From: Streptomyces sp. NBC_00425
Lineage (GTDB): Bacteria; Actinomycetota; Actinomycetes; Streptomycetales; Streptomycetaceae
Direction: 5' to 3'
Length of the DNA: 64,000 bases
Assembly (NCBI RefSeq): GCF_036030735.1
Contig: NZ_CP107928.1
Coordinates: 558,001 to 622,000, forward strand
Shown: in pieces, positions 1 to 64,000 of the stretch
How the letters are laid out: each line of letters starts with the position of its first letter
How positions within the stretch are numbered: position 1 is the stretch's first letter
Made by a program: the position numbers and the translations under genes
The notes under the pieces: generated by a model
What the model was told of the DNA's origin: nothing
Seen by the model: only the letters and a program-made list of their open reading frames with translations
Database searches by the model: none

Positions 1-409
1 CGTGGCGAGCGTAGTCCGCGGTCTGCAGCATGCCGGGCACAAGGTTGTTCTCCCAGATGGTCAGCACCTTCGTGCGGTCGTGCTCGGCGGTGATGGCCTC
101 TTGTACGGGCCGGTGGCCGGCGGAGAGCTGGCGGCGCCACGATCGTATGTGTGACTCGAAGCCGCGCAGCTGCGCGAGGAGACCGGCGTAGGCGTCCGGC
201 TGCCCGGTGGCCTGCGCCCACGCCCGTAGTTCCTCGGCACCGGCAGTCTGCCGGCCGTTCTCCAGCTTGCTCACCTTGGACTTGGTCCACCCGAATCCGA
301 GGCGCTCGGCAAGCTGGGCGCCGGTGAGCCGACCGTCAGGGCACGAGAGCCTCAGTTCACGAAGTCGGAGCCCGAGGGGCTCGCGCGCCTGCTGGTAGTC
401 GGTTGTCAC
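1..409 (-). CDS. HTH transcriptional regulator with DUF5753 (Scr1-like), partial
   Basis: The gene reads from a GTG at 409 off the left edge of the window, so only about the first 136 residues are visible. Residues about 10-60 form an XRE-type helix-turn-helix (LRELRLSCPDGRLTGAQLAE, then a recognition helix ending in KSKVSKLENGRQ). The following segment, with WENNLVPGMLQTADYAR near the edge, is the characteristic beginning of DUF5753. Family members are DNA-binding regulators in actinomycetes, usually next to a DUF397 or DUF6879 gene. Here the DUF6879 gene lies immediately upstream with a 10-nt gap, so the two probably share a transcript. The C-terminus is unseen and the target is unknown. 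Confidence 0.85.
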   Translation of the reverse strand, partial: MTTDYQQAREPLGLRLRELRLSCPDGRLTGAQLAERLGFGWTKSKVSKLENGRQTAGAEELRAWAQATGQPDAYAGLLAQLRGFESHIRSWRRQLSAGHRPVQEAITAEHDRTKVLTIWENNLVPGMLQTADYARH

Positions 410-419
410 CGGGGCTCCG

Positions 420-1157
420 TCACTTCTGGTCGACCTCGAACTTCGTGTACGGGACGGCATAGTGCCAGGCTGCATCCCTGGCCTGGCAGTAGCGGTTGAC
501 CGCGGCCGGCTCGGTGATGAGCTCTGCGTCGGTGAGGTTGTCGTCCTCGTCGAAGACCAGTCGGGCGACGAGCCGCGAGTCAAACAGCCAGAAGTCCTCT
601 GCGGGCAGGTGGAGCCGCTCGGCGTCGGTGCGGGCGAGGTTGCGGATGTCCTCGCCTACGGCACAGTTGCGGGCGGCGTTGCTGCGCAGGTACGTCTGTC
701 CCGGTGTGGCCGGGGAGTCGACGAGCCGAACCCGTTCGAACCGTTTGCCCTCGCCGGTCTGGGCGCGGACGTTGCGGCACCAGTCGTCGTCGTAGTCCCA
801 GTCGATGCGCCGTCCTGCCGTGAACTGGGCCCACTCGGCCGTCTGTTCGTCGCTCGCGTACCGGCCGCGGGTCTCCAGCCTCCACGCCGTGTGCTGGAAC
901 GTCGTGAAAAGGCGGCCGAACTCCTCATCGGCGTTGATGAGTCGGGGGGTGTCATCGCGCGGCCCGAAGTCGACGAGGGTGTTACGCGGGACGATGACGG
1001 CGACTTCGTCGGCGTCGAGATGCTGGAGTTGGGCGAGGTCTTCCGGGTCCGTGAGCGGCGGGCCGTGCACGATGACGTCACCGGTGTCGAGGTCTTCGTG
1101 GATGCTGGGGCATCCGCCGCCGCCAGAGCCTGTGCCGTTGAACCGCAGCCGTCGCAT
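420..1157 (-). CDS. DUF6879 family protein
   Basis: A 245-residue protein. I chose the ATG at 1157 because an AAGGGAAA-like ribosome binding site lies a few bases before it; an in-frame ATG at 1172 lacks one. The body (INADEEFGRLFTTFQHTAWR near the middle, then a Trp/Asp-rich segment and RLVFDEDDNLTDAELIT near the end) matches my memory of DUF6879, a small actinomycete family found beside HTH/DUF5753 regulators. The stop lies 10 nt from the regulator start, so the pair looks like an operon. The biochemical role is unknown; by context it could be a partner that modulates the regulator. Confidence 0.75.
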   Translation of the reverse strand: MRRLRFNGTGSGGGGCPSIHEDLDTGDVIVHGPPLTDPEDLAQLQHLDADEVAVIVPRNTLVDFGPRDDTPRLINADEEFGRLFTTFQHTAWRLETRGRYASDEQTAEWAQFTAGRRIDWDYDDDWCRNVRAQTGEGKRFERVRLVDSPATPGQTYLRSNAARNCAVGEDIRNLARTDAERLHLPAEDFWLFDSRLVARLVFDEDDNLTDAELITEPAAVNRYCQARDAAWHYAVPYTKFEVDQK

Positions 1158-1245
1158 GTCTTTTCCCTTCATCGGAGCCGTGGAGTGGGGCCAGCCTCCC
1201 CGGCGCCCGGGTGCCGGACACGAGACCGGACCGACCCACATGGGA

Positions 1246-1282
1246 AACTTCCTGCAACTTCGCGAAGAGGTCAAAAAACTTC
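1246..1282. promoter_or_regulatory. Three phased AACTTC hexamers in a divergent promoter region
   Basis: In the 174-bp gap between the divergent genes starting at 1157 (-) and 1332 (+), AACTTC occurs at 1246-1251, 1256-1261 and 1277-1282. The start spacings are 10 and 21 bp, close to one and two turns of DNA. The second and third copies continue as short imperfect inverted repeats (AACTTCGCGAAG and AACTTCGAGAAA). The gap lies upstream of an operon encoding an HTH regulator, so an autoregulatory operator is a reasonable reading. The repeats are observed; the operator role is inferred. Confidence 0.35.
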
Positions 1283-1331
1283 GAGAAACTATCTGGGCGG
1301 GAAGCAACTCGATACTTCTACCGTCCGGTTC

Positions 1332-1547
1332 ATGGCTTCTGCACCTTCGGCGCGAGACGCCGACGCCGACCCCTTCGCCGCCGTGGAGTCGCTGCGCGTG
1401 GCCCTCGACCAGGCCGGAATCGTCCTGCCGTCCCTGGCAGTGGACCCGGGCACGCCCGCGCTCCACCTCGTCGACCTCGGGCGGATCCGCGCAGACGTGG
1501 CCGTACGCCTGGCGCACGCACTCCAGCGAAGGGAGCCCACGCCATGA
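1332..1547 (+). CDS. Small hypothetical protein (71 aa)
   Basis: A 71-residue ORF from an ATG at 1332. Its stop overlaps the next start (ATGA at 1544-1547), which supports real, translationally coupled translation. Codon third positions are strongly G/C, as expected for the host. The sequence has a soluble, mixed helix and strand look (AVESLRVALDQAGIVLPSLA, then RIRADVAVRLAHAL). No known domain is recognised. It lies in a run of short plus-strand genes that diverges from the HTH/DUF6879 pair, a layout common around such regulators in Streptomyces. Confidence 0.6.
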   Translation: MASAPSARDADADPFAAVESLRVALDQAGIVLPSLAVDPGTPALHLVDLGRIRADVAVRLAHALQRREPTP

Positions 1548-1906
1548 GCACGTCCCAGCAGGCCGAGGTCCCGCCCACCGACATCGTGACCGTGATCCCG
1601 GTCCCCCGACAGAACGACATGAGCCCTGAGCAGGTGCGGGGCGCGCACTGTGTGTGGTGCAGCGTCCGGCTGACCGCCGCCGCGGTGTCCCTCGACCGCC
1701 GTCAGGGCCGGTACATGGGCGTATACGGACCGTGGTTCCCCCGGGCCTGCGACCCGTGCACCCGCGCCCAGGCGCGTCGAGTCCTGGACGTCCACCTCGA
1801 GGCCTGCGGGCGCTGCCCCGGGGTACCGACGCCCTGCCCGGACCGCGAGGCGTTGGCGAAGCTCGCCCGCGAGGGGGCACACCACGAGAGGCTCAGCAAA
1901 AGCTGA
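1544..1906 (+). CDS. Cys-rich, probable zinc-binding hypothetical protein (120 aa)
   Basis: The start codon overlaps the stop of the preceding gene by 4 nt. The protein has CVWCSVRL at about residues 35-42, then CDPC and later CGRCPGVPTPCP. This arrangement of Cys pairs resembles treble-clef or zinc-ribbon small proteins. It is probably cytoplasmic, as no signal peptide or membrane segment is visible. Similar small Cys-rich proteins are frequent next to HTH/DUF5753 regulators in Streptomyces, but I cannot name a function. Zinc binding is inferred only from Cys spacing. Confidence 0.65.
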   Translation: MSTSQQAEVPPTDIVTVIPVPRQNDMSPEQVRGAHCVWCSVRLTAAAVSLDRRQGRYMGVYGPWFPRACDPCTRAQARRVLDVHLEACGRCPGVPTPCPDREALAKLAREGAHHERLSKS

Positions 1907-2032
1907 GCACACCCAGGCCCCTGCCGCCGGCCTGCGCTGCGGCGCGCCGACAGCAGGAACGCCCGGTCCGTATCCCGCGAAGAACCCGGACCGGGCGTGT
2001 GTCCCCATCCGCAACCAGCGAAGGAGATGCAC

Positions 2033-2545
2033 GTGACGATACCTCCGGGACCCATGCCGGACCCCGGGCCCCTGCCCGCGTTCGCCCGGATGCTCATCAC
2101 CGACGAGCAGTTCGCCAGCTGCCGCACCACCGTCATGGACGGCAACCCGGACATGGCCGAGGAGGCGGCCGGCCGGATCGTCGAGGAGGGCCTCAAGTTC
2201 GTGGCCGCCGGCTCCCGCAACCCGGGCGTCGGCCTCGCCCCGTCGCGGATCGTGGACGAGGGATGGCATGCCCTCATCCTGCACACCGCCCTGTACGCCG
2301 GCCTCTGCCAGAAGCTCGGCGGCGACTTCGTCCACCACTATCCCGGCTGGGATCCGACGAACTACGACCCGCCGATCCTCGACCGCACCCGCGAGAAGAT
2401 CACCGAACTCGGCTGGGAGGCGGACCCACAGCTGTGGGGGCCGCCGTCCGACGAGACGCTCGTGTCCGTGGCGGCGAAGTGCCAGCACTCCCCTAACTGC
2501 ACCATCGTCATCACGCCGAAGCCGAAGCCCGGCGGCGTGGTCTAG
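2033..2545 (+). CDS. Conserved hypothetical protein (170 aa)
   Basis: I chose the GTG at 2033 because an AAGGAG lies 6 nt upstream; the in-frame ATG at 2027 sits directly on that site and is less plausible. A central segment, IVDEGWHALILHTALYAGLC followed by HHYPGW, has the Asp/Glu-Gly-Trp-His pattern of small actinomycete proteins distantly like the glycine-rich-domain (GRDP) family. That link is weak. There is no signal peptide or transmembrane segment. It follows the 120-aa Cys-rich gene after 126 nt and precedes a 41-aa ORF. Function is not assigned. Confidence 0.65.
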   Translation: MTIPPGPMPDPGPLPAFARMLITDEQFASCRTTVMDGNPDMAEEAAGRIVEEGLKFVAAGSRNPGVGLAPSRIVDEGWHALILHTALYAGLCQKLGGDFVHHYPGWDPTNYDPPILDRTREKITELGWEADPQLWGPPSDETLVSVAAKCQHSPNCTIVITPKPKPGGVV

Positions 2546-2568
2546 CCTCCCTGCTGAAGGGAGGCGAC

Positions 2569-2694
2569 ATGTCCGAGTGGACCGACCCGCGGTATGCGGA
2601 GCTGGTGGCGGCGTGGAAACGCACACAGCAGCCTCAGTCCCGTGACCCGCAACCGCAGCCCAGGCGGGCGTTCATGGTCCCGCCCAAGGGCTGA
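2569..2694 (+). CDS. Very small ORF (41 aa)
   Basis: ATG at 2569 preceded by GAAGGGAGG at a suitable distance, 23 nt after the previous stop. The product starts MSEWTDPRYAELVAAWKRT and ends in a basic, proline-rich tail (RRAFMVPPKG). The good Shine-Dalgarno sequence and close spacing favour real translation as the last gene of this small run. No homology is recognised. Confidence 0.5.
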   Translation: MSEWTDPRYAELVAAWKRTQQPQSRDPQPQPRRAFMVPPKG

Positions 2695-2865
2695 CAGCAC
2701 AGCGTCCCGTCCGCCCCGTGCTCCAAGCGTCATGGGGGCGGGCGGGCTCCTGGTCCAGGCCGGAGCGACCACCCGGGATGAGCCGGCTTCTTCCTCAAGG
2801 CTCGACCGGCGCCTCAGTCACCATTTGCCCCGGCGAGCAGCAGCACCTGGTGACCCAGCTGAAGA

Positions 2866-3524
2866 ATGAAGGGCGAGGAGGCCGGATTCTGGCTGACCCG
2901 TCAACAGCGCAGACGGATCGACGCCTGGGGCAAACGCACCCCGCTGGCGCCCACCATTGCGACGGCCAAGCCGAAGACGCGAGTCGCTTTCCTGCCGACG
3001 GCCGCCTGCAGGCCCCCGCGCGGCCCGCGGCGGCTGAACGGCGCACGCGCCCCCGTCTGTCCCCACCGCTGTCCCTACCGACATCGACGCAGTGGCGGAC
3101 GCCGCCCGCAACGTCCTCGAGCACACCGCCCGGCTCAGCACGACCAACACCTGGGAGCGGCTGTGCGCCCAGGTCAAAGGACTGACCGAGCTGACTCAGG
3201 CGCAGCAGCGCCAGGCCCTGAAGTCCGCCTCCCGCTCCCCCTCCCGTGCCGCTCCGCCGCTGGCCGCCCTGATCACCAGTGGCAGCTGGCGACCGAACCC
3301 GCTGGCCGACCGCCCTCCGCCCGAGCGGAGGGCGACCGGCGGCGTGGGAGCAGGCACGACGGAACGCACGGGACGAACTACGGGCGCGGGTGTGGCTGCC
3401 CATTGACGTCAGATGTCGGCTGCGCGCCCTGCGCGCCCGGGCCCGGCTGGCGCTCGGCCGTCGGTGGAGCGACTGCCATGCGTGCGGGGCGGCTGCCGAT
3501 CATGGCGGCGTGGCCCCGCCATGA
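2866..3524 (+). pseudogene. Decayed coding region, unidentified
   Basis: Protein-like stretches jump between frames. One starts MKGEEAGFWLTRQQRRR near 2866. Another, about 3085-3240, reads ARLSTTNTWERLCAQVKGLT. A third, about 3335-3480, reads AWEQARRNARDELRARVWLP. None forms a complete gene and the junctions look like frameshifts. I read this as the remains of one or more accessory genes. Nothing else is visible between 2695 and 3548. Confidence 0.35.
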
Positions 3525-3548
3525 TCGGAGGTGGGAAGAGAGGTGCTG

Positions 3549-4118
3549 ATGAGCAGTGCGACGGTTCCGCTGGCGATCGCTTTCTTGGGTATCGTCGGCA
3601 CGCTCGCGTCAGGTCTCATGACCCAGCGGCTCGCCGAAAAGGCCAAGGCCAAAGAGCTGGCTCATTCCGATCGACAGCACGCTGAAGAACGCCAGTACGA
3701 GACCGAGCGCGCGACGACAGAGGCCGTTCGAAGCTGCTACGTCATGCTCAACACGGCTTCCCTGGACTACCACTCCGAGCTAAACAACTTCTGGCACGGG
3801 CTCCGATTCGGCCGCGTCACCGACGATCTGAGGTCACGTCTGGACGACGCGCGGCGCGAGCATCGTGCGCGTTACTCCGAGGCGCAGATGCGGGTCCCGG
3901 ACGACGTGCTTGCCACCGCCGACGACGTCCACCGCAAGCTCAACCGGATGTATGGGGTCCTGAAGCGTCTCGACGGCAAGATCCCGCCACACCGGGAGGA
4001 CGAATCCCTGGAGCAGACCCGCCCTCAGATCGAGGGGATCTGGGAACAACTCGGCGACATGCGCTGCACCATGCGACGAAGCATCGGCATCCCCGCAGAC
4101 GGCCCAATCGGGACCTGA
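3549..4118 (+). CDS. Membrane-anchored coiled-coil hypothetical protein (189 aa)
   Basis: The ATG at 3549 has AGAGAGG about 6 nt upstream. The N-terminus (about residues 6-24, VPLAIAFLGIVGTLASGLMT) is one transmembrane helix or uncleaved signal anchor. It is followed by a highly charged helix (QRLAEKAKAKELAHSDRQHA) and a long soluble helical body with regular Leu/Arg/Glu spacing. The topology suggests a short N-terminal anchor with most of the protein on one side of the membrane. Proteins of this type are common orphans in Streptomyces and I cannot give a function. It stands alone, between decayed sequence and a CRISPR-like array. Confidence 0.65.
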   Translation: MSSATVPLAIAFLGIVGTLASGLMTQRLAEKAKAKELAHSDRQHAEERQYETERATTEAVRSCYVMLNTASLDYHSELNNFWHGLRFGRVTDDLRSRLDDARREHRARYSEAQMRVPDDVLATADDVHRKLNRMYGVLKRLDGKIPPHREDESLEQTRPQIEGIWEQLGDMRCTMRRSIGIPADGPIGT

Positions 4119-4271
4119 GCTCCCGAAACAAGATGTGCTCCCAGGAGGAAACGGCTGAGGTCAGGTGGTCGGCAAGCCGAACGGACGGCAGTGCGCCCCA
4201 GGCTTCAGGTGCAAGACAGCACTTCTCCCACGCGCGCGTCGCGGGTTCGGCGGCGGCCGGCTTGGGCGAAG

Positions 4272-4538
4272 CACCCCGCGACGGCGGGGAGGACGGAGCT
4301 GTCCCTTGCGTGTGCGGTGCAGTCGCGAACCACCCCCGCGGCGGCGGTGAACATTCGTCGCCGCGGGTCGCGTCGTAGTTGACCTGCCAAGGACTCCCGC
4401 GTCGGCGGGAAGGACGCGTACCGGCTCGGGGGCGGGCGCTCCGTAGCCGGCGCACCCCCGCGTCCGCGGGAAGGACCTCGGCGAGTACGTCAACGCGTGG
4501 CAGGCGGCCGGAGGCACCTCCGCGCCATCGGGCGTTCC
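4272..4538 (-). CRISPR. Degenerate, orphan type I-E-like repeat array (5 units)
   Basis: Five related GC-rich units start at 4272, 4331, 4392, 4453 and 4515, so the period is 59-62 bp, as for a 29-bp repeat plus 32-bp spacer. Read on the minus strand, the best unit (4294 down to 4272) begins GTCCTCCCCGCCGTCGCGGG and forms a CCCCGC/GCGGGG stem, the hallmark of type I-E repeats. Other units differ by several bases (for example GTCCTTCCCGCGGACGCGGG for 4476 down to 4457), and the last is strongly diverged. The sequences between units are unrelated to one another. No cas gene is present in the window. I interpret it as a decayed relic. Chance recurrence in GC-rich DNA is the main alternative, but the regular period argues against it. 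Confidence 0.55.
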
Positions 4539-4563
4539 GCAGCTCCTGGCTGCGGCCGCCCCT

Positions 4564-4995
4564 TCAATCTTGCGCGTGGCGTTGTCCGGCCGACGCCCCG
4601 ACACCCGGTTCCTCGCGCGCTGCGCCTCGCACGGTCTGCTCGACCTCGAACCGGTTGAGGCCTCGGGACAAGGCGTAGCGCGTGACCGCGGACTGTGCGG
4701 CGTGCGCGGCCTCGAACCAGACGTGTCGTTGCCGCTTGCGCTCCTCGTGATCGCTCAGCTGATGAAGGGCGTCCCGCGCAGCGTTGGCCACACGCTGGCA
4801 TTCAACGAGCGTTTCCCACGACTCGGGGGCTGCGTCGCCAGACGGTTCGGGGTCTGGCAGCGCGGTCTCCTCGGCGGCCTGGGGAGCGATCGCTTCCAGG
4901 GCTGGAGCAGTGGGCTGTGCGGCCAAGAGGCCTGAGGGCGTCGCGGGGGACGTCTGTGGCACCTTCGGTGTGGCTGCCTCGGATGATGGGGCCAT
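4564..4995 (-). CDS. Hypothetical helical protein (about 143 aa)
   Basis: The reading frame is open from an ATG at 4995, with an alternative GTG at 5049; neither has a convincing ribosome binding site. The first half is low-complexity Ala/Pro/Thr. The second half is a charged helical region (DHEERKRQRHVWFEAAHAAQ, then ALSRGLNRFEVEQTVRGAA). It could be a DNA- or partner-binding accessory protein of a mobile element, because similar N-terminally disordered proteins occur in such elements. That is guesswork. It lies between the CRISPR-like array and a truncated IS630 transposase. Confidence 0.45.
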   Translation of the reverse strand: MAPSSEAATPKVPQTSPATPSGLLAAQPTAPALEAIAPQAAEETALPDPEPSGDAAPESWETLVECQRVANAARDALHQLSDHEERKRQRHVWFEAAHAAQSAVTRYALSRGLNRFEVEQTVRGAAREEPGVGASAGQRHAQD

Positions 4996-5053
4996 GAGTT
5001 CGGGGCGGCAGGTAGGGCGGTTGTAACTGGCCCTTGACGGCGTTCGCACGCCC

Positions 5054-5641
5054 TCAGGAATAGCGGGGAGCCGGCCGTCGTCGTCGAGGAGGTCTCCACG
5101 TGGTGGCGGCCTGCCAGGAGACTCTGCCCTCGCGCAGAATGCGCCGCAGGGTCTCCCGGCTGATCGCCGGCACCACCTGCCGTTCCACCAGGTGCTCGGC
5201 GAGCTTGGACAGGCTCCAGGTGGAGAACGCGGCGATGTCCCAGTCCGCGGGGGACGTCCGGGCGATCAGGCGGATGGGCTCACGCACCCGCTCACCGATC
5301 GCCTTCGGGCGTCCCCCGCTCCATTTTGGGTCCATCGCATCGAACCCCCGCTCGTTGAAGGCGTGGATGGCATCGCGGACGTAGTCCTCACTGACTTGCA
5401 TCAGCGCGGTGACGTCCGTGGCCACCTGGCCCTGGGCGGACATCAGCACCACGATCGCTCGGCGCAGCCGGACCGGGTCTTTCGCAGTTCGGCTGATCCG
5501 CTGCAGCCTGCGACCCTCGTCCATGCTGACCGGCCCGACGAACACACTCGGTCGACACCCCACGACCACCTCCAAGATCAGATCCTGGAGACAGTCTGCT
5601 GACCACCGGGCAGCACATCGATTACCCGGCCAAGGATGCAA
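5054..5641 (-). pseudogene. IS630-family transposase, N-terminal part only
   Basis: The 195-residue frame carries the helix-turn-helix half of an IS630 transposase: VSMDEGRRLQRISRTAKDPV, then KWSGGRPKAIGERVREPIRL and STWSLSKLAEHLVERQVVP. It breaks off just after VSWQAATTW, where family members enter the DDE catalytic domain, so the catalytic part is missing. It should be inactive. A separate C-terminal IS630 fragment occurs at about 32.4-32.7 kb and an N-terminal scrap near 39.97 kb, so this family has been active and decayed here more than once. Confidence 0.85.
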
Positions 5642-5650
5642 GTCGAGCCA

Positions 5651-6007
5651 CTAGCTCTTCGCCGGCTCTCCGTGCCGGACCTGCCGCTTGACCTCAAGCT
5701 CCACGCCGCCGCGCATCTTGCCCTGCTCCTTCGCGTGTTCGGTCACCGCAGCCTGGACCTCGTCGGCGCGGTCTCGCCACGCCTGCCATGCGGCCTCGTA
5801 GGCAGCCGGGTCATCCTGATCGCGTAGAGCCAGCACGGTTGCGTGTGCCTGGTCGGCGGTCAGCTGCATCTGCACGAGTTCTTCGAAGGTGTGTGCCACG
5901 TGCAGTGATCCTACGCGCGGATACGACAGCGCCTCCGCCTCGACGCGAGGCGGTGGCAGCCGGATGTGTGACCGGGCGGGGTCGGGATGAGTCTGATGCT
6001 CGGCCAT
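5651..6007 (-). CDS. Hypothetical protein (118 aa)
   Basis: The ATG at 6007 is preceded by GAGGAG at normal spacing. The first 30 residues are Pro/Arg-rich and probably disordered. The rest is helical (HTFEELVQMQLTADQAHATV, then AAYEAAWQAWRDRADEVQAA). No domain is recognised. It is transcribed away from the RiPP precursor gene, with 454 bp between the two starts. Confidence 0.55.
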   Translation of the reverse strand: MAEHQTHPDPARSHIRLPPPRVEAEALSYPRVGSLHVAHTFEELVQMQLTADQAHATVLALRDQDDPAAYEAAWQAWRDRADEVQAAVTEHAKEQGKMRGGVELEVKRQVRHGEPAKS

Positions 6008-6461
6008 GTGCGTCTCCTCGGTTCAGGCAGCATGCCGTTCGGCCCGAGGAACACCCACCGTCAGCTCCGTAAGCAGCGATCAGATCGCACATCTCAATCA
6101 GCGGCCGGGCGTCCCGAAGAGCGAGGCGGCCACTCCACCGGAGCCACCGGGGGCAAGCGACTTTAGAGCCACACCCCACTCTTCCGGACCGCCAAACAAC
6201 TTTACGGAGAGGCTTTGGGCTGGAGCTGGCCACTGTCGCTTCCAGCCTGCGGTACGAAGTGCCCATGGTAACCGGCGGGGGTGTGGAAGCGTCTCTCCTA
6301 CGCTCGACGCATTCACCGCGGGCACGCGACTCGCACGCGAATTCACCCGAACAGCCTTGCATCACCCGCCCGCATCGGATGGATGGCATGCGACGTCATG
6401 TTCCTTATGGTAGGAATTAGCACGGTTCCCGTCGCGTCAGTTGAATGACAGGAGATACGAC
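6008..6461. other. Intergenic region upstream of the RiPP precursor
   Basis: This 454-bp divergent gap should hold the promoters of the 118-aa gene (-) and of the Nif11-like precursor (+). I see no confident ORF, no strong sigma-70-type promoter pair and no clear operator. It holds a local AT-richer patch near 6400-6420 (TTCCTTATGGTAGGAATTAG) just upstream of the precursor ribosome binding site. Confidence 0.3.
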
Positions 6462-6803
6462 ATGACACGCCCCAACAAGGAAAAGATGACCTTCGAAAAG
6501 TTCTGCAGGGATTACATTCCCGAACACCCGGAACTGGGCCTCGGCACCGACGAACTCAGCCCGTCTGAGTTCGCGAAGGTGGCACTCGAAGAAGGACGTA
6601 AACTCGGGTTCTCCTTCACGGAGTCCGAGATCCAGGCCGTTCTCGGCGAGCACCGCCGGGTACGGCAGGAGATCGCGAATCTCGGCGCATCGGTCAAGGC
6701 GAGCGCGAACGGGACGGCGATGTGCTGGCACGGCGGACTCACGACCGAAGAGCCGATCGATGCCGACTGGCTCGTCATCAAGGCCGAGCAACCCGAGCGC
6801 TGA
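6462..6803 (+). CDS. Putative RiPP precursor peptide with Nif11-like leader (113 aa)
   Basis: ATG at 6462 has GGAG 8 nt upstream. Residues about 9-66 resemble the Nif11-type leader fold: FEKFCRDYIPEHPEL, then SPSEFAKVALEEGRKLGFSF followed by TESEIQAVL, the usual Ala-x-x-x-Gly-Phe-x-Phe-Thr motif. The rest is a helix and a C-terminal segment (about 75-113) with Ser77, Ser81, Thr85, Cys88, Trp89, His90, Gly91-Gly92, Thr94 and Thr95, candidate sites for modification. No conserved GG protease site before a short core is obvious, so the cleavage point is unknown. The gene converges on the modification operon with a 28-nt gap. It is the only leader-like small gene beside that operon, so I propose it as the substrate. 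The alternative is a small partner protein. Confidence 0.65.
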   Translation: MTRPNKEKMTFEKFCRDYIPEHPELGLGTDELSPSEFAKVALEEGRKLGFSFTESEIQAVLGEHRRVRQEIANLGASVKASANGTAMCWHGGLTTEEPIDADWLVIKAEQPER

Positions 6804-6831
6804 CACCACGGACGCCCAGGGCCGCTGACAG

Positions 6832-7737
6832 TCATCGGCACAGCGAACGCAGTTCGTCCGGCGTCCTCACCGGTGGCTGGATGTCGAGAGACTCAAGGTA
6901 CTGCTCCACCTCCCCAAAGAACCTGACGCCCAGCCTCTGGGTGAGCGCCCGTGGCCGGAGCCTCTCCTGCGGCCGGTGGCCCCGGGTGGACAGCGTGATG
7001 GTGACGGCGGAGTCGTCGATCTCGACGCGATGCCACCAGCGTCTGCCCCAGGTGACCATCTGCCCGGGCCCGAGATGGGCGCGACGGGCGCCGGTACCGT
7101 CCGAGAGCCATGCTTCGGGGACGGGGGACGTGTACATCGGGCTGAACCGCCTGCAGAGGTCCCACACCGGAAGTCGCGGCACGCGCCGGCAGGACGGGGG
7201 AACGAAGTCGAACTGCTTGCTGCCACGCACGACGAGGTTCCAACGGCCGTGCACCATTTCGCCGTCATGGTGCAGGGGGGTCACGTATCCGCCGCAGCCG
7301 ATCCACAGCAGCGCGAATCCGTACGGGTCGAGAGTCAGTCGCCGGTGAATTTCCATGATGACGGAGCGCAAGGGCTCTCCAAAAGCCTGTACGGGGATGA
7401 CGGCGTACGGCTTCAGCGTCCGAAAGGACGGATCATGGATCACGTCGAACGCCTGCCCGGCCGACATCACCGCCTTGGTGCGTCGTTCCCACGCGAGGAG
7501 TTCGGTCATGTCGAATCGGTGAGCCCGCGGAAAGCTCTGCCGGACACGGAGCGCGCCGAGAATGATTTCCATCGCCTGCCCTCGATAGGACTTGCGTAGC
7601 GCCTCCTCACTGAACTCCGGCAGCAGATCGGCGATCGCCTGGTACTCGTCCCGGACGAGGGGGTGGGGCAAGGCAGGGGCGCGTGGATCGATCGCGGTGT
7701 CGCCCTGCCGCGGAGTTGTTCCGGACCGCGATTTCAT
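6832..7737 (-). CDS. JmjC/cupin-like Fe(II)/2-oxoglutarate oxygenase (301 aa)
   Basis: A cupin-8/JmjC-like fold is suggested by the segment LLWIGCGGYVTPLHHDGEMV at about residues 140-158, which holds the iron-binding His-x-Asp, and by GQMVTWGRRWWHRVEI at about 225-240 with the distal His. The line WNLVVRGSKQFDFVPP between them is the typical strand pair of JmjC-like hydroxylases. Such enzymes hydroxylate protein or peptide side chains using O2 and 2-oxoglutarate. It is the last gene of the minus-strand operon. Its ATG overlaps the preceding stop by 4 nt (7734-7737), implying translational coupling. Its likely substrate is the precursor peptide, which is inference. Confidence 0.8.
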   Translation of the reverse strand: MKSRSGTTPRQGDTAIDPRAPALPHPLVRDEYQAIADLLPEFSEEALRKSYRGQAMEIILGALRVRQSFPRAHRFDMTELLAWERRTKAVMSAGQAFDVIHDPSFRTLKPYAVIPVQAFGEPLRSVIMEIHRRLTLDPYGFALLWIGCGGYVTPLHHDGEMVHGRWNLVVRGSKQFDFVPPSCRRVPRLPVWDLCRRFSPMYTSPVPEAWLSDGTGARRAHLGPGQMVTWGRRWWHRVEIDDSAVTITLSTRGHRPQERLRPRALTQRLGVRFFGEVEQYLESLDIQPPVRTPDELRSLCR

Positions 7738-8336
7738 CCTGCCTGCACCTCATTATCGGCCTGAGCCCGGTAGAAGAAGAAGTTCTGGGTCATCCGCCCG
7801 TCGGCCAGGTCGGCTCCCGTGAACCGGCGAGCGCCCGAGTGGAAGTACTTGCCGTCAAAGATGAGCAGACGGTTGTACTTTATGGGGACGTTGTACACGA
7901 TCTCCCACGCACGCGGATCCAATGTGTCCGTTTCGATTGCGCGCCGAACTTCTGGGCGGATGTTGTCCTCGGGTGACACCCGTTCGATGCCCAATTCCTT
8001 GTGGCGGTAGAAGTACGTGCCTTCGGTCTCCGCCTTCGACAAGTGCACAATCGCGCTGAAGTCGGGGGTGTCCACATGGACCATTGAAGTACGCAGAACC
8101 ATGTCGTCGGCCGTGGTGATCCGGAACGACCCCTGAGGCCGCTGGTATTTGAGGTCGATTCCGCCCAACAGCTTCGAGAAGCGGGTCATGGTCGCGGAGA
8201 CGTCGGCAGGGCCTTCGGCCGTGACACCCGGGTGGTTGACGCCTTCGGGGCGAAGGTATACCAGTCGGAGCGCTTCTTCGCGCACTGCGTCGGGATCATC
8301 GTAGAAGTCGTCCACAACGAGGACGCAGTGCTTCAT
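7734..8336 (-). CDS. DUF6445-type putative 2OG-Fe(II) oxygenase (200 aa)
   Basis: The opening VVDDFYDDPDAVREEALRLV, a central HVDTPDFSAIVHLS with a GTYFYRHK segment, and a distal NRLLIFDGKYFHSGARRF followed by RMTQNFFFYR match DUF6445 and related double-stranded beta-helix proteins. His84 and Asp86 with a His near residue 162 would form the iron triad. Start and stop overlap both neighbours by 4 nt, so it is translated with them. Probable role: oxidative tailoring of the precursor or of a group attached to it. No reaction can be assigned from sequence. Confidence 0.7.
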   Translation of the reverse strand: MKHCVLVVDDFYDDPDAVREEALRLVYLRPEGVNHPGVTAEGPADVSATMTRFSKLLGGIDLKYQRPQGSFRITTADDMVLRTSMVHVDTPDFSAIVHLSKAETEGTYFYRHKELGIERVSPEDNIRPEVRRAIETDTLDPRAWEIVYNVPIKYNRLLIFDGKYFHSGARRFTGADLADGRMTQNFFFYRAQADNEVQAG

Positions 8337-9256
8337 GATCCGAGCCGGAGTGCTTGCGCGAGAAGCTCTGCCGACCTCATTCGGCTGAACCTGTCCGGGG
8401 CGATGTCCAGCAGAATCACCTCATCCACCTCGTATTCCGCACAGAATTGCTCGATTCTGGACTTGCACTGCTCCGGATTTCCCACCACGGTCGGCAGGTA
8501 GTTGGGATTGGGAAAGCAGTCGCGCATCGCTCTCGCCTCCGCCTCGGTCTCGGCGCACACACCGGCAACGGCGATGGCCGCAAAGGGCTCGGTGAGTTCG
8601 CCGGAGGGGCGGAACTCCTTCCTGTAGCGGATGAGATTGGTCGGCGGAGCGATGCCGCCGTGGAAGAGAGTGCAGCAGAACCGTGCGCCGACGCGCGCCG
8701 CGTGACGTGCCGCGCCGGCCGATCCGCAGATCCACACCTCCGGCATGGCAGCACTCTCCGGGATCACCGGCGCCCCGGCATGCGGATGGCCGAGTGCCAG
8801 GGAGTTCCGCAGGTGACCGACGAGGTCGTCGAGCTTCGCACCGTAGTCCTGGTCATCGAGCAGACCGTCGCCGGCCGCTCGCCCGTCCAGCAGCGCGCGA
8901 TGTGACGCCAGGCTGTCCGCACGGCCGCGGCCGACTCCCAGGTCGACACGGCCGAACAGCGTTTCCAGCAGGCGGAAATCCTCGGCCAGTTTGAGCGGGG
9001 CCCAGTAGTGCAGGAGCATCGCCCCGACGCCTACCCGGATCCGGTTCGTTGCCGCGGCGACGACGCCGGTCAGCACCTGAGGACTGCCGCAGGCATGTCC
9101 TTGTACGTGGTGCTCCCCGAGCCAGTAGCGCGAGTAGCCCAGCGCCTCGGCGCGTGCTGCGAGCGCCAACGTGTCCTGGAGTGCCTCGCCTGGGGACCGG
9201 CTGGTCCAGGCCCAGCTGAAGTCGAGAAGACCGATCCTGAGGGGACGCTCAACCAT
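8333..9256 (-). CDS. LLM-class flavin/F420-dependent oxidoreductase (307 aa)
   Basis: A luciferase-like monooxygenase TIM barrel. The start LRIGLLDFSWAWTSRSP, the line LGYSRYWLGEHHVQGHACGS (the usual Trp-x-x-Glu-His-His motif) and the later LFGRVDLGVGRGRADS are diagnostic. I start it at ATG 9256, which overlaps the TfuA stop by 8 nt. Family members use reduced FMN or F420 to oxidise or reduce small molecules, and some act on RiPP intermediates. Its place inside the coupled operon, directly after TfuA, points to tailoring of the peptide. Which cofactor it uses cannot be decided here. Confidence 0.85.
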   Translation of the reverse strand: MVERPLRIGLLDFSWAWTSRSPGEALQDTLALAARAEALGYSRYWLGEHHVQGHACGSPQVLTGVVAAATNRIRVGVGAMLLHYWAPLKLAEDFRLLETLFGRVDLGVGRGRADSLASHRALLDGRAAGDGLLDDQDYGAKLDDLVGHLRNSLALGHPHAGAPVIPESAAMPEVWICGSAGAARHAARVGARFCCTLFHGGIAPPTNLIRYRKEFRPSGELTEPFAAIAVAGVCAETEAEARAMRDCFPNPNYLPTVVGNPEQCKSRIEQFCAEYEVDEVILLDIAPDRFSRMRSAELLAQALRLGS

Positions 9257-10610
9257 CCGCGCGCACCGTAATCGTCTTCTTTTCGCCTTCCCGGACGTAC
9301 TCCAGGAGGAGCTCGCAGACGAACTGGCTGCCGTCGTGGAACCGGCGTGCACGGATGTGATCGTCGAACGACGTATCAAGCGTCCGAAACCGTTGTTCGT
9401 ACCAGCTCAGGAGATCGTCTGTGGTCGTTCCGACGTCCTCCGCGGCGGGAAAAGTGTTGCCGAACTCGGCCAGGGCGTCGCGCTTTTCGGCGACAGCCGT
9501 CGCCACCGTCCCGAATCGGCCCCGCCGTTGCAGCTCTGCGGGAAGAAAGGCGTCGAGTCCGGCCGAGTGGTGCCTGGCCACGCTCTCGACGAGTGCGAGG
9601 ACCTCCATCAGGGCGGAGAATTCCTCCTCTGCCATCATGTTCCTGCTGAGCCAGTCCTGTGTCGTTTCCGGCGTCACCAGTCCCTGTGCCATTCGGAAGC
9701 GCTCGGTGACGCGTGCGACCTGCTCCGGCTCCGTCCGGATTCCCAGCCGGTGGGCTTCCTTGACGACCAGGTACATCGTCAGTGCGCCCTCGAAGATCGC
9801 GTCGGCGTCGTCCTCCACAACGCCGACGTGACTGCGAATCGCCCCGATGGGAACGCCGGCACTGGCTCCCGGGCCGCTTCGAACGCCGCTGACAAGCTGA
9901 TCCCAAAAGACCGTCGACTCGAACTCAAAGGGCGGCTTGAAGGGTTCTTCGAACCTGGAGCTGGCCTGCTCGATCTCCATGAGCAGTTGGAGAGCGTCAA
10001 GCCGCTTCCGGTTGGGTGCCTCGTTCTCGACGAACTTGACGAGCGCGTCCGACTCCGACCGAGGAAGATCCGTGTTCCGCGCGATCTCCGGCACGAGCGA
10101 CCAGGTGCGCTCGGCGTAATGGCGTCGTTTCATCTCCCGTAGCACCGTGTCGTGCGTCGCCAGTCCGATGTATCCGCGCTTCATCGCCTGGCGCAACCCG
10201 TCGCGGATGTTGGCCATGGCTTCGGACAGCACTGCGAAGCCGGATTCCTCCGCTGTGTGAATGACGGCGACCTCGTCGTCGTCTTCGTACACGCCGTCGC
10301 GGTACGCCTCGAAGATCTGCCCGACGCCCACCATGCCGAAGGGATGCAGTTCCGCGGCCCGCAGCGCCCCCATGCTTGAGGCCCCCAGGACGTGCACGCC
10401 CCTGGACAGCGCGTACAGGATCTCCTTGTGCCAGACCGCGGGAACCTGTTCGAAGTATCCGTCGATGATCGCTACGACCTTGGCGCCATTCCGCACCGCC
10501 CGGTAGACGTCACCCGCCTTCGCCGGTGGCAAGTATGTCGCGGCGGGAAGGACGGCGCGGGCATCCGCCCGGGTCAGGCTGGGTCCGAGAAACACGTGGA
10601 CTGCCTTCAT
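9249..10610 (-). CDS. tfuA: TfuA-like protein, YcaO partner for thioamide formation (453 aa)
   Basis: The first about 200 residues have clear TfuA signatures: VFLGPSLTRADARAVLP, PPAKAGDVYRAV, IIDGYFEQVPAVWHKEILYA and VLGASSMGALRAAELHPFGM, then IFEAYRDGVYEDDDEVAV. TfuA proteins occur with YcaO enzymes that install backbone thioamides in RiPPs such as thioviridamide-type peptides; TfuA is thought to help deliver or activate sulfur. The C-terminal half is helical, and one stretch (TTQDWLSRNMMAEEEFSALM) has the same look as the C-terminal region of the MBL protein at 14932-16746. The ATG overlaps the YcaO stop by 4 nt. Confidence 0.93.
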   Translation of the reverse strand: MKAVHVFLGPSLTRADARAVLPAATYLPPAKAGDVYRAVRNGAKVVAIIDGYFEQVPAVWHKEILYALSRGVHVLGASSMGALRAAELHPFGMVGVGQIFEAYRDGVYEDDDEVAVIHTAEESGFAVLSEAMANIRDGLRQAMKRGYIGLATHDTVLREMKRRHYAERTWSLVPEIARNTDLPRSESDALVKFVENEAPNRKRLDALQLLMEIEQASSRFEEPFKPPFEFESTVFWDQLVSGVRSGPGASAGVPIGAIRSHVGVVEDDADAIFEGALTMYLVVKEAHRLGIRTEPEQVARVTERFRMAQGLVTPETTQDWLSRNMMAEEEFSALMEVLALVESVARHHSAGLDAFLPAELQRRGRFGTVATAVAEKRDALAEFGNTFPAAEDVGTTTDDLLSWYEQRFRTLDTSFDDHIRARRFHDGSQFVCELLLEYVREGEKKTITVRADG

Positions 10611-11851
10611 GACTTCCCTTTCCTGGCGGCGCGGGCACGTCGGCCTTCCACATAGCCGGCCACGAACGGCGCGGATTCGAACTCGGGCACGATCACCTTC
10701 ACTACGGGAATACCGATGTCCGGTTTGGTCAGATCGACCACCACCACCTGGTCGACATCCGCCGCACGGAGGGCGGTCAGCATGACTTCGAGGTCTCCCT
10801 CGAAGGAGTCCGTCTCCGGTTGCCGGGCGTGTGGCAGGAAAGGCAGCACACCGGGGGCCGTGAAGATGCTGTCCCTGAATGCCTGGGCGCTCCAAATGCC
10901 CTGGGATCCCGCGTACACCGCCGGCGGATTGTCGTCACGGCTCGCGGCGATGACGGTCAACCGTGCCTGGGCCGCCTCGGTGACGGCACGACTGAGCGCC
11001 ACGACGGGCGAGAGGTGTGTGCCACATCCCCATTCCGCGCCCAGTCGATTCCATTGGCCGCGCTCCTCCCGCTCCAGCAATCCGGCGCGGAACGTCGCAA
11101 CGCCCACCTCGGAAGCCATTTCCAGGACCGCCAGTTCCATGCCGGCGGCGCGGCACAGGTCGATCAGTTCCCTGAGTGAAGGTTCTTCGATCGTGTCGAC
11201 GTCGATCTTCGCACCGGGTGAGTCGACCGTTCCCTGCGCGCAGCTCAACGCGTGCGCGTCACGTTCGATGACTTCGCACAGCGCGTGTTCGATGGCCTCC
11301 AGAAGGTGGTTCCCCGACGCCAGACCGTTGGACGTGCCCAGGAAGGTCATCGTCGCCTGGGTGACTCCGACCGTGTTCATACTGACGAACTCGAACGGGA
11401 CCCAGACCTGTGTCTCGGACAACAGGTCCCAGCCCGGCAGCCAGGACTGCTGCTGTTCGAGCCGTACCCTCCCGCCCTTGACCAACGGCAGCCGGTGCAG
11501 GTCGACGAGGTTGTGGCGACGGCGCAGCGCGTTGTAGGAACCGTGGAGGCACGGAATTTCGATGTTCTCGGCATGCCAGAGTTCAATGGCCTCCATCATC
11601 GCGGAGGCCTTTGCCGACTCGATGTCGGCGCCCTTGCCCTGTGAGACGGAAAGAGAACGGGAGTTGGGGCGGATGGCCTGGACGACGGGGATGCCGATGA
11701 CGTCCAGGCCGGTGACGTCGGCCAGGCGGGTGATACCGACCTGTGGCATGTGCCGTCCGAAGTCCTGCATTGTCTCGGCTGGAGTTCGGGCTCGTCTCGT
11801 GCCAGGCAGGAACCTCTTCGGCTGGTGGTAGTCCCGGTTGAAAATGCGCAT
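10607..11851 (-). CDS. ycaO: YcaO cyclodehydratase-type ATP-dependent enzyme (414 aa)
   Basis: ATG at 11851 is preceded by AAGGAAAAC. The frame carries the YcaO hallmarks: VGITRLADVTGLDVIGIPVV, IRPNSRSLSVSQGKG followed by SAMMEAIELWHAE, and TSNGLASGNHLLEAIEHALC with EVIERDA, which include the ATP- and Mg-binding Glu residues. YcaO enzymes activate amide backbones with ATP, giving azolines, amidines or, together with TfuA, thioamides. The chain is a stand-alone YcaO without an obvious leader-binding (E1-like) domain. It is coupled to TfuA by a 4-nt overlap, so thioamidation of the precursor is the best prediction. Confidence 0.95.
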   Translation of the reverse strand: MRIFNRDYHQPKRFLPGTRRARTPAETMQDFGRHMPQVGITRLADVTGLDVIGIPVVQAIRPNSRSLSVSQGKGADIESAKASAMMEAIELWHAENIEIPCLHGSYNALRRRHNLVDLHRLPLVKGGRVRLEQQQSWLPGWDLLSETQVWVPFEFVSMNTVGVTQATMTFLGTSNGLASGNHLLEAIEHALCEVIERDAHALSCAQGTVDSPGAKIDVDTIEEPSLRELIDLCRAAGMELAVLEMASEVGVATFRAGLLEREERGQWNRLGAEWGCGTHLSPVVALSRAVTEAAQARLTVIAASRDDNPPAVYAGSQGIWSAQAFRDSIFTAPGVLPFLPHARQPETDSFEGDLEVMLTALRAADVDQVVVVDLTKPDIGIPVVKVIVPEFESAPFVAGYVEGRRARAARKGKS

Positions 11852-11865
11852 GTTTTCCTTGAGTC

Positions 11866-12732
11866 CTACGAGCCGGGGCCAACGGCATGCGGTGACCACG
11901 CGTGCGTCATGGCGTTGAACATGTGGGTGCGATCGGACGGCGTGAAGCCGTAGCGGTTCCAGTGGTACAGAGCCACGTGTGGCAGAACGAATCGATACGC
12001 GAACAGGAGCCTGCCCTGCTCGTGCAACTCGCTGAACCGTGTTGCCATTATGGTATTCGCCGACGCATAGGCATGCAGAATCGCTGACTCTTCCGGCCCA
12101 AGATGGCCGATAATTCGCTCGATCGTAGGTACGGCGACGGCGCTGCTTTCACCGAGGACACGGGCCCCGTGCAGGCAGGTGACGCGACACCAGACATCCC
12201 AGATTTCCTCGGGAAACTCGAGAAATCGAAGGAACAGGTCGTTGAGCACTGCGAGGGAAAGCAGCCGCGCATCGACGGTCGCTTTTTTCTGCGCCATCCG
12301 CCCCCACCGCCACCACGCCCGACTGTCCGTGGAGAAATAGGAGTGCACGGCCTCGACCGCCTCCGGGCCTCCCAGCTTGAAGGTCTCGGCCTCATAGACA
12401 CTCGCGAACCAGCGTTCGGCGATCCGGCGTCCGACCAGGACATCACAGCAGTTCTTAATCCTTTTTTCGGCAATTCCGCCGGGTTCCGACAGTAGGAAGC
12501 GGAGCCTGAGACCTGGCGGCTTTCGAACGAAGAAGAAGCAGGAAATCCGCTTGCTCTCGGTCAGCTCGTCGACCATTTCGAATACGGCGTCAAAGATGCC
12601 GGGCATCGGGTCGCTGCCCGGAGTGCGGGTGACGGGCAGCACCAGGTTGGCCTGATACCAGACGGGACCACGCGTGTCGGCGGCGCAGGAACGGCACGAT
12701 GAACTCAACGGTGAACGCCTCGCCCTCGTCAT
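11866..12732 (-). CDS. LanB-type elimination domain (SpaB_C / thiopeptide-type)
   Basis: About 260 residues match the C-terminal elimination domain of lantibiotic dehydratases: PVWYQANLVLPVTRTPGSDP, then SCFFFVRKPPGLRLRFLL, and DRTHMFNAMTHAWSPHA near the end. This domain removes glutamate from glutamylated Ser/Thr to give dehydroalanine or dehydrobutyrine. The start is uncertain: ATG 12732 is the first in-frame option that keeps the domain whole, but it overlaps the glutamylation gene by 143 nt in another frame and has only a weak ribosome binding site. It could therefore be the distal part of one LanB split by a +1 shift near 12690. Confidence 0.8.
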   Translation of the reverse strand: MTRARRSPLSSSCRSCAADTRGPVWYQANLVLPVTRTPGSDPMPGIFDAVFEMVDELTESKRISCFFFVRKPPGLRLRFLLSEPGGIAEKRIKNCCDVLVGRRIAERWFASVYEAETFKLGGPEAVEAVHSYFSTDSRAWWRWGRMAQKKATVDARLLSLAVLNDLFLRFLEFPEEIWDVWCRVTCLHGARVLGESSAVAVPTIERIIGHLGPEESAILHAYASANTIMATRFSELHEQGRLLFAYRFVLPHVALYHWNRYGFTPSDRTHMFNAMTHAWSPHAVGPGS

Positions 12733-14935
12733 TGAAGAGTTGCACCTGATCACCGGGCTCCTCGACGCAGAGGAAGCCGGCCCGGTCGCTCAGCCCGTGC
12801 AACATCGCCTCCACCGCCAGCGGGCTGTCGCGGGGGATTAGCAGGGGTGAGCCGGCGTCTCGGCTCACGAGGAGGAGCTCGGGCCAGTCGTGTCGGCGTG
12901 CCAGGTCCTGCCAGAGAAGGAAACCCCGCGAGCGCCGGGCCAGGGCGAGCTCCGTGAGAGTGGCACCGTGAATGACGGTTCTCCTCGGCTTCACGGAGTT
13001 GCCGCTCGGGAGCAGCAGGACCGGAGAGGGGGCGGACTGGGCGAGCTCGGCTTCCGTGGGGAGCTCCAGAGCGAACCAGTCCGGCGTGTCCCGGAAGGAC
13101 GACAGCAGCAGCGTCTCGAGATGCGGCTCGCTGTAGCCGATGTTGGCGGGAGAGAAGCAGCAGATGGCCATGGGGCGGGCCTGCTCCTGCGCGGCGGCGA
13201 CCACGATCGGGGCGTCGTCCGCGGTCAGCACCACGCCGAGCTGATCGCTGCGGTAGGACGACGAGGTTCCCCATCGATCCCACTGCAGGAAGGGAAAGGG
13301 CGGTCGAGCGAGCATGTTCGGCATGGCCTCGCACGGTCCGACGTACTCGACGACTTCGAGATCCGCTTCTCGCGCGACGCGGGTCAGGCTCCTTCGGTAC
13401 CACCCGTGCAGGGCATTGTTCTCGAACTTCCGACGCGCCCTGCTGCCGATACCGAACCAGAGGTGTCCGAACCGGCCGTAGGCGGCGGCCACCTCGGACG
13501 TGCTTGCCGCGATCCGGTAGCCCGTGGCTGTCGGGCGGACGATCAGCCCGCCGATGGGCGGGGGCAGCACTTCCTCGGGGAACCCGTCGGACAGGTGGTC
13601 GCTGGGCGACGTGCTGCCTGCCAGCCACTCGGACCAGCGCAGGAGCCGTCGCCCGACTACGTGGTCGGACCCCGAAGCGCGCCAGGCCGACTCCTGTGTC
13701 GGCACCCGTCCAAATTCGGCCGTGCTCTCGCGCGCCGTCCTGTCATGGCCGCTGACCACGAGCCTCCGATGCACGGCACGCGCGGCTGCCGTGACTCCGT
13801 GACATCGCTCGAAGAGATCGAATTCCGCGACGGCGGCGGTCAGACGTGTCTTGTCCTCGGGTCCGAGGACAAGGCTGAACGGGGCGCTCGTGTCGCAGCG
13901 TAGGACGGAGCGGGGCAAGGGCGGAGGCTCGACGTCCAGTTCGGCTGCTAGTTCACGGGGGATGGTACGGGCCTCGTCCAGCACCGCGTGGAGCCGTCCG
14001 AGGGGGATGGTGCTCATCTCCCGTTCGAGGAGGCGGCAGGCCCGTCGAAGCCGCAGCACTGCGGACCTCCAGGGCTGTGCGTGCTGTTCGTGCAGGAGTC
14101 GTGGGACGGACGTCACCGCCTCCCAGGCGGAGACGAAGGTGTGGGGAAAGGCAAGGCCGCCCACCAGCAGACCCGCGCAGGCCAGGGACACGAGCATGTC
14201 ATTCAGTTCGGGGGCGTGGAAGCCGTGCTCGCGCAGCTCGGCAGCGATCACGGACAGCGGTGCCGGTTGCATCTGCGCCAAGGTGGTCAGGAGTGCGTCG
14301 ATCCCAGGACTGCGCGGGCGCTCCATGGACGCGATCGACGAGAAGTCGCGGACGGTGTACCGCCAGCGGGTCCGCTCCTCGTCCAGGGTCAGCGTCGGGT
14401 TCAGCTTGTACACGCCCCGGTCCAGATAGAGTTCGGTGTGCGCCAGTGACTGCACGATGAACTGGTACGGCCGCAGGTCCGGGGCGATCGCGTAGCGCGC
14501 GGGCTCTGCCCGGATTCGTGTGGCGTCCCCCCAGTCCGCGACCGTGACGCCTGCCCACAGATCGCACGGCTGGGTTCGCCACACCGCGCGGGCGAGGTAG
14601 CGGTACAGCGTCGCATCCAGGCGACGCGCTCGCTTGTCCCGGGGCGCCGAGCGCAGGTGCCGGGTCGTGAGGTGCCGGCTGAGGGCGTCGTTGGTCAGGG
14701 ACAACGCTCTGGAGAATCGGGGGTCGTCGATGGTCGCTTCGAAGAGCGCCCGCCGCTGCGTTTCGACGCTCTCCAGGTATGCCTGCTCGAATGCTTGCGT
14801 GGACCGGGTCCCCACGTCGGCGGCCAGCGCGGCGAGGTCCTTGTCGCGCAATCCGAGGACCTTGCAGAGCGGAAAGAGCGCGGCACGCACGACGATCTGC
14901 GGAGCGATCTCCTCGATGCAGTCATCCGGTGTCAT
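12590..14935 (-). CDS. LanB-type glutamylation domain (lantibiotic dehydratase N-terminal)
   Basis: A 781-residue protein with the layout of the LanB N-terminal (glutamyl-tRNA-dependent) domain: IEEIAPQIVVRAALFPLCKV, FSRALSLTNDALSRHLTTRH, a YRYLARAVWRTQPCDLWAGV motif, PYQFIVQSLAHTELYLDRGV, and the closing GEAFTVEFIVPFLR. Such enzymes transfer glutamate from glutamyl-tRNA to Ser/Thr of a leader-bound peptide. After VPFLR the remaining about 30 residues look like out-of-frame run-on, which suits a +1 shift relative to the elimination domain. ATG 14935 overlaps the upstream MBL stop by 4 nt. With the elimination domain it predicts dehydroamino acids in the product. If the elimination domain were not used, a peptide aminoacyl-tRNA ligase role would be an alternative. 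Confidence 0.88.
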   Translation of the reverse strand: MTPDDCIEEIAPQIVVRAALFPLCKVLGLRDKDLAALAADVGTRSTQAFEQAYLESVETQRRALFEATIDDPRFSRALSLTNDALSRHLTTRHLRSAPRDKRARRLDATLYRYLARAVWRTQPCDLWAGVTVADWGDATRIRAEPARYAIAPDLRPYQFIVQSLAHTELYLDRGVYKLNPTLTLDEERTRWRYTVRDFSSIASMERPRSPGIDALLTTLAQMQPAPLSVIAAELREHGFHAPELNDMLVSLACAGLLVGGLAFPHTFVSAWEAVTSVPRLLHEQHAQPWRSAVLRLRRACRLLEREMSTIPLGRLHAVLDEARTIPRELAAELDVEPPPLPRSVLRCDTSAPFSLVLGPEDKTRLTAAVAEFDLFERCHGVTAAARAVHRRLVVSGHDRTARESTAEFGRVPTQESAWRASGSDHVVGRRLLRWSEWLAGSTSPSDHLSDGFPEEVLPPPIGGLIVRPTATGYRIAASTSEVAAAYGRFGHLWFGIGSRARRKFENNALHGWYRRSLTRVAREADLEVVEYVGPCEAMPNMLARPPFPFLQWDRWGTSSSYRSDQLGVVLTADDAPIVVAAAQEQARPMAICCFSPANIGYSEPHLETLLLSSFRDTPDWFALELPTEAELAQSAPSPVLLLPSGNSVKPRRTVIHGATLTELALARRSRGFLLWQDLARRHDWPELLLVSRDAGSPLLIPRDSPLAVEAMLHGLSDRAGFLCVEEPGDQVQLFNDEGEAFTVEFIVPFLRRRHAWSRLVSGQPGAARHPHSGQRPDARHL

Positions 14936-16746
14936 GCCCGGCCCACGGCCCGCATGGTGGCGAAGGCCCGCTGACCGGCCAGGCGTTTCTCGATGAGATC
15001 GGACATGGCTTCTTCCAGGCGGAGGACTCCCTGCCACTCGAAGAGGATCTCGCAGTACTCGGCCATGCCGAGTCCCGCCCGGTCGAGCCAGGCGACCATG
15101 TCCGCGTGGTCGGTCAGGCCGTGCCGGCGCCGTAGATCGTCGCTCATGTCGGCAACCTGCTGCGTGCTCACGGTGAGGCCGCGGCGTTGCATCTCCTCAA
15201 GGGCGAGGAGCCGCAGGAGGACCCGCTTGCGCGACAGTCCCACAGGCTCCTGCGTGGAACCGGGTGCCGAAAGCAGAGCGTCGACGTCGTTGTAGGGCCA
15301 GACGTGGCCGTGGTTGGCGACAACGTCGGCCTCGCCCCGGCTGTCGAACCGAATCGACTCGCCCGGCCTCATGAGCAGGGTCCTGACTGGTGAGGCGAGC
15401 GCGCGCACGCCGTTCTCCGAGCGTTCCGCGGCGGCACGGACGACCGCTTCCGGCGGTGGATCGAAGTGTGTCTCCCCGGGGGTGGCGGAGCCGTCTGCGA
15501 CAGCCCCCAGTCCGAGTTGCCAGTACCAGGGTGCTCCTCCGTTTGCGTAGGGGACCACGTGGCGGGCGTGCCATCGTTCCGCCGTGTCGAGGAGAGCCTG
15601 CGAGTCACTCATGATCGTCTGCCGGGTCTGCCACAGGGATCGTGGGGTGTATAGCAGGTACTGCGGGACGGAGCTCGTCAGATACTGGATCGGGTACAGC
15701 CGCCACGGCCGATAGCCGCCGAAGAGCACGTCGATGGGCCCGTACCGTTCGTAGGCCTCTTTCGCCAGCGAGCGGACGTCGCCGAGGTGGTCCCGGCCTG
15801 CGTCCGCCAGGAAGGCGTAGCGGCGCCCCTCTCCCTCGACGAGATACGTGTTTCCTGTGTTGCGGATGTCGGGCGGGAGCGGTGCGTCGTCGGTGGGCTG
15901 CTCGCCGTACATCGGCAGTGCGACGACACGGAAGTCGCCGATGACCGTCTGCTGGTTCCAGCCGAGTGCCCGCACGTCTGTGAAGCCGAGCTCCTTCAGC
16001 CGGTAGACCATGTCGATGGCCAAGGAGGACTCTCGCGCCACCTCGGGCACGACGACCGGCGTATCCCGACCGAGCCGGAGCAGACTGTCGACGTGGAAGT
16101 GGTCCCGGTGGGAGTGGGTGACGAGGACAGCGTCGGGTGAGAGGTCGCCGTGGGTCAGCGGCTGGTAACCGGCCGGGAACCGCTCGTCGCGCGGCATAAG
16201 GAACGGGTCGATCAGGATCTTGGTTCGCGGGCTCGACAGCAGCACGGTCGCATGGCCGACCAACGTGGCCGCCCCGCGCGTGCGGGTCGGCGGGCGCGGC
16301 GCCGCGAAGCACTGGAGCTCGTACAGCGCTTCCCACAGGTCGCGTGCCGGGCCGGGGGCGGGCCTGGAGGCGTTGTGCTGCCACTCGCCGATCCATGCCG
16401 CCAGGTCACCGGCGAGTTCCGGGCCGACGGGCAGCCGCAGGGGAGCGAGGCGATCGCGGTACAGAACGATCGCCGCCGGACGGGTCTGTGAGGGCACCGG
16501 AAAGCTCAGTTCTTCGCGAATTCTGCACGCGTCGAAGATCTCGCCGGCACCGTCGAGCCCTAGGCGGTCCAGGATCTCTGGAGCCCGCTCGACCGCATCC
16601 AGCGCGTCACGCCGCAGGGTTTCGATCGCGGGGCGAAAGCGTTCCTTGAGCTTTCTTTCGAGCTGCCCGGATACCGTCGTACCGAACGGGCTGTCATCCG
16701 CGTAGGCCAGGTGCAACTCGACCGCACTGCTTAGTGAGAGTTCCAT
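14932..16746 (-). CDS. MBL-fold metallohydrolase with extra N- and C-terminal domains (604 aa)
   Basis: Residues about 165-420 are a metallo-beta-lactamase fold: ATLVGHATVLLSSPRTKILI with a following DPF, the metal motif THSHRDHFH at about 207-215, a YAFLADAG strand with the bridging Asp, and a late HVVPYANGG. About 160 residues precede it (a helical domain starting MELSLSSAVELHLAYADD) and a helical domain of about 100 residues ends it. The fold resembles UlaG-like hydrolases. A role in hydrolysing or rearranging a peptide-bound intermediate is inferred from operon position. A paralogue lies at 17965-19404. A 31-nt gap separates it from the upstream JmjC gene. Confidence 0.82.
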   Translation of the reverse strand: MELSLSSAVELHLAYADDSPFGTTVSGQLERKLKERFRPAIETLRRDALDAVERAPEILDRLGLDGAGEIFDACRIREELSFPVPSQTRPAAIVLYRDRLAPLRLPVGPELAGDLAAWIGEWQHNASRPAPGPARDLWEALYELQCFAAPRPPTRTRGAATLVGHATVLLSSPRTKILIDPFLMPRDERFPAGYQPLTHGDLSPDAVLVTHSHRDHFHVDSLLRLGRDTPVVVPEVARESSLAIDMVYRLKELGFTDVRALGWNQQTVIGDFRVVALPMYGEQPTDDAPLPPDIRNTGNTYLVEGEGRRYAFLADAGRDHLGDVRSLAKEAYERYGPIDVLFGGYRPWRLYPIQYLTSSVPQYLLYTPRSLWQTRQTIMSDSQALLDTAERWHARHVVPYANGGAPWYWQLGLGAVADGSATPGETHFDPPPEAVVRAAAERSENGVRALASPVRTLLMRPGESIRFDSRGEADVVANHGHVWPYNDVDALLSAPGSTQEPVGLSRKRVLLRLLALEEMQRRGLTVSTQQVADMSDDLRRRHGLTDHADMVAWLDRAGLGMAEYCEILFEWQGVLRLEEAMSDLIEKRLAGQRAFATMRAVGRA

Positions 16747-16777
16747 TCGCCACCTTTTGGTGTGAACTTTCGGTTCA

Positions 16778-17968
16778 TCAGATCACCGCTGCGACTCCCG
16801 AGGCGACGAGCTCGGAGACGAGAGAGCTTGTCGCGTGTCCGCTGAACACGTCGACGCCTATCGGCCGTCCTTCGACGAGTGCGCGAAGACACGGCTCGGC
16901 TTGGGCCGGCGCCCACCACTCGTCACCGGCCACGACGAGGACGACGCCGCCGTCGCGCCGGCGGATCTCTGCTCGCGTGCTCAACAGAACCACCCTCGAG
17001 TCCGCTTCCCATGTTCCCGGACCGATGTGGTCGAGAGCCTGCAGCGTCGGACGCGGATCGAGGTAGTGCGTCTTCGACTGTGTGGCGTCGAAGAGTCGGA
17101 GTGCCGACGGGGCGAGCCATTCGTCCAGGACCGAGCGCAGAGCCGCCGCGTGCCGCGCGCGTGCCTGGTCGTCGTCCAGAACAGGGATGTCCTGACGCAT
17201 GAGGTCGCATGCGGTCGCCTGTTGTACCAGCCACGTCATGAAGTCCGCGTTGGTGGGCCGGAGTACGCCGATGGTCAGGTGCAGTGAGGGTTGATTCAGC
17301 GGGGTGACCTTGTGCCACCAGCCGCGGGGCAGATAGAGCACGCTGCCTGGAGTAAGCGTCCACTCGTTCGCGTACTCGGTCGGCGGCTCGCCGAAGTCGT
17401 CGGGCAACGGCCATTTGCGTGTGGGTGACTGCACCTGCCAGTGCTTTTGCCCCAGGAGCTGGATCACGAACACGTCGTGGTCGTCCCAGTGCTCCGGGAA
17501 GCCGCCCACATCGCCCCAGCTCGCGTACATGTTGACGAAGGCGAAGACCCGTAGCGCACGTTCGATCTCCTGCTTCAGGGCGTGAATCGGCGAGTGGGCC
17601 TGGTCGATGGCGTCCCAGACCATGGTGGCGCCCTTGCGGATCTCTGCGAGGAGGCGGGCGGTGTCGAGCATCCTGAGTGGGCCGCGCAGCGTGTGAACGG
17701 TGCGATGGTAGTCCGATTCCGGTACGGCTCTCCCGAACTTCACCAGCCGAAATCTGGGGGCAGGTGGCCGCCGGTAACGGATCAACTCGTTGAGGCTGCG
17801 CCACGACAGCAGGTGGGCGAAGCGGTCCGGACTGCCCGTCCCGAACCACTCACGTCCGCCCCTAATGTCCTGCTCGAACTCCTTGACGCCGAGCGGCTCG
17901 ATGAGGGACGGGAAAATAAGACGTTCGGCGTTCACCGCTGGCTTTTCGCCTCTGTTCGCTCGGATCAT
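16778..17968 (-). CDS. JmjC/cupin-4 oxygenase, ROXA-like (396 aa)
   Basis: The protein resembles bacterial ribosomal-oxygenase-type JmjC proteins (cupin-4): FAFVNMYASWGDVGGFPEHW followed by DDHDVFVIQLLGQKHWQV (iron ligands His and Asp near residue 158), then TPGSVLYLPRGWWHKVTP with the distal His near 217, and a C-terminal region like the winged-helix tail of this family. Family members hydroxylate peptide or protein side chains. Here the likely target is the RiPP precursor, distinct from that of the smaller JmjC protein at 6832-7737. The ATG overlaps the upstream MBL stop by 4 nt. Confidence 0.85.
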   Translation of the reverse strand: MIRANRGEKPAVNAERLIFPSLIEPLGVKEFEQDIRGGREWFGTGSPDRFAHLLSWRSLNELIRYRRPPAPRFRLVKFGRAVPESDYHRTVHTLRGPLRMLDTARLLAEIRKGATMVWDAIDQAHSPIHALKQEIERALRVFAFVNMYASWGDVGGFPEHWDDHDVFVIQLLGQKHWQVQSPTRKWPLPDDFGEPPTEYANEWTLTPGSVLYLPRGWWHKVTPLNQPSLHLTIGVLRPTNADFMTWLVQQATACDLMRQDIPVLDDDQARARHAAALRSVLDEWLAPSALRLFDATQSKTHYLDPRPTLQALDHIGPGTWEADSRVVLLSTRAEIRRRDGGVVLVVAGDEWWAPAQAEPCLRALVEGRPIGVDVFSGHATSSLVSELVASGVAAVI

Positions 17969-19404
17969 GACAGAGAATACGATTTCTCTGCCGAGCGGGA
18001 TGCTCGTTCATAGACCATCCGGTCCGCTCGTCCTCGGTCTACGGAGATCCAGTCACCAGGATTCCAGCCGATCGCTCGGGTCGGAATACCTTCGCCCTGG
18101 AAGCGATCGGTCAGGTAGGACACCAGCTCCCACTCCGGAGGCTCACCCATGCTCATGCCAACATCTCCGATCCTTTTTCCGACCCCTTCGAGCCCGTTTC
18201 CATAAGGGAGGTAATAGCGCGGCCGCCCCGCTCGGCAGACATCCACAATGCCGTCGGGACCAGGAGTGACGCTCGGAAGTCTTCCCATTCGGAATTGCGT
18301 GAACAGCTCCCGCAGCCTGTCGAACGGCAGAGCCAGGTAGTAGTGCGGAAGTCCGAAAAAGAAAGGACAGTGGAAGCGTGGCAGTGAGCTGAGGAAGAAG
18401 TCCACAGGCCCGTGGTCGTCTCGTGAGGAACGGACGACGTCCGCCATGTCACCGAGCGGATCGACACCGCTGTCGATCAGCGAAACCGCTGTGAAGTCAG
18501 GGGTCGAGAAGCGATAGCAGCTCCCCCAGTTCCGCAGATCGGGGTGGGGCGCCTGTCCCTCACGGACAGGTTGCTCTCCGAAGAAGGGCAGGACATCGAC
18601 ATGGATGTCGCCGATGACGATGGAGGATCCCCACTCCGGTGCGTGTGCGTTGAGGCCGAAAAGTCTGAGGCTCCGCAACATGTCGTTGGGAGCGAGCAGG
18701 CTGGTGCGTGGCACCGGCGGGACGACCACGGTCGTTCGGGCCGGGTCGGCATGGGCCAGGACGGACGGAACACTGTAGTGATCAGCGTGCCCGTGGGTGA
18801 TGAAGACCGCATCGATCCCGCCCTCGACGGCGATGGGGTCCCGGGGCGCCTGGGGCATCCAGAAGGACACCGGATCCAGTAGCACGCTCGTTGTCCTTGA
18901 CCGAATGACGACGCATCCGTGTTCGCGGCGATAGATACCGGGACCCTCGATGCGTGGGAAACCGGGCATCGGCACGGAATCACCGTGAGTGAGAAGAGCG
19001 CAGAACGTGCGCGGCAGCCACGAGAGATCCGGCACGGACTCCGGGTCACCGGTCAGTGAGCGCAGTACCGACGCGACGTCGACGGCCATGGACGTGTCGA
19101 ACCGCGTGGTCACCTGCTCCGCACTGCCGTTCTCCCTGAACAAGCGGAGGCGAAATGCGTAATCCGCGGACGGGTGAAGGAGCGCCTCGGTGGCGACGAT
19201 GCCTCCATCGGTGACCGCTCGCGCGTCAAGAAGAGATTCATCGACCGGGAAAGCGGGATGGCGGAACAGCTCCTCGACTGCCCTCCTGCACTGTTGCGTA
19301 TCGAATTCGAGAGCCATCCACCGCTGCAGCAGCTGGCCCACGAAAGGAAGAGCCTCCGGCTCTCGCTCGATGACGTGCAGCGTCGCTCCGTTAGGAACGA
19401 TCAT
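17965..19404 (-). CDS. Second MBL-fold metallohydrolase (479 aa)
   Basis: ATG at 19404 with AAGGGAA upstream makes this the first gene of the coupled operon. A 150-residue N-terminal domain leads into an MBL fold: CVVIRSRTTSVLLDPVSFWM, the metal motif THGHADHYS near residue 200, VSLIDSGVDPLGDMADVV with the bridging Asp, and YYLPYGNGLEG. It shares the order of elements with the MBL protein at 14932-16746 (including the PFFGEQPV and PMYGEQPT segments) and is clearly a paralogue, but lacks the long helical C-terminus. Two MBL paralogues in one RiPP operon is unusual; each may act on a different intermediate. Confidence 0.8.
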   Translation of the reverse strand: MIVPNGATLHVIEREPEALPFVGQLLQRWMALEFDTQQCRRAVEELFRHPAFPVDESLLDARAVTDGGIVATEALLHPSADYAFRLRLFRENGSAEQVTTRFDTSMAVDVASVLRSLTGDPESVPDLSWLPRTFCALLTHGDSVPMPGFPRIEGPGIYRREHGCVVIRSRTTSVLLDPVSFWMPQAPRDPIAVEGGIDAVFITHGHADHYSVPSVLAHADPARTTVVVPPVPRTSLLAPNDMLRSLRLFGLNAHAPEWGSSIVIGDIHVDVLPFFGEQPVREGQAPHPDLRNWGSCYRFSTPDFTAVSLIDSGVDPLGDMADVVRSSRDDHGPVDFFLSSLPRFHCPFFFGLPHYYLALPFDRLRELFTQFRMGRLPSVTPGPDGIVDVCRAGRPRYYLPYGNGLEGVGKRIGDVGMSMGEPPEWELVSYLTDRFQGEGIPTRAIGWNPGDWISVDRGRADRMVYERASRSAEKSYSLS

Positions 19405-19564
19405 CTTGCTTCCCTTGGCTGGGCACTCTTCACGAAATCCTCTGTGCGAAGGTATCGGGGCCAAGGGGGATGCTAGCGCGACCCAAACCGTACAGCGGGG
19501 AGGACTGGGATCGGTCTGACCGTGTCGGCCCGGTCGGAGCTTCCCCGAGATGAGTGATGGGTCG

Positions 19565-21430
19565 TTACTCCCGGCTGTCGGGAACTTCCGCGTCGACCTG
19601 TGCGCCGTGCCACGGCACGAACGCATTTGTCAGCCCCGTGAGAGCCGGGCGCAGCTCCGGATGGTGCCGCAGGATCACCGTGGCCATGGTGTTGTCGTCG
19701 ATCCAGGCCATTCCGGCCTTGGAGTACACCTCCGGGGTGTAATACGAGGTGAAGAAGCGGTCACTGCTCATCCTGACCGAAGCCATCAGAATGAAGATGC
19801 GGAACGCGGTGTTGCTGAAGGTGAACCCGTCCGGGAGTTTCTCGGCGTACATCCCGATCGTCAGGTCCACTTTCTCGATGTCATTGTCGTACAGTCGCTT
19901 GATCTCCTCGGCCCACATCGGATTGTCTGTCAGGTCCTCGAAGCTTGCCGCGGGCTTCATGCGCAGCAGCCGCCGGAACTCGTTGTAGCGGGGGACGCCC
20001 AGCTCCCGGCTGCGCAGGATGTCGGTGGCAGCAAGGTCCTGCAGGTGCCCGTCGGGTCGCTGGTACTCCTGGAGGAACTTCGGGAAGTTGTGCAGGGTGA
20101 CCAGACCCGGGTGGAGCGTGCCGAAGCTGTACAGCAGGTCGGCCATGCTCGTGGTCTCGAGGACCTTCAGCGCCTCGGGTCCGGAGATCTCACGCAAGGT
20201 GCAGCGGCGCAGGGTCTCGTTGTCGACGGCGGAGCGCAGGTGCCACTCGTCGCGGATGAGCGGATGCATGCGGTAGATGGCGACGAACTCCTCGGTGAGG
20301 GCGAACGGGGCACCGTAGTGATCCGTTTCGGCACCGGGGATGCCGCTGACGAGCTCGCTGTCGCTGATCCGGCCGAGGAGGTGGTGCATGCGTTCGCCCG
20401 CGAGTCCCCACCAGTTGGTTCGCAGGGCCTTGACGGTCGTGGGATGGCTGATCACGGCCGGCGTCCACTCCACGGTGTGGATCTTGGCGATGAGTGCGGA
20501 GTTGACGAGCCGCGCCCGCTGGAACAGTTCCTCGTCGTCCCAGGACGGATACGCGGCATGCAGGTGATCGCAGATGGCGTTGTGTTCCCGGGCGAACAGG
20601 CTCTGCATGAGCACCAGGCCCAGCCAGAAGCCGGGCACTCGCGACGGATCGCGAGAGGGGTCGGGGAACGGGGTCTGCTCGTCATCCCACAGCCGCAGCC
20701 TGCCCAGCTCACCGGTGCGCAGTTGGCGTTGCTCCGCCTCACTCGACCCGTAGATCTGCGACGCGTCCCACCAGTGGGAGGAGACGTTGACGCGTGTGTC
20801 GGGCATGTCGGCACCCGCCTGCGGGTCCCGGGTCGGGTCGTCCGGTGTCCGCATGATCCGCATCGGGTGTTCCGGCCAGGGATCGTCGTCCATGAGGGGT
20901 ACTTCCCAGGGCCGGTCCGCGGGGCTCGTCCCGTGGCTGAACCAGTCGCGAATCATGAACTGCAGCCAGGCGGAGACGAGCGAATTGACGGTCTCGGCGG
21001 GGATCAACTCGTGCCGGGTGAGCAGGGCTCGGCTGACGTCGCGCGGGTTCGGCCGGGACAGAACGTCCTCGGGCGTGGCCGACGCGATCTTGTCCAGCGG
21101 GATATTGCGGTTGAAGCGTGTGCCCGCCATGCCCATCCGAGGCTCGTCGAGGTCGTTGTAGCTGCCGTCGGCGCTCCGGTTGACCTTGTGCTTCTCGGAC
21201 TGCGGCCCGGGATCGGGGAGGTTCACCGAGGGCAGGTGCGTGGTGTCGTGGAGGTTCTCCTGACGGAGTCTCACACGCACGCCGAAAAGGATCGCCAGGC
21301 CAGGAATCACGGCCAGCTTGTCCCAGCCGATGCGCCGATCGACGTATTCGGCGATGCCACCGGCGACTCTCCACGGGAGAGACGCGAATCCGGATCGGGA
21401 GCGGCGGGAGTAGGGTCGTTGCTTGCTCAC
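19565..21430 (-). CDS. Animal-type haem peroxidase, alpha-dioxygenase-like (621 aa)
   Basis: GTG at 21430 with AAGGAG 7 nt upstream. The protein matches the animal haem peroxidase/alpha-dioxygenase group: SAWLQFMIRDWFSHG with the distal His near residue 161, NVSSHWWDASQIYGSS, LFAREHNAICDHLH and FVAIYRMHPLIRDEW with the proximal His near 385. In alpha-dioxygenases this fold oxidises fatty acids at C2. The gene lies 160 nt upstream of the MBL/YcaO operon on the same strand, so it could be its first member or an independent gene. No signal peptide is evident. If part of the cluster, it may oxidise a peptide or lipid group; that is speculation. Confidence 0.85.
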   Translation of the reverse strand: MSKQRPYSRRSRSGFASLPWRVAGGIAEYVDRRIGWDKLAVIPGLAILFGVRVRLRQENLHDTTHLPSVNLPDPGPQSEKHKVNRSADGSYNDLDEPRMGMAGTRFNRNIPLDKIASATPEDVLSRPNPRDVSRALLTRHELIPAETVNSLVSAWLQFMIRDWFSHGTSPADRPWEVPLMDDDPWPEHPMRIMRTPDDPTRDPQAGADMPDTRVNVSSHWWDASQIYGSSEAEQRQLRTGELGRLRLWDDEQTPFPDPSRDPSRVPGFWLGLVLMQSLFAREHNAICDHLHAAYPSWDDEELFQRARLVNSALIAKIHTVEWTPAVISHPTTVKALRTNWWGLAGERMHHLLGRISDSELVSGIPGAETDHYGAPFALTEEFVAIYRMHPLIRDEWHLRSAVDNETLRRCTLREISGPEALKVLETTSMADLLYSFGTLHPGLVTLHNFPKFLQEYQRPDGHLQDLAATDILRSRELGVPRYNEFRRLLRMKPAASFEDLTDNPMWAEEIKRLYDNDIEKVDLTIGMYAEKLPDGFTFSNTAFRIFILMASVRMSSDRFFTSYYTPEVYSKAGMAWIDDNTMATVILRHHPELRPALTGLTNAFVPWHGAQVDAEVPDSRE

Positions 21431-22003
21431 GGTGGTACTCCTTGGGGCACTCGTGGTGGGTCCTGCATCGGGCTGACCAGACCGGCGGAGGCTGCCCATG
21501 GCCCCCGCCGGCTCCCCCGCCGATGACGTGGTCGCATCCCGTGCCGGCTCGCGGAACGCCGGACTCGGGTGTCATTCCGGCAGCTTCTGCCCGGACGGCC
21601 GGCGGACGACAACGTGCGGACAGCGGAGGTGAGCGTCGGTCAGGGCGGCACTATGGAGCGGCGGCACGGCGGACCCGGCCACCAGAACGGCCCCGCACTC
21701 CGCGGGCCGGGGCGCCGAGTGAGCGGAGTGCGTACCGGCAGCCCGGTGATCGCGTCCAAGAGCGAAACCCCGGACGACACGTGGACGCGTTGCCTGGCCA
21801 CGGTGGCTCCCTAGGGGCTCGGATCGCGACGACCACTGCCGCGATGACGCAGACGCGGCCAACACCCGCAGCGGGATGAAATGCCACCAAACGCAACGCT
21901 AGGAGAAGTTCGGTCCGGCCGCATGTCGGAACAGCACCGCACCCCGACCACGGCCCGTGGTCGGCCACGTGACGCGTTCTGGCCGTACGAGGTAGGGCGC
22001 GCT
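21431..22003. other. Intergenic region, no confident gene
   Basis: The 573-bp gap holds the promoter side of the haem peroxidase gene and the 3' end of the WD40 gene. Short frames here are Arg/Pro-rich and look like shadows. I see no strong hairpin or RNA gene. Confidence 0.3.
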
Positions 22004-25000
22004 TCAGCGGGACGGGCACACCGGTGAGACCGACTCGTCGGGAAGGTAGGCGGCGCGTTCCTGTGGGGTGAGGTCGCGGTGGACGACTCGGCAGATCCGC
22101 TGGATGGCTTCGGAGGGTTCGGCGAGGGCGACGGCGTCCCACAGGCGGACCGTCTTGTCGTCGTCGGCGGTGGCGAGGGTATGGCTGTCGTGGCTGAAAG
22201 CCACCGAGTTCACCGTGGCGGCATGCCCGCTGAGTGGCGTACGGGTCCTCCCGGTATGCGCGTCCCACACACGGGCGGTGAAATCGACGCTCGCGGTGGC
22301 GACGAGGTGGCCGTCGGGACTGAAGGCGACTCCGTAGACCTCGGCGCTGTGTCCTTTGAGGATGGCGCGCGGTGTGCCCTTGTCCGCGTCCCACAGCCAC
22401 GCCGTCTTGTCGTCGCTCGCAGTGGCGACCGTATCGCCGTCCGGGCTGAAGGCCACCGCGTTCACCTCGTCGATGTGCCCTTTGAGGACCAAGCGCGGCT
22501 TGCCGGTCTTCGCGTCCCACAGGCGGGCGGTCTTGTCGGCGCTGGCGGTGGCGATGGTGCGGCCGTCGGGGCTGAACGCCACCCCGTACACAGTGTCGGT
22601 GTGTCTGTCGAGGGACATGCGGAAAGCGCCGGTCCTGGCGTCCCACAGGCGGGCGGTCTTGTCCGCGCCGGCGGTGACGACGGTGCGGCCGTCGGGGCTG
22701 AACGCCACCGCGGCCACCTCGTCGGTGTGTCCCTTGAGGATGGTGCGGGACCTGCCCGTGGCGGCGTCCCACAGGCGGGCGGTCTTGTCGGCGCCGGCGG
22801 TGGCGATGGTGCGGCCGTCGGGGCCGAACGCCACCGCGGCCACCTTGTCGGTGTGTCCCTTGAGGATGGTGCGGGACCTGCCCGTGGCGGCGTCCCACAG
22901 GCGGGCGGTCTTGTCGGCGCTCGTGCTGGCGATGGTGCGGCCGTCAGGGCTGTAGGCAACCGCGGTCACCGCATCCGTATGCCCGGCGAGAATTTTCCGC
23001 GACCGGCGGATGTGCGTGTCCCATAGGCGTACGACCTTGTCACGTCCGGCGGTGGCGAGGATGCGGCCATTGGGGCTGTACGCCACCGCGAAGACGAGGT
23101 CGGTGGCGCCGTTGAGGGAATCCCGGGGCGTCCCGGTGGCTACGTCCCACAGTCGCACCGGGCGTTCCAGGCCGACCGTGGCCAGGGTGCGGTTGTCGGG
23201 GCTGAAAGCCACCCCGACCACCTGTTCGACATATCCGCTGAGGGCGATGCGGGGTTTTGCGCTGGGCATGTCCCACAACTGGGTGACGTAGTCCCACCCG
23301 ACGGTGGCCAGTGTGCGACCGTTGCGGCTGAAGGCCAGCGCGATCACGGCATCGGTGTGCTTCTTGAGGACCTGGCCGGGTTTGCCGGTACCCGCGTTCC
23401 ACAGCCGTGCCGTCTTGTCGTCGCTCGCCGTGGCGATCGTGCGCCCGTCGGGGCTGAAGGCCACCGCGTTCACCTGGGCGGTGTGCCCTCGCAGGACGCG
23501 GCCTGGTTTGCCGGTGCGGGTGTCCCACAGCCGTACGGTCCTGTCGGCACTCGCGCCGGCGACGGTGCGGCCGTCGGGGCTGAACGCCACGGACCACACC
23601 ACGTCGGTGGGCCCCCGGAGAACTGGGCCGCGTTTGCCTGTGGCCACGTCCCACAGCCGTACGGTCTTGTCGGCGCTGGCGCTGGCAAGGGTGCGGCCGT
23701 CCGGGCTGAACGCGACCCGGTACACGTCACCGGCGTGCCCCGACAGCCGCCGGTGCATCGGCAGGAGCGCAGCCGTGGTCCGCAGGTCCTCCACGGCCTC
23801 GGCCGTATGGCTGCTGCGATAGGCCTGCACCGCCAGCAACGACGCGAGGTCCGCGTTCGTCCCGCTGACCTCATTCGACTGTGCCGCCAGCTGCCGTGAC
23901 ACGGCCGCACGCCGCGCCTCGTTCACCGACCGCCACTGCCACACCGCACCCCCCGCCGCCAACAACGCCAGCACCAGCAACCCCCCGAGCACGGCGCTCA
24001 GCCTCCTGCCGCGACGGATCGCGGCCCGCTGCCGTTGCCGGCTGGCGTTCAGGAACTCCGAGACATCGGAGGGGAGATGGCGTCGGCGGGACCATTCCAG
24101 GCCCTCCCCGAGGGCCGTTCCGCCGAGGAGATCGCCGGGGTCCTTGCCCCCGGCCGCCCAGCGGGCCTGCCGTTCGTGGGTGTGGCTGAGCCACTCTTGG
24201 AAGCGGTGGTCCTGGTTGACCCATTCCCGCAGAGCGCCCCAGTCGCGGATGAGCGCCTCGTGGATCAGTTCGGCCACTGGCTCGCCGGGAGAGTCGTCAG
24301 GATCGCGCGGACCGTGCAGGGTCTGGGTGGTGATGATGCGATGACGGGCGAGGGAGGCGATGACCGCGTCGACGGAGGCCGACTCGCCGTCGGTGGGGTC
24401 GGCGGCCAGGGCGCGCAGCTCGTCAAGCGGAACCTGGGTGCGGACGGCCGTGATGTTGTGGCTGGGGTCGGCGGGATGGACGAGGGACGTCAGGGCGCGC
24501 CGTGCGATGACCTGTTGCTCGCGGGACAGCTCGCCCAGCGCGCTCTCGCACCACGTGGTCACACTGCCGCTGACGGCGCCGATGCGCTGGTAGGCCGCGT
24601 GGGTGAGATAGCCGTCCTTGCGTCGCTCCCACAGCTGACTGAGCGTCATCTCCAGCAGCGGGAGCACCGTGACCGGGGCCTCGCGGGTGAGGGAGGCCCC
24701 GGGGGTGGTCTCCAGGACGTCCATGATGATCTGTTCGGGCAGTCCCGGCTGGAAGTGCAGCCCGACGTCGTGGGCGGGCAGCGCGATGATGTCGTGCAGG
24801 TCCTGCCTGCTCAGCGTGCCGGGCACGTTGAGCAGGCCCGGCATGGCCGCCTCGAGCAACTTGGGTGCGAGCGCAGCGAGTTGGGGGTAGAAGTCGTCCC
24901 GCATGATCAGGATGACGGTGATCTTGGTGTAGGCGTCGGCGGCGGAGATGACCTCGTCGATGACGGCCAGGAACTCCCGCAGCCTGCCGTCGGACCTCTG

Positions 25001-26107
25001 GACGAGGAGTTCTTCGAACTGGTCGATGACCAGCAGGACGCGCTGGTAGGAAGGTTCTGCGGCGAGTCGGCGGTTGACCGCCGCGGTGATGCCCTCGTCG
25101 CCCGCGCCGGGCAGTCCGGCGCGTTCGATCTCGGTGAGCATGTCCTGGCGGGGGCGGGCGAGGACGGGCAGCCAGCGGTCGCTGCCGGGCAGCAGGCCCT
25201 CGGCCAGGGCGCGCAGTACGCCCGCTTGGATGAGGGACGACTTGCCCGATCCCGACGGCCCCAGCAGCAGGGTGAGCCGGCGCTGCCGGGCGAGGTTGGT
25301 CAGAACCTGTCGCACGGCGTCCTGACGGCCCTGGAACCACCGGGCATGTTCCGCGGTGAACGGTTCCAGGCCCCGATATGGGCACACCTGCTGTTCCGTC
25401 AGTTCGGGGAGGACCTCGCGGAGGACCTGTGTCGGAGTGGCGTAGGCGATCTCCTGGCCGCGTTCGAAGGCGTCGGGTGCGGTGATCTCGGTGAGCATGC
25501 CGAGGACCAGGCCGGTGACGTCGTCGAGGACGGGTCCGCCGCTGAAGCCGGTGGTGAGGTCGTTGGCGTCGGTGAGCTGGAGGTGGGTGCAGCGGCCGTC
25601 TGCGCCGGGCAGGATGTCGCCGCCGGTGCCGTAGCCGTAGTGGCCCTCGGGCGGTGCCTGGGCGGGGAATCCGAAGGAGCGCACGCGGTGGCCCCGGCAG
25701 CCCTCCGCGGAGCCCAGCGGCAGCGGCCGTGCCCCTGGCGGCGTGGCGGGCAGGCGGACGAAGGCCACGTCCTCGGAGTTGGCGGCCCGCCACAGGTCGG
25801 CCGGAACGTCTCCGGTCATCAGCTGGCCGTCAAGGTGGGGGAAGGCCAGCCGGATCTCGCTGCCGGGGCCGCCGCCGGCCGCCTCGACGACGTGCGCGCA
25901 GGTGACCAGGGTCCGTTCGGCGACCAGGAACCCAGTGCCGGCGACCGTCCCGTCCGGTCGGTGGATGCGGGCGACGGCGGGCAGCAGGTTTGTGGCGAAG
26001 CCGTCGCCGGCCTCCTGCCTCGCGCCGCCGAGGCCGACGCGGTGAGAGCGAAGGCGCAGCAGGAGGTGGACCAGGCACGCCTGGACGCCTACTGGGAAGC
26101 CCACCAC
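22004..26107 (-). CDS. Trypsin-like protease / STAND NTPase / WD40 repeat protein (about 1,367 aa)
   Basis: Domains in order: a trypsin-like fold with TLVTCAHVVEA (His about 68), SEDVAFVRLP (Asp about 110) and TTGFSGGPVLDD (Ser about 185); a STAND-type NTPase with Walker A LLLGPSGSGKSSLIQAG near 281 and Walker B VLLVIDQFEELL; a transmembrane helix SAVLGGLLVLALLAAGGAV near 700; then 13 WD40 units (about 784-1326) with the AFSPDGRT and KTARLWD patterns. The usual short Cys-containing tail follows. Start is uncertain: GTG 26107/26104 is the first usable codon before the protease domain and overlaps the coiled-coil gene on the other strand. Such proteins are thought to sense a signal through the propeller and act in biological conflict or stress responses. 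Confidence 0.9.
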   Translation of the reverse strand: MVGFPVGVQACLVHLLLRLRSHRVGLGGARQEAGDGFATNLLPAVARIHRPDGTVAGTGFLVAERTLVTCAHVVEAAGGGPGSEIRLAFPHLDGQLMTGDVPADLWRAANSEDVAFVRLPATPPGARPLPLGSAEGCRGHRVRSFGFPAQAPPEGHYGYGTGGDILPGADGRCTHLQLTDANDLTTGFSGGPVLDDVTGLVLGMLTEITAPDAFERGQEIAYATPTQVLREVLPELTEQQVCPYRGLEPFTAEHARWFQGRQDAVRQVLTNLARQRRLTLLLGPSGSGKSSLIQAGVLRALAEGLLPGSDRWLPVLARPRQDMLTEIERAGLPGAGDEGITAAVNRRLAAEPSYQRVLLVIDQFEELLVQRSDGRLREFLAVIDEVISAADAYTKITVILIMRDDFYPQLAALAPKLLEAAMPGLLNVPGTLSRQDLHDIIALPAHDVGLHFQPGLPEQIIMDVLETTPGASLTREAPVTVLPLLEMTLSQLWERRKDGYLTHAAYQRIGAVSGSVTTWCESALGELSREQQVIARRALTSLVHPADPSHNITAVRTQVPLDELRALAADPTDGESASVDAVIASLARHRIITTQTLHGPRDPDDSPGEPVAELIHEALIRDWGALREWVNQDHRFQEWLSHTHERQARWAAGGKDPGDLLGGTALGEGLEWSRRRHLPSDVSEFLNASRQRQRAAIRRGRRLSAVLGGLLVLALLAAGGAVWQWRSVNEARRAAVSRQLAAQSNEVSGTNADLASLLAVQAYRSSHTAEAVEDLRTTAALLPMHRRLSGHAGDVYRVAFSPDGRTLASASADKTVRLWDVATGKRGPVLRGPTDVVWSVAFSPDGRTVAGASADRTVRLWDTRTGKPGRVLRGHTAQVNAVAFSPDGRTIATASDDKTARLWNAGTGKPGQVLKKHTDAVIALAFSRNGRTLATVGWDYVTQLWDMPSAKPRIALSGYVEQVVGVAFSPDNRTLATVGLERPVRLWDVATGTPRDSLNGATDLVFAVAYSPNGRILATAGRDKVVRLWDTHIRRSRKILAGHTDAVTAVAYSPDGRTIASTSADKTARLWDAATGRSRTILKGHTDKVAAVAFGPDGRTIATAGADKTARLWDAATGRSRTILKGHTDEVAAVAFSPDGRTVVTAGADKTARLWDARTGAFRMSLDRHTDTVYGVAFSPDGRTIATASADKTARLWDAKTGKPRLVLKGHIDEVNAVAFSPDGDTVATASDDKTAWLWDADKGTPRAILKGHSAEVYGVAFSPDGHLVATASVDFTARVWDAHTGRTRTPLSGHAATVNSVAFSHDSHTLATADDDKTVRLWDAVALAEPSEAIQRICRVVHRDLTPQERAAYLPDESVSPVCPSR

Positions 26108-26614
26108 GAGGCCCGCAAGCTCACCGCCGAGGCTCAGGCGGAAGCCGAATACTGCGCCCAGATCACACTCGAAGCCGACCAGCACATGGACCATTGGCAG
26201 ACCCGACGAGACCGTGAAGAGCGGGACCTGCGCGAGCGCGCTCAAGATCTGCAACGCCGCGAAGCCGAACTCGGGGCACTGCAGGAACGCAGCCGGCGCT
26301 ACCCCGCGATCGAGGAGGAGCTGCGCCGGCGTTTCAGGGCGTTGAAAGCCGCCCAGGGCGACCTGGACGCGCGGCTTCGCGCCCTGCAGCTGCAAGAGGA
26401 GGACTTCAAGCGCCGCGACGCGGAACTGCAAAAGGAACGCGCAGCCCTGCGCAAGGACATCGAACGTCTGCGGAACGCCGTGCAGCCTTCGAACGTCGTC
26501 TACTCCCAGTCATGCCGACGGTGCCGCAGACCCGTCGCCGTGGAGAGAAACTCCGGTTGGCGCTCCGGCGTATGGACTTGCCCGTGCGGAGAGTCCAACC
26601 GCATAACCCCCTGA
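26042..26614 (+). CDS. Coiled-coil protein with C-terminal zinc-ribbon, probably 5' truncated
   Basis: From about 26042 the plus strand encodes a long charged coiled coil (VDQARLDAYWEAHHEARKLT, later RDREERDLRERAQDLQRREA and RRDAELQKERAALRKDIERL) ending in a four-Cys ribbon, CRRC and CPCG near the C-terminus. The GTG at 26042 is only the first in-frame start; no ribosome binding site is seen, and upstream the frame runs antisense through the protease gene. The head-to-head overlap of about 65 bp with that gene suggests a rearrangement that removed this gene's own 5' end. Function unknown; zinc binding is inferred. Confidence 0.55.
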   Translation: MRAKAQQEVDQARLDAYWEAHHEARKLTAEAQAEAEYCAQITLEADQHMDHWQTRRDREERDLRERAQDLQRREAELGALQERSRRYPAIEEELRRRFRALKAAQGDLDARLRALQLQEEDFKRRDAELQKERAALRKDIERLRNAVQPSNVVYSQSCRRCRRPVAVERNSGWRSGVWTCPCGESNRITP

Positions 26615-26932
26615 TGACGGCACGAGGACCTCGAACGTGGCATCGCTTCGGCACGTCGTGTGTCCCGGCACGTGAATGCCGCGGCAGCCGACCGGATCTT
26701 GGGCTGTGGCGCCCTCCTGGCAGTACGGCCAGGGCGGGGCGGCAGGGGGCGTCATGCCAGAAGGACGGTTGCGTGCAGCACCTCGGTTGCACGTGATCAC
26801 TCCATCACGCCAGTGGCGCTCTGGAGGTTGGGTTTGCCTCCGAAATGGCGGGCAGCCCGTGGCGGCACTGGCCTGCGCCTGGGATGGAGGGCGCAAGCCG
26901 TCCTGTCGGCCAGCGCGTGGCATCCTGTCCCG

Positions 26933-27418
26933 GTGCTCCTGAACGATCACGTCAGCAGTGTCGATCTCCGGCCGGTGCGTTATCAGTTCGCCTCTGTCCG
27001 GGGCGATTCGTACGACGACAACTGGCTGGTCATCGATGGCACGGTGACGACCCCTGAGGGAAGCTGGTCTTTCGCCGATCCGTGTTTGCTCACAAGTGAG
27101 GCCCGCCAGGTGTCTGAGTGGCTGCGCGCGGTGGCCGCGGGGACGGTGCCTGTCACCGAACCTGATGCCGGAGGTGAGCTGTCGCCGGACACGTGGTTCA
27201 TCGAGCCGGTTGCGGCTTTCAGCCTCGCCGATCGAAGCGAGGGTGGGGCCTCGGTCATTCGCGTTCATCTGTCCTTGGAGGCGGCACCCCCGTGGCAACA
27301 GGGGGCCGACGGGGCCGACATCTATCAGTACGTCGTGGAAGTCAGGATGGACGCAGCGGCATTGCTTCACGCGGCTGACGAGTGGGATCTCTCTCTGGCT
27401 TCCTTCCCATCCCGCTGA
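26933..27418 (+). CDS. WapI-type immunity protein family (161 aa)
   Basis: A GTG at 26933 starts a 161-residue protein ([57 protein letters not shown], then [20 protein letters not shown]). The pattern agrees with actinomycete proteins annotated as WapI-family immunity proteins, which protect against polymorphic toxins of the cell wall-associated type. No toxin gene is adjacent in the window. It converges with the frameshifted nuclease gene with 47 nt between the stops. Family assignment is from memory of the pattern and is moderately sure. Confidence 0.65.
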
Positions 27419-27465
27419 TCACCGTTCATGTGTGACCACCTGGCTCGCGGCTCGCGGCCGTCGAT

Positions 27466-28451
27466 TCAGGGGGTGGGGATCGCGAATTCGACCCACATCG
27501 GGTAGTGGTCGGAGATGTGCCACGACAACTCGGTCAGGGTGAGATCGCCCTGGAGTGCGGGCACGAAGTCCACGTGGCCGCCGGCGCCGGCTTCCAAGGT
27601 CAGGACCGGCCGGCGTTTCTGCCCTTTGGTGAACCAGGCGATCTGGTCGTAGAAGTGCTCCGCTCCGGCGTCGTCGAAGACGGTGCGCGGAAGTCCCGCC
27701 AGCTGCGGGGCGGGGACCAGGCCGGTGGAGGTGAACGCCTTGAACAGCGGGTCGTCGGCACGTCGATGTTGAAGTCTCCGAGCGCGATGAGGTTGTGGTC
27801 CCAGCCGAACTCGCGCTCCGCCCAGCCGGCCAGCCAGTCGGCGATCGCCTGCAGTTCCGGGACCCGCTCCGCAGCGTCCTCGCCGTAGAGGACGTGGAGG
27901 GTGACCAGGGTGAACGTCTGGCCGCGTGAGAGGAAGCTGACCGCGTAGGGGGTGCGGGCGAACTGGCGGTCCAGTCCGCCCTCCGTGACGCCCGCGTCCT
28001 TCTCGAGGGGCACCACCAGCTCGCAGGCCAGCCCGGACGGTTTGACCCGCCGGGTGTCGAACAAGAACGCCAGCCGTTCGTCGTTGCCGGCCTTGCCCTC
28101 GCTCACGTCGGTGAGGATGAATGCCCAGTCCTCCCCCAGCACCTTCATCAGGTGCCGCAGGGCCCGCAGGTTCCCGCGCACCTCCTCCACCGCGACCACG
28201 TCGAACCGGCGCATCACCGCGGCGATCAGGTGCACATCGGTGAAGTTCCGCTTCGGCGAGGCGCCCTCAGGGCTCGTCCAGGCCTTGGTCAGGCCGGAGA
28301 AGGCTCGTAGGTTCCAGGTCGCGATCCGCAGACCCGCCCCCAGGTTGGGTGGCACCAGCGCATCGAGGGCTTCCTCCCAGCGCGAGAGCCGCGCAGCAAC
28401 CGGCTGCGGCGGCGCCAAAACGTCAGGTTCCGTCGGCACATAAGAAGCCAT
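27466..28451 (-). pseudogene. Endonuclease/exonuclease/phosphatase family gene, frameshifted
   Basis: The first about 230 residues are a good EEP nuclease: GLRIATWNLRAFSGLTKAW, DVVAVEEVRGNLRALRHLM, NDERLAFLFDTRRV and HNLIALGDFNIDV. At about 27758 the frame breaks directly after GDFNID. The missing part continues in another frame as DDPLFKAFTSTGLVPAPQ, then HFYDQIAWFTKGQKRR and WHISDHYPMWVEFAIP, ending at 27466. One lost base explains it. The start codon ATGGCTTC lies inside the terminal repeat of the SUKH transposon (28444-29939), so the natural promoter and the first codons have also been displaced. It is almost certainly inactive. Confidence 0.88.
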
Positions 28452-28542
28452 CTCATTTGGCCGAGATAAGGTGTCGGCCCCAGTTGACGCACGGGGTGCC
28501 GATACAGGTCGTCTCGGCAGATGAGGCGGATGGAGCAGGGAC

Positions 28543-29079
28543 ATGATTGACCGCGCTGGGCTCGCGGGTCTGATCCGCTTGATACCTCCGCCAGCCGAAG
28601 CGGGGGTGTTGGTTGACTGGGAGGCCGTGCAAAGGGCTTGGGGGCTCGTGTTCCCCTCAGACTTCAAGGAGTTCCTCGCGCACTACGGTGATGGCCTGCC
28701 GAACCTGGATCTGGGCGTGCTGGTTCCTGCCATCGTGACTCCTGAGACCTGTGATGAACCGGGCGCCCCGAAGGGCGGCATGGGGTTCATCACCGCGGAC
28801 ACGCGAGCTACGTGGGTGGACACCGAACCTACGGGCGTCGATGCAGCCGCCGAGGATCTGGTGACCTGGGGAGCGGATGGCAGTGCTGACCTGTACTGCT
28901 GGCTCACCCACGGCAATCCTGAGGACTGGCCGGTGGTGCTCTTCAGCCACGGCGATGACACCTGGACGCGCTTTGACTGCGGCATGACGGAGTTTCTGCG
29001 CAGGGCATTGAGCGCAGACAGCCGGGCCGAGGGCATGAAGGATTCGGCTCTGTGGGGCGCGGGCTTGCGCAGGCTCTGA
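28543..29079 (+). CDS. SMI1/KNR4 (SUKH) family protein, copy 1 (178 aa)
   Basis: ATG at 28543 follows GGAGCAGGG. The protein has the SUKH pattern: GLVFPSDFKEFLAHYGDGLP near residue 35, a middle Trp/Asp region ATWVDTEPTGVDAAAEDLV, and PVVLFSHGDDTWTRFDCGMT near the end. SUKH proteins commonly act as immunity proteins to polymorphic nuclease toxins, or bind regulatory proteins. It lies inside the inverted repeats of a transposon and travels as a passenger, since copy 2 (37216-37752) encodes an identical protein. No toxin is next to it. Confidence 0.85.
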   Translation: MIDRAGLAGLIRLIPPPAEAGVLVDWEAVQRAWGLVFPSDFKEFLAHYGDGLPNLDLGVLVPAIVTPETCDEPGAPKGGMGFITADTRATWVDTEPTGVDAAAEDLVTWGADGSADLYCWLTHGNPEDWPVVLFSHGDDTWTRFDCGMTEFLRRALSADSRAEGMKDSALWGAGLRRL

Positions 29080-29095
29080 AGTTACTTGGTCTGCC

Positions 29096-29904
29096 TCATC
29101 TGTCGAGCCTGCGATAGCAGATCAGAGTGCAGGCGATGCTGGTGAAAGCCAGGAAGTGGTCGGCCTTGCGTTCGTAGCGGCGGTGCAGGCGTCGGCATCC
29201 GGCGAGCCAGGCCATGGTGCGTTCGATGGTCCAGCGGTGACGGCCGAGCCGTTGCGAGGTCTCGATGCCCTTGCGGGCGATGCGGTGCCGGATGCCTCGG
29301 CCGGCTAACCATCGCCGCAGGTGGTTAGAGTCGTAGCCCTTGTCGGCGTGGAGTTTGTGGGGCCGTCGTCGCCTGGGTCCTCGCCGCGAGCGGATCGGAG
29401 GAATGCCCTTCACCAGCGGGATCAGCGCCTGGCTGTCGTGCAGGTTGGCGCCCGAGATCCCGATGGACAGGGGCAGGCCGGTCCGCTCCGTGATCAAGTG
29501 GATCTTTGACCCGTACTTGCCCCGGTCCACAGGATTCGGGCCTGTCAGCTCCCCCTTTTTAGGGCCCGCATATTCACCGAGTCGATCGCGCAGCGGGACC
29601 AGTCCAACTCGCCGCGGGATCCAAGCTCGTCGAGGACCAGGCGGTGGAGTTTGGCCCACACTCGGGCCTTGGTCCACTCGGTGAAGCGGCGGTGAGCCGT
29701 CGCGCCGGACGGCCCGAACGAGGCGGTCGGCAACTGCTGCCACGTGCAGCCAGAGGTCGCCACGAAGACGATTGCGGCCAGGACTTCGCGGTCGCCGTGC
29801 CGACGCCGGCCACCACCCTGAGGCCGCGATGGCGCTTCCGGCACCACCCGCTGAAACAGCTCCCACAACTCGTCCGGCACCAGCCGTTCAACGATCCCTA
29901 CCAC
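29096..29904 (-). CDS. IS5-family transposase in two frames (programmed -1 frameshift), copy 1
   Basis: Frame one runs from GTG 29904 to 29545 (MVGIVERLVPDELWELFQRV, then CAIDSVNMRALKRGS). Frame two continues to 29096 with GPKKGELTGPNPVDRGKYGS, HKLHADKGYDSNHLRRWL and GRHRWTIERTMAWLAGCRRL. The DDE residues are thus split: first Asp in CAIDS, second in HADKGYD, Glu in TIERT. The frames join at CTAAAAAGGGGG (29551-29561 on the minus strand), a slippery A5-G run that allows a -1 shift, as in several IS5 groups. The same site is conserved in copy 2. The gene is probably functional by frameshifting. Confidence 0.85.
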
Positions 29905-29942
29905 GACCGGCAGCTTAATCAGCCAAATGAGATGAAGTCTAA

Positions 29943-31061
29943 GTGAGCGTTTGGTTCGGTTATCAAACGTTTCCTGCCGATTCTCGGCGGTCAGACCCAG
30001 ACGCCGGACCGGGCGATCCGCCGGAATAACGGCTTATACGGCATCAGCGGACCAGTAATGCGCCGGGTTCCTGGCAAAAGCTCCTGTCTCATTCAGAAAC
30101 CACCCGGTTCATACGACACCGCGAACTCGCGACCCTGAAGCACCCAACACCCCCGCACACGCCCTGCACAGGCCGGCTGCCACCGCATACCCAGGCATCA
30201 TGCAGCCCTCACGGCCCTACCCCAGCGACCTGTCCGACGCCCGCTGGGAACTCATCCGTCCCACCCTCGAAGCCTGGCGCCAGGCCCGCAACGGCATCCG
30301 CAAACCCACCCACGACCTGCGCGCCCTGATCAACGCCATCCTCTACGTCGACCGCACCGGCATCCCCTGGCGCTACCTACCCCACGACTTCCCGCCCCAC
30401 CAAACCGTCTACGGCTACTTCGCCCGATGGGAAACCGACGGCATCTTCGACCAGCTCACCGGCCTCTTACGCGGCAAAGTCCGCCAGGCCGAAGGCCGCA
30501 CCAGCGAGCCCAGCGCCTGCCTGATCGACAGCCAGAGCATCAAAACCTCCGCCACCGTCCCCCTGACCAGCCAAGGCATCGACCCGGCCAAGAAAATCAT
30601 CGGGCGCAAGCGCCACATCATCACCGACACACTCGGCCTCCTCCTCGCCGTCGCCGTCACCGCCGCCAGCGTCCACGACTCCGCCGCCGGCACCCAACTC
30701 CTGACCCACGTCCGCGAACGCCACCCCACCATCACCAAAGCCTGGGCCGACAACGGCTACAAGACCAAAGCCGTCGAACACGCCGCCCAGATCGGCATCG
30801 ACCTGGAAATCGTCCAGCGCAACCCCGGCGTCCGCGGCTTCCACGTCCAACCCCGCCGCTGGGTCATCGAACGCACCCTCGGCTGGCTCATGCACCACCG
30901 CCGCCTGACCCGCGACTACGAAACCCACCCACACCGATCAACCGCCATGATCCAGCTCGCCGCCATCAACCTCATGACCCGCCGCCTCACCCACGAAGCC
31001 ACCACCAACTGGCGCGACAGCTAAGCCAAATGAAACGGACAACAGAGAACCAAACGCTCAC
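29943..31061 (+). mobile_element. IS5-family insertion sequence, copy A (1,119 bp)
   Basis: Perfect-looking terminal inverted repeats GTGAGCGTTTGGTTC bound the element, flanked by a 3-bp duplication TAA (29940-29942 and 31062-31064), the TNA type of target used by some IS5 groups. An identical 1,119-bp copy in opposite orientation is at 35995-37113 with its own duplication TTA. Copy A abuts the end of the SUKH transposon. It holds one transposase gene and about 255 bp of non-coding left end. Confidence 0.92.
30200..31024 (+). CDS. IS5-family transposase, copy A (274 aa)
   Basis: Full-length single-frame transposase: PYPSDLSDARWELIRPTLEA at the start, RTGIPWRYLPHDFPPHQTVY, then the catalytic triad in ACLIDSQSIKT, AWADNGYKTK and WVIERTLGWLMHHRRLTRDY. 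The product is identical to the copy at 36032-36856, so both are probably recent and active. The start ATG is 257 nt inside the left end of the element. The two genes point toward each other across the 4.9-kb cargo between them. Confidence 0.95.
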   Translation: MQPSRPYPSDLSDARWELIRPTLEAWRQARNGIRKPTHDLRALINAILYVDRTGIPWRYLPHDFPPHQTVYGYFARWETDGIFDQLTGLLRGKVRQAEGRTSEPSACLIDSQSIKTSATVPLTSQGIDPAKKIIGRKRHIITDTLGLLLAVAVTAASVHDSAAGTQLLTHVRERHPTITKAWADNGYKTKAVEHAAQIGIDLEIVQRNPGVRGFHVQPRRWVIERTLGWLMHHRRLTRDYETHPHRSTAMIQLAAINLMTRRLTHEATTNWRDS

Positions 31062-31357
31062 TAAGCCTCCCCGTCGCAGCTGCCTGTGCACCGAGAGTCG
31101 GATGACTTGAGGTACCAGGCAATAGCCCATTGCGGTGGCAGCCAGGCCGTGAAGAGCGCCTGCGCCGTGCGGCGGTGCAGCAGGCAGGCGGTGGAGGCCT
31201 CGCCAGCGCCGACGGTGTCGGCGATTTGGGCAGTAACAGCGGCGGTAGGAGTGTCCAGTGTGCGGGCGGTCGTGGGTGGGGGTGGAGAGTTCGAGGGCGG
31301 CGGTGCACTGCCCGGACCGTTGCCCGGTGCTGGCCTGCCGCCGACCGCGAGCGTCAC
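31061..31357 (-). CDS. Hypothetical protein fragment (98 aa)
   Basis: An open frame with a Pro/Thr-rich first half and a more protein-like second half (EASTACLLHRRTAQALFTAW, then LPPQWAIAWYLKSSDSRCTG). It ends on the last base of IS copy A, so the stop may be a by-product of the insertion. No family is recognised. The rest of the gap up to 31550 shows nothing. Confidence 0.3.
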   Translation of the reverse strand: MTLAVGGRPAPGNGPGSAPPPSNSPPPPTTARTLDTPTAAVTAQIADTVGAGEASTACLLHRRTAQALFTAWLPPQWAIAWYLKSSDSRCTGSCDGEA

Positions 31358-31550
31358 GGGATGGCCTTACGGAAGCGCCATAGCCGAACGCCTCGCGACT
31401 ATCTCGAACTCACATACTGTTCGAACACTACTCGCCCACGGTAGGGACTACGCCGTGACCTGCTGCCACCGCCTGCTCTTCGTTTGTCCACACAACTGGC
31501 AATGATCACCAGTGACCGCAACTGTTTCATACCGGTCTTGACCAGTGCGA

Positions 31551-32312
31551 TCACGATCGACGGCTGGAGTGCTGGGTGGTGATTCCAGCGGCGCGGGCCA
31601 GTACGTCGGCGGTCCGCGATCCCCCCTCGACGGCGTGGGCGGCGGTGCTGGGCAGGCAGCGATGGTACTGGGGGACGAACTCGGTCATGATGACGCCGGC
31701 GTGATCGGTTGCGACCTCGTAGAGCGACGCCGGCCAACCCTGGTCCATGAGAGCCGAGCACAGCTCGCGTGAACGCTCTACGTCCACCACCGAATCGGCG
31801 GTGCCATGCACCAGCCACACCGGTAGAGGTGGCAACAGGCTGCCGCCCCGGCGGAGCTCGTCGATCGGAGCGGTGCCGGCGGTCGGTGCCGCCGATGCGT
31901 ACGAACCCGCGATTCCCACGATCGCTTGCGGCCTCCAGTCGCCAAATGCTGCGGGATTCAGGGCGACGCCTACCGCGGCCTTGCCGCCCAGCGACCAACC
32001 GGCGAGCACGATCCGTTCGGGGTCCCCGCCGAAGTCGGCCACGTTCTGCCGCACGAAGACAGCCGACTCCCTCAGGTGCGTTCGCCCGCCGTCCGGCGCG
32101 TCGGGACGCCAGTCCGGCACCAGGACGAGGACGCCCAACTCTGCCGCAGCGCGGGCCACCGGCGCGAGCACGTCCCGTTCGTCCGGGCCCCGGCCGTGCC
32201 AGAGCAGCACTGCGGGCACAGGACCCGACGCGCCTGCAGGCTGATAGACGTCCAGGAGCTTGCCACTGGCCCCGTACCTGAGCCCCGTCTTGACGAGAAC
32301 CTCTGTGGCCAC
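31551..32312 (-). CDS. Alpha/beta hydrolase, esterase/peptidase-like (253 aa)
   Basis: GTG at 32312. The fold is clear: PAVLLWHGRGPDERDVLAPV with the oxyanion HG, nucleophile elbow LAGWSLGGKAAVGVALNP (Ser in Gly-x-Ser-x-Gly), acid region VWLVHGTADSVVDVERSREL (Asp) and ATDHAGVIMTEFVPQ with the catalytic His. The protein resembles dienelactone hydrolase or acetyl-esterase relatives. No signal peptide. It lies between two IS5 copies with no obvious pathway partner, and its substrate cannot be guessed. Confidence 0.88.
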   Translation of the reverse strand: MATEVLVKTGLRYGASGKLLDVYQPAGASGPVPAVLLWHGRGPDERDVLAPVARAAAELGVLVLVPDWRPDAPDGGRTHLRESAVFVRQNVADFGGDPERIVLAGWSLGGKAAVGVALNPAAFGDWRPQAIVGIAGSYASAAPTAGTAPIDELRRGGSLLPPLPVWLVHGTADSVVDVERSRELCSALMDQGWPASLYEVATDHAGVIMTEFVPQYHRCLPSTAAHAVEGGSRTADVLARAAGITTQHSSRRS

Positions 32313-32424
32313 CCCGGCACCCCCGACTGATCACACCACGAACCACATCACGCTACCAACGCGAGTCGGCTGGCCTGATGCCAGGTCAACCGTCGGAAGC
32401 AAGCCGCTGCTGGCTCAAGGACCG

Positions 32425-32733
32425 GATGGACATCCGGATCAAGCGCAGCAAGTGGAGAGGGATCTCGCCAGCGGAAGTCATGATCTACGGCTGGAGTACT
32501 ACGCCTTCTGGGCCAACCCGATCGAGGCCCGCTTCGGACCGCTGCGGCAGTTCACCATCGCCAACTCCCACCGACCCAACCACACCGTGCAGACCCGGGC
32601 CCTGCACGCCTACCTACGCTGGCGCAACGCCCGCCACCGCGACGTCCTGGCCGTCGAACGACGTGAACGCGCCCGCATCCGCAGCGAGAAGGGCATCCGC
32701 TGGGGTGGCCGACTCCTGTCAGCGGCGGCCTGA
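32425..32733 (+). pseudogene. IS630-family transposase, C-terminal fragment
   Basis: The frame encodes the C-terminal hallmark of IS630 transposases: YYAFWANPIEARFGPLRQFT, then NSHRPNHTVQTRALHAYLRW and ARIRSEKGIRWGGRLLSAAA. The catalytic core and N-terminus are absent, so it cannot be active. It matches the part that is missing from the N-terminal fragment at 5054-5641, though the two are 27 kb apart and need not come from the same copy. Confidence 0.85.
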
Positions 32734-32750
32734 GCCAGCTGAGAGGTGAG

Positions 32751-32981
32751 TCACCGAGATCGTTTAGCGGCGTTTGCCCGATAGCGTTCCAGCACGCCGA
32801 TGGACAGTGCCGATGCGGCCATCACCCCGAACGTGATCGAGCTCAGAGCGCCGCCGTGGTCCCGGTCCCAGACACGGAACCCGACCAGCACGACAACGAC
32901 TCCGAACAGCACGGCCTGTATCCACCTGATGGTCACGGCCCGCGGGCCGTGACCATCAGCGTTGCTGTCTCTCTTGCGCAC
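32751..32981 (-). CDS. Small membrane protein (up to 76 aa)
   Basis: The product has two hydrophobic helices, IQAVLFGVVVVLVGFRVW and ITFGVMAASALSIGVL, with charged ends (RYRANAAKRSR). Start is uncertain: ATG 32981 gives 76 residues, whereas a GTG at about 32932 (VTIRWIQAV) would place a perfect 32-bp palindrome just upstream instead of inside the gene. Function unknown; similar two-helix proteins are common Streptomyces orphans. Confidence 0.55.
   Translation of the reverse strand: MRKRDSNADGHGPRAVTIRWIQAVLFGVVVVLVGFRVWDRDHGGALSSITFGVMAASALSIGVLERYRANAAKRSR
32927..32958. repeat. Perfect 32-bp palindrome
   Basis: The sequence reads TGATGGTCACGGCCCG followed by its exact reverse complement, with no loop. 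It lies within or just upstream of the small membrane-protein gene. It might be an operator, a strong hairpin in mRNA or a recombination product. A palindrome this long and exact is unlikely by chance. Confidence 0.6.
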
Positions 32982-33072
32982 CGGGGCTCCTCTGCTCCTT
33001 CAGCGCGCCGACTGTACTGCTGCTGGGAGCCATCGATACACCCCAACGCGGCGGACCTTCGCGGTCAGAGCA

Positions 33073-33954
33073 CTAGCGAGGGGTCAGATCACCGGCGGCC
33101 GGCCCAGTCGGGTCATGCGCCACACGGTCCGCCACCGCATGGGACGTCGCGGTGGGCAGGGGGTGCGCACCCCCTCGAAGAATCCGGCCCACCACGACGT
33201 CAGGCCTGCCAGCGGGGGGGCGCTGGATCAGGGTGTATGCCGCCCATGAGGCGAGGTACGCGGGGACCAGGACGGCAGGCAAGTGCCGCTTGGCCAGCCA
33301 AACCCGATTGCGTCCGGTATTGCGGTAGTAGACCGCGTGGCGCGACGGTTCGGTTCGGGGATGGGTCAGAACCAGATCGGCCCGGTAGTCGATCTCCCAG
33401 CCGACGTCGAGGGCGCGCCAGGCGAAGTCCGTCTCTTCGTGGGCGTAGAAGAACTGTGCGGGGAAGTCGCCTACTTGGTCGATCACTTGCATGCGGATGG
33501 CGTGAGCGCCACCCAATAACGTCGTGACCGGTCCGGAGATGAGCGGGTCGGCTCCGCCGAGGCGGGGTACGTGCCTGCGCTGGGAGACGCCGTCTTCGTC
33601 TGCGATGCGGAAACCTACGATCCCGAGGCGAGGGTTCGTGCTGAACGCCTCTCGCAGGAGTCGCAGTGTGTCGGTCTGGGGCAGCAGGCCGTCGTCGTCG
33701 AGGATGAGGACGACGTCGACGCCTCCGTGTTCGCGTAGCCACTGGACACCGGCGTTTCTTCCGCCGGGGATGCCCAGGTTCTCCCGCAGGTGGACGGCTG
33801 TGGCTGCGCCGCGTAGGTGCGGAGGCTCTACCCCTTGGGCGAGGACGACGACCGTCGCGGGGTCCCCTTCCTGGGCGGCCACCGACTCGAGGAGGGCCTG
33901 AAGTTCCTTGTCCCGGTCTCCCATGGTGAGGATCACGACGCCCACCGTGGGCAT
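33073..33954 (-). CDS. Family 2 glycosyltransferase (293 aa)
   Basis: ATG at 33954. A GT-A fold is shown by MPTVGVVILTMGDRDKELQA, NLGIPGGRNAGVQWLREHGG, the metal motif VDVVLILDDDGLLPQTDTLR, and FYAHEETDFAWRALDVGWEI, the usual acceptor-site Glu-Glu-x-Asp. No signal peptide; a hydrophobic stretch near the end (AVLVPAYLASWAAYTL) could be a membrane-associated helix. It probably transfers a sugar from an NDP-sugar to an unknown acceptor. With the NAD-dependent epimerase at 34901 it may form a small sugar locus, now interrupted by decay and IS elements. Confidence 0.88.
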   Translation of the reverse strand: MPTVGVVILTMGDRDKELQALLESVAAQEGDPATVVVLAQGVEPPHLRGAATAVHLRENLGIPGGRNAGVQWLREHGGVDVVLILDDDGLLPQTDTLRLLREAFSTNPRLGIVGFRIADEDGVSQRRHVPRLGGADPLISGPVTTLLGGAHAIRMQVIDQVGDFPAQFFYAHEETDFAWRALDVGWEIDYRADLVLTHPRTEPSRHAVYYRNTGRNRVWLAKRHLPAVLVPAYLASWAAYTLIQRPPAGRPDVVVGRILRGGAHPLPTATSHAVADRVAHDPTGPAAGDLTPR

Positions 33955-33971
33955 GCCGGTTGGGGGCCCGT

Positions 33972-34759
33972 TCACCTCTGGGCTCGCAGGAGGTCTACGG
34001 AGCGTTGGCTCAGTGCTTCGGCTCCGGGGATTCGCCGCCGTCGGTAGCCGGCTGCCGCGGACTGGATGGACTTGATTTCCTTCCGGTTCCGGTCGGAGGT
34101 CACCCCGTCCATGAAGTCGAGGGAGCGGTTCCACAGGGCGACGGCCTCTTCGTGGCGGTGCTGTGCCCGCGACTGACTTGCCGAGGTTGACCATGGTGAG
34201 GCCGTGCACGCGCTGGTAGGTGCCCGGCACCCGGCCCTTGAGTGCCGCGCGATAGTGCTTCTCGGCTGCCTGGTGGTCCTTCATGTCGGTGAGGGTCTTG
34301 CCGGTGTGGGAGGCGACGGTGGCAGCGACGGGCCCGGAGGCCGCGGCGTAGGAGGGCACCTGATCATTTCCTGCCAGCATCGCGTCTTCGGCCGACAGCA
34401 GTAGGGCCGCGGCCTTCTCGCCTTGCCCGCCGGCCCCGTACACCCTGGCGCAGGTCACCAGTAGGAGTGCCTCGGTTTGCCGGTCGACCTTGCCCGATGC
34501 CTGCGCAGCCTAGACCGATCTCGGTGAGCGTCACGTTCCGTTTCAGTCTTCTGGTCAGAGCCTCGGCGATGTATGAGCGGGTCTGACCGGTTGGGGTACC
34601 GCCGGTGACCCATGAGTGGACGGCGGAGCGGGAGGTGTGCAGTTCCTCCCCCGCCTCGGCGGCGACGGTACGGATGTCTCTGGCCAGGGACTCGTACGTG
34701 CACCCGGCCTCGGCGATGGCGTCCGCCAGTGCGGTGTTCGGAGGTCGACTGTCCGTCAA
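33972..34759 (-). pseudogene. HTH/TPR regulatory protein, deleted and frameshifted
   Basis: An N-terminal part from a TTG at 34759 (RPPNTALADAIAEAGCTYES, then SAVHSWVTGGTPTGQTRSYI and RRLKRNVTLTEIGLG) is the DNA-binding head of a Streptomyces regulator type that normally has a long TPR body. After it, the frame shifts and only the TPR tail remains (LLLVTCARVYGAGGQGEKAA, ATVASHTGKTLTDMKDHQAA, KHYRAALKGRVPGTYQRVHG). A second shift near 34180 precedes the original end (HEEAVALWNRSLDFMDGVTS, then EALSQRSVDLLRAQR), which stops at 33972. A large internal deletion plus two frameshifts make it dead. Confidence 0.8.
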
Positions 34760-34900
34760 CTCGCGCTCCCTGTAGCGATCTTGAACAGGTTGAACAGGAT
34801 GCCGCACTGCTGACGGTACCCGCGCACCGTGACTGCCGCTTCACTGATGGCAAGGCCGGCCGGCTGTCATTTTCTACCCGGACCCTGTTGTGGAGGCATC

Positions 34901-35995
34901 GTGGACCACCGCTCAGACCTCGGCGCCCTGGCCGGTGCCACCGTCCTGGTGACCGGCGGCGCCGGACTCATCGGCTCCCGCATCACCGCCCGGCTGCGGG
35001 CGCTCGGTGCCCGCCCGACGGCCCTGTGCACCATGAATGCCTACCCGGAGCAGGTGTACGCCGACCTGTTCGGCGTTCGCGTCGGGGACCCGGGCTTGGT
35101 CGTGGGGGATGTCCGGGACGCCGCGCTCGTGCGCGAGCTGGTCGCGGGCTCGGACTACGTGATTCACGCCGCCGCCCTGGCGGATGTCGCCGCCTGCACC
35201 CGCGAACCGCTGGCTGCCATCGACACCAACGTCGCCGGCACCCAGAACGTCCTGGACGCCGTCGCTGCGACCGGCCGCGTCCGCCGGATGGTGTTCGTCT
35301 CCTCAGCCAGCGTTTACGGCGACGGCAACCCTGAAGAGACCGACAGCCTTGAACTGCTGACCATGCGCCAGCTGTTGGAGTCCGTCCACGGCCGTATCCC
35401 GCCCCAGTTCCACGAGTTCACGCATACGCGCCCGAAGTCCGTCTACGGCAACACGAAAGCGTGGGGCGAGAAACAGACCGCACTCGTCCTCGGCCAGGCC
35501 GGCACGTCGTACGCGATCGTCCGGTACTTCTCCGTCTACGGCGAACCGCAGACCGTCAAGCGCGACTCCCACTCCTGGGTCGTCGCCTGGTTCGCCGCGC
35601 GGGCCCACCTCGGGCTCCCGCTCCACCTGAACGGCTGCGGCCGACAGGTCCGCGACCTGGTGCACGTGGACGACATCACCGAAGGGACGTTGAGGGCCCT
35701 GACCAGCGCGCGCGCTCACACCGAGACCGTGAACATCGGCAGCGGTGTCCCTACCAGCGTCAGGACGGTGGCCCGACTGGTCCAAGCCCACTATCCGAAC
35801 ACGCCATTGCTGGAGACGCCCCTCCCCGCCGGCGATCCCTTCGGCGGATACGCCGCCACCCGCCGGATGGAGAGCGTCTTGGGCTGGAGGCCGAGGGTCA
35901 CCATCACCGACGGTGTGGCCCGATACGTGAAGTGGCTCCAGGCCACCCCGGCCGCTGCCCCGCACTGGCTGGGGCGGGAGGCCGCCGCGGCTTAG
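34901..35995 (+). CDS. NAD-dependent epimerase/dehydratase, nucleotide-sugar type (364 aa)
   Basis: GTG at 34901 with GGAGG 4 nt upstream. An extended SDR: ATVLVTGGAGLIGSRITARL with Gly-x-x-Gly-x-x-Gly, VIHAAALADVAACTREPLAA, VFVSSASVYGDGNPEETDSL and the catalytic Tyr-x-x-x-Lys in SVYGNTKAWGEK, then RQVRDLVHVDDITEGTLRAL. It probably interconverts or dehydrates an NDP-sugar. The stop codon TAG uses the first base of IS copy B; before the insertion the same TAG was already present, so the gene is intact. It is divergent from the decayed regulator. Confidence 0.9.
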   Translation: MDHRSDLGALAGATVLVTGGAGLIGSRITARLRALGARPTALCTMNAYPEQVYADLFGVRVGDPGLVVGDVRDAALVRELVAGSDYVIHAAALADVAACTREPLAAIDTNVAGTQNVLDAVAATGRVRRMVFVSSASVYGDGNPEETDSLELLTMRQLLESVHGRIPPQFHEFTHTRPKSVYGNTKAWGEKQTALVLGQAGTSYAIVRYFSVYGEPQTVKRDSHSWVVAWFAARAHLGLPLHLNGCGRQVRDLVHVDDITEGTLRALTSARAHTETVNIGSGVPTSVRTVARLVQAHYPNTPLLETPLPAGDPFGGYAATRRMESVLGWRPRVTITDGVARYVKWLQATPAAAPHWLGREAAAA

Positions 35996-37113
35996 TGAGC
36001 GTTTGGTTCTCTGTTGTCCGTTTCATTTGGCTTAGCTGTCGCGCCAGTTGGTGGTGGCTTCGTGGGTGAGGCGGCGGGTCATGAGGTTGATGGCGGCGAG
36101 CTGGATCATGGCGGTTGATCGGTGTGGGTGGGTTTCGTAGTCGCGGGTCAGGCGGCGGTGGTGCATGAGCCAGCCGAGGGTGCGTTCGATGACCCAGCGG
36201 CGGGGTTGGACGTGGAAGCCGCGGACGCCGGGGTTGCGCTGGACGATTTCCAGGTCGATGCCGATCTGGGCGGCGTGTTCGACGGCTTTGGTCTTGTAGC
36301 CGTTGTCGGCCCAGGCTTTGGTGATGGTGGGGTGGCGTTCGCGGACGTGGGTCAGGAGTTGGGTGCCGGCGGCGGAGTCGTGGACGCTGGCGGCGGTGAC
36401 GGCGACGGCGAGGAGGAGGCCGAGTGTGTCGGTGATGATGTGGCGCTTGCGCCCGATGATTTTCTTGGCCGGGTCGATGCCTTGGCTGGTCAGGGGGACG
36501 GTGGCGGAGGTTTTGATGCTCTGGCTGTCGATCAGGCAGGCGCTGGGCTCGCTGGTGCGGCCTTCGGCCTGGCGGACTTTGCCGCGTAAGAGGCCGGTGA
36601 GCTGGTCGAAGATGCCGTCGGTTTCCCATCGGGCGAAGTAGCCGTAGACGGTTTGGTGGGGCGGGAAGTCGTGGGGTAGGTAGCGCCAGGGGATGCCGGT
36701 GCGGTCGACGTAGAGGATGGCGTTGATCAGGGCGCGCAGGTCGTGGGTGGGTTTGCGGATGCCGTTGCGGGCCTGGCGCCAGGCTTCGAGGGTGGGACGG
36801 ATGAGTTCCCAGCGGGCGTCGGACAGGTCGCTGGGGTAGGGCCGTGAGGGCTGCATGATGCCTGGGTATGCGGTGGCAGCCGGCCTGTGCAGGGCGTGTG
36901 CGGGGGTGTTGGGTGCTTCAGGGTCGCGAGTTCGCGGTGTCGTATGAACCGGGTGGTTTCTGAATGAGACAGGAGCTTTTGCCAGGAACCCGGCGCATTA
37001 CTGGTCCGCTGATGCCGTATAAGCCGTTATTCCGGCGGATCGCCCGGTCCGGCGTCTGGGTCTGACCGCCGAGAATCGGCAGGAAACGTTTGATAACCGA
37101 ACCAAACGCTCAC
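35995..37113 (-). mobile_element. IS5-family insertion sequence, copy B (1,119 bp)
   Basis: Identical in length and, as far as I can see, in sequence to copy A, but inverted. Terminal repeats GTGAGCGTTTGGTTC; target duplication TTA at 35992-35994 and 37114-37116. It directly abuts the left end of SUKH-transposon copy 2. Because its duplication differs from that of copy A, the two are independent insertions. Confidence 0.92.
36032..36856 (-). CDS. IS5-family transposase, copy B (274 aa)
   Basis: Same 274-residue product as the gene at 30200-31024, with the DDE triad in ACLIDSQSIKT, AWADNGYKTK and VIERTLGWL. No frameshift or stop. Reads toward the sugar epimerase gene. Confidence 0.95.
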   Translation of the reverse strand: MQPSRPYPSDLSDARWELIRPTLEAWRQARNGIRKPTHDLRALINAILYVDRTGIPWRYLPHDFPPHQTVYGYFARWETDGIFDQLTGLLRGKVRQAEGRTSEPSACLIDSQSIKTSATVPLTSQGIDPAKKIIGRKRHIITDTLGLLLAVAVTAASVHDSAAGTQLLTHVRERHPTITKAWADNGYKTKAVEHAAQIGIDLEIVQRNPGVRGFHVQPRRWVIERTLGWLMHHRRLTRDYETHPHRSTAMIQLAAINLMTRRLTHEATTNWRDS

Positions 37114-37215
37114 TTAGAAGCCATCTCATTTGGCCGAGATAAGGTGTCGGCCCCAGTTGACGCACGGGGTGCCGATACAGGTCGTCTCGGCAGATGAGGC
37201 GGATGGAGCAGGGAC

Positions 37216-37752
37216 ATGATTGACCGCGCTGGGCTCGCGGGTCTGATCCGCTTGATACCTCCGCCAGCCGAAGCGGGGGTGTTGGTTGACTGGGAGGCCG
37301 TGCAAAGGGCTTGGGGGCTCGTGTTCCCCTCAGACTTCAAGGAGTTCCTCGCGCACTACGGTGATGGCCTGCCGAACCTGGATCTGGGCGTGCTGGTTCC
37401 TGCCATCGTGACTCCTGAGACCTGTGATGAACCGGGCGCCCCGAAGGGCGGCATGGGGTTCATCACCGCGGACACGCGAGCTACGTGGGTGGACACCGAA
37501 CCTACGGGCGTCGATGCAGCAGCCGAGGATCTGGTGACCTGGGGAGCGGATGGCAGTGCTGACCTGTACTGCTGGCTCACCCACGGCAATCCTGAGGACT
37601 GGCCGGTGGTGCTCTTCAGCCACGGCGATGACACCTGGACGCGCTTTGACTGCGGCATGACGGAGTTTCTGCGCAGGGCATTGAGCGCAGACAGCCGGGC
37701 CGAGGGCATGAAGGATTCGGCTCTGTGGGGCGCGGGCTTGCGCAGGCTCTGA
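37216..37752 (+). CDS. SMI1/KNR4 (SUKH) family protein, copy 2 (178 aa)
   Basis: Encodes the same protein as 28543-29079; the one base difference is silent. It keeps GLVFPSDFKEFLAHYGDGLP and VVLFSHGDDTWTRFDCGMT. Two intact copies carried by the same transposon 8.7 kb apart show that the passenger gene moves with the transposase. Confidence 0.85.
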   Translation: MIDRAGLAGLIRLIPPPAEAGVLVDWEAVQRAWGLVFPSDFKEFLAHYGDGLPNLDLGVLVPAIVTPETCDEPGAPKGGMGFITADTRATWVDTEPTGVDAAAEDLVTWGADGSADLYCWLTHGNPEDWPVVLFSHGDDTWTRFDCGMTEFLRRALSADSRAEGMKDSALWGAGLRRL

Positions 37753-37768
37753 AGTTACTTGGTCTGCC

Positions 37769-38577
37769 TCATCTGTCGAGCCTGCGATAGCAGATCAGAG
37801 TGCAGGCGATGCTGGTGAAAGCCAGGAAGTGGTCGGCCTTGCGTTCGTAGCGGCGGTGCAGGCGTCGGCATCCGGCGAGCCAGGCCATGGTGCGTTCGAT
37901 GGTCCAGCGGTGACGGCCGAGCCGTTGCGAGGTCTCGATGCCCTTGCGGGCGATGCGGTGCCGGATGCCTCGGCCGGCTAACCATCGCCGCAGGTGGTTA
38001 GAGTCGTAGCCCTTGTCGGCGTGGAGTTTGTGGGGCCGTCGTCGCCTGGGTCCTCGCCGCGAGCGGATCGGAGGAATGCCCTTCACCAGCGGGATCAGCG
38101 CCTGGCTGTCGTGCAGGTTGGCGCCCGAGATCCCGATGGACAGGGGCAGGCCGGTCCGCTCCGTGATCAAGTGGATCTTTGACCCGTACTTGCCCCGGTC
38201 CACAGGATTCGGGCCTGTCAGCTCCCCCTTTTTAGGGCCCGCATATTCACCGAGTCGATCGCGCAGCGGGACCAGTCCAACTCGCCGCGGGATCCAAGCT
38301 CGTCGAGGACCAGGCGGTGGAGTTTGGCCCACACTCGGGCCTTGGTCCACTCGGTGAAGCGGCGGTGAGCCGTCGCGCCGGACGGCCCGAACGAGGCGGT
38401 CGGCAACTGCTGCCACGTGCAGCCAGAGGTCGCCACGAAGACGATTGCGGCCAGGACTTCGCGGTCGCCGTGCCGACGCCGGCCACCACCCTGAGGCCGC
38501 GATGGCGCTTCCGGCACCACCCGCTGAAACAGCTCCCACAACTCGTCCGGCACCAGCCGTTCAACGATCCCTACCAC
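37769..38577 (-). CDS. IS5-family transposase in two frames, copy 2
   Basis: Equivalent to 29096-29904, with the same GTG start, the same CTAAAAAGGGGG slippery run (about 38224-38234, minus strand) and the same split DDE residues. Conservation of the frameshift site in both copies argues that it is programmed and not a mutation. Confidence 0.85.
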
Positions 38578-38604
38578 GACCGGCAGCTTAATCAGCCAAA
38601 TGAG

Positions 38605-39879
38605 ATGAAGTCCAATAAGCAGCAGCAGATCGAGGTGGTGCGCACCGCTCTTGCCGCAGGCGCCGGCGTGGGAGCGGCCATTACAGTACTGCTGACATTT
38701 CGCCGACAGCAGCACCACGAGGAGGCCACCGAGAGAACCGACTACGACGCAAGCGAGCGGCGCATCACCGAGCTGTACACGAAAGCTGTCGAGCAACTCG
38801 GTAGTGATCAAGCCCCGGTGCGTCTGGGCGGGCTGCACGCGCTGGAGCGGCTCGGACAATCAGCCGCTGCCCACCGTCAGACCATCGTTGACGTCATCTG
38901 CGCTTACCTGCGCATGCCCTACACCCCACCAGCGGAATCAGATCCGAACAATGAACGGCGGCAGGAGCTCCAGGTGCGTAAGACCGCTGAGCGCATTCTG
39001 CGACTCCACCTCTGCGACTCCCGACTGCCGGTCGACGGAGAGACCGTCGCTGCCGATAACAAGTTCTGGGACGGCATTCGTGTCGACCTCAGCCACGCCA
39101 CCCTCCTCGCCGGGGACTTCAGCAAGCTCCATGTCGGCGAGGCTGACTTCACCTACGCAACCTTCACCAGCGCGACTTCCTTCGAGGGCGCGGCATTTAC
39201 CAGGAAGGTCTCCTTCGAGGGCGCGGAATTCATTAGGCGTGCCAGTTTTTCTCACACGACATTCTATGGCAACGCTACCTTCGATGGAGCAGTATTCACC
39301 GATTGCGTTGACTTCCTCCGCGCGGGGTTCACCCTCGACGCCTCCTTCCGAAAGGCAACGTTCACCGGCGGTCTCATCTTCGATCAGGCAACGGTCGCCG
39401 GTGACGCATGGTTTCGCGATGCAACGCTCGCCCGTTCCTCCTTCGGGGACACAAAGTTCCTCGGTCTCGTCCGCTTCGAATCGACAATGTTCACCGACGA
39501 TGCCTGGTTCCGTGAGGCGAAGTTCGCTGACGAAGCCAGGTTCTCCAACGCAGTTTTCACCAAGCATGCCCGCTTCCCCGACGCGAGGTTCAAAGGCAAG
39601 GCGTCCTTCGACAAAGTGACGTTCGGAGGCAATTCCGATTTCTTCCGCAGCCAGTTCGCAAGCGCCGTCAAATTCACCGACGCAAGGTTCAAAGAGAGCG
39701 CCACCTTCCATAGCGCGAGGTTCGCAAAGGATGTCTCATTCCACGGCGCAAAGGCACTGATGACGATGTCGGGTGGCGTAGCGACGTGCAGCTGGCCGAG
39801 CGGTTGGGAGGTCGAGCCCACCGCTGATGGCTGGGCAACGTTCAGAGAGGCTGAGACAACTGTGGGGCGGGGCGGATAA
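38605..39879 (+). CDS. Pentapeptide-repeat protein fused to transposon end (424 aa)
   Basis: The protein starts with a hydrophobic segment (RTALAAGAGVGAAITVLLTF), a helical domain (ITELYTKAVEQLGSDQAPVR, then LHALERLGQSAAAHRQTIVD) and about 30 pentapeptide-like units of the A(D/N)xF type (ADFTYATFTSATSFEGAAFT, and so on) to near residue 400. Pentapeptide repeats fold as a right-handed quadrilateral helix; the N-terminal half is typical of actinomycete membrane-linked members. The ATG at 38605 lies in the terminal repeat of SUKH-transposon copy 2 and has no ribosome binding site. The insertion has probably removed the native start, so expression is doubtful. Confidence 0.8.
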   Translation: MKSNKQQQIEVVRTALAAGAGVGAAITVLLTFRRQQHHEEATERTDYDASERRITELYTKAVEQLGSDQAPVRLGGLHALERLGQSAAAHRQTIVDVICAYLRMPYTPPAESDPNNERRQELQVRKTAERILRLHLCDSRLPVDGETVAADNKFWDGIRVDLSHATLLAGDFSKLHVGEADFTYATFTSATSFEGAAFTRKVSFEGAEFIRRASFSHTTFYGNATFDGAVFTDCVDFLRAGFTLDASFRKATFTGGLIFDQATVAGDAWFRDATLARSSFGDTKFLGLVRFESTMFTDDAWFREAKFADEARFSNAVFTKHARFPDARFKGKASFDKVTFGGNSDFFRSQFASAVKFTDARFKESATFHSARFAKDVSFHGAKALMTMSGGVATCSWPSGWEVEPTADGWATFREAETTVGRGG

Positions 39880-39968
39880 GGCGCATGTTCTTGGTGGGCT
39901 AGGAGATCTTCAGAGGTGCGGGTTACGGGGTGTAATTACGATTGACGAGGGCCCGGTATGCGGGAGGG

Positions 39969-40050
39969 ATGAGGTATCCCAACGGTGGTGGGCTGACTTG
40001 TGAGGAGCGGGCTCGCCGGGAGCAAGTCCGGCTGAAGGCTGCCGATCTTA
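39969..40050 (+). pseudogene. IS630-family transposase, extreme N-terminal scrap
   Basis: The frame [20 protein letters not shown] matches the opening of many IS630 transposases and then degenerates. The rest of the gap from 39880 to 40617 shows no other gene. Confidence 0.5.
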
Positions 40051-40617
40051 GTGTGCCCTCGCCGGCCTCAGAGTGCTGGCGGCGAGCAATACTCCCCAGT
40101 GACGAATGGATCCCCCAAACGCCACGCAGCGTCACGGCAGGGTGCCCACTCGTCACCGTCATAGTGGTGATGGGTGCTACTTGTACTACAGCAGCGGATC
40201 TTCGTGGTCGCGATCGAAGTTGACCGTTTCGTGGCTCTGCGCCTCCTCCAACCACCCCCGCTGTCGCGACGCGGGTCTCTCCGTTCTCCTGGCCAGCCTG
40301 GCGAAAGGACAACGGCAGGAACTCCATCAGCCACACCCGGTCCTCCCGGATCGACTCCCATTCTTAAGGAACTCCATGATCTTGGAAACCGTGTCTGCGG
40401 CGTTCCCAGCCAGACTGTCCGACAGATCACTACGAACCAGACGTCACGCGATTACGCCGAAGCCCCGGCCTTGGAGGGGAGCAAGATCACCAGACTTTGC
40501 AACATGCCTGGCGGCCAAACCAGCGTCATTCACCATTTCCTGGCTCCGTCGGAATTCCGCCGAAGCGATCGCCTTCGCGCACTGGCGGAAAGCCGGCGCG
40601 GGGTCGTTTCGGGCGGT

Positions 40618-42642
40618 TCACCAGCTGGTGCCGATGACATTGCCGGACCGCGGGTCCCAGCCGAGGACGCCGGTGACGTCCTCCTCACCCTGGCCGGTAT
40701 AGCGGTACCACCGCAGGCCGCCCGCCTCGTCAACCCCATACACGATGTGGCCGAAGCCTCCGACGTCGCTGACGCCACCGAAGACGTGACGCATCCCCTG
40801 CCAGCCCCGGCCGATCGCATGTCCGGAGTTCGCGTGCCATCCGCTGGCTCCCGTCGGGTCCTGTTCCCCCCAGCCGCCGTAGGAGTACCAGAGCAGGTTT
40901 CCGTTCTGGTGGACCCCGAAGACCGTGCTGCCGGAGCCGTGGATGTGAAGGAAGTTCTGCCAGCCTCTGCCGATCTGGTTGCCCGAGTTCGGATGCCAGC
41001 CGAGCACCCCTGAAGGGTCATGCTCGCCGCTGCCGCTGTAGGCGTACCAAAGCAGATCGCCGTTCTGTGCGACGGCGAAGACCTTGAAAAAGTCTGGCCC
41101 GGTGCTGGAGGAGCGGCCTGCTTGCGGGGCGACAAACACATGGCGGAAGTTCTGCCAGCCGTTGCCTATCACGTTCCCCGAATTGGGGCGCCACCCGAGT
41201 GTTCCCGTCACGTCGCTCTCACCGTGGCCAGCGTACGAATACCAGTGCAGGTTTCCGTTCGGGTGGATGGCCAGGACGATACCGTCCCCACAGCCGAGAA
41301 CGTGTTTCATGTCGCCGAACCCACGGCCGATCAGGTTACCGGTGTTGGCATCCCACAAGGGTGGGCTCGACAGGGAGTCGAACGGCTCGCCCTGCCCGTT
41401 GTAGCGGTTCCATTCCAGGTCCCCGTTGCCGGTGATGCCGTAGAACACTCCTACGCTCGGCAATCCGCTGTCCACGGGTGTCGTACCGTTGCCGCCGTAA
41501 AGCAGCCGCAGATGCCTGCCGATGGGTGCACGGTCCCAGACGACGCGCATCGCACCGTCACCGGCGTCCGCGACGGTCAGGTACGTGCCCGTGGGCTGGC
41601 CGTCGCTCCACTTCAGCTCGGGAGTGCGCTGTCCCGGCCCCCACACCCCAGAGCCGCCCAGCGCGAGGTCCGGCGCACCGAGGTGAGCCACTGCCGCGCC
41701 CAGCCCCTGTCGTACCCGCCAGATCAGTACCCCGTCGCCGGGGACCTGGGAGTCATAATGCCGCTGCGCGGAGTTCGGATATCGGCGCTCGATGAGGAAG
41801 AACTCCTCCTCCCTCCGCGTGTCGTCCCACAGCAGAACAGCCCCGTCCGCGTCCGTCCGCACCAGCGCGCTGTTCCGCGGCGACAGCGGAAACAGTCGCG
41901 GCTCCGCCCAGCCGAGGACGAGTTTGTGCCACATGTCCAGGTGCACCGAGCCTTGGTCGTTGCTGAAGAACGGATAGGCACCCATCAGTGTGAGGAGATG
42001 GTTCCCCTGGCCGGTGTTGTACATGTCCACCGTGCCTATGGAATGCGACAGTTCATGGGCGATCTGATAGAACGGCGTTAGCGGGCCGACGCCGGCGACG
42101 TGGATTCGGACGGTCACCTCGGCGGATCCCCGTGGGAAGTCGAAGGTGAAATGAAATGGGGTGTTGTCGCGGTTCGCGGGCAGGGCGCCTGTGATGTTCT
42201 CGATGAGGACGACGCACAACTCGTCGAAGGCCACGCTCCGGTCGTGATCAACGTCTTGATTCGCGAACAGTTCAGGCCTCGTCTCCGCGACCCGCTTCAG
42301 GATTCCGGCGCTGCGCGCCTCAGGCCCGGGGTCATTCGCGTACTCTCCCAGGTCGATCGGCCCTACGACATCGACTCGGTCGAACCAGAATCGGCTGTTG
42401 CTGTTCTCGCGGAAGTACTCGCGGAGGCTCGCCGGGTTCACGGGACCGTCGGTGGTGAACGGCGGGGCAGGGTCTCCGAATCCCAGGAGGTCATAGTAGA
42501 GCGGCGGGTGAACATCGCTGAACGACGGGAAGTTGCTGTACTCACCCAGTACGATAAGTAACGGTCGGGCGCCGGAGGCGACCTTCCCGAGCTGCCGGAC
42601 TGTTCGGTGACCAAATGCCTCAAGAGTCGGTGTAATCGCCAT
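40618..42642 (-). CDS. M6-like metalloprotease with tachylectin-type beta-propeller (674 aa)
   Basis: Residues about 185-215 hold the zinc motif His-Glu-x-x-His in FYQIAHELSHSIGTVDMYNT, and NHLLTLMGAYPFFSND follows, as in immune-inhibitor-A/M6-type peptidases. The C-terminal about 290 residues contain five to six units like NGNLHWYSYAGHGESDVTG and NGDLLWYAYSGSGEHDPSG, the tachylectin-2-like propeller that binds sugars. No clear signal peptide is visible after the ATG at 42642, which is odd for a protease expected outside the cell; an upstream start is not evident. It may bind a glycan and cleave nearby protein. Confidence 0.8.
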   Translation of the reverse strand: MAITPTLEAFGHRTVRQLGKVASGARPLLIVLGEYSNFPSFSDVHPPLYYDLLGFGDPAPPFTTDGPVNPASLREYFRENSNSRFWFDRVDVVGPIDLGEYANDPGPEARSAGILKRVAETRPELFANQDVDHDRSVAFDELCVVLIENITGALPANRDNTPFHFTFDFPRGSAEVTVRIHVAGVGPLTPFYQIAHELSHSIGTVDMYNTGQGNHLLTLMGAYPFFSNDQGSVHLDMWHKLVLGWAEPRLFPLSPRNSALVRTDADGAVLLWDDTRREEEFFLIERRYPNSAQRHYDSQVPGDGVLIWRVRQGLGAAVAHLGAPDLALGGSGVWGPGQRTPELKWSDGQPTGTYLTVADAGDGAMRVVWDRAPIGRHLRLLYGGNGTTPVDSGLPSVGVFYGITGNGDLEWNRYNGQGEPFDSLSSPPLWDANTGNLIGRGFGDMKHVLGCGDGIVLAIHPNGNLHWYSYAGHGESDVTGTLGWRPNSGNVIGNGWQNFRHVFVAPQAGRSSSTGPDFFKVFAVAQNGDLLWYAYSGSGEHDPSGVLGWHPNSGNQIGRGWQNFLHIHGSGSTVFGVHQNGNLLWYSYGGWGEQDPTGASGWHANSGHAIGRGWQGMRHVFGGVSDVGGFGHIVYGVDEAGGLRWYRYTGQGEEDVTGVLGWDPRSGNVIGTSW

Positions 42643-42689
42643 ACCTAAAGGCTCCTGCACCCGCTACGGGCATGCAACTCACGCCCGGT

Positions 42690-43376
42690 GCGCCCTGGGA
42701 CCGAGCGGGCCTCTCCGCTGATGGCAGCCGTTGCCGGCAGACGCCTCCCGCCCGTCACTCGTGAAGGGCCCGGCTCCGCGGGCGTCGGCAGCCTTGCCCC
42801 GCCGCAGCCTGACGGCCGCGATCACAGGCCTGGCCAGCGGGGTGGAGAGGGTGGCCAGGATTGGGTGCAGGGTGCGTACGCCCTTGGACCGTCCGACCTC
42901 GGCACCCTGCTTGGTCCGACCGAACACGCGCCGGTGGGTGGGGTCGATGTCCACGAACGCCACCCGGTCCAGGCCGGCAGTAGCGGGGTGTCTCGCACGA
43001 GGCGGGCGAGGAAGTTCCGGTGCACCGCGTGCAGTTGCCGGTTGTGGCCGTGGGTGAACGAGCGCAGGAAGGTGCCCAGCGTGGAGGGCGCGCGCACCCC
43101 GCCGAACAGTCGGCCCATCGCGCCGTGCCGCAGCCGGTCGGCGTCGTCGATCGAGTCAGCCCCGGCGCACATCGCCCCGACCAGCGTCATCACCTTCACA
43201 TTCGGGTGGGCGCCGCCGCTGTTACCCGCGCCGTCGATGCGCAGCCGCTCTGCGACGAGACCGGGCAAGCCAACCCGTTCGGCCAGGCGGACCAGCGGGA
43301 CCAGCCCGGCGTCCGCGATCAGGTTCGGCTCGTCGAACACGGCGGAGACAGCTCCGGGGCTGTGGGAGGATTTCAC
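42690..43376 (-). pseudogene. IS1380-family transposase, truncated and frameshifted
   Basis: The start (VSAVFDEPNLIADAGLVPLV, VKVMTLVGAMCAGADSIDDA, then APSTLGTFLRSFTHGHNRQL) is the N-terminal third of an IS1380 transposase. Near 42970 the frame changes and continues as AFVDIDPTHRRVFGRTKQGA, then KGVRTLHPILATLSTPLARP. It degenerates by about 42780, before most of the catalytic domain. Inactive. Confidence 0.85.
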
Positions 43377-43496
43377 CTACGAGGTGCCTTGCTGGTCGGG
43401 CCGGACGGAAGCGTGAGAACTCCCATCCTCCCAGCTCAACAGGCACCTCTTTGCGTCATCTCCTCCCCGCCCCGATCACCGGCTGGTGGATTCGGG

Positions 43497-43808
43497 CTAA
43501 GCGGTGATTATGCAGATCGTAATCGTCATCTTCACCACCACCGAGGTGGGATGCACGTTGACAACTGAGAAATTCAAATTCAGGCCACCGGGCAAAGGAT
43601 TTGTCACCACATGGAAGTCCCGGACCTCAACAGCGTAAACCTCCTGTAGGCTCCCCGGTTCCGCGTGAGCTGTGGCAGTAATTGATATGTTGTCACCGAG
43701 GGTCCCAACAAGGATCCCGGTAGAGAAGACCTCGCTTTGCCCTGGCCTCAACTCTGAGAACCCAGTCTCACCTCGCCAGGGAATGTTCACAAATTGGATG
43801 TTAGCCAC
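43497..43808 (-). CDS. Hypothetical beta-rich protein (103 aa)
   Basis: GTG at 43808 has AGGAGG six bases upstream, a strong site. The product is rich in beta-branched residues (VANIQFVNIPWRGETGFSEL, then GILVGTLGDNISITATAHAE and NFSVVNVHPTSVVVKMTITI), which suggests an all-beta fold. Codon use is less G/C-biased than in neighbours, hinting at recent transfer. No family is recognised. Confidence 0.6.
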   Translation of the reverse strand: MANIQFVNIPWRGETGFSELRPGQSEVFSTGILVGTLGDNISITATAHAEPGSLQEVYAVEVRDFHVVTNPLPGGLNLNFSVVNVHPTSVVVKMTITICIITA

Positions 43809-43986
43809 AACAAGCCTCCTCTGTGAGGTCGAATGCCATACCTCCAGGCAAGCACGGGTGCGTTCATCCTGCATCTGGGCCTTCTCGGGTGAAGGAATCG
43901 TGTGATCCTTCGTACGAGGACTGCGATGGCGCTCTTTAGTACTGCAACGGTGTCTGCCGTGACTGCTGGCCAGGTTCGTCGTTGGT

Positions 43987-44166
43987 GTGGTTATGGGTGG
44001 GGACCTTGCTGATGTGCGTGTGTGGGCGAGTGAACTGGATGCGGTGCACGGGCGGTTCGTGCACCGGTTCAGCCGGTCGGAGCCGCGGGAGTCGGCGCTG
44101 GCCTATATGCGGGGGCTGATCGCTCCGTTGCAGCGCAAGAACGGCTGGACACGGGTGTGTCAATTT
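43987..44166 (+). pseudogene. IS701-family transposase, N-terminal fragment
   Basis: The frame VWASELDAVHGRFVHRFSRS followed by EPRESALAYMRGLIAPLQRK matches the N-terminus of IS701 transposases. It stops abruptly at GWTRVCQFNG, where the IS256 remnant begins. Only about 55 residues remain. Confidence 0.75.
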
Positions 44167-44192
44167 AACGGCTGATCTTGGTTGTTGAGTGG

Positions 44193-44915
44193 TCAGTTGT
44201 TGCTCGGCGTGAGGCGGCCCTCGAAGGCGATCTGGAACGCGTTCAGGGGTGCCTTCCAGCGCATGGTCCACCGCTTGCGGCCCTTGCCCGTGGGGTCCAG
44301 GCTCATCAGCGCCATGTAGATGCACTTGAGGGCGGCGGCCTCGTTGGGGAAGTGTCCGCGGGCGCGGACGGCCTTGCGGATGCGGGCGTTGACGCTCTCG
44401 ATCGCGTTCGTGCTGCAGATGACCTTGCGTATCTCGACATCGAAGGAGAGGAAGGGCACGAACTCGGCCCAGGCGTTCTCCCACAGTTTCACGATCGCCG
44501 GATACTTCTGGCCCCACGCCTCCTGGAACTCGAGGAACCGCTCCGTCGCCGCATCCTCGCTGGGTGCGGTGTAGACGGGCTTGAGGGCCTTGGCGACCTT
44601 GTCCCAGTCCTGCCGGGCGGCGTAACGGAACGAATTCCGCAGCATGTGAACCACACACGTCTGGACAATCGTGCGAGGCCAGATGGCCTCCACGGCTTCG
44701 GGAAGGCCCTTGAGCCCGTCGCAGACCAGCATGAGCACGTCGTCCAGGCCGCGGTTCTTCAGCTCGGTGAACACGTGCAGCCAGTACTTCGCGCCCTCGC
44801 CGCCGTCGCCGGCCCAGATGCCGAGGATGTCGCGAGTGCCGTCCACGGTCACCGCCATCACCACGTAGATGGGGCGGTTCGCGACCTGCCCGTCCCTGAT
44901 CTTGGTCTGTCGACG
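44193..44915 (-). pseudogene. IS256-family (mutator) transposase, 5' truncated
   Basis: Contains the catalytic and C-terminal two thirds: NRPIYVVMAVTVDGTRDILG (first Asp), LDDVLMLVCDGLKGLPEAVE (second Asp), QTCVVHMLRNSFRYAARQDW, and STNAIESVNARIRKAVRARG (Glu). The first about 150 residues are missing; upstream of KIRDGQVANRP the frame is unrelated sequence. Probably inactive. Confidence 0.85.
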
Positions 44916-44975
44916 ATCTTGTGATCCGGACGGTTGAACGGGTCGTGCCGACTGTTCGCGATCATGCATCGCGTG

Positions 44976-45165
44976 CTCTCGTGATGTGCTCTTGGAGCTG
45001 TTTCCGCACCTGTCCGCGCTGCTGATCGAGGAGGTCGAACGACGGCCGGAAAAGGTGGTGTTGAGGACGCGGGTGCGGGCCACGACTGGGGCCTGCCGGT
45101 GCGGCCAGAGGTCGTCTCGGGTGCACGGTCGGTACGTACGGAGGTTGCGCGATGTCCTGGTACCA
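44976..45165 (+). pseudogene. ISL3-family transposase, N-terminal fragment
   Basis: The frame VLLELFPHLSALLIEEVERR, then RATTGACRCGQRSSRVHGRY with VRRLRDV, resembles the zinc-finger head of ISL3 transposases (a Cys-x-Cys pair and SSRVHGRY). It ends after about 60 residues. It abuts the truncated IS256 remnant. Confidence 0.65.
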
Positions 45166-45213
45166 AGCAGTATTGCTCGCAGACGAATTGCCTCTCCACC
45201 CAGCCGCAACCGC

Positions 45214-45699
45214 CTACTCTGGGCCGGTCATGGCGTCTTGCTTCAGGCGTGAGGCGACGTAGCTGGCTCGGTCGGCTCCAGCAGCGGCGTGCCATCGTTG
45301 GGCTGCTGAGTCGGAGATGCCCAGCAGGTCGGCGAGCAGTTTCCAATGGACACTGCCGACCATCGCAAGCAGGGCTCCGTTGCGGGCGTAGCGCATGTTC
45401 TTGATCCCCAGGCCTTTCAGGCGGCGTGCGAGGCGATCGGCGCTGAGCGGCTGGCCGGGATGCGCGCCGGGGAACAGATGTGCCGTCTGCACGCTGCGGA
45501 CCGGGACACGCTCCGCCCGGCGCGCAGCCATCAGACGTGTCACCAGGTGAGAGAGCCGGGGCCGCAACCAGAGCGGGTCACTGCCGAGCGTGAGCCCGAG
45601 GATGCCAGGCGCCACGCCCAGCCCGGCACGGACGGCGCTCTGCACAGCGGACAGTCTGTCGGTCTTCCCCGACGGCGCAGCGCTCAGATCCCGGGCCAC
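45214..45699 (-). pseudogene. C-terminal fragment of a phage-integrase-like hypothetical protein
   Basis: The end (ALLAMVGSVHWKLLADLLGI followed by SDSAAQRWHAAAGADRASYV) resembles the C-terminus of actinomycete proteins annotated as site-specific recombinase-like or Fis-like regulators, which close with a small helix-turn-helix. The N-terminal portion is absent and the start at 45699 lies inside the exonuclease gene. I treat it as a truncated remnant. Confidence 0.45.
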
Positions 45700-46277
45700 G
45701 CGTCCTGGTTGACGAGGGCAAGCACCAGTGAGGCGATGTTCCAGGCGTCGTCGTCACCTCGGTGATGACGGCCTTCCAGAGGCAGCCCGGTCAGGCGCAG
45801 GGCTTGGGCCATCCCTGGACGCTTGCGCAGCTTGTGAGCTTCGGTGAAGGCCGTCTTGACGTTGGTGTGTCGCTTCCCGAAAGGGTAGACGGTGCCAGTG
45901 GCCTGGCATTGGCGGCTGAACTGGTGACGGTCGTAGTCGCCCCAGCTGGCCCACGGGCGAGCCCCTGCCTGGTGCTCAGCCGCCAAGAGCCGACACGCTT
46001 CAGCGAATCCGACGCCTGTGTCCACCTCCGCTTGGGTCAGCCCGGTCAACTCGGTGCAGAAGTCGCTGACGAAGGACCGCGCCGGCCGTACAAGAACCCG
46101 ATGCCGGGCGACCCGTTCACCCGCGCGCAGGTCGACGACGGTCAGCCCTATCTCGATGATCTCGCTGACTGCCCCGCACGGCGGTGCGCCGTCCCAGCAT
46201 GTCGCTTCGACATCGACGACGTTCAGCAGCTGCTCGACAGGGTCCACATGATCGAGGGTAGAAAGAGATTCACTCAC
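45684..46277 (-). CDS. DEDDh 3'-5' exonuclease, ERI1/KapD-like (197 aa)
   Basis: Exonuclease motifs are in order: I VVDVEATCW (Asp, Glu), II ELTGLTQAEVDTGVGFAEAC with WASWGDYDRHQF, and III HHRGDDDAWNIASLVLAL (His, Asp). Length and spacing suit the ERI1/KapD group, which trims RNA or single-stranded DNA ends. The start ATG at 46277 gives MSESLSTLDHVDPVEQLLNV. No partner genes are evident; it sits among IS remnants, so an accessory or defence role is possible but not shown. Confidence 0.85.
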   Translation of the reverse strand: MSESLSTLDHVDPVEQLLNVVDVEATCWDGAPPCGAVSEIIEIGLTVVDLRAGERVARHRVLVRPARSFVSDFCTELTGLTQAEVDTGVGFAEACRLLAAEHQAGARPWASWGDYDRHQFSRQCQATGTVYPFGKRHTNVKTAFTEAHKLRKRPGMAQALRLTGLPLEGRHHRGDDDAWNIASLVLALVNQDAWPGI

Positions 46278-46344
46278 TGAGTAGCGAATTTTGCCTGCCG
46301 TCCCCTGCTACTGCTCCACCGGCGACCACTGGCCACGCTGGGCG

Positions 46345-46401
46345 CGGCAGGCGGCAGGCGGCAGGCGGCAGGCGGCAGGCGGCAGGCGGCAGGCGGCAGG
46401 C
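46345..46401. repeat. Tandem repeat of a 7-bp unit (GCAGGCG), about 8 copies
   Basis: A run of GCAGGCG units fills 46345-46401 almost perfectly, between the exonuclease gene start and the IS3 element. It is non-coding and probably unstable by slippage. Confidence 0.85.
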
Positions 46402-46455
46402 AAAAGACCATCGCTGGGGTGCCCTGAGGTTCCCCCGCTGCGCGGGAGTGGCTGA

Positions 46456-47370
46456 CTAGCAGGTCAGGGCGGGTTGACGTGGTTTCAGGTTCACTGGTTC
46501 GGCCGCTGCCTGGTCGGCGTAGTGCTTCTCCTCGAACTCGATGGGGCTGAGGTGGCCGAGCCGCTTCTGGATGCGGCGGGGGTTATAGAAGCCGTCGATG
46601 TACTCGAAGAGCGCGAGATTCGCGTCGGCCCTGGTCGCGAAGACGCGGCCGCGGATGCACTCGGTCTTGATCAGCATCCACAGGTTCTCCGCCAGGGCAT
46701 TGTCGAAGGAGTCGCCCACAGAACCCATGGACGCCTGAACTCCTGCTCTGACCAGGCGTGTTGTGAGCTTGACAGACGTGTATTGCGTGCCGTGATCGGC
46801 GTGGTGGACGAGTTCGCCAGGGGCGACCTCGCGGCTGGCCAGCGCGTACTCGAGGGAGGTGAGGACCAGGTCGGCGTCCGCGTGGGCGGAGGTCTCCCAG
46901 GCCACGACTCTGCGGGAGAAGGCATCGCGGATCGCCGACAGCCACCGTGGCCCCTCCAGGGTGGGGATCATGGTCAGGTCGGTGACCCACAGCCGGTTCG
47001 GCGCATGTGCCGTGAAGTCGCGTTGCACCAGGTCAGGGGCGACGTCGGCGTGCGGGTCGCGGCGGGTGAAGCTCTTGCTCCTGCGGGGGCTGATCCCGGC
47101 CAGGCCGGCCTGGCGCATGAGCCGCTCGACCCGCTTGCGGCCGACGTGGACGCCCTCGCGCTTCAGGACGGCATGGATCCTGGGTGATCCGTAGATCCCG
47201 CCGGAGTCCTGGTGGATCTGCCGGATCTGCCCGGTCAGCTCGGTGTCCTGGCGGCGACGTTCACAGGGGTTCGGTCTCGGACCGGCGCCAGCGGTAGTAG
47301 GTGGAGGAGGGGATGTGCAGTTCCCGCAGTACGGGCTCGACCCCCAGGTGCGGGTGCTCGTCGAGGAGAG
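46456..47370 (-). pseudogene. IS3 transposase OrfB, frameshifted near its start
   Basis: From about 47260 the frame reads QIRQIHQDSGGIYGSPRIHA and continues in frame through MRQAGLAGISPRRSKSFTRR, NRLWVTDLTMIPTLEGPRWL (first Asp), HADHGTQYTSVKLTTRLVRA (second Asp) and SFDNALAENLWMLIKTECIR (Glu) to the end. The first part (HIPSSTYYRWRRSETEP) is in another frame, so a frameshift near 47265 separates it. The catalytic domain itself is intact. Confidence 0.85.
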
Positions 47371-47373
47371 CGG

Positions 47374-47682
47374 TCACCTGGGCCGGGTCGGGTCGAGCTG
47401 CGCGGCGAAAAAAGCCGAGGCCGTCCGCAGGACCTCGTTCGCCCGGCGCAGGTCGCGCACCTCGCGCCGCAGCTGGGCGAGCTCGTTCTTCTCTTCGGTG
47501 GTGAGCATGTCGTTCCGTTCGCCGGCGTCGGCCTCGGCCTGGCGGATCCAGTTGCGCAGGGCTTCGTGATGCACGCCGAGTTCCTCGGCCATGCGGCGGA
47601 TCACGGGCTTCGGCTCGGCGGTCCGTTACATCCGTACCGCACGCTCACGCAACTCCAGCGGGTACTTCCTCGGGGCAGGCAT
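47374..47682 (-). pseudogene. IS3 transposase OrfA with an internal stop
   Basis: Starting from ATG 47682 the product reads MPAPRKYPLELRERAVRM and then hits TAA where relatives have a Tyr codon (TAC). It continues RTAEPKPVIRRMAEELGVHH and ends with the usual leucine-zipper part (TTEEKNELAQLRREVRDLRR). The nonsense mutation should block OrfA; re-initiation at ATG 47604 is possible but would lose part of the HTH. Confidence 0.85.
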
Positions 47683-47872
47683 CGTCTGGGCTCCTCTCAT
47701 GAAACCCATCTGACCTGCTGTCACCTTTCCCCGCATCTCGGGGGAACCTCACCCTGAGCGTTGCAAGGAAGTACCGATTACTCACCCGAGGTCGTTGTGC
47801 GCCCGCATACGTTTCAGGCACCTGAGTCGCCGCGCGCCCGCGGGGACCACTGGACATGAAACAGGAGACGCC

Positions 47873-48070
47873 ATGAAGGACGTTGCCGAGGTCGGGATCA
47901 TCTGGGCCAGCAGGACGGGCAGCTACAACCACAACGAGACCGTCGTGCCCGTCGACCTTGACGCCAGGGTGAACGCGAGCGTCGAGCTGGGCTTCGTCCC
48001 CGCGGACACCACGTTCGCCGTCAGCGGGGTCGGCTGGTCGAACCACAACGAGATCCTCATTTCCGACTGA
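47873..48070 (+). CDS. Small protein of unknown function (65 aa)
   Basis: ATG at 47873 with CAGGAGA 6 nt upstream. The product (MKDVAEVGIIWASRTGSYNH, then NETVVPVDLDARVNASVELG and TTFAVSGVGWSNHNEILISD) is acidic and beta-prone, with YNHNE and SNHNE near its two ends suggesting an internal duplication of a strand. No family is recognised. It lies about 150 nt upstream of a broken YcaO fragment, so a precursor-like role was considered but there is no leader motif. Confidence 0.55.
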   Translation: MKDVAEVGIIWASRTGSYNHNETVVPVDLDARVNASVELGFVPADTTFAVSGVGWSNHNEILISD

Positions 48071-48224
48071 CTCTGTCAGCGCGCATGGGGGGCGTCCTCG
48101 GTCCGCTTTCGCAATGGCGGATCTGGCCGGGGCACCCTCCATGTCCGCTGATGCGGATCGACGGGTTTGGGCGGTAGGGGTGGAACCGGCCAGCTGGTGA
48201 CGGCTGCTACGTGTGGTTCCTCCC

Positions 48225-48580
48225 ATGGCAATCACGCGGGTCGCGCAGCTGACCGGTCTGGGCGTGGTGGGAATCCCGGAGTTCCAGGCGTCCCGGCCGA
48301 ACGGGCGGACATCGTCGCGGCATTCGGCCGCCCAGCACGCAGCAGTGTGCTCGGCCCAGCACACCGAAAGGCCCGTGGCTGTGCCCGCCTCGACGTGCGC
48401 TTCGCCCGGCGTCGGAGCCGCGACGACCTGGAGGACGCGGTGTTGGAACGTGGCTTCACCACTGTCCAGTGTTTCCCCGCAAGCGCCCACTCCGTCTACC
48501 TGTACGACAAGGTCCACCCCGACACCGGTCCGCTGGTCGCGCAGACAGCGGCCGCCGGCGACGGCACGTGGGACCGATAG
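48225..48580 (+). pseudogene. YcaO-like remnant
   Basis: The frame from ATG 48225, MAITRVAQLTGLGVVGIPEF followed by QASRPNGR, parallels the YcaO segment VGITRLADVTGLDVIGIPVV with QAIRPNSR of the gene at 10607-11851. The frame then breaks, and a second frame up to 48580 (VLERGFTTVQCFPASAHSVY, then DKVHPDTGPLVAQTAAAGDG) looks like coding sequence of another, unidentified protein. The ATP-binding core of YcaO is absent. I read this as a fusion of two decayed gene ends. Confidence 0.55.
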
Positions 48581-48592
48581 GGAGCCCCGGCC

Positions 48593-49930
48593 GTGCCGAC
48601 ATCCGAAACGATCCGCGATCGTGCCCGTGCCCGGCTCCGGTCCGCCCCCCACGCGGAAAGGACTCGCCGTCTTCCCTCGGCGGCGCGGATCGTGGTGGGC
48701 GGGGAACTGCTGTCCAGCATCGGGACGGGGACCACCGTCCCGTTTCTGCTCGTCTATCTGGACGAGGTGTGTCGCACCCCGGACGGCGTCGTCGGCCTGC
48801 TGCTCGTCGCACGGGCCCTCGTGGCGCTGGCCGGGGCCACCCTCGGGGGCGTCCTGTGTGACCGGATCGGGCCGAAAGCGGTCGTCGTCGCGGCCCTGGC
48901 CGTGACTGCGGTGTGCTCGGTGGGGATGGCCACCTCCGCCAGTCCGCTGCCGGGCGGCGCTGCGATGCTCGCCCACACTGTCGCCTTCACTGTCCTGGCC
49001 CCGGCCCTGGACGCGATGCTGGCCCAGGCGGCACCGGGCCCCGCCCGCCAGGCGGCATTCGCCTGGCGCAACACGGCCGTCAACCTCGGGGGTGCTCTGG
49101 GCGCCGCAGCCGCCTCGGTCACGCTCGTCGTGCTGGGCACCGGCAGCGGACTGACGATGCTCTACGTCCTGGACGCTCTCTCCTTCGCCGGATTCGCCCT
49201 GCTTCTCGCCCTACGGGTCACCTCCTTTGCCCGACCCGCGGCCCCGCAGGGGAAGGAGCCGGCCGGGTCCCGGGCTGTGGGGCCGGGCGGCGGGTACGCC
49301 ACGGCGGTGGCAGACCCGGTCCTGCGTCGGATATGCCTTTTGGTGGGCTTCACTGTCGCCGCCGGGTTCACCCAGCTTCAGATCGGCCTCCCCGCCCTGG
49401 CTACTGCCGACGGCACGCAGGCCGCACTGGGCTGGATGTTCGCCGCGTTCATGGTCACCAGCGCGGTCCTGCAGATCCCCGTCGAGCGACGACTGCCAGG
49501 AAGGAGCCGGGCCAGTGTCCTGGCTGCGGCGCTCACGTGCATGGCCCTCGCCTGGACCGTCATCGCCGTCTCCCACCACCCCTCGCCGGTGATCCTCGCC
49601 GTCGCGGCGGCCATTTTTGCCGTGGGCGGCACGCTGTTCAGCCCCGTGCCGCCCACTCTGGTCAACGACATCGCTCCATCCGCGTTGCTCGGCCGCTACA
49701 ACGGCGCCCACATGCTCGCCTGGACCGGCGGCTTCACCGTCGGCGCCGCCGCCACCAGCACCCTGCTCGCCGCCGGCGCTCTCCGCGCTCTCTTCCCCGT
49801 CTGCGCCGCCGCCCTGGCACTGACCGCGGGTTTCCTGTGGCATCGCAGACGTCGCTACCTGCCCGTACCGCTCATGCGCATCCCGGTCGCTACGCCGCAG
49901 CACCCCCTGCCGAAGGGCTCAGCATCATGA
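48593..49930 (+). CDS. MFS transporter (445 aa)
   Basis: GTG at 48593. About 12 hydrophobic segments are visible (for example VVGLLLVARALVALAGATLG and MLAWTGGFTVGAAATSTLLA), with the MFS loop motif GGVLCDRIGPKAVVVAALA between helices 2 and 3. The fold fits drug exporters of the major facilitator superfamily in the cytoplasmic membrane. The stop overlaps the start of the TPR gene (49927). Substrate unknown; placed after a YcaO remnant it might once have exported a peptide product, which is only a guess. Confidence 0.9.
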   Translation: MPTSETIRDRARARLRSAPHAERTRRLPSAARIVVGGELLSSIGTGTTVPFLLVYLDEVCRTPDGVVGLLLVARALVALAGATLGGVLCDRIGPKAVVVAALAVTAVCSVGMATSASPLPGGAAMLAHTVAFTVLAPALDAMLAQAAPGPARQAAFAWRNTAVNLGGALGAAAASVTLVVLGTGSGLTMLYVLDALSFAGFALLLALRVTSFARPAAPQGKEPAGSRAVGPGGGYATAVADPVLRRICLLVGFTVAAGFTQLQIGLPALATADGTQAALGWMFAAFMVTSAVLQIPVERRLPGRSRASVLAAALTCMALAWTVIAVSHHPSPVILAVAAAIFAVGGTLFSPVPPTLVNDIAPSALLGRYNGAHMLAWTGGFTVGAAATSTLLAAGALRALFPVCAAALALTAGFLWHRRRRYLPVPLMRIPVATPQHPLPKGSAS

Positions 49931-50820
49931 CCCCGCCCCGACAGACCGAGCCCGCCGAAGCCTCCCTGCGGGCAGCCGTCGCCCACCATCGCCACGATCC
50001 CGCCGGGCGTCTGGGTGCCCAGCTCGCCCTGGCCCGCCTCTGGCGTGAGCGCGGCGACTACCGACGCGCCGGTGTCTTGCTGGCGCTGACGCTCAACGCC
50101 GCCGAACACACCTACGGCCCCGACTCCCCGGATGTCGCCGAGGTGTGCAACGAGTGGGGCGTACTGGGCAAGTACGCCGGGCACTTCGACCGGTCCCGGA
50201 CCCTCTATCTGCGAGCCCTGGCCATCTGCGAGAACACCTACGGCAGTGACCACGACACCGTCGCGACCCTGTGCCACAACCTGGGCGGCCTGGCCCACGC
50301 CCGCGGAACCCACCACGAGGGCGAGCCCTGGGCCGCCCGCTCGGTGAGCATCCGCACCCGTCTGCACGGTCCCGACCACCTGCTCGTCGCGGCCGACCGG
50401 GCCGCCTGGGCCGCACTCCTGGACGGCTGCGGCCGCCCCGGTGATGCGGAAACCCAACTGCGCGCCGCTCTCACCGTCTTCCAGCACGTCCACGGCGCCG
50501 AGCACTACGAGATCGCCGTCACCACACACAACCTCGCCGCCATCCAGCACCGCCGAGGCCACCACACCGCCGCCATCAACGGCTACACCCGAGCCCTCAC
50601 CCTCAAAGCACGCCTCCTCGGCGACTCCCACCCCGACCTCGCCACCACCCTGGTCAACCTGGCCACCGCACACCGTCAACGCGGCGACCACGACCAGGCG
50701 GCCCCGCACTACGCCCGAGCCATCGCCATCCTCACTCCCCACGTCACCCCCGATCACCCCACCCTGTCAGCTGCCCGGCGAGGGCTTTCTTTGTCCGGTA
50801 CGGAAGGTCCGTATGCATGA
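49927..50820 (+). CDS. Tetratricopeptide repeat protein (297 aa)
   Basis: ATG at 49927 overlaps the MFS stop by 4 nt, so the two are translationally coupled. The body is a series of about six 42-residue TPR units of the kinesin-light-chain type: VCNEWGVLGKYAGHFDRSRT, TLCHNLGGLAHARGTHHEGE, VTTHNLAAIQHRRGHHTAAI and TLVNLATAHRQRGDHDQAAP. These serve as protein-binding scaffolds. No effector domain is fused. Confidence 0.88.
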   Translation: MTPPRQTEPAEASLRAAVAHHRHDPAGRLGAQLALARLWRERGDYRRAGVLLALTLNAAEHTYGPDSPDVAEVCNEWGVLGKYAGHFDRSRTLYLRALAICENTYGSDHDTVATLCHNLGGLAHARGTHHEGEPWAARSVSIRTRLHGPDHLLVAADRAAWAALLDGCGRPGDAETQLRAALTVFQHVHGAEHYEIAVTTHNLAAIQHRRGHHTAAINGYTRALTLKARLLGDSHPDLATTLVNLATAHRQRGDHDQAAPHYARAIAILTPHVTPDHPTLSAARRGLSLSGTEGPYA

Positions 50821-51092
50821 ACCGCCTGTATGAACGCACGACCAATCGGCGTACGGCATCTCAGCTCGACGCAGCGCTGCGGACCGAGGTGACCGCGCAC
50901 GCCGAGGCTCACCAACTCGGCGACGTCCTCGACGCAGCTGCTTCCCGACGACCTCGGGATGAGCGTCACCGCACTGTGTGGTCGGGTGCACCAGAGGCGG
51001 CTTCGTTCTACATAGGAGTCAGCGACGACTCGGCAGGCCATGCACTCCTCGACGAACTCCACGCGGCGGTCACCCGGGCGAAAGGCAGCTGA
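50817..51092 (+). CDS. Hypothetical protein (91 aa)
   Basis: ATG overlaps the TPR stop by 4 nt. The sequence (TASQLDAALRTEVTAHAEAH, then AASFYIGVSDDSAGHALLDE) is soluble and plausible, but codon bias is weaker than in its neighbours. Coupling is the main evidence. The 320 nt that follow, to 51412, show nothing I can support. Confidence 0.45.
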   Translation: MNRLYERTTNRRTASQLDAALRTEVTAHAEAHQLGDVLDAAASRRPRDERHRTVWSGAPEAASFYIGVSDDSAGHALLDELHAAVTRAKGS

Positions 51093-51412
51093 GTGCGAGA
51101 CGTGAGGCCCTCTCGGCAGCGTGGAACAACCACGGGCACTGTAGGCGGTGGCGTGGGCCAGGCGGCCCCGCTCGGGAAGCCTGGGCGGCGCAATTGGGAT
51201 GAACGCAGCACCAAAGCGTTGCACTCATCGCAGATCGGGAGCTGTTGGGTGCCGGTTGCGACACAGCAGGCGTCACCCAACTGCTGGACGGTCTTCCGGT
51301 GCAGATTCTCGGCCGTCTCAGTTCCGGAGCAGCCATAGGTCCGACATGGGGCCGCCGTTCCACCTGAAGAACAAGACGTTCCCGGTTTGACTGGCGGAAT
51401 AGTTGCAGTAGG

Positions 51413-54088
51413 TCACACTCCAGGTGATTTTTGTTGGCGGCCCGCTTCATATTCAAGGGCTTTTGCGAGGTCGGCCCGGGTGCGTACGCCGAGTTTGAGA
51501 TAAATGTGCTGGAGGTGGTTGTCGACAGTTCGGACAGAAAGTGTGAGGTGCTGGGAAATCGTTTTGCTGGAGTTCCCGGCGGCGGCCATCAGGGCGATCT
51601 CTTGTTCGCGTTTGGTCAGGCGGACGGAGGGGGTGCCGAGCGCGGACAGGAGTGGGGTCCGGGCGTCTTCGCACTGGGCCGCGAGGGCTGCGGCCCGAGT
51701 GGCGTCGGCGGTGGCTTTGCGGGGGTCACCCTGGTGTGTCCAGGCGCCGGCTGATGCGGCTGATGCTTCAGCGGCGAGGATGGGCGAGCCCATCCGCTGG
51801 AAGGTGCGTGAGCACTCCATGAGGCGGCCGGGGTCGTTGGCGGCAAGGGCGGTTGCCAACCGTGCCCGGGTGTGGGTGAGCGCTCCGTCGCACTGGGTCG
51901 CGAGTTCGGTGAGGCGGTGCTGGACGCTCGGGGCGTCACCGAGGCGTGCGACGTCGGTCAGCAGAAGGACCTCGGACAGGGTGTGGCCGGTGCGGCGGGC
52001 GTCGTCGGCCGCAGCGTGCAGGACGTCGCGGGCGCGGCTGAGCTTTCCTTGGGCCGCGTGCAGCCAGGCAGTGCCGAGGGTCTCCTCGCCGGCCATGAAC
52101 CCGCTCGGTAGGTACTGTTCGAGTTCCGGGAGCAGGGACTCGGCCGTGTCCGTGTCGCCGGCCAGTGCGGCGCAGGCGATCAAACCCGAGACGTAGAGCC
52201 TGGTGGTCCTGGTGTGCTGGTGCGTACGTGCGATGGCGGCGGCTTCCGCATACCAGCGGCGGGCACTGGAGGGGCGCCCGGCCAGCCACTCCGTTCGCGC
52301 GATGAAGTAGGCGAGCCACTGGCGGGCGAGGGGGGAGGGCGAATCCTGAAGCGTGTCGAAAGCGCTCAGGCAGGTCTCGCGGGCCTCGCTGATCAGACCG
52401 GCCTCCGAGAGCGCCAGTGCAAGCGGCGCCAGTTGGATCGCGGGATGCGGAAGAAGCGTTCCTCCACCGATCGCCTGGTGCATGCTGTGCCCGTGCTCGG
52501 CCAGTGCCCTGGCCTGTGCCACGCGGCCGACAACGGCCAGAGCCACGGCTTTCGTCGTCGACGCCAGCAGCCAGATGTCAGGGCTCTCCTGATGTGGGGC
52601 TCCGGGGAGGCTGTCGAGCAGTTGGAGCCCGGCCTCGGGCAGCCCGGAGACGGCCTGCATGGCTCCTTCCATGAAATGCAGCTGTTGCTTCGCCGTCCGG
52701 CTTCGCAGCACTGTGCGGGCGTCGGCGCACACGGAGAGTGCCTGGTCGAGTCGTGGGCTCGACCAGAACAGGTTCATGCTCCGGGCGGTGACTGCGGTGA
52801 TCTTCTCCTGATCGTCGCGGGCGTGGGCGTCGGCCTCGGCGAGGACCGCTTCGGCGCGCTCCAGGCGGCCGGTGTACGTCAGCACTCTGCCCAGCAGGAT
52901 CCGGGTCTCCAGCGTCTGCTGGTCCGGTTTGATCGCGGTGAGCAGCTGGATGACCTGTTCGCTGTCGTTGGCGTTCATCGCGATGGCGGCGGCCTGGGCC
53001 AGGAGGGCGGGATCGGCGGTGCCGATGGCCGCCAGTCGCCAGGAAGCGACGTGCAGGGTGTCGTCGCGGCGTCTGAGTCCGTGGGTTTCGAGACGCTCAG
53101 CCAGACGAAGACCCAGGTCGTAACGCTGGAGGGGTGAGATACCGGCGGCTATGACCTCGCTGTACAGGGGGTGGGACATCGCGACGGTGATTCTTCGGCC
53201 GTGCGCGGTGACCTGGATGATGCCCGAGCTCTCGACTTCGGCCAGGTGAGCGCGGTCGATGAGAGAGGCGGCGTCGGTCACGGACAGGGGGCCGCAGAGG
53301 GCGAGGGCTTGCAGGAGCGGGAGCGCTGCGGGCGGGGTCGCCGCGATCTTGGCGGTGATCAGGTCGTTGAGGTGAGGGGTGACGGCAAGCCGGTGATCGG
53401 ACATTTCCCAGACTTCGCCGTTGAGGCTGAGGGTGCCTGATTCGACGGCTCCCAGGACGAGTTCCTTCAGGAAGAGGACGTTTCCGCCGCTTGCGGTGTA
53501 CAGCGCATGCAGGGTGCGGTGGCCGACGAGACCGCCGAGGACGCGTTGGACGAGTGCCTCGACCTGGGTGCGGTCCATGTGGGACAGGTCGATGCGGCGG
53601 ACGCGGTCCCCGCGTCGCAGTAGGGCCTCGACAGCGTCACTGACTGGTTCACCGGTGCGGGCGGTGCCGACCAGGACAATGACGTGGGAGTCCAGGAGCT
53701 GGCCGAGCAGGACGGCTGATGAGCTGTCCAGATGGTGCATGTCGTCGACGAAGACCACGGTGGGCTTGCCTGGGTCTGCGGCCATGGTCCGGGCGACGGC
53801 TCGGAATCCGCTGACCGGGTCTGCCAGGTCGACGTCCGGGGGTAGCAGGTGGGCGATCGCGCTGAGGGGTACCTGCCCGGCAGCCTTGCCGGCTACGGCC
53901 CTCGCAGTGCGTCGTCCGCTCTGGGCGGTTGCCAGTTCCAGAAACTCATCGGCGAGGCGGGTCTTACCCACTCCCGCCGGCCCGCAGATCATCCAGCCCC
54001 GGGTGTGTCCGTCGGACAGGTCCCGGGCGAAGGAATCCATGAATGGCTGTCGCCCGATGAGCGGCCATCTGTCTGCCCAGCCCTGCAT
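51413..54088 (-). CDS. LuxR-family LAL transcriptional regulator (891 aa)
   Basis: The large ATP-binding LuxR (LAL) layout: Walker A MICGPAGVGKTRLADEFLEL near residue 35, Walker B PTVVFVDDMHHLDSSSAVLL near 115, a long TPR-like helical middle, and a C-terminal LuxR HTH (LTKREQEIALMAAAGNSSKT, then LSVRTVDNHLQHIYLKLGVR). LALs activate operons such as antibiotic and sugar clusters in Streptomyces, often in response to a ligand. A close paralogue is at 59066-61723, and the two match along their whole length. Its nearest minus-strand neighbour upstream, starting 889 nt away, encodes a small secreted peptide. Confidence 0.93.
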   Translation of the reverse strand: MQGWADRWPLIGRQPFMDSFARDLSDGHTRGWMICGPAGVGKTRLADEFLELATAQSGRRTARAVAGKAAGQVPLSAIAHLLPPDVDLADPVSGFRAVARTMAADPGKPTVVFVDDMHHLDSSSAVLLGQLLDSHVIVLVGTARTGEPVSDAVEALLRRGDRVRRIDLSHMDRTQVEALVQRVLGGLVGHRTLHALYTASGGNVLFLKELVLGAVESGTLSLNGEVWEMSDHRLAVTPHLNDLITAKIAATPPAALPLLQALALCGPLSVTDAASLIDRAHLAEVESSGIIQVTAHGRRITVAMSHPLYSEVIAAGISPLQRYDLGLRLAERLETHGLRRRDDTLHVASWRLAAIGTADPALLAQAAAIAMNANDSEQVIQLLTAIKPDQQTLETRILLGRVLTYTGRLERAEAVLAEADAHARDDQEKITAVTARSMNLFWSSPRLDQALSVCADARTVLRSRTAKQQLHFMEGAMQAVSGLPEAGLQLLDSLPGAPHQESPDIWLLASTTKAVALAVVGRVAQARALAEHGHSMHQAIGGGTLLPHPAIQLAPLALALSEAGLISEARETCLSAFDTLQDSPSPLARQWLAYFIARTEWLAGRPSSARRWYAEAAAIARTHQHTRTTRLYVSGLIACAALAGDTDTAESLLPELEQYLPSGFMAGEETLGTAWLHAAQGKLSRARDVLHAAADDARRTGHTLSEVLLLTDVARLGDAPSVQHRLTELATQCDGALTHTRARLATALAANDPGRLMECSRTFQRMGSPILAAEASAASAGAWTHQGDPRKATADATRAAALAAQCEDARTPLLSALGTPSVRLTKREQEIALMAAAGNSSKTISQHLTLSVRTVDNHLQHIYLKLGVRTRADLAKALEYEAGRQQKSPGV

Positions 54089-54755
54089 TCGACTGCTCCC
54101 TCAAGGGGCGACCGGTCAGACAAATGCTACCGGACCGCATGAGCAGCATGGTGATCGAGGGGCGGGAGATTCGACATCGTAAGCCTCGACATCGCCTTTG
54201 CACCGGCAGCGGAGCTTCGCCTGGTGTGCTACTGCCAGCGGCTGTTCCAAAGCATCACCTAGAACACGATGTCTATAAGCTGAGCAGGTCCCGCGCTTGC
54301 CGTTTGCCAGGCCTGACTGGGCTGGTGTGGACGTCAACTTCTCCAGACCTGCAGAATGGCTGACGGCCCAGGACTCCGTCGTGCCGACTCGGAACAACCA
54401 GTTTTACGCCGAAGCAGGCGGGAGCGGCGCGGGTTGCAGGACAGTGTTATTGAGTCCGGCATGACGAACTCTGCCGGACATGTGGGCGGCGGGATACAGG
54501 CGAGGGCGGCCCGGGAAGAACGGCGGTGACGCCTCGTTCCAGCTCGGCACGCCCGTCGCCCGTACGCCAAGAGCCGGCGGGCCCGTCGTCGACACGTCAG
54601 AGGTGGTCGCCATGATGACGTGGACGTCTTATGCGGTCGGCGTCATTCTGCGCGTAGCCGACCCCACGGACATGAACGACGTCGGCCGGTCATATCCTCG
54701 TCCACGCCGCGCTCGCCCCGGCGCTTCCCAACGCCTGCCCCTCGGCAGCGCTCGG
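54089..54755. other. Intergenic region upstream of the first LAL gene
   Basis: The 667-bp gap shows only short frames that look like shadows. It probably holds the LAL promoter and the 3' region of the secreted peptide gene. No clear terminator or RNA gene was found. Confidence 0.3.
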
Positions 54756-54977
54756 TCACCCTCCGCCGCCGCCCGGGTCCATGTTCCGACCGAGAGCCGA
54801 GGAATCGGCTGCGAGTCTGCCTCCGCCGCCGCCCGGATCCATGGTCCGGCTCGCCGCGGTGGACATGCGGTGTCCATCCGACGGGCCGACCCCGGGCGCG
54901 GCATGTGCCAGCGAGGGCACAACCACGGCGGCGATGGCTGCCGTCGCTACGATGGCGGCCCTTCTCATTTTGTTCAT
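54756..54977 (-). CDS. Secreted small peptide ending in MDPGGGGG repeats (73 aa)
   Basis: ATG at 54977 has an AGGAG-type site just upstream. A signal peptide is clear: MNKMRRAAIVATAAIAAVVV, then a PSLAHA cleavage region after about residue 26. The mature part of about 47 residues has two copies of MDPGGGGG, at about residues 46-53 and at the very C-terminus, separated by RLAADSSALGRN. I know no family with this pattern. It might be a secreted signal or a structural peptide. It sits between the first LAL gene and the dehydratase gene, on the same strand. Confidence 0.65.
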   Translation of the reverse strand: MNKMRRAAIVATAAIAAVVVPSLAHAAPGVGPSDGHRMSTAASRTMDPGGGGGRLAADSSALGRNMDPGGGGG

Positions 54978-55188
54978 TTCTCCTGCTCCTAAGCGATATC
55001 TGGAGGCTTTCGCGATGAGCGACGAGGCGCGCACATTTACCTCGTGCGCTCATCCTGTGCACGAGAGTGCGAGGGGGCTTGAGTAATGGGTGCTCATCCT
55101 GGGCCACGTGCGCGGCAGGGGCGCAGCTCCGACGGCTCGTCCGCCTCACCGAGTGGAACATGTCCTCTGCTGCGTCCTCGGCCTTGCT

Positions 55189-56193
55189 TCACCCGCGGCA
55201 GGTCTGGAAGGGCAACGGGGCTTCTTTGCGCAGCAGTTCGAACAAGTCGGGATCGACGTTCCCTCCGCTGATCACCGCCACGTGCCCCCCGGCTGCGGGG
55301 AGGTCGCGCTCGTGGTATAGGTACGCCGCCGTGGTGACCGCCCCGGACGGCTCGACGATCATGCCCGCGCGCCGTGCCAGAAGGGCCACGCTCGAGCAGA
55401 TCTCCTCTTCGGTGACGGTGATGATGTCGTCGACGAAAACGCGCATGTGCTCGAAGGTGTGCTCCCCCACGGTCGTCATGCGCAATCCGTCGGCCATGGT
55501 CCGGCTGACGCGCTCGGTCGGCCAGGTCACGCGCCGTCCGGTGCGCAGGCTTTCTCCGGCGTCCGCCGCCAGCTCCGGCTCGACGCCCACCACCCGTATA
55601 CCGGGGCGTGTGAGCTTCAGTGCAGCGGCGACACCTGAGATCAGTCCGCCTCCGCTGACGGGCACCAGCACCGTGCCGATGTCGAGTCCCGCAGCCACCG
55701 CTTCGTCGGATATGTCGAGGCCGACCGTTCCCTGGCCCGCGATGACGTCCAGGTCGTCGAAGGGGGGCACGGTCACATAGCCGTGTTCCGCGGCCAACTG
55801 CTCAGTGAGGGCCGGGCATTCTTCGGGGGAAGCGAAGCGCACATCGGCCCCGTACTCCAGGACCCCGTCGATTTTCACCTTGGCGGCCGTGGAGGGCATG
55901 ACGATCGTTGCTTTCACGCCGTCCTGCCGGGCTGCGTGGGCAAGTGCTTTGCCGTGGTTCCCGCTCGATCGCGCAATGACGCCGCGAGCCTTCTGCGCCT
56001 CGGACATCCGCGACAGTCGATTGTACGCGCCACGTATTTTGAACGAGCCGGTGATCTGCAGGTTTTCTGGTTTCAGAAAGAGAGACCGATGCCCGCAGGA
56101 GGCCCATGGAGCCCTGAGCAGCGACGTACGGGAGACCACTGGCTCCAGGCGCTGCCGGGCCGCGTGCAGGTCGTTGAGCGTGACGAGAGTCAT
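55189..56193 (-). CDS. Threonine/serine dehydratase-like PLP enzyme (334 aa)
   Basis: Fold-type II PLP enzyme: LFLKPENLQITGSFKIRGAY with the Schiff-base Lys52, RSSGNHGKALAHAARQDGVK, VLVPVSGGGLISGVAAALKL (the phosphate-binding glycine loop) and AVISGGNVDPDLF near the C-terminus. The length fits the catabolic dehydratase/serine racemase type without an ACT domain. It probably deaminates threonine or serine to the 2-oxo acid, with racemase activity possible. No obvious pathway partner is nearby. Confidence 0.9.
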   Translation of the reverse strand: MTLVTLNDLHAARQRLEPVVSRTSLLRAPWASCGHRSLFLKPENLQITGSFKIRGAYNRLSRMSEAQKARGVIARSSGNHGKALAHAARQDGVKATIVMPSTAAKVKIDGVLEYGADVRFASPEECPALTEQLAAEHGYVTVPPFDDLDVIAGQGTVGLDISDEAVAAGLDIGTVLVPVSGGGLISGVAAALKLTRPGIRVVGVEPELAADAGESLRTGRRVTWPTERVSRTMADGLRMTTVGEHTFEHMRVFVDDIITVTEEEICSSVALLARRAGMIVEPSGAVTTAAYLYHERDLPAAGGHVAVISGGNVDPDLFELLRKEAPLPFQTCRG

Positions 56194-56299
56194 GAGTCGG
56201 TCATCCTTGTCGGGTAGTGACGGTCATCTGGCGAGCCGCTCACAGGGGGTGGACGCAAACCCTCGGCACTCAGCTCCGGTCGGAGCCTCTGCGCGGCCG

Positions 56300-56701
56300 T
56301 CATGCGCCGGGGGATCGCTCGGTCCGGGTGACCTCGACGAACATCATGGGACGATCGCCGGCCGTATGCAGAGCGGCCTCGTCGGGACTCCACCAGCAGC
56401 CGCAGGGCAGACCGGTCGCGTTGCCGGGGCGGATGACGACCGTGTCTTCCCCGGCCGTTGCCCAGGTGACCGTTTCCGTGGTGCCGTCCGGGTGGCGGGC
56501 CGCGCGGGGAGGGAATTCGTCCGCGGTGTCATAGCGGCAGCCAGTGCCGTCGTGCCGATCAACGATGTCGGGCGGTGCGGCACCGTCGTCCATGTGGACC
56601 GGGGCTGCCGCCCTCGCCGCGACGATCGAGACCATGGGAGCGGCGAGCAGCACGCCGGCTACGGCTACGGTGAGGGCTACTGCTTTCAGGGGCTCGTGCA
56701 T
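56300..56701 (-). CDS. Short secreted protein sharing the C-terminus of an amidase-like protein (133 aa)
   Basis: ATG at 56701. The N-terminus is a signal peptide (MHEPLKAVALTVAVAGVLLA, then a VAARAAA cleavage region). The last about 35 residues (CGCWWSPDEAALHTAGDRPM followed by MFVEVTR) parallel the end of the 286-residue protein at 62544-63404 (HWWGRNEAAFHTVADRPMVF). The middle is too short to include that protein's amidase-like core. It may be a truncated paralogue or a family of its own. Function unknown, expected outside the cell. Confidence 0.6.
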   Translation of the reverse strand: MHEPLKAVALTVAVAGVLLAAPMVSIVAARAAAPVHMDDGAAPPDIVDRHDGTGCRYDTADEFPPRAARHPDGTTETVTWATAGEDTVVIRPGNATGLPCGCWWSPDEAALHTAGDRPMMFVEVTRTERSPGA

Positions 56702-57150
56702 CGCTGTCCTCCTGGTTGCTCGGTGCACGGGCGGACCGCACTGCAGCGGCAACCTCCACGCGCCGGCGGTCCGAGCCGGCGAGGGTGGTCTGGTCGCGGC
56801 GAGGGTGAAGGAGTCTTCTGTCGTCCTGGCGGCAGTAGGGGGTGCGGTGCAAGTCATGGTGATCACGGCCTCGGAGAGCTGCTGTGTGACTCTTCCAGGA
56901 GACGCCGCGCAGCCCTGGGGCGACTGAGCAAGCAGTACTCAAACGCGGAACAAGGCCGGTCACCAGGCCGGTCTTCGAGGGCGAGGCGCGTGTCGGGGCC
57001 GGCTGTCCCCACCGGAGGGCTGAGCACGCTTGGGCGAGCAGCGTCTGCTCCAGCCGAGTATCTCCTACTCATGTGGGGATGCTCCTGCGCCCTTCAGAAT
57101 GCCGATACGTGGAGCCGCACGCGAGTACGGCCAGGAACAGGAGGTTCACG

Positions 57151-58032
57151 ATGGCTGCAGAGGACGACTTCGGCGTCGAGGAAGCCGGCGCGCGCAGGGA
57201 CGGGCACGCTGAGGGGCTTGCCGCCAACCGGGCGCTGTGGGATTCCCTGGCCGCGACCCACGGCACGACAGCCACCGATCAGTCCTACGACGTGGAGGCG
57301 TTTCTCGGCGGTCAGCAGACGCTGCGCAGCATCGAGCGTGAACTGGCCGGTGACGTAGCGGGCAAGGATCTGCTCCACCTGCACTGCCACTTCGGCATGG
57401 ACACCTTGAACTGGGCCCGCCTGGGCGCGAGGGTCACCGGAGTCGACTTCTCCCCCGTAGCGATCACCCGTGCCCAGGACCTCGCCGAAAAGGCGGGACT
57501 GGTCGCGGACTTCGTCGTGGCGGACACCCAGCGCCTGCCCGACAGCCTTGCGGCCGGGTTCGACGTCGTCGTCGCCACGTACGGCGTGTTGTCCTGGATC
57601 GCGGATGTCGACGCGTGGATGCGGGGGGCCGCGCGGGCGCTCAGACCGGGAGGCCGACTGGTCCTGGTGGACATCCATCCGGCCTTCCAGACCGTCCTCA
57701 GCTTCGAACCTTTCGTAGCCGACTGGCCTTACGGCGGCGGCGAGGCTCAGTACGTCGCTCTGACCGGTACTTATGCAGATCCGAGCGTCGTGACGGAGGC
57801 GCGGCAGACGGTGCAGTTCCCCTACTCGATCGGTGAGATCGTGACTGCCGCCGCTTCGGCGGGCCTGGTTGTGGAACGGCTGGCAGAGCATACGGAGACG
57901 GAATCCGACGGCCGCCACATCCTGCCTCGAGGCGCCGACGGTCTCTACCGGTTCCCGTTCAGCGACACCTACCTGCCGATCATGTACTCGCTGCTGGCTG
58001 TCGCGCCACGCACGCCGACGAGCGGCAGTTGA
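57151..58032 (+). CDS. Class I SAM-dependent methyltransferase (293 aa)
   Basis: ATG at 57151 with AGGAGG 6 nt upstream. SAM-binding motifs: KDLLHLHCHFGMDTLNWARL (motif I, a variant of the glycine-rich loop with His-Cys-His-Phe-Gly), VTGVDFSPVAITRAQDLAEK (post I), DVVVATYGVLSWIADVDAWM and RALRPGGRLVLVDIHPAF. The variant motif I is typical of a group of uncharacterised actinomycete methyltransferases. Substrate unknown, possibly a small molecule. Confidence 0.9.
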   Translation: MAAEDDFGVEEAGARRDGHAEGLAANRALWDSLAATHGTTATDQSYDVEAFLGGQQTLRSIERELAGDVAGKDLLHLHCHFGMDTLNWARLGARVTGVDFSPVAITRAQDLAEKAGLVADFVVADTQRLPDSLAAGFDVVVATYGVLSWIADVDAWMRGAARALRPGGRLVLVDIHPAFQTVLSFEPFVADWPYGGGEAQYVALTGTYADPSVVTEARQTVQFPYSIGEIVTAAASAGLVVERLAEHTETESDGRHILPRGADGLYRFPFSDTYLPIMYSLLAVAPRTPTSGS

Positions 58033-58272
58033 TCGCGTCCTCCCTCTCACGTTCAGGGGGCCTGTCGGCAAAAGCCGACGGCCGTCCCGCGTTGCGGCGC
58101 GGCGTTGCCACAGCCGTCACCGACCCGGGGTAGCGGGCTGCAGTCAGACTTCGGACGGTCGGCTGTGCAGCGGCGAGTCGTGAGCACTTGAGTGCCTCAT
58201 GCTCAGGTGCTGCATGCCGGCCGCGACGCACGCTTGTCGCTGACCTTCAGACTTCTACGGCAAGGCATGTCA

Positions 58273-58640
58273 TGCGTTCCTACAGCAGAGTTGCGTCTCA
58301 TCTCGAGCGGCGCGGGGGCAGTGAACACGGTCCGGCCGTGTTCGTCGGCGAGCTGGACCTGACGGACGTGGCGACGGCGAGGGAGGTGCACCTGACCGGC
58401 CGCCGGTCGTATACGGTCGAGTCCGCGCTGATCGGTTTCGACGGAATACCCGCTCTCCTGGAGAGCCTGGAAGAGATGCAGGCCCGACCGTTGCGTTGGC
58501 TCGGTATGACGACGCGTGACGGTCACATTGCCGCCAACATCGGCATCCCGGGCGGTTGCCTGCGGATGACCGGGCCGCGCTGCGGGACGTCGTCTACGTG
58601 CTCTGCAAGAGCGTGAGCCGGCGGGATGCTCCCGCAGAAC
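58273..58640 (+). pseudogene. Possible GNAT acetyltransferase fragment, frameshifted
   Basis: From ATG 58273 the frame reads YTVESALIGFDGIPALLESL followed by EEMQARPLRWLG, a pattern like the early part of GNAT acetyltransferases. At about 58555 coding-like sequence moves to another frame (LPADDRAALRDVVYVLCKSV) before IS sequence begins. Codon third positions are strongly G/C, so it was once a real gene. The family call is weak. Confidence 0.4.
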
Positions 58641-58654
58641 AGGTCCGCTGCAGC

Positions 58655-58915
58655 GGCCGGGCGGCGCCTGCGGGAGTGGACCGAAGCGGGCGTCCTGCCG
58701 CAGCTGCACGAGGTGCTGCGTGGACATGCACGACACTTCGATCGACGGCTCGCACGTCCGCACGCTCGAAGGGGGCATCACACCGGACCTTCGCCGGTCG
58801 ACCGGGCCCGCCCCGGCAGCAGGCACCACTTGGTCGTCGACCGGCATGGCACTCCCGCAGCTGTCTCGTTGACCAGCGGGAGTCGTCACGAGGGGGTGTA
58901 ACGGATCTTGACTGG
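58655..58915 (+). pseudogene. IS5-family transposase remnant
   Basis: Fragments in two frames, RRLREWTEAGVLPQLHEVL and TGPSPVDRARPGSRHHLVVD followed by LTSGSRHE, match the middle of IS5-family (IS427-type) transposases. Ends are lost. It borders the preceding fragment and probably disrupted it. Confidence 0.75.
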
Positions 58916-59065
58916 GAAGTGCACCGTCGTCGTCGCCACCGGCGTCACCGAGGCTCGACACCGTCGCGGAATGCTCGGCGAGCAGTTCCTCAAGGTCGAA
59001 GAGATGCCTCTCGACGCTCCGCCGCCCTGCGGTGCTGACTCTTGACGCCGAGACCGCGTTGTGGA

Positions 59066-61723
59066 CTATGCCCACTTGGACGATTCTTTGTATTGCAGGG
59101 CCAGAGCAAGATCTCCGCGGCTGCGGACCCCCAGCTTGAGATAGATGCGCTGCAGATGGTTGTCGACTGTGCGGACGGAGAGCGTCAGGTGCTGCGAAAT
59201 GGCTTTGCTGGTCTTCCCAGAGGCAGCCAGCAGAGCGATCTCCTGTTCCCGTTTCGTGAGAGGTTCGACAGCGTCGGCGATGGTGGACAGAAGGGGAGTC
59301 CGGGCGCCCTCACACAGGCCGGCGAGGCGCGTCGCGTCAACGGTGGCGGCCGTGACCTTACGGGCGTCTCCCTTTCGTCTCCAAGCGCCGGCTGCTGCGG
59401 CCGCCGATTCGGCGGCGAGGAGCTGGGCCCCCATGTGCTCGAGTTCTTCCGAGCACGCCATGAGTCCCTGGGGGTCCTTCTTCGCAAGGGCAGTAACGAA
59501 CCGTGCCCGTGCAGGAGTGAAGGCGCCGTCGCCCTGGGCAGAAAGAGTGACCAGTCGTTCCTGGACCGCCTTCGGATCACCCAGGCGTGCGATGTCCGTC
59601 AGTACCAGTGCTTCGGAGACGACGTGACCGGTGCGCCCGGCCCTGTCTGCAGCGCTGCGCAACAGATACCGCGCACGGCTGAGTTCACCGCGAGCGGCGT
59701 GCAGCCATGCCACGCCGAGTGATTCCTCGCCCGTCAGGCCGCCACTTGCCGCGATGGCTTCATATTCGGGGACGAGGGCGGCGGCCGCGTCGATGTCGCC
59801 GGTGAGCGCCGCGCACGCCATCAACCCCGACATGTGCAAACGGGTGACCCTGTCCAGGTGGTACGTACGTGCTGTGGCAACTCCTTCGGCATACCAGCGG
59901 CGGGCGCTCACTGGGTGCCCGGCCAGCCACTCCGCACGGGCGCTCTCAAAAGCCAGGAACTGGCGGGCCACCGGCGAGTGTGCCGCCTGCAGGCTGTCCG
60001 CGGCGCTGAGGCAGATCCGGCGGGCCTGATCGATCTCTCCCATTTCCATGAGCGCCAGCGCGAGTGGTGCGGCCTGCATGGCGGGGTGGGGAAGCAGTTT
60101 GCCTTCGCCGACGGCCTCGTGGGCGGCCGTGGCGCGTTCCGACAGAGTCCGGGCTCGCTCGACGCTTCCGACGAACGTCAGGCCGAAAGCCTTCGCACTG
60201 ATCGTTGCCAGCCAGACGTCCAACGCCTCTACAGGCGGGTCATCAGGCAGGTCATCGAGGATCTGCAGCCCCGGCACCGGCAAGCCGCCCACCGTGAGCA
60301 TGGCTCCCTCCATGAGGCGGAGCTGCTGAGCGCCAGACCGATCGGACAGTGCAGAGCGGGCTGCGGCGCACACGGCGACGGCCTGAGCCGGGTCGGGGTC
60401 GGCCCAGAAGAGATTGGTGGAGCGCGTGGTCGCCGTAATGATCTTTTCATGGTCGTTGCGAGCCTGTGCATCGGCTTCGGCGAGGACAGCTTCGGCGCGT
60501 TCGAGCTGGCCAGTGTGCATGAGGGCCCGGCCGAGAAGCACACGGCTCTCCGCCGTGTGCTGATCGGCCTTGATCGCGGTGAGCAGCTCAATGGCTTGCT
60601 CGTTGTCGTTGGAATGCATGGCGATGGCCGCAGCCTGCCGGAGCAGGTCGGGCGCGGCGGTGCCGGTGGCCGCCAGCCGCCAGGAGGCGACGTGCAGGGC
60701 GTCGTCGCGCCGCCTGAGACCGTGGGATTCAATGCGCTCGGCCTGGCGCAACGCAAGGTCGTAGCGCTGCAGAGCGGGGGTCTCAGCCGCGATGACCTCG
60801 CCGTACAGAGGATGCGCCAGCGTGACGGTCACCCGGGACCCCTGGACGGAGATCTCGACTATGCCTGATCGCTCGAGGTGCTCCAGGTCCGTGCGGTCGG
60901 CGAGCGCCGCGGCATCAGCGAGAGAGAGCGTGCGGCACAAGGCGAGTGATTCAAGTAGGGGGCGCACGGCCGGCGGTGAGGCAGCGATCCTGCCAGCAAT
61001 CAGGTCCCTGAGATGCGGAGTGACAGGAAGCCGCTCCTCCGAGGTGTCCCACACTCCGTCGTTGAGAGTGAGCTTCTCCTGGGCTATGGCTCCCAGCACG
61101 AGTTCTCTCAGAAACAGAGGGTTTCCGTCGCTGGCGCTGTACAGAGAATGGAGAGCGCGTCGGCTGACCGGGCCCTTGAGAACGCGCTGAAGAAGTTCCT
61201 CGACCTGGTCGCGCACCATGTGGTCCAGGTCGGTACGACGAATGTGGTCGCCGCGCTGCAGCAGGCCGTCGACGACGTCACTGGGCTGCTCGCCGGTGCG
61301 GGCTGTGCCGATCAGGCAGATCGTGCCGGAATCCAGGAGCTGGCCCAGCAGGGCCGCGGACGAATGGTCGAGCATATGAAGGTCATCCACGAGGACGACG
61401 GTGGGACGAGCCGAGTCCGACAAAGCCTGGGCCACGGCGTGGAAGCCCTGGACGGGATCGGTCATATCGACACCGTCGGGAAGGATGTGAGCGATCGCGC
61501 CCAAAGGCACCTGGGCCGCAGCCCGGCTGGCCACTGCCGCGGCCGTGTGCCGCTTGCTGGCGGCCGCCAGCCCCAGAAACTCTTCCGTCAGCCGCGTCTT
61601 TCCCACCCCGGCCGGTCCGCAGATCAGCCAGCCTCGAACGAGGCCGGCCGCGAGTTCGGTGCGGAAGGACTCTAGGTGCGATTGTCGCCCGACGAGTGGC
61701 CATCTGCCTTCCCAGCCCTGCAT
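59066..61723 (-). CDS. LuxR-family LAL transcriptional regulator, paralogue (885 aa)
   Basis: ATG at 61723. Same layout as the protein at 51413-54088: Walker A LICGPAGVGKTRLTEEFLGL, Walker B PTVVLVDDLHMLDHSSAALL, helical TPR-like middle and C-terminal HTH (LTKREQEIALLAASGKTSKA, then LSVRTVDNHLQRIYLKLGVR). The two proteins are similar along the whole chain, including the linker segments, so they arose by duplication of one gene. It follows the TetR gene on the same strand with 75 nt between, which suggests linked regulation. Confidence 0.93.
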   Translation of the reverse strand: MQGWEGRWPLVGRQSHLESFRTELAAGLVRGWLICGPAGVGKTRLTEEFLGLAAASKRHTAAAVASRAAAQVPLGAIAHILPDGVDMTDPVQGFHAVAQALSDSARPTVVLVDDLHMLDHSSAALLGQLLDSGTICLIGTARTGEQPSDVVDGLLQRGDHIRRTDLDHMVRDQVEELLQRVLKGPVSRRALHSLYSASDGNPLFLRELVLGAIAQEKLTLNDGVWDTSEERLPVTPHLRDLIAGRIAASPPAVRPLLESLALCRTLSLADAAALADRTDLEHLERSGIVEISVQGSRVTVTLAHPLYGEVIAAETPALQRYDLALRQAERIESHGLRRRDDALHVASWRLAATGTAAPDLLRQAAAIAMHSNDNEQAIELLTAIKADQHTAESRVLLGRALMHTGQLERAEAVLAEADAQARNDHEKIITATTRSTNLFWADPDPAQAVAVCAAARSALSDRSGAQQLRLMEGAMLTVGGLPVPGLQILDDLPDDPPVEALDVWLATISAKAFGLTFVGSVERARTLSERATAAHEAVGEGKLLPHPAMQAAPLALALMEMGEIDQARRICLSAADSLQAAHSPVARQFLAFESARAEWLAGHPVSARRWYAEGVATARTYHLDRVTRLHMSGLMACAALTGDIDAAAALVPEYEAIAASGGLTGEESLGVAWLHAARGELSRARYLLRSAADRAGRTGHVVSEALVLTDIARLGDPKAVQERLVTLSAQGDGAFTPARARFVTALAKKDPQGLMACSEELEHMGAQLLAAESAAAAAGAWRRKGDARKVTAATVDATRLAGLCEGARTPLLSTIADAVEPLTKREQEIALLAASGKTSKAISQHLTLSVRTVDNHLQRIYLKLGVRSRGDLALALQYKESSKWA

Positions 61724-61798
61724 GACACACCGCCCAGAGGCCGACAGACCTCTCATGCTACGCCTCCGCCTCCGCCTACGGCCCCCGCCCCGGCCCCC

Positions 61799-62404
61799 TC
61801 ATTCATCGGCGGCTCGGGCCGGACGGAGAAGTGCACCAAGTCCTGGAGCCAGGAGGCCGACGACCCGCTCGGAGTCCATGGCGGCCATCGGGTTCAGCCT
61901 GAGAACGTAACGGCTGAAGATCAGTCCGAGAGTCGTCGTCAGCACGGCCCCCGCTCGTTCTGCGGCGTCGGCTCCGCCGATGCGCTCCGCCAGCCGGGCG
62001 GTCAGTTCCCGCTCGACGTACTCGCGGAACGCGCGCATGAGCGCCGGGTCCCGCTGGGCCTGGGTGACCAGCAGTGTCAGCGGGCCGCCGAATTCCGGAT
62101 CATCCCATACGTCCAGGACGGCCCGGACGATCTGTTCGGGCATCTGCCCGGGATCGCCCTCGAGCACGCGGGCCATCACCTGGCCCGGGCTGATCCCGAG
62201 CGCCATCGCCCCACCGAACAGCCCTTGCTTGGAGCCGAAGTGATAGCTGATCAGGGCCGGGTCCACGCCGGCTGCCGAGGCGACGGCTCGCATCGTCGTC
62301 GCGTGGTAGCCGTGCCGCAGGAAGGCCGTCTTCGCCGCCGCCAGAATCCTCTCCTTGGCGTCGGAGCCTCCACGCGGACGTCCACGAGATTTATTCATCA
62401 CCAT
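61799..62404 (-). CDS. TetR-family transcriptional regulator (201 aa)
   Basis: ATG at 62404 or 62398. The N-terminal DNA-binding domain is clear: RILAAAKTAFLRHGYHATTM, then AVASAAGVDPALISYHFGSK. The C-terminal ligand-binding half is helical (EQIVRAVLDVWDDPEFGGPL, then ALMRAFREYVERELTARLAE). TetR repressors usually control a neighbouring gene; here the closest upstream gene is the secreted amidase-like protein and the closest downstream is the LAL, all on the same strand. Confidence 0.9.
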   Translation of the reverse strand: MVMNKSRGRPRGGSDAKERILAAAKTAFLRHGYHATTMRAVASAAGVDPALISYHFGSKQGLFGGAMALGISPGQVMARVLEGDPGQMPEQIVRAVLDVWDDPEFGGPLTLLVTQAQRDPALMRAFREYVERELTARLAERIGGADAAERAGAVLTTTLGLIFSRYVLRLNPMAAMDSERVVGLLAPGLGALLRPARAADE

Positions 62405-62543
62405 TGAATATCACAGGGCCCCGGACTCTCGTGCGGCGTGCAGGTGCTCACAAAGCCCAGGTCACGCCCGGGCCGGCGCCCAGCGGGCGCGGCCCGGGCG
62501 ACGGCCGCGGCGTGTGAGCGCCGCTGCCGCCGCCCTGTCGGGT

Positions 62544-63404
62544 TCAGCGGGTGATGTCGACGAAGACCATGGGCCGGTCGGCGACGGTGTGGAACGCGGC
62601 CTCGTTGCGGCCCCACCAGTGACCGGTCGGCCTGCCGGTGAGGGCGTCGGCCTGGATGAAGATCGTTCCGCGGCCGGCACCGCTCCATTCCTTCGTGGCA
62701 AGTCCCGGAGAGCCCTCGACCCGGGTGTCCCGGAACGCCCAGTGCGGCGACGTCTTGCTGGAGTAGGCGACGCCGTGCGGGGCGGAGGTGCTGTCGGAGA
62801 CCCTGACCGCGTACTCCTGGGTGGCGCTGTTGCCGTCGCGCTCGAACGGTGCCACGGACTGCACGACCATCATGTGCCCGGTAGCGCCGCCGTCCGAGCC
62901 GTCCAGGTACTTCACCGCGATGACGGAACCCGCATGCAGGTCGCTGACCCGCTGTGCGGAGGGGCGGTCGACGTGATCGCTCATGTCATCGAGCGCGCCG
63001 CCGGCGGACGTGTCGGTGAAGGCGTCGTAGTACTGCTCCGAGGTCGGGCTGCGGAAGCCGATACCGGAGGTGAACCACGCGTCGGTGGCCCAGGAGTATG
63101 CGTGTTTCATCGAGGCGGTGAGGAACTGCGCGCACTTGGCCTCGACCTGATAGGAGCTGGGATTCCCGGGCGTGCCCCAGACGACCGTGGCCGTGGCGGA
63201 GTCCGCGTGGGCGCCGGCACCGGGGTAGAAGTTCTCCGGGTCCTGTCCCGGCCAGCCCAGTGACGCGAGTTGGTCGATGATCTCGTTCTCGGCGGCCACC
63301 AGGGGGGCGCCGTCTTCGATTCCGTCTGCCTGCGCCGCAGTGGGCACGACCGCCAGAACGACGGCTGCCGACACTGCGCACAGGGGGCCTATGAGCTTGT
63401 TCAT
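62544..63404 (-). CDS. Secreted amidase-like (NlpC/P60-type fold) protein (286 aa)
   Basis: ATG at 63404. Signal peptide MNKLIGPLCAVSAAVVLAVV followed by PTAAQADG. The central region (ASMKHAYSWATDAWFTSGIG, then LHAGSVIAVKYLDGSDGGAT and GHMMVVQSV) resembles putative amidase or cysteine-peptidase domains of secreted actinomycete proteins, with a Cys near residue 95 (KCAQFLTASM) and His in GHMMVV as possible catalytic residues. The C-terminus HWWGRNEAAFHTVADRPMVF is shared with the 133-residue secreted protein. Role in cell-wall or peptide cleavage is inferred. Confidence 0.7.
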   Translation of the reverse strand: MNKLIGPLCAVSAAVVLAVVPTAAQADGIEDGAPLVAAENEIIDQLASLGWPGQDPENFYPGAGAHADSATATVVWGTPGNPSSYQVEAKCAQFLTASMKHAYSWATDAWFTSGIGFRSPTSEQYYDAFTDTSAGGALDDMSDHVDRPSAQRVSDLHAGSVIAVKYLDGSDGGATGHMMVVQSVAPFERDGNSATQEYAVRVSDSTSAPHGVAYSSKTSPHWAFRDTRVEGSPGLATKEWSGAGRGTIFIQADALTGRPTGHWWGRNEAAFHTVADRPMVFVDITR

Positions 63405-64000
63405 CGTGCTGATCTTCTTCTTTCTGTGAAGCTGTTCTGTCGCGGCGGAGTCGGCCACTGCCTGCAGGGCGGGGGTGGCCGGACGGCACAGCCGGATGTA
63501 GTGCAGTGCCGCGGAGGTGGGATCACCCGTCGCGCGGCCGCGGCCAACGGGAACCGGCCGCCCTGCCGTCTCAGCGACCCGCCTCACCGGCAGCGGCCGG
63601 AGTCCGGGCTCCCGTGAAGGGCGTTCCAGGTCGGCCGCCTTCCCTCACCGCGAAAACTGCCCGCCTCAGGCACCGCTCCGGTTGCTCGGGCAAGCAGGGT
63701 CAGTCAACCGTGAGCCGGGGAAGGGGAGATGAGTAATCCCTGCCCATCCGGGCGGCCGGGGGCAGGCCATACGTCTCGCAGGAGGCGCTGGCCCTGATCT
63801 CAGACGTACGGGGCGCCGGGTCGGTCTGAAACGTAGATCGCGTGGTCATGCAGCATGGTTGCGCCGGGTCCGAGGTGGCCGCGGCCGCGCTGTGCCGATC
63901 GCGTCCGGCAGCGACGCGCCTGGGAGCTCGCCGCTGATCTGGGACCGTCTCGAAGACGCTCCGGAGCCGGAGCGGGCCGCCGAGCAGCCCCGCGTTTTGC
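63405..64000. other. Right-edge region, no confident gene
   Basis: The 596-bp stretch to the window edge holds the promoter side of the amidase-like gene and short Arg-rich frames that look like shadows. No RNA gene or repeat is visible. Confidence 0.3.

Follow-up and report, generated by a model that had tools for sequence, protein, structure and literature searches.

The window, i.e., the whole stretch of 64,000 nucleotides analysed here, contains a block of 11 genes (6462-19404) whose content supports an uncharacterised, coherent RiPP-type operon combining TfuA-YcaO, LanB parts, and several putative iron oxygenases. One small gene on the plus strand (6462-6803) converges on a ten-gene operon on the minus strand (19404 to 6832), which encodes a YcaO-TfuA pair, split LanB parts, a JmjC_2 protein, a Cupin_8 protein, a DUF6445 protein, an LLM flavoenzyme, and two MBL-fold proteins. 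We lean towards reading the block as a thioamide RiPP pathway, complete in itself, that includes up to six oxygenases, the MBL pair among them. A preliminary description had placed the block at the same coordinates, and its observation was borne out by Pfam and NCBIfam matches, a check of the gene junctions, the conservation of the block, and selection. It knew of no characterised pathway with this gene set, and none was found in the portions of the literature searched.

Five of the nine operon junctions are overlaps of 4 nt, and the LLM and TfuA genes overlap by 8 nt. Gaps of 14 nt and 31 nt lie between the YcaO and LanB_C genes and between the MBL1 and JmjC genes, respectively, and the LanB_N and LanB_C genes share 17 or 164 nt, according to which LanB_C start is chosen. 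All 11 genes recur, collinear, in Streptomyces paradoxus, where blastn returns a single 13.4-kb match (6312-19718, 89.4% identity); outside the block, blastn with the fetched sequence found only a 224-bp transposon fragment in common, in a comparison that covers just 0.9 kb beyond the block on the MBL2 side. Between the two genomes, dN/dS ranges from 0.067 to 0.278 over the 11 genes. The non-coding region upstream of the operon (19405-19564, minus strand), the presumed promoter, is 78% identical, compared with 87-92% in the genes. A consensus scan of 6200-19800 gave no sigma-70-like site, terminators were not in excess in the same interval, and Rfam had no match over gathering score within 5000-22000.

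The small gene encodes a precursor-peptide candidate of 113 aa, a member of an orphan family. Its stop end lies 28 nt from that of the operon, and AGGAG stands 7 nt before its ATG. In S. paradoxus, 108 of the 113 residues are identical, and of the 27 changes, 21 are synonymous, where a share of 0.225 would be expected (p 1.7e-9). As its dN/dS (0.067) is the lowest in the block, we consider the gene real and the best precursor candidate, and it would then be the substrate of the YcaO-TfuA pathway. The C-terminal part of the candidate contains S77, S81, T85, C88, W89, H90, T94, and T95. A precursor gene might be expected beside the operon in relatives as well, and it is present in S. paradoxus, the sole relative found with the operon. 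The protein had been described as Nif11-like, a label that we abandon: a PF07862 search of its own genome does not find it even at E up to 10, an hhalign comparison with a single cyanobacterial Nif11 precursor gave a probability of 0.6%, and the Nif11 leader is rejected for want of profile support. No Pfam match at E up to 5 and no NCBIfam match were obtained. A two-sequence profile gave a best E of 0.94 against 8,524 stop-to-stop frames (>=30 aa) from the loci collected, and nothing in plasmids matched the precursor with E up to 1.

The predicted RiPP nature of the product and its thioamide are well supported. The YcaO protein (10607-11851, minus strand, 414 aa, thioamidation type; PF02624, E 4.6e-77) and TfuA (9249-10610, minus strand, 453 aa; PF07812, E 5e-45) both score well over the Pfam cut-offs, and their genes adjoin with a 4-nt overlap. 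Scored with the archaeal McrA equivalog models, both proteins fall short of the cut-offs, with YcaO reaching 213 bits against TIGR03266 (McrA-glycine thioamidation; cut-off 365). TfuA is of the long form; its C-terminal region is TIGR04500/SurA_N-like, the TIGR04500 match (7.6e-6) being under the model cut-off. Elsewhere in the phylum, 23 TfuA loci were counted (2 of the 25 listed places were left out); all 23 have a YcaO gene nearby, and four have a relative of the window's JmjC. Full-length TfuA relatives occur in Archangium, Pseudovibrio, Paracoccus, and Tepidamorphaceae; at the loci of Archangium, Pseudovibrio, and Tepidamorphaceae, YcaO is the only other member of the gene set.

According to the available portions of the reports, YcaO-TfuA thioamidated RiPPs (thioviridamide-like compounds, thiovarsolins, thioamidated thiopeptides, and std peptides) likewise have YcaO and TfuA genes side by side, accompanied by genes for a small conserved peptide and for oxidative tailoring (PMC13174530, PMC8120280, PMC6511847), and in the std pathway YcaO-TfuA thioamidates a peptide (PMC13174530). 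Unlike in those systems, DUF692, carbamoyltransferase, ThiF/RRE, and heme-oxygenase families were unmatched in the Pfam scan, which covered ten of the block's proteins (all except MBL2), and YcaO and LanB_C are each represented by a single protein. The thiopeptide features given in the accessible part of one source, namely a ThiF/RRE partner, an azole cyclodehydratase, and a second LanB_C protein for cycloaddition (PMC8120280), are also missing from the Pfam matches of these ten proteins. With one YcaO and one LanB_C only, neither azoles nor a pyridine ring is therefore predicted. Thioamitides (thioviridamide-like) have a Cys decarboxylase and kinase-like/HopA1-like genes, none of which appeared among the same Pfam matches. 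The words 'JmjC' and 'lactamase' are absent from the main text of two TfuA surveys.

The LanB domains reported in the preliminary description are confirmed, as the LanB_N and LanB_C genes lie together and both products exceed their Pfam cut-offs; the Ser/Thr dehydration attributed to them is weakened. LanB_N (12590-14935, minus strand, 781 aa) is a divergent glutamylation-type protein (PF04738, E 4.1e-12, about 290 residues matched) with RTQPCDLW where the canonical glutamylation motif is RPTPFGLF. LanB_C (11866-12753, minus strand) is a stand-alone, elimination-type (thiopep_ocin) protein over cut-off for both PF14028 (Lant_dehydr_C, 1.6e-15) and TIGR03891; it retains the equivalents of NisB R784, R786, and E823 and has Lys in place of R826, residues whose functional roles in elimination we take to be those of NisB-type enzymes. 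Separate N- and C-terminal LanB proteins are likewise found in the split dehydratases of goadsporin and thiopeptides, but in the window pair hallmark residues are changed, and because of these differences dehydration of Ser/Thr is uncertain. Alone, LanB_N matched nothing in the PDB (E up to 1) or in plasmids; with full-length LanB proteins among the rows of a 4-row profile, 9g04, 5ehk, NisB, and 6ec7 were matched. LanB_C may start at GTG 12753, which has GAGGAG upstream, or at ATG 12606. The overlap with LanB_N is common to both genomes, without indels, and codon-position counts do not decide on a programmed frameshift; a frameshift joining the two parts is unneeded, as the GTG with its upstream GAGGAG can explain the overlap.

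The altered LanB_N motif would also suit a PEARL-like tRNA-dependent peptide ligase or another tRNA-using enzyme, with no dehydration taking place and the small protein acting as a reusable carrier on which a small molecule is built. The small protein is conserved in the manner of a carrier, as its near identity in S. paradoxus and its low dN/dS show, and the block has several redox enzymes, as PEARL pathways do. We nevertheless regard this scheme as improbable: PEARL carrier pathways combine a small LanB with a conserved carrier peptide, and here, beside the conserved small protein, a LanB_C gene is present that overlaps the LanB_N gene, as in split dehydratases, and whose product differs at only one of the four elimination residues compared. 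We know of no PEARL cluster with a LanB elimination domain.

The JmjC_2 protein (16778-17968, minus strand, 396 aa; PF08007, E 5.3e-26) is a putative Fe(II)/2OG hydroxylase of the MINA/NO66/L16-hydroxylase type, with MINA (8.2e-12), NO66, and the ribosomal L16 arginine hydroxylase as PDB relatives. The Cupin_8 protein (6832-7737, minus strand, 301 aa; Pfam E 2.8e-7) is a putative FIH-like Fe(II)/2OG oxygenase; at E up to 0.1, all 12 of its PDB matches are factor-inhibiting-HIF chains (best 0.0016), and plasmids gave no match. The DUF6445 protein (7734-8336, minus strand, 200 aa; Pfam E 2.3e-22) is a putative Fe(II)/2OG-type oxygenase for which the PDB gave nothing at E up to 1. As read from their sequences, all three have the HxD...H iron triad: HxD at residues 160-162 and a downstream His in JmjC_2, HxD at 156-158 followed by WWH in Cupin_8, and HVD at 87-89 with a later FHSGxR in DUF6445. 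In an independent Piscinibacter plasmid cluster, a DUF6445 gene overlaps tfuA, and DUF692 and a carbamoyltransferase-YcaO fusion are also encoded. The LLM-class flavin monooxygenase (8333-9256, minus strand, 307 aa, ATG 9256) belongs to the MsnO8 subfamily (TIGR03558, 213.8 bits, cut-off 166.95) and is also matched by Bac_luciferase (Pfam). One of the 'two JmjC' oxygenases described earlier is thus JmjC_2, the other is better called a Cupin_8, FIH-like protein, and DUF6445 is a third HxD-bearing candidate. Likened by description only, BipG and PbsQ of biphenomycin-type RiPPs are likewise JmjC/cupin proteins serving a RiPP pathway, BipG being a JmjC ornithine hydroxylase in the available parts of two reports (PMC12707348, PMC12257519); the B12-radical SAM, DUF692, and TldD enzymes given there were not recognised in the window block.

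In sequence, MBL1 and MBL2 are closer to the CmlA/FrsH diiron β-hydroxylases than to any hydrolase, and for this reason we count five putative iron oxygenases, plus one flavin enzyme, where the preliminary description had three. MBL1 (14932-16746, minus strand, 604 aa; Lactamase_B_2, 3.3e-14) has its best PDB matches in 8a90 (FrsH; 3.3e-14) and CmlA (6.5e-11). For MBL2 (17965-19404, minus strand, 479 aa), the first gene of the operon, whose start agrees with that of the S. paradoxus orthologue, 8a90 (2.6e-9) is the one PDB chain matched at E up to 0.1, and this match together with weak NCBIfam matches gives the fold assignment. Both putative diiron oxygenases carry the signature HxHxDH-GEQ-DxxN-DxG of what we call the GEQ subfamily. 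The HxHxDH, Glu, and Asp ligands are invariant in all eight aligned rows, which include three near-identical pairs; HxHxDH and the Glu align with FrsH/CmlA, where the Glu is CmlA E377 (per the E377D entry 5kil) within a GEH motif. DxxN is absent from the GEH rows, and the final His near YAMGxEPWLxH, a column that we take to be CmlA ligand H468, is Gln in MBL1 and absent in MBL2. Because this ligand is missing, the two proteins may work like the CmlA type and are not strict members of it.

The loss of this seventh CmlA-type ligand is one reason to consider that, within the same RiPP pathway, the MBL pair might be scaffolds poor in metal, or else metal-dependent hydrolases (a leader peptidase, lactonase, or thioester hydrolase). 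In Pfam, MBL1 falls under the beta-lactamase superfamily, we recognised no other peptidase among the block's products, and VIA-align, which did not separate oxygenases from hydrolases, gave UlaG and RNase J equal or higher Z. Other comparisons argue against this view, which we consider unlikely. The family profile scores FrsH/CmlA at 73-79 bits, whereas NAPE-PLD, the highest-scoring hydrolase, reaches 39, a difference of at least 33 bits, and FrsH and CmlA fill rows 1-5 of a Foldseek search with a model of the MBL2 core (the whole-MBL1 model was too poor for use). NAPE-PLD presumably uses His at the motif where the MBL family has Glu, and the family recurs beside 2OG oxygenases. Furthermore, a Gln replacing the motif-5 His ligand is recorded, in the available portion of the report, for a diiron MBL protein of T. 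maritima (PMC7785958). On balance, we infer that MBL1 and MBL2 function as oxygenases rather than hydrolases.

GEQ-type MBL genes are rare; of the settings in which they were found, three are of RiPP type and one is of NRPS type. They occur in LanB/LanC/radical-SAM clusters and in a LanM/Nif11/2OG cluster, and in the clearest cases a 2OG-type oxygenase gene adjoins them; a Burkholderia relative adjoins an NRPS module. Thus, in contrast to CmlA/FrsH, they stand mostly in RiPP-type clusters at the loci tested, and whereas the CmlA type acts on an NRPS carrier-bound amino acid, the window has no A-domain or PCP motif. An MBL-fold hydroxylase is known from another RiPP pathway, PqqB, which acts after release of the peptide. 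In an unrooted tree of MBL cores, the eight GEQ rows group together (94/94, unstarred), and MBL2 is nearer to Burkholderia and Pseudanabaena than MBL1 is (100/99); long branches meet and three outgroup rows are mostly empty in this tree, which leaves the sister relation of the GEQ and CmlA types undecidable. Against viral contigs, the MBL alignment gave 280 pattern matches, none confirmed.

The ribosomal-oxygenase type of JmjC_2 also brings to mind a host protein as the target of YcaO-TfuA and the oxygenases, with the small gene an accessory instead of the substrate. In E. coli, YcaO thioamidates uL16 near Arg81, which is β-hydroxylated, according to the accessible part of one report (PMC13063428). 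However, the block is very sporadic, with the precursor in one of 392 genomes of the genus and the MBL family over threshold in one of 396 genomes of the phylum, in both cases the window's own, and ten such genes suit one specialised product better. We therefore find modification of a host protein very improbable.

In the pathway that we propose instead, the small convergent gene would supply the precursor peptide, YcaO would activate at least one backbone amide with ATP, and TfuA would deliver sulfur to give the thioamide(s). The two LanB-derived proteins may act on Ser/Thr by glutamylation and elimination, or by an altered form of that chemistry, after which JmjC_2, Cupin_8, DUF6445, the LLM flavoenzyme, and the two MBL proteins would hydroxylate or desaturate core residues. 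The TIGR04500-like C-terminal extension of MBL1 resembles the C-terminal region of TfuA, and a role in holding the peptide is conceivable for both. Host functions would take care of leader removal and export. A bolder proposal, about which we are a little more doubtful than confident, is that the GEQ-type MBL proteins are diiron oxygenases of a new, peptide-modifying family, i.e., relatives of CmlA/FrsH that exchanged carrier-bound amino acids for ribosomal peptides as substrates, with a changed metal ligand set, and that work beside a 2OG oxygenase. Here, two old paralogues, three 2OG-type enzymes, and a flavoenzyme would act on one thioamidated peptide, in the most oxygenase-rich thioamide RiPP pathway known to us. 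If so, another iron-enzyme family enters the RiPP toolkit, and proteins annotated as 'MBL fold metallo-hydrolase' would become markers by which to recognise oxidised RiPPs in Streptomyces and cyanobacteria. At 13 kb, the cluster is compact, and its orthologue is present in a culture-collection strain, S. paradoxus DSM 43350.

The small gene at 6462-6803 (plus strand), which encodes a 113-aa precursor candidate, and the ten minus-strand genes that face it (together 6462-19404) behave as one unit. A TfuA scan of 84,980 species genomes, which requires exact short stretches and may therefore leave distant copies undetected, led to eight loci. One of the eight, on contig NZ_JACHGV010000023.1 of Streptomyces paradoxus, contains the complete set of eleven genes in unchanged order, with protein identities of 84-96% (MBL2 being counted from its true start), and this species is the nearest named relative of the block in the scan. 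The proposal to seek the same gene set in other genomes was borne out in S. paradoxus, the only one of the eight TfuA loci with the full set, where the precursor candidate also adjoins the operon. At the DNA level, the match is a single collinear block (window 6312-19718, 89.4%), beyond which the sole match is a 224-bp transposon fragment. As the S. paradoxus flank compared covers about 7 kb at the small-gene side and just 0.9 kb at the MBL2 side, the border on the MBL2 side is less certain. At this edge, S. paradoxus has only a 154-bp remnant that resembles, with 80% identity, the 3' end of the animal-type haem peroxidase gene immediately preceding the operon in the window (19565-21499, likewise on the minus strand). 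Other features of the window include a perfect 1,149-bp inverted repeat (29919-31067 and 35989-37137) with an IS4/5-type transposase, a further fragment (32500-32717) to which a transposase-like gene at the S. paradoxus locus corresponds in part, and a gene for a 1,475-aa nSTAND NTPase (22004-26431, minus strand), whose many WD40 blades are encoded by 126-bp repeats.

Within this 9.8-Mb single-contig genome, the operon is transcribed in the order MBL2 (17965-19404), JmjC_2 (16778-17968), MBL1 (14932-16746), LanB_N (12590-14935), LanB_C (11866-12753), YcaO, TfuA, LLM, DUF6445, and Cupin_8, and its end is separated from the convergent small gene by 28 nt. The preliminary description of a minus-strand operon with genes mostly overlapping by 4-8 nt holds for six of the nine junctions, with overlaps of 4 nt in five and 8 nt in one, but not for the gaps of 14 nt between YcaO and LanB_C and 31 nt between MBL1 and JmjC_2, nor for the LanB parts (11866-14935), which overlap by 17 or 164 nt according to the start chosen. 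The latter frame overlap (up to 164 nt) is free of indels in both the window and S. paradoxus, and an internal start or a frameshift fusion is conceivable.

Comparison of the two copies by Nei-Gojobori counts gave a dN/dS of 0.067 for the small gene versus 0.136-0.278 for the ten enzymes. Synonymous changes make up 21 of its 27 substitutions against 22.5% synonymous sites (p 1.7e-9), and only five of the 113 residues differ (positions 2, 6, 51, 69, and 93). The regions preceding the small gene and the operon are less conserved (71-78% identity), while identity reaches 86% across the 28-nt gap and 94% across the 31-nt gap. On the basis of this pattern of selection and conservation, we accept the small gene as real. 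It is the only precursor candidate seen in the block, and its product would be the substrate of the pathway; among 392 sampled genomes of the genus, it was found in its own alone. Its assignment as a Nif11-like precursor is not supported, as neither Pfam nor NCBIfam has a model that matches the protein, a scan of its own genome with the Nif11 profile (E up to 10) does not recover it, and profile comparison with one cyanobacterial Nif11 precursor gave a probability of 0.6%. Judged by its sequence, the precursor is an orphan family. The C-terminal third contains S77, S81, T85, C88, W89, H90, T94, and T95.

What departs most from the first reading is the nature of the two MBL-fold proteins: both are present in the operon as described, but are closest in sequence to CmlA and FrsH. 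The best solved relatives of MBL1 are FrsH (8a90, E 3.3e-14) and CmlA (4jo0, 6.5e-11), its best hydrolase match being NAPE-PLD (3.8e-4), and MBL2 has 8a90 as its sole solved match at E up to 0.1 (2.6e-9). A profile of the eight-member subfamily scored FrsH and CmlA at 73-79 bits versus 39 for NAPE-PLD. The motifs HxHxDH, GEQ, DxxN, and DxG are kept in all eight members, which include three near-identical pairs, and the GEQ glutamate aligns with the CmlA residue changed in the deposited E377D mutant (5kil, by its title). In a Foldseek search with a core model of MBL2 (pLDDT 62), FrsH and CmlA occupied rows 1-5, whereas VIA-align did not separate them from hydrolases. An argument against strict CmlA-type membership is the histidine of YAMGxEPWLxH, which six of seven other same-order CmlA-like proteins examined possess; MBL1 carries Gln at this position, and MBL2 has no equivalent residue in the alignment. 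The change in MBL1 is compatible with iron, because a Thermotoga maritima diiron MBL protein is reported to have Gln in place of the His ligand at motif 5 (PMC7785958). As MBL2 groups with Burkholderia and Pseudanabaena proteins in the tree, the two MBL proteins of the operon appear to be old paralogues with probably non-redundant roles.

The GEQ subfamily looks rare. With three candidates scored per genome, members exceeded the threshold in one of 396 genomes of the phylum (that of the window) and two of 392 of the genus (that of the window and G741); a first sample of 197 had added one genome, G188, and MBL2 matches three of 72,556 plasmids. In G188 and Streptomyces sp. ADI95-16, the GEQ protein is accompanied by LanB, LanB_C, LanC, and a radical SAM protein (named GrrM in the ADI95-16 record), in Pseudanabaena galeata by LanM, Nif11 precursors, and two 2OG-Fe(II) oxygenases, and in Burkholderia arboris by a Cupin_8/JmjC gene and, after it, an NRPS module. 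The G741 locus, assessed by tblastn only, has LanB_C and MBL relatives. An adjoining 2OG-type oxygenase is recognized by Pfam in the window, Pseudanabaena, and Burkholderia; the adjoining gene of ADI95-16 has an HxD-like motif without a significant Pfam match, and that of G188 has neither. An A-domain motif occurs in the fetched region of five of seven same-order loci with the CmlA-type GEH motif versus one of six GEQ loci (Burkholderia; Pseudanabaena is excluded from the six).

Both YcaO and TfuA match their Pfam families strongly. With the NCBI models of McrA-glycine thioamidation they reach >210 bits, although this is under the cut-offs of those models. The C-termini of TfuA (E 7.6e-6) and MBL1 (0.0027) match TIGR04500, a putative peptide-maturation family, far below its cut-off, and that of TfuA also weakly matches SurA_N_3 (0.028). 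The two regions align with each other (two-sequence E 7e-6), and their profile comparison scored 30.7, where the best of 60 shuffles reached 25.8, at a probability of just 42%. These modest similarities suggest a common tail that may bind the peptide. LanB_N exceeds the Pfam cut-off across its first third, and carries RTQPCDLW instead of the canonical RPTPFGLF; alone it finds no solved relative, while a profile including full-length LanB proteins does find some. Taking NisB R784, R786, E823, and R826 as the presumed elimination residues, LanB_C retains equivalents of the first three and has Lys at the fourth. Dehydration by the LanB parts is plausible, but not secured.

The most likely order would begin with thioamidation, placed early because the std pathway is reported to open with this reaction (PMC13174530), followed by Ser/Thr chemistry by the LanB parts and finally by oxidations by JmjC_2, Cupin_8, DUF6445, LLM, and the two MBL proteins. 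The JmjC protein BipG is an established peptide hydroxylase in a RiPP pathway (PMC12707348), and FrsH is an established diiron β-hydroxylase of carrier-bound leucine (PMC7794379). Among thioamidated RiPPs, the lack of an exporter gene is described as nothing unusual (PMC8120280). The main text of two TfuA surveys (PMC8120280, PMC6511847) contains neither the word JmjC nor the word lactamase, and no report of CmlA-like MBL proteins in RiPP clusters appears in titles or abstracts among the open-licence matches listed, which does not prove absence from print.

TfuA neighbourhoods were compared in regions of up to 20 kb from all seven non-own places of one search and 17 of 18 of a second; with L076 dropped for its contig of only 4.9 kb, 23 loci were counted, two of them from one genome. 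By tblastn (E 1e-3), YcaO is near TfuA in all 23, a relative of the window JmjC in four (L035, L037, L071, and L086), and relatives of MBL1 or MBL2 in none. L037 (8335-14952) is a same-genus TfuA-YcaO locus with three JmjC-like matches and a prolyl oligopeptidase. The window TfuA is of a long form, and C-terminal extensions also occur in Archangium, Pseudovibrio, Paracoccus, and Tepidamorphaceae proteins; the three long-TfuA loci tested (L039, L040, and L042) contain YcaO as the only other operon relative.

On a Piscinibacter plasmid (L095, 6128-13651), a small peptide gene, DUF692, a carbamoyltransferase-YcaO fusion, TfuA, DUF6445, and GNAT genes lie together, with ABC transporter genes upstream. 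The DUF692/carbamoyltransferase-YcaO/TfuA set resembles the std pathway (PMC13174530), making this cluster a candidate std-like thioamide RiPP with added DUF6445. This setting, in which the DUF6445 gene overlaps tfuA, supports a tailoring function for DUF6445 in thioamide clusters. Two other plasmids match DUF6445, and the one examined has it among sugar-degradation genes. JmjC family relatives occur in 157 of 72,556 plasmid records, with no TfuA nearby in three examined; like DUF6445, this family is not specific to thioamide clusters. On three Streptomyces plasmids (L055, L056, and L057), genes for a JmjC-type cupin and an aldo/keto reductase accompany a hypothetical gene, with an annotated 43-45-aa ORF just upstream, possibly a separate RiPP family. 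The window itself contains a degenerate YcaO N-terminal stretch (48210-48317, plus strand; 56% identity over 36 aa to the operon YcaO), flanked by a small ORF (47795-48070) and a putative membrane-transporter ORF (48593-49930), which may be a relic of a second YcaO cluster.
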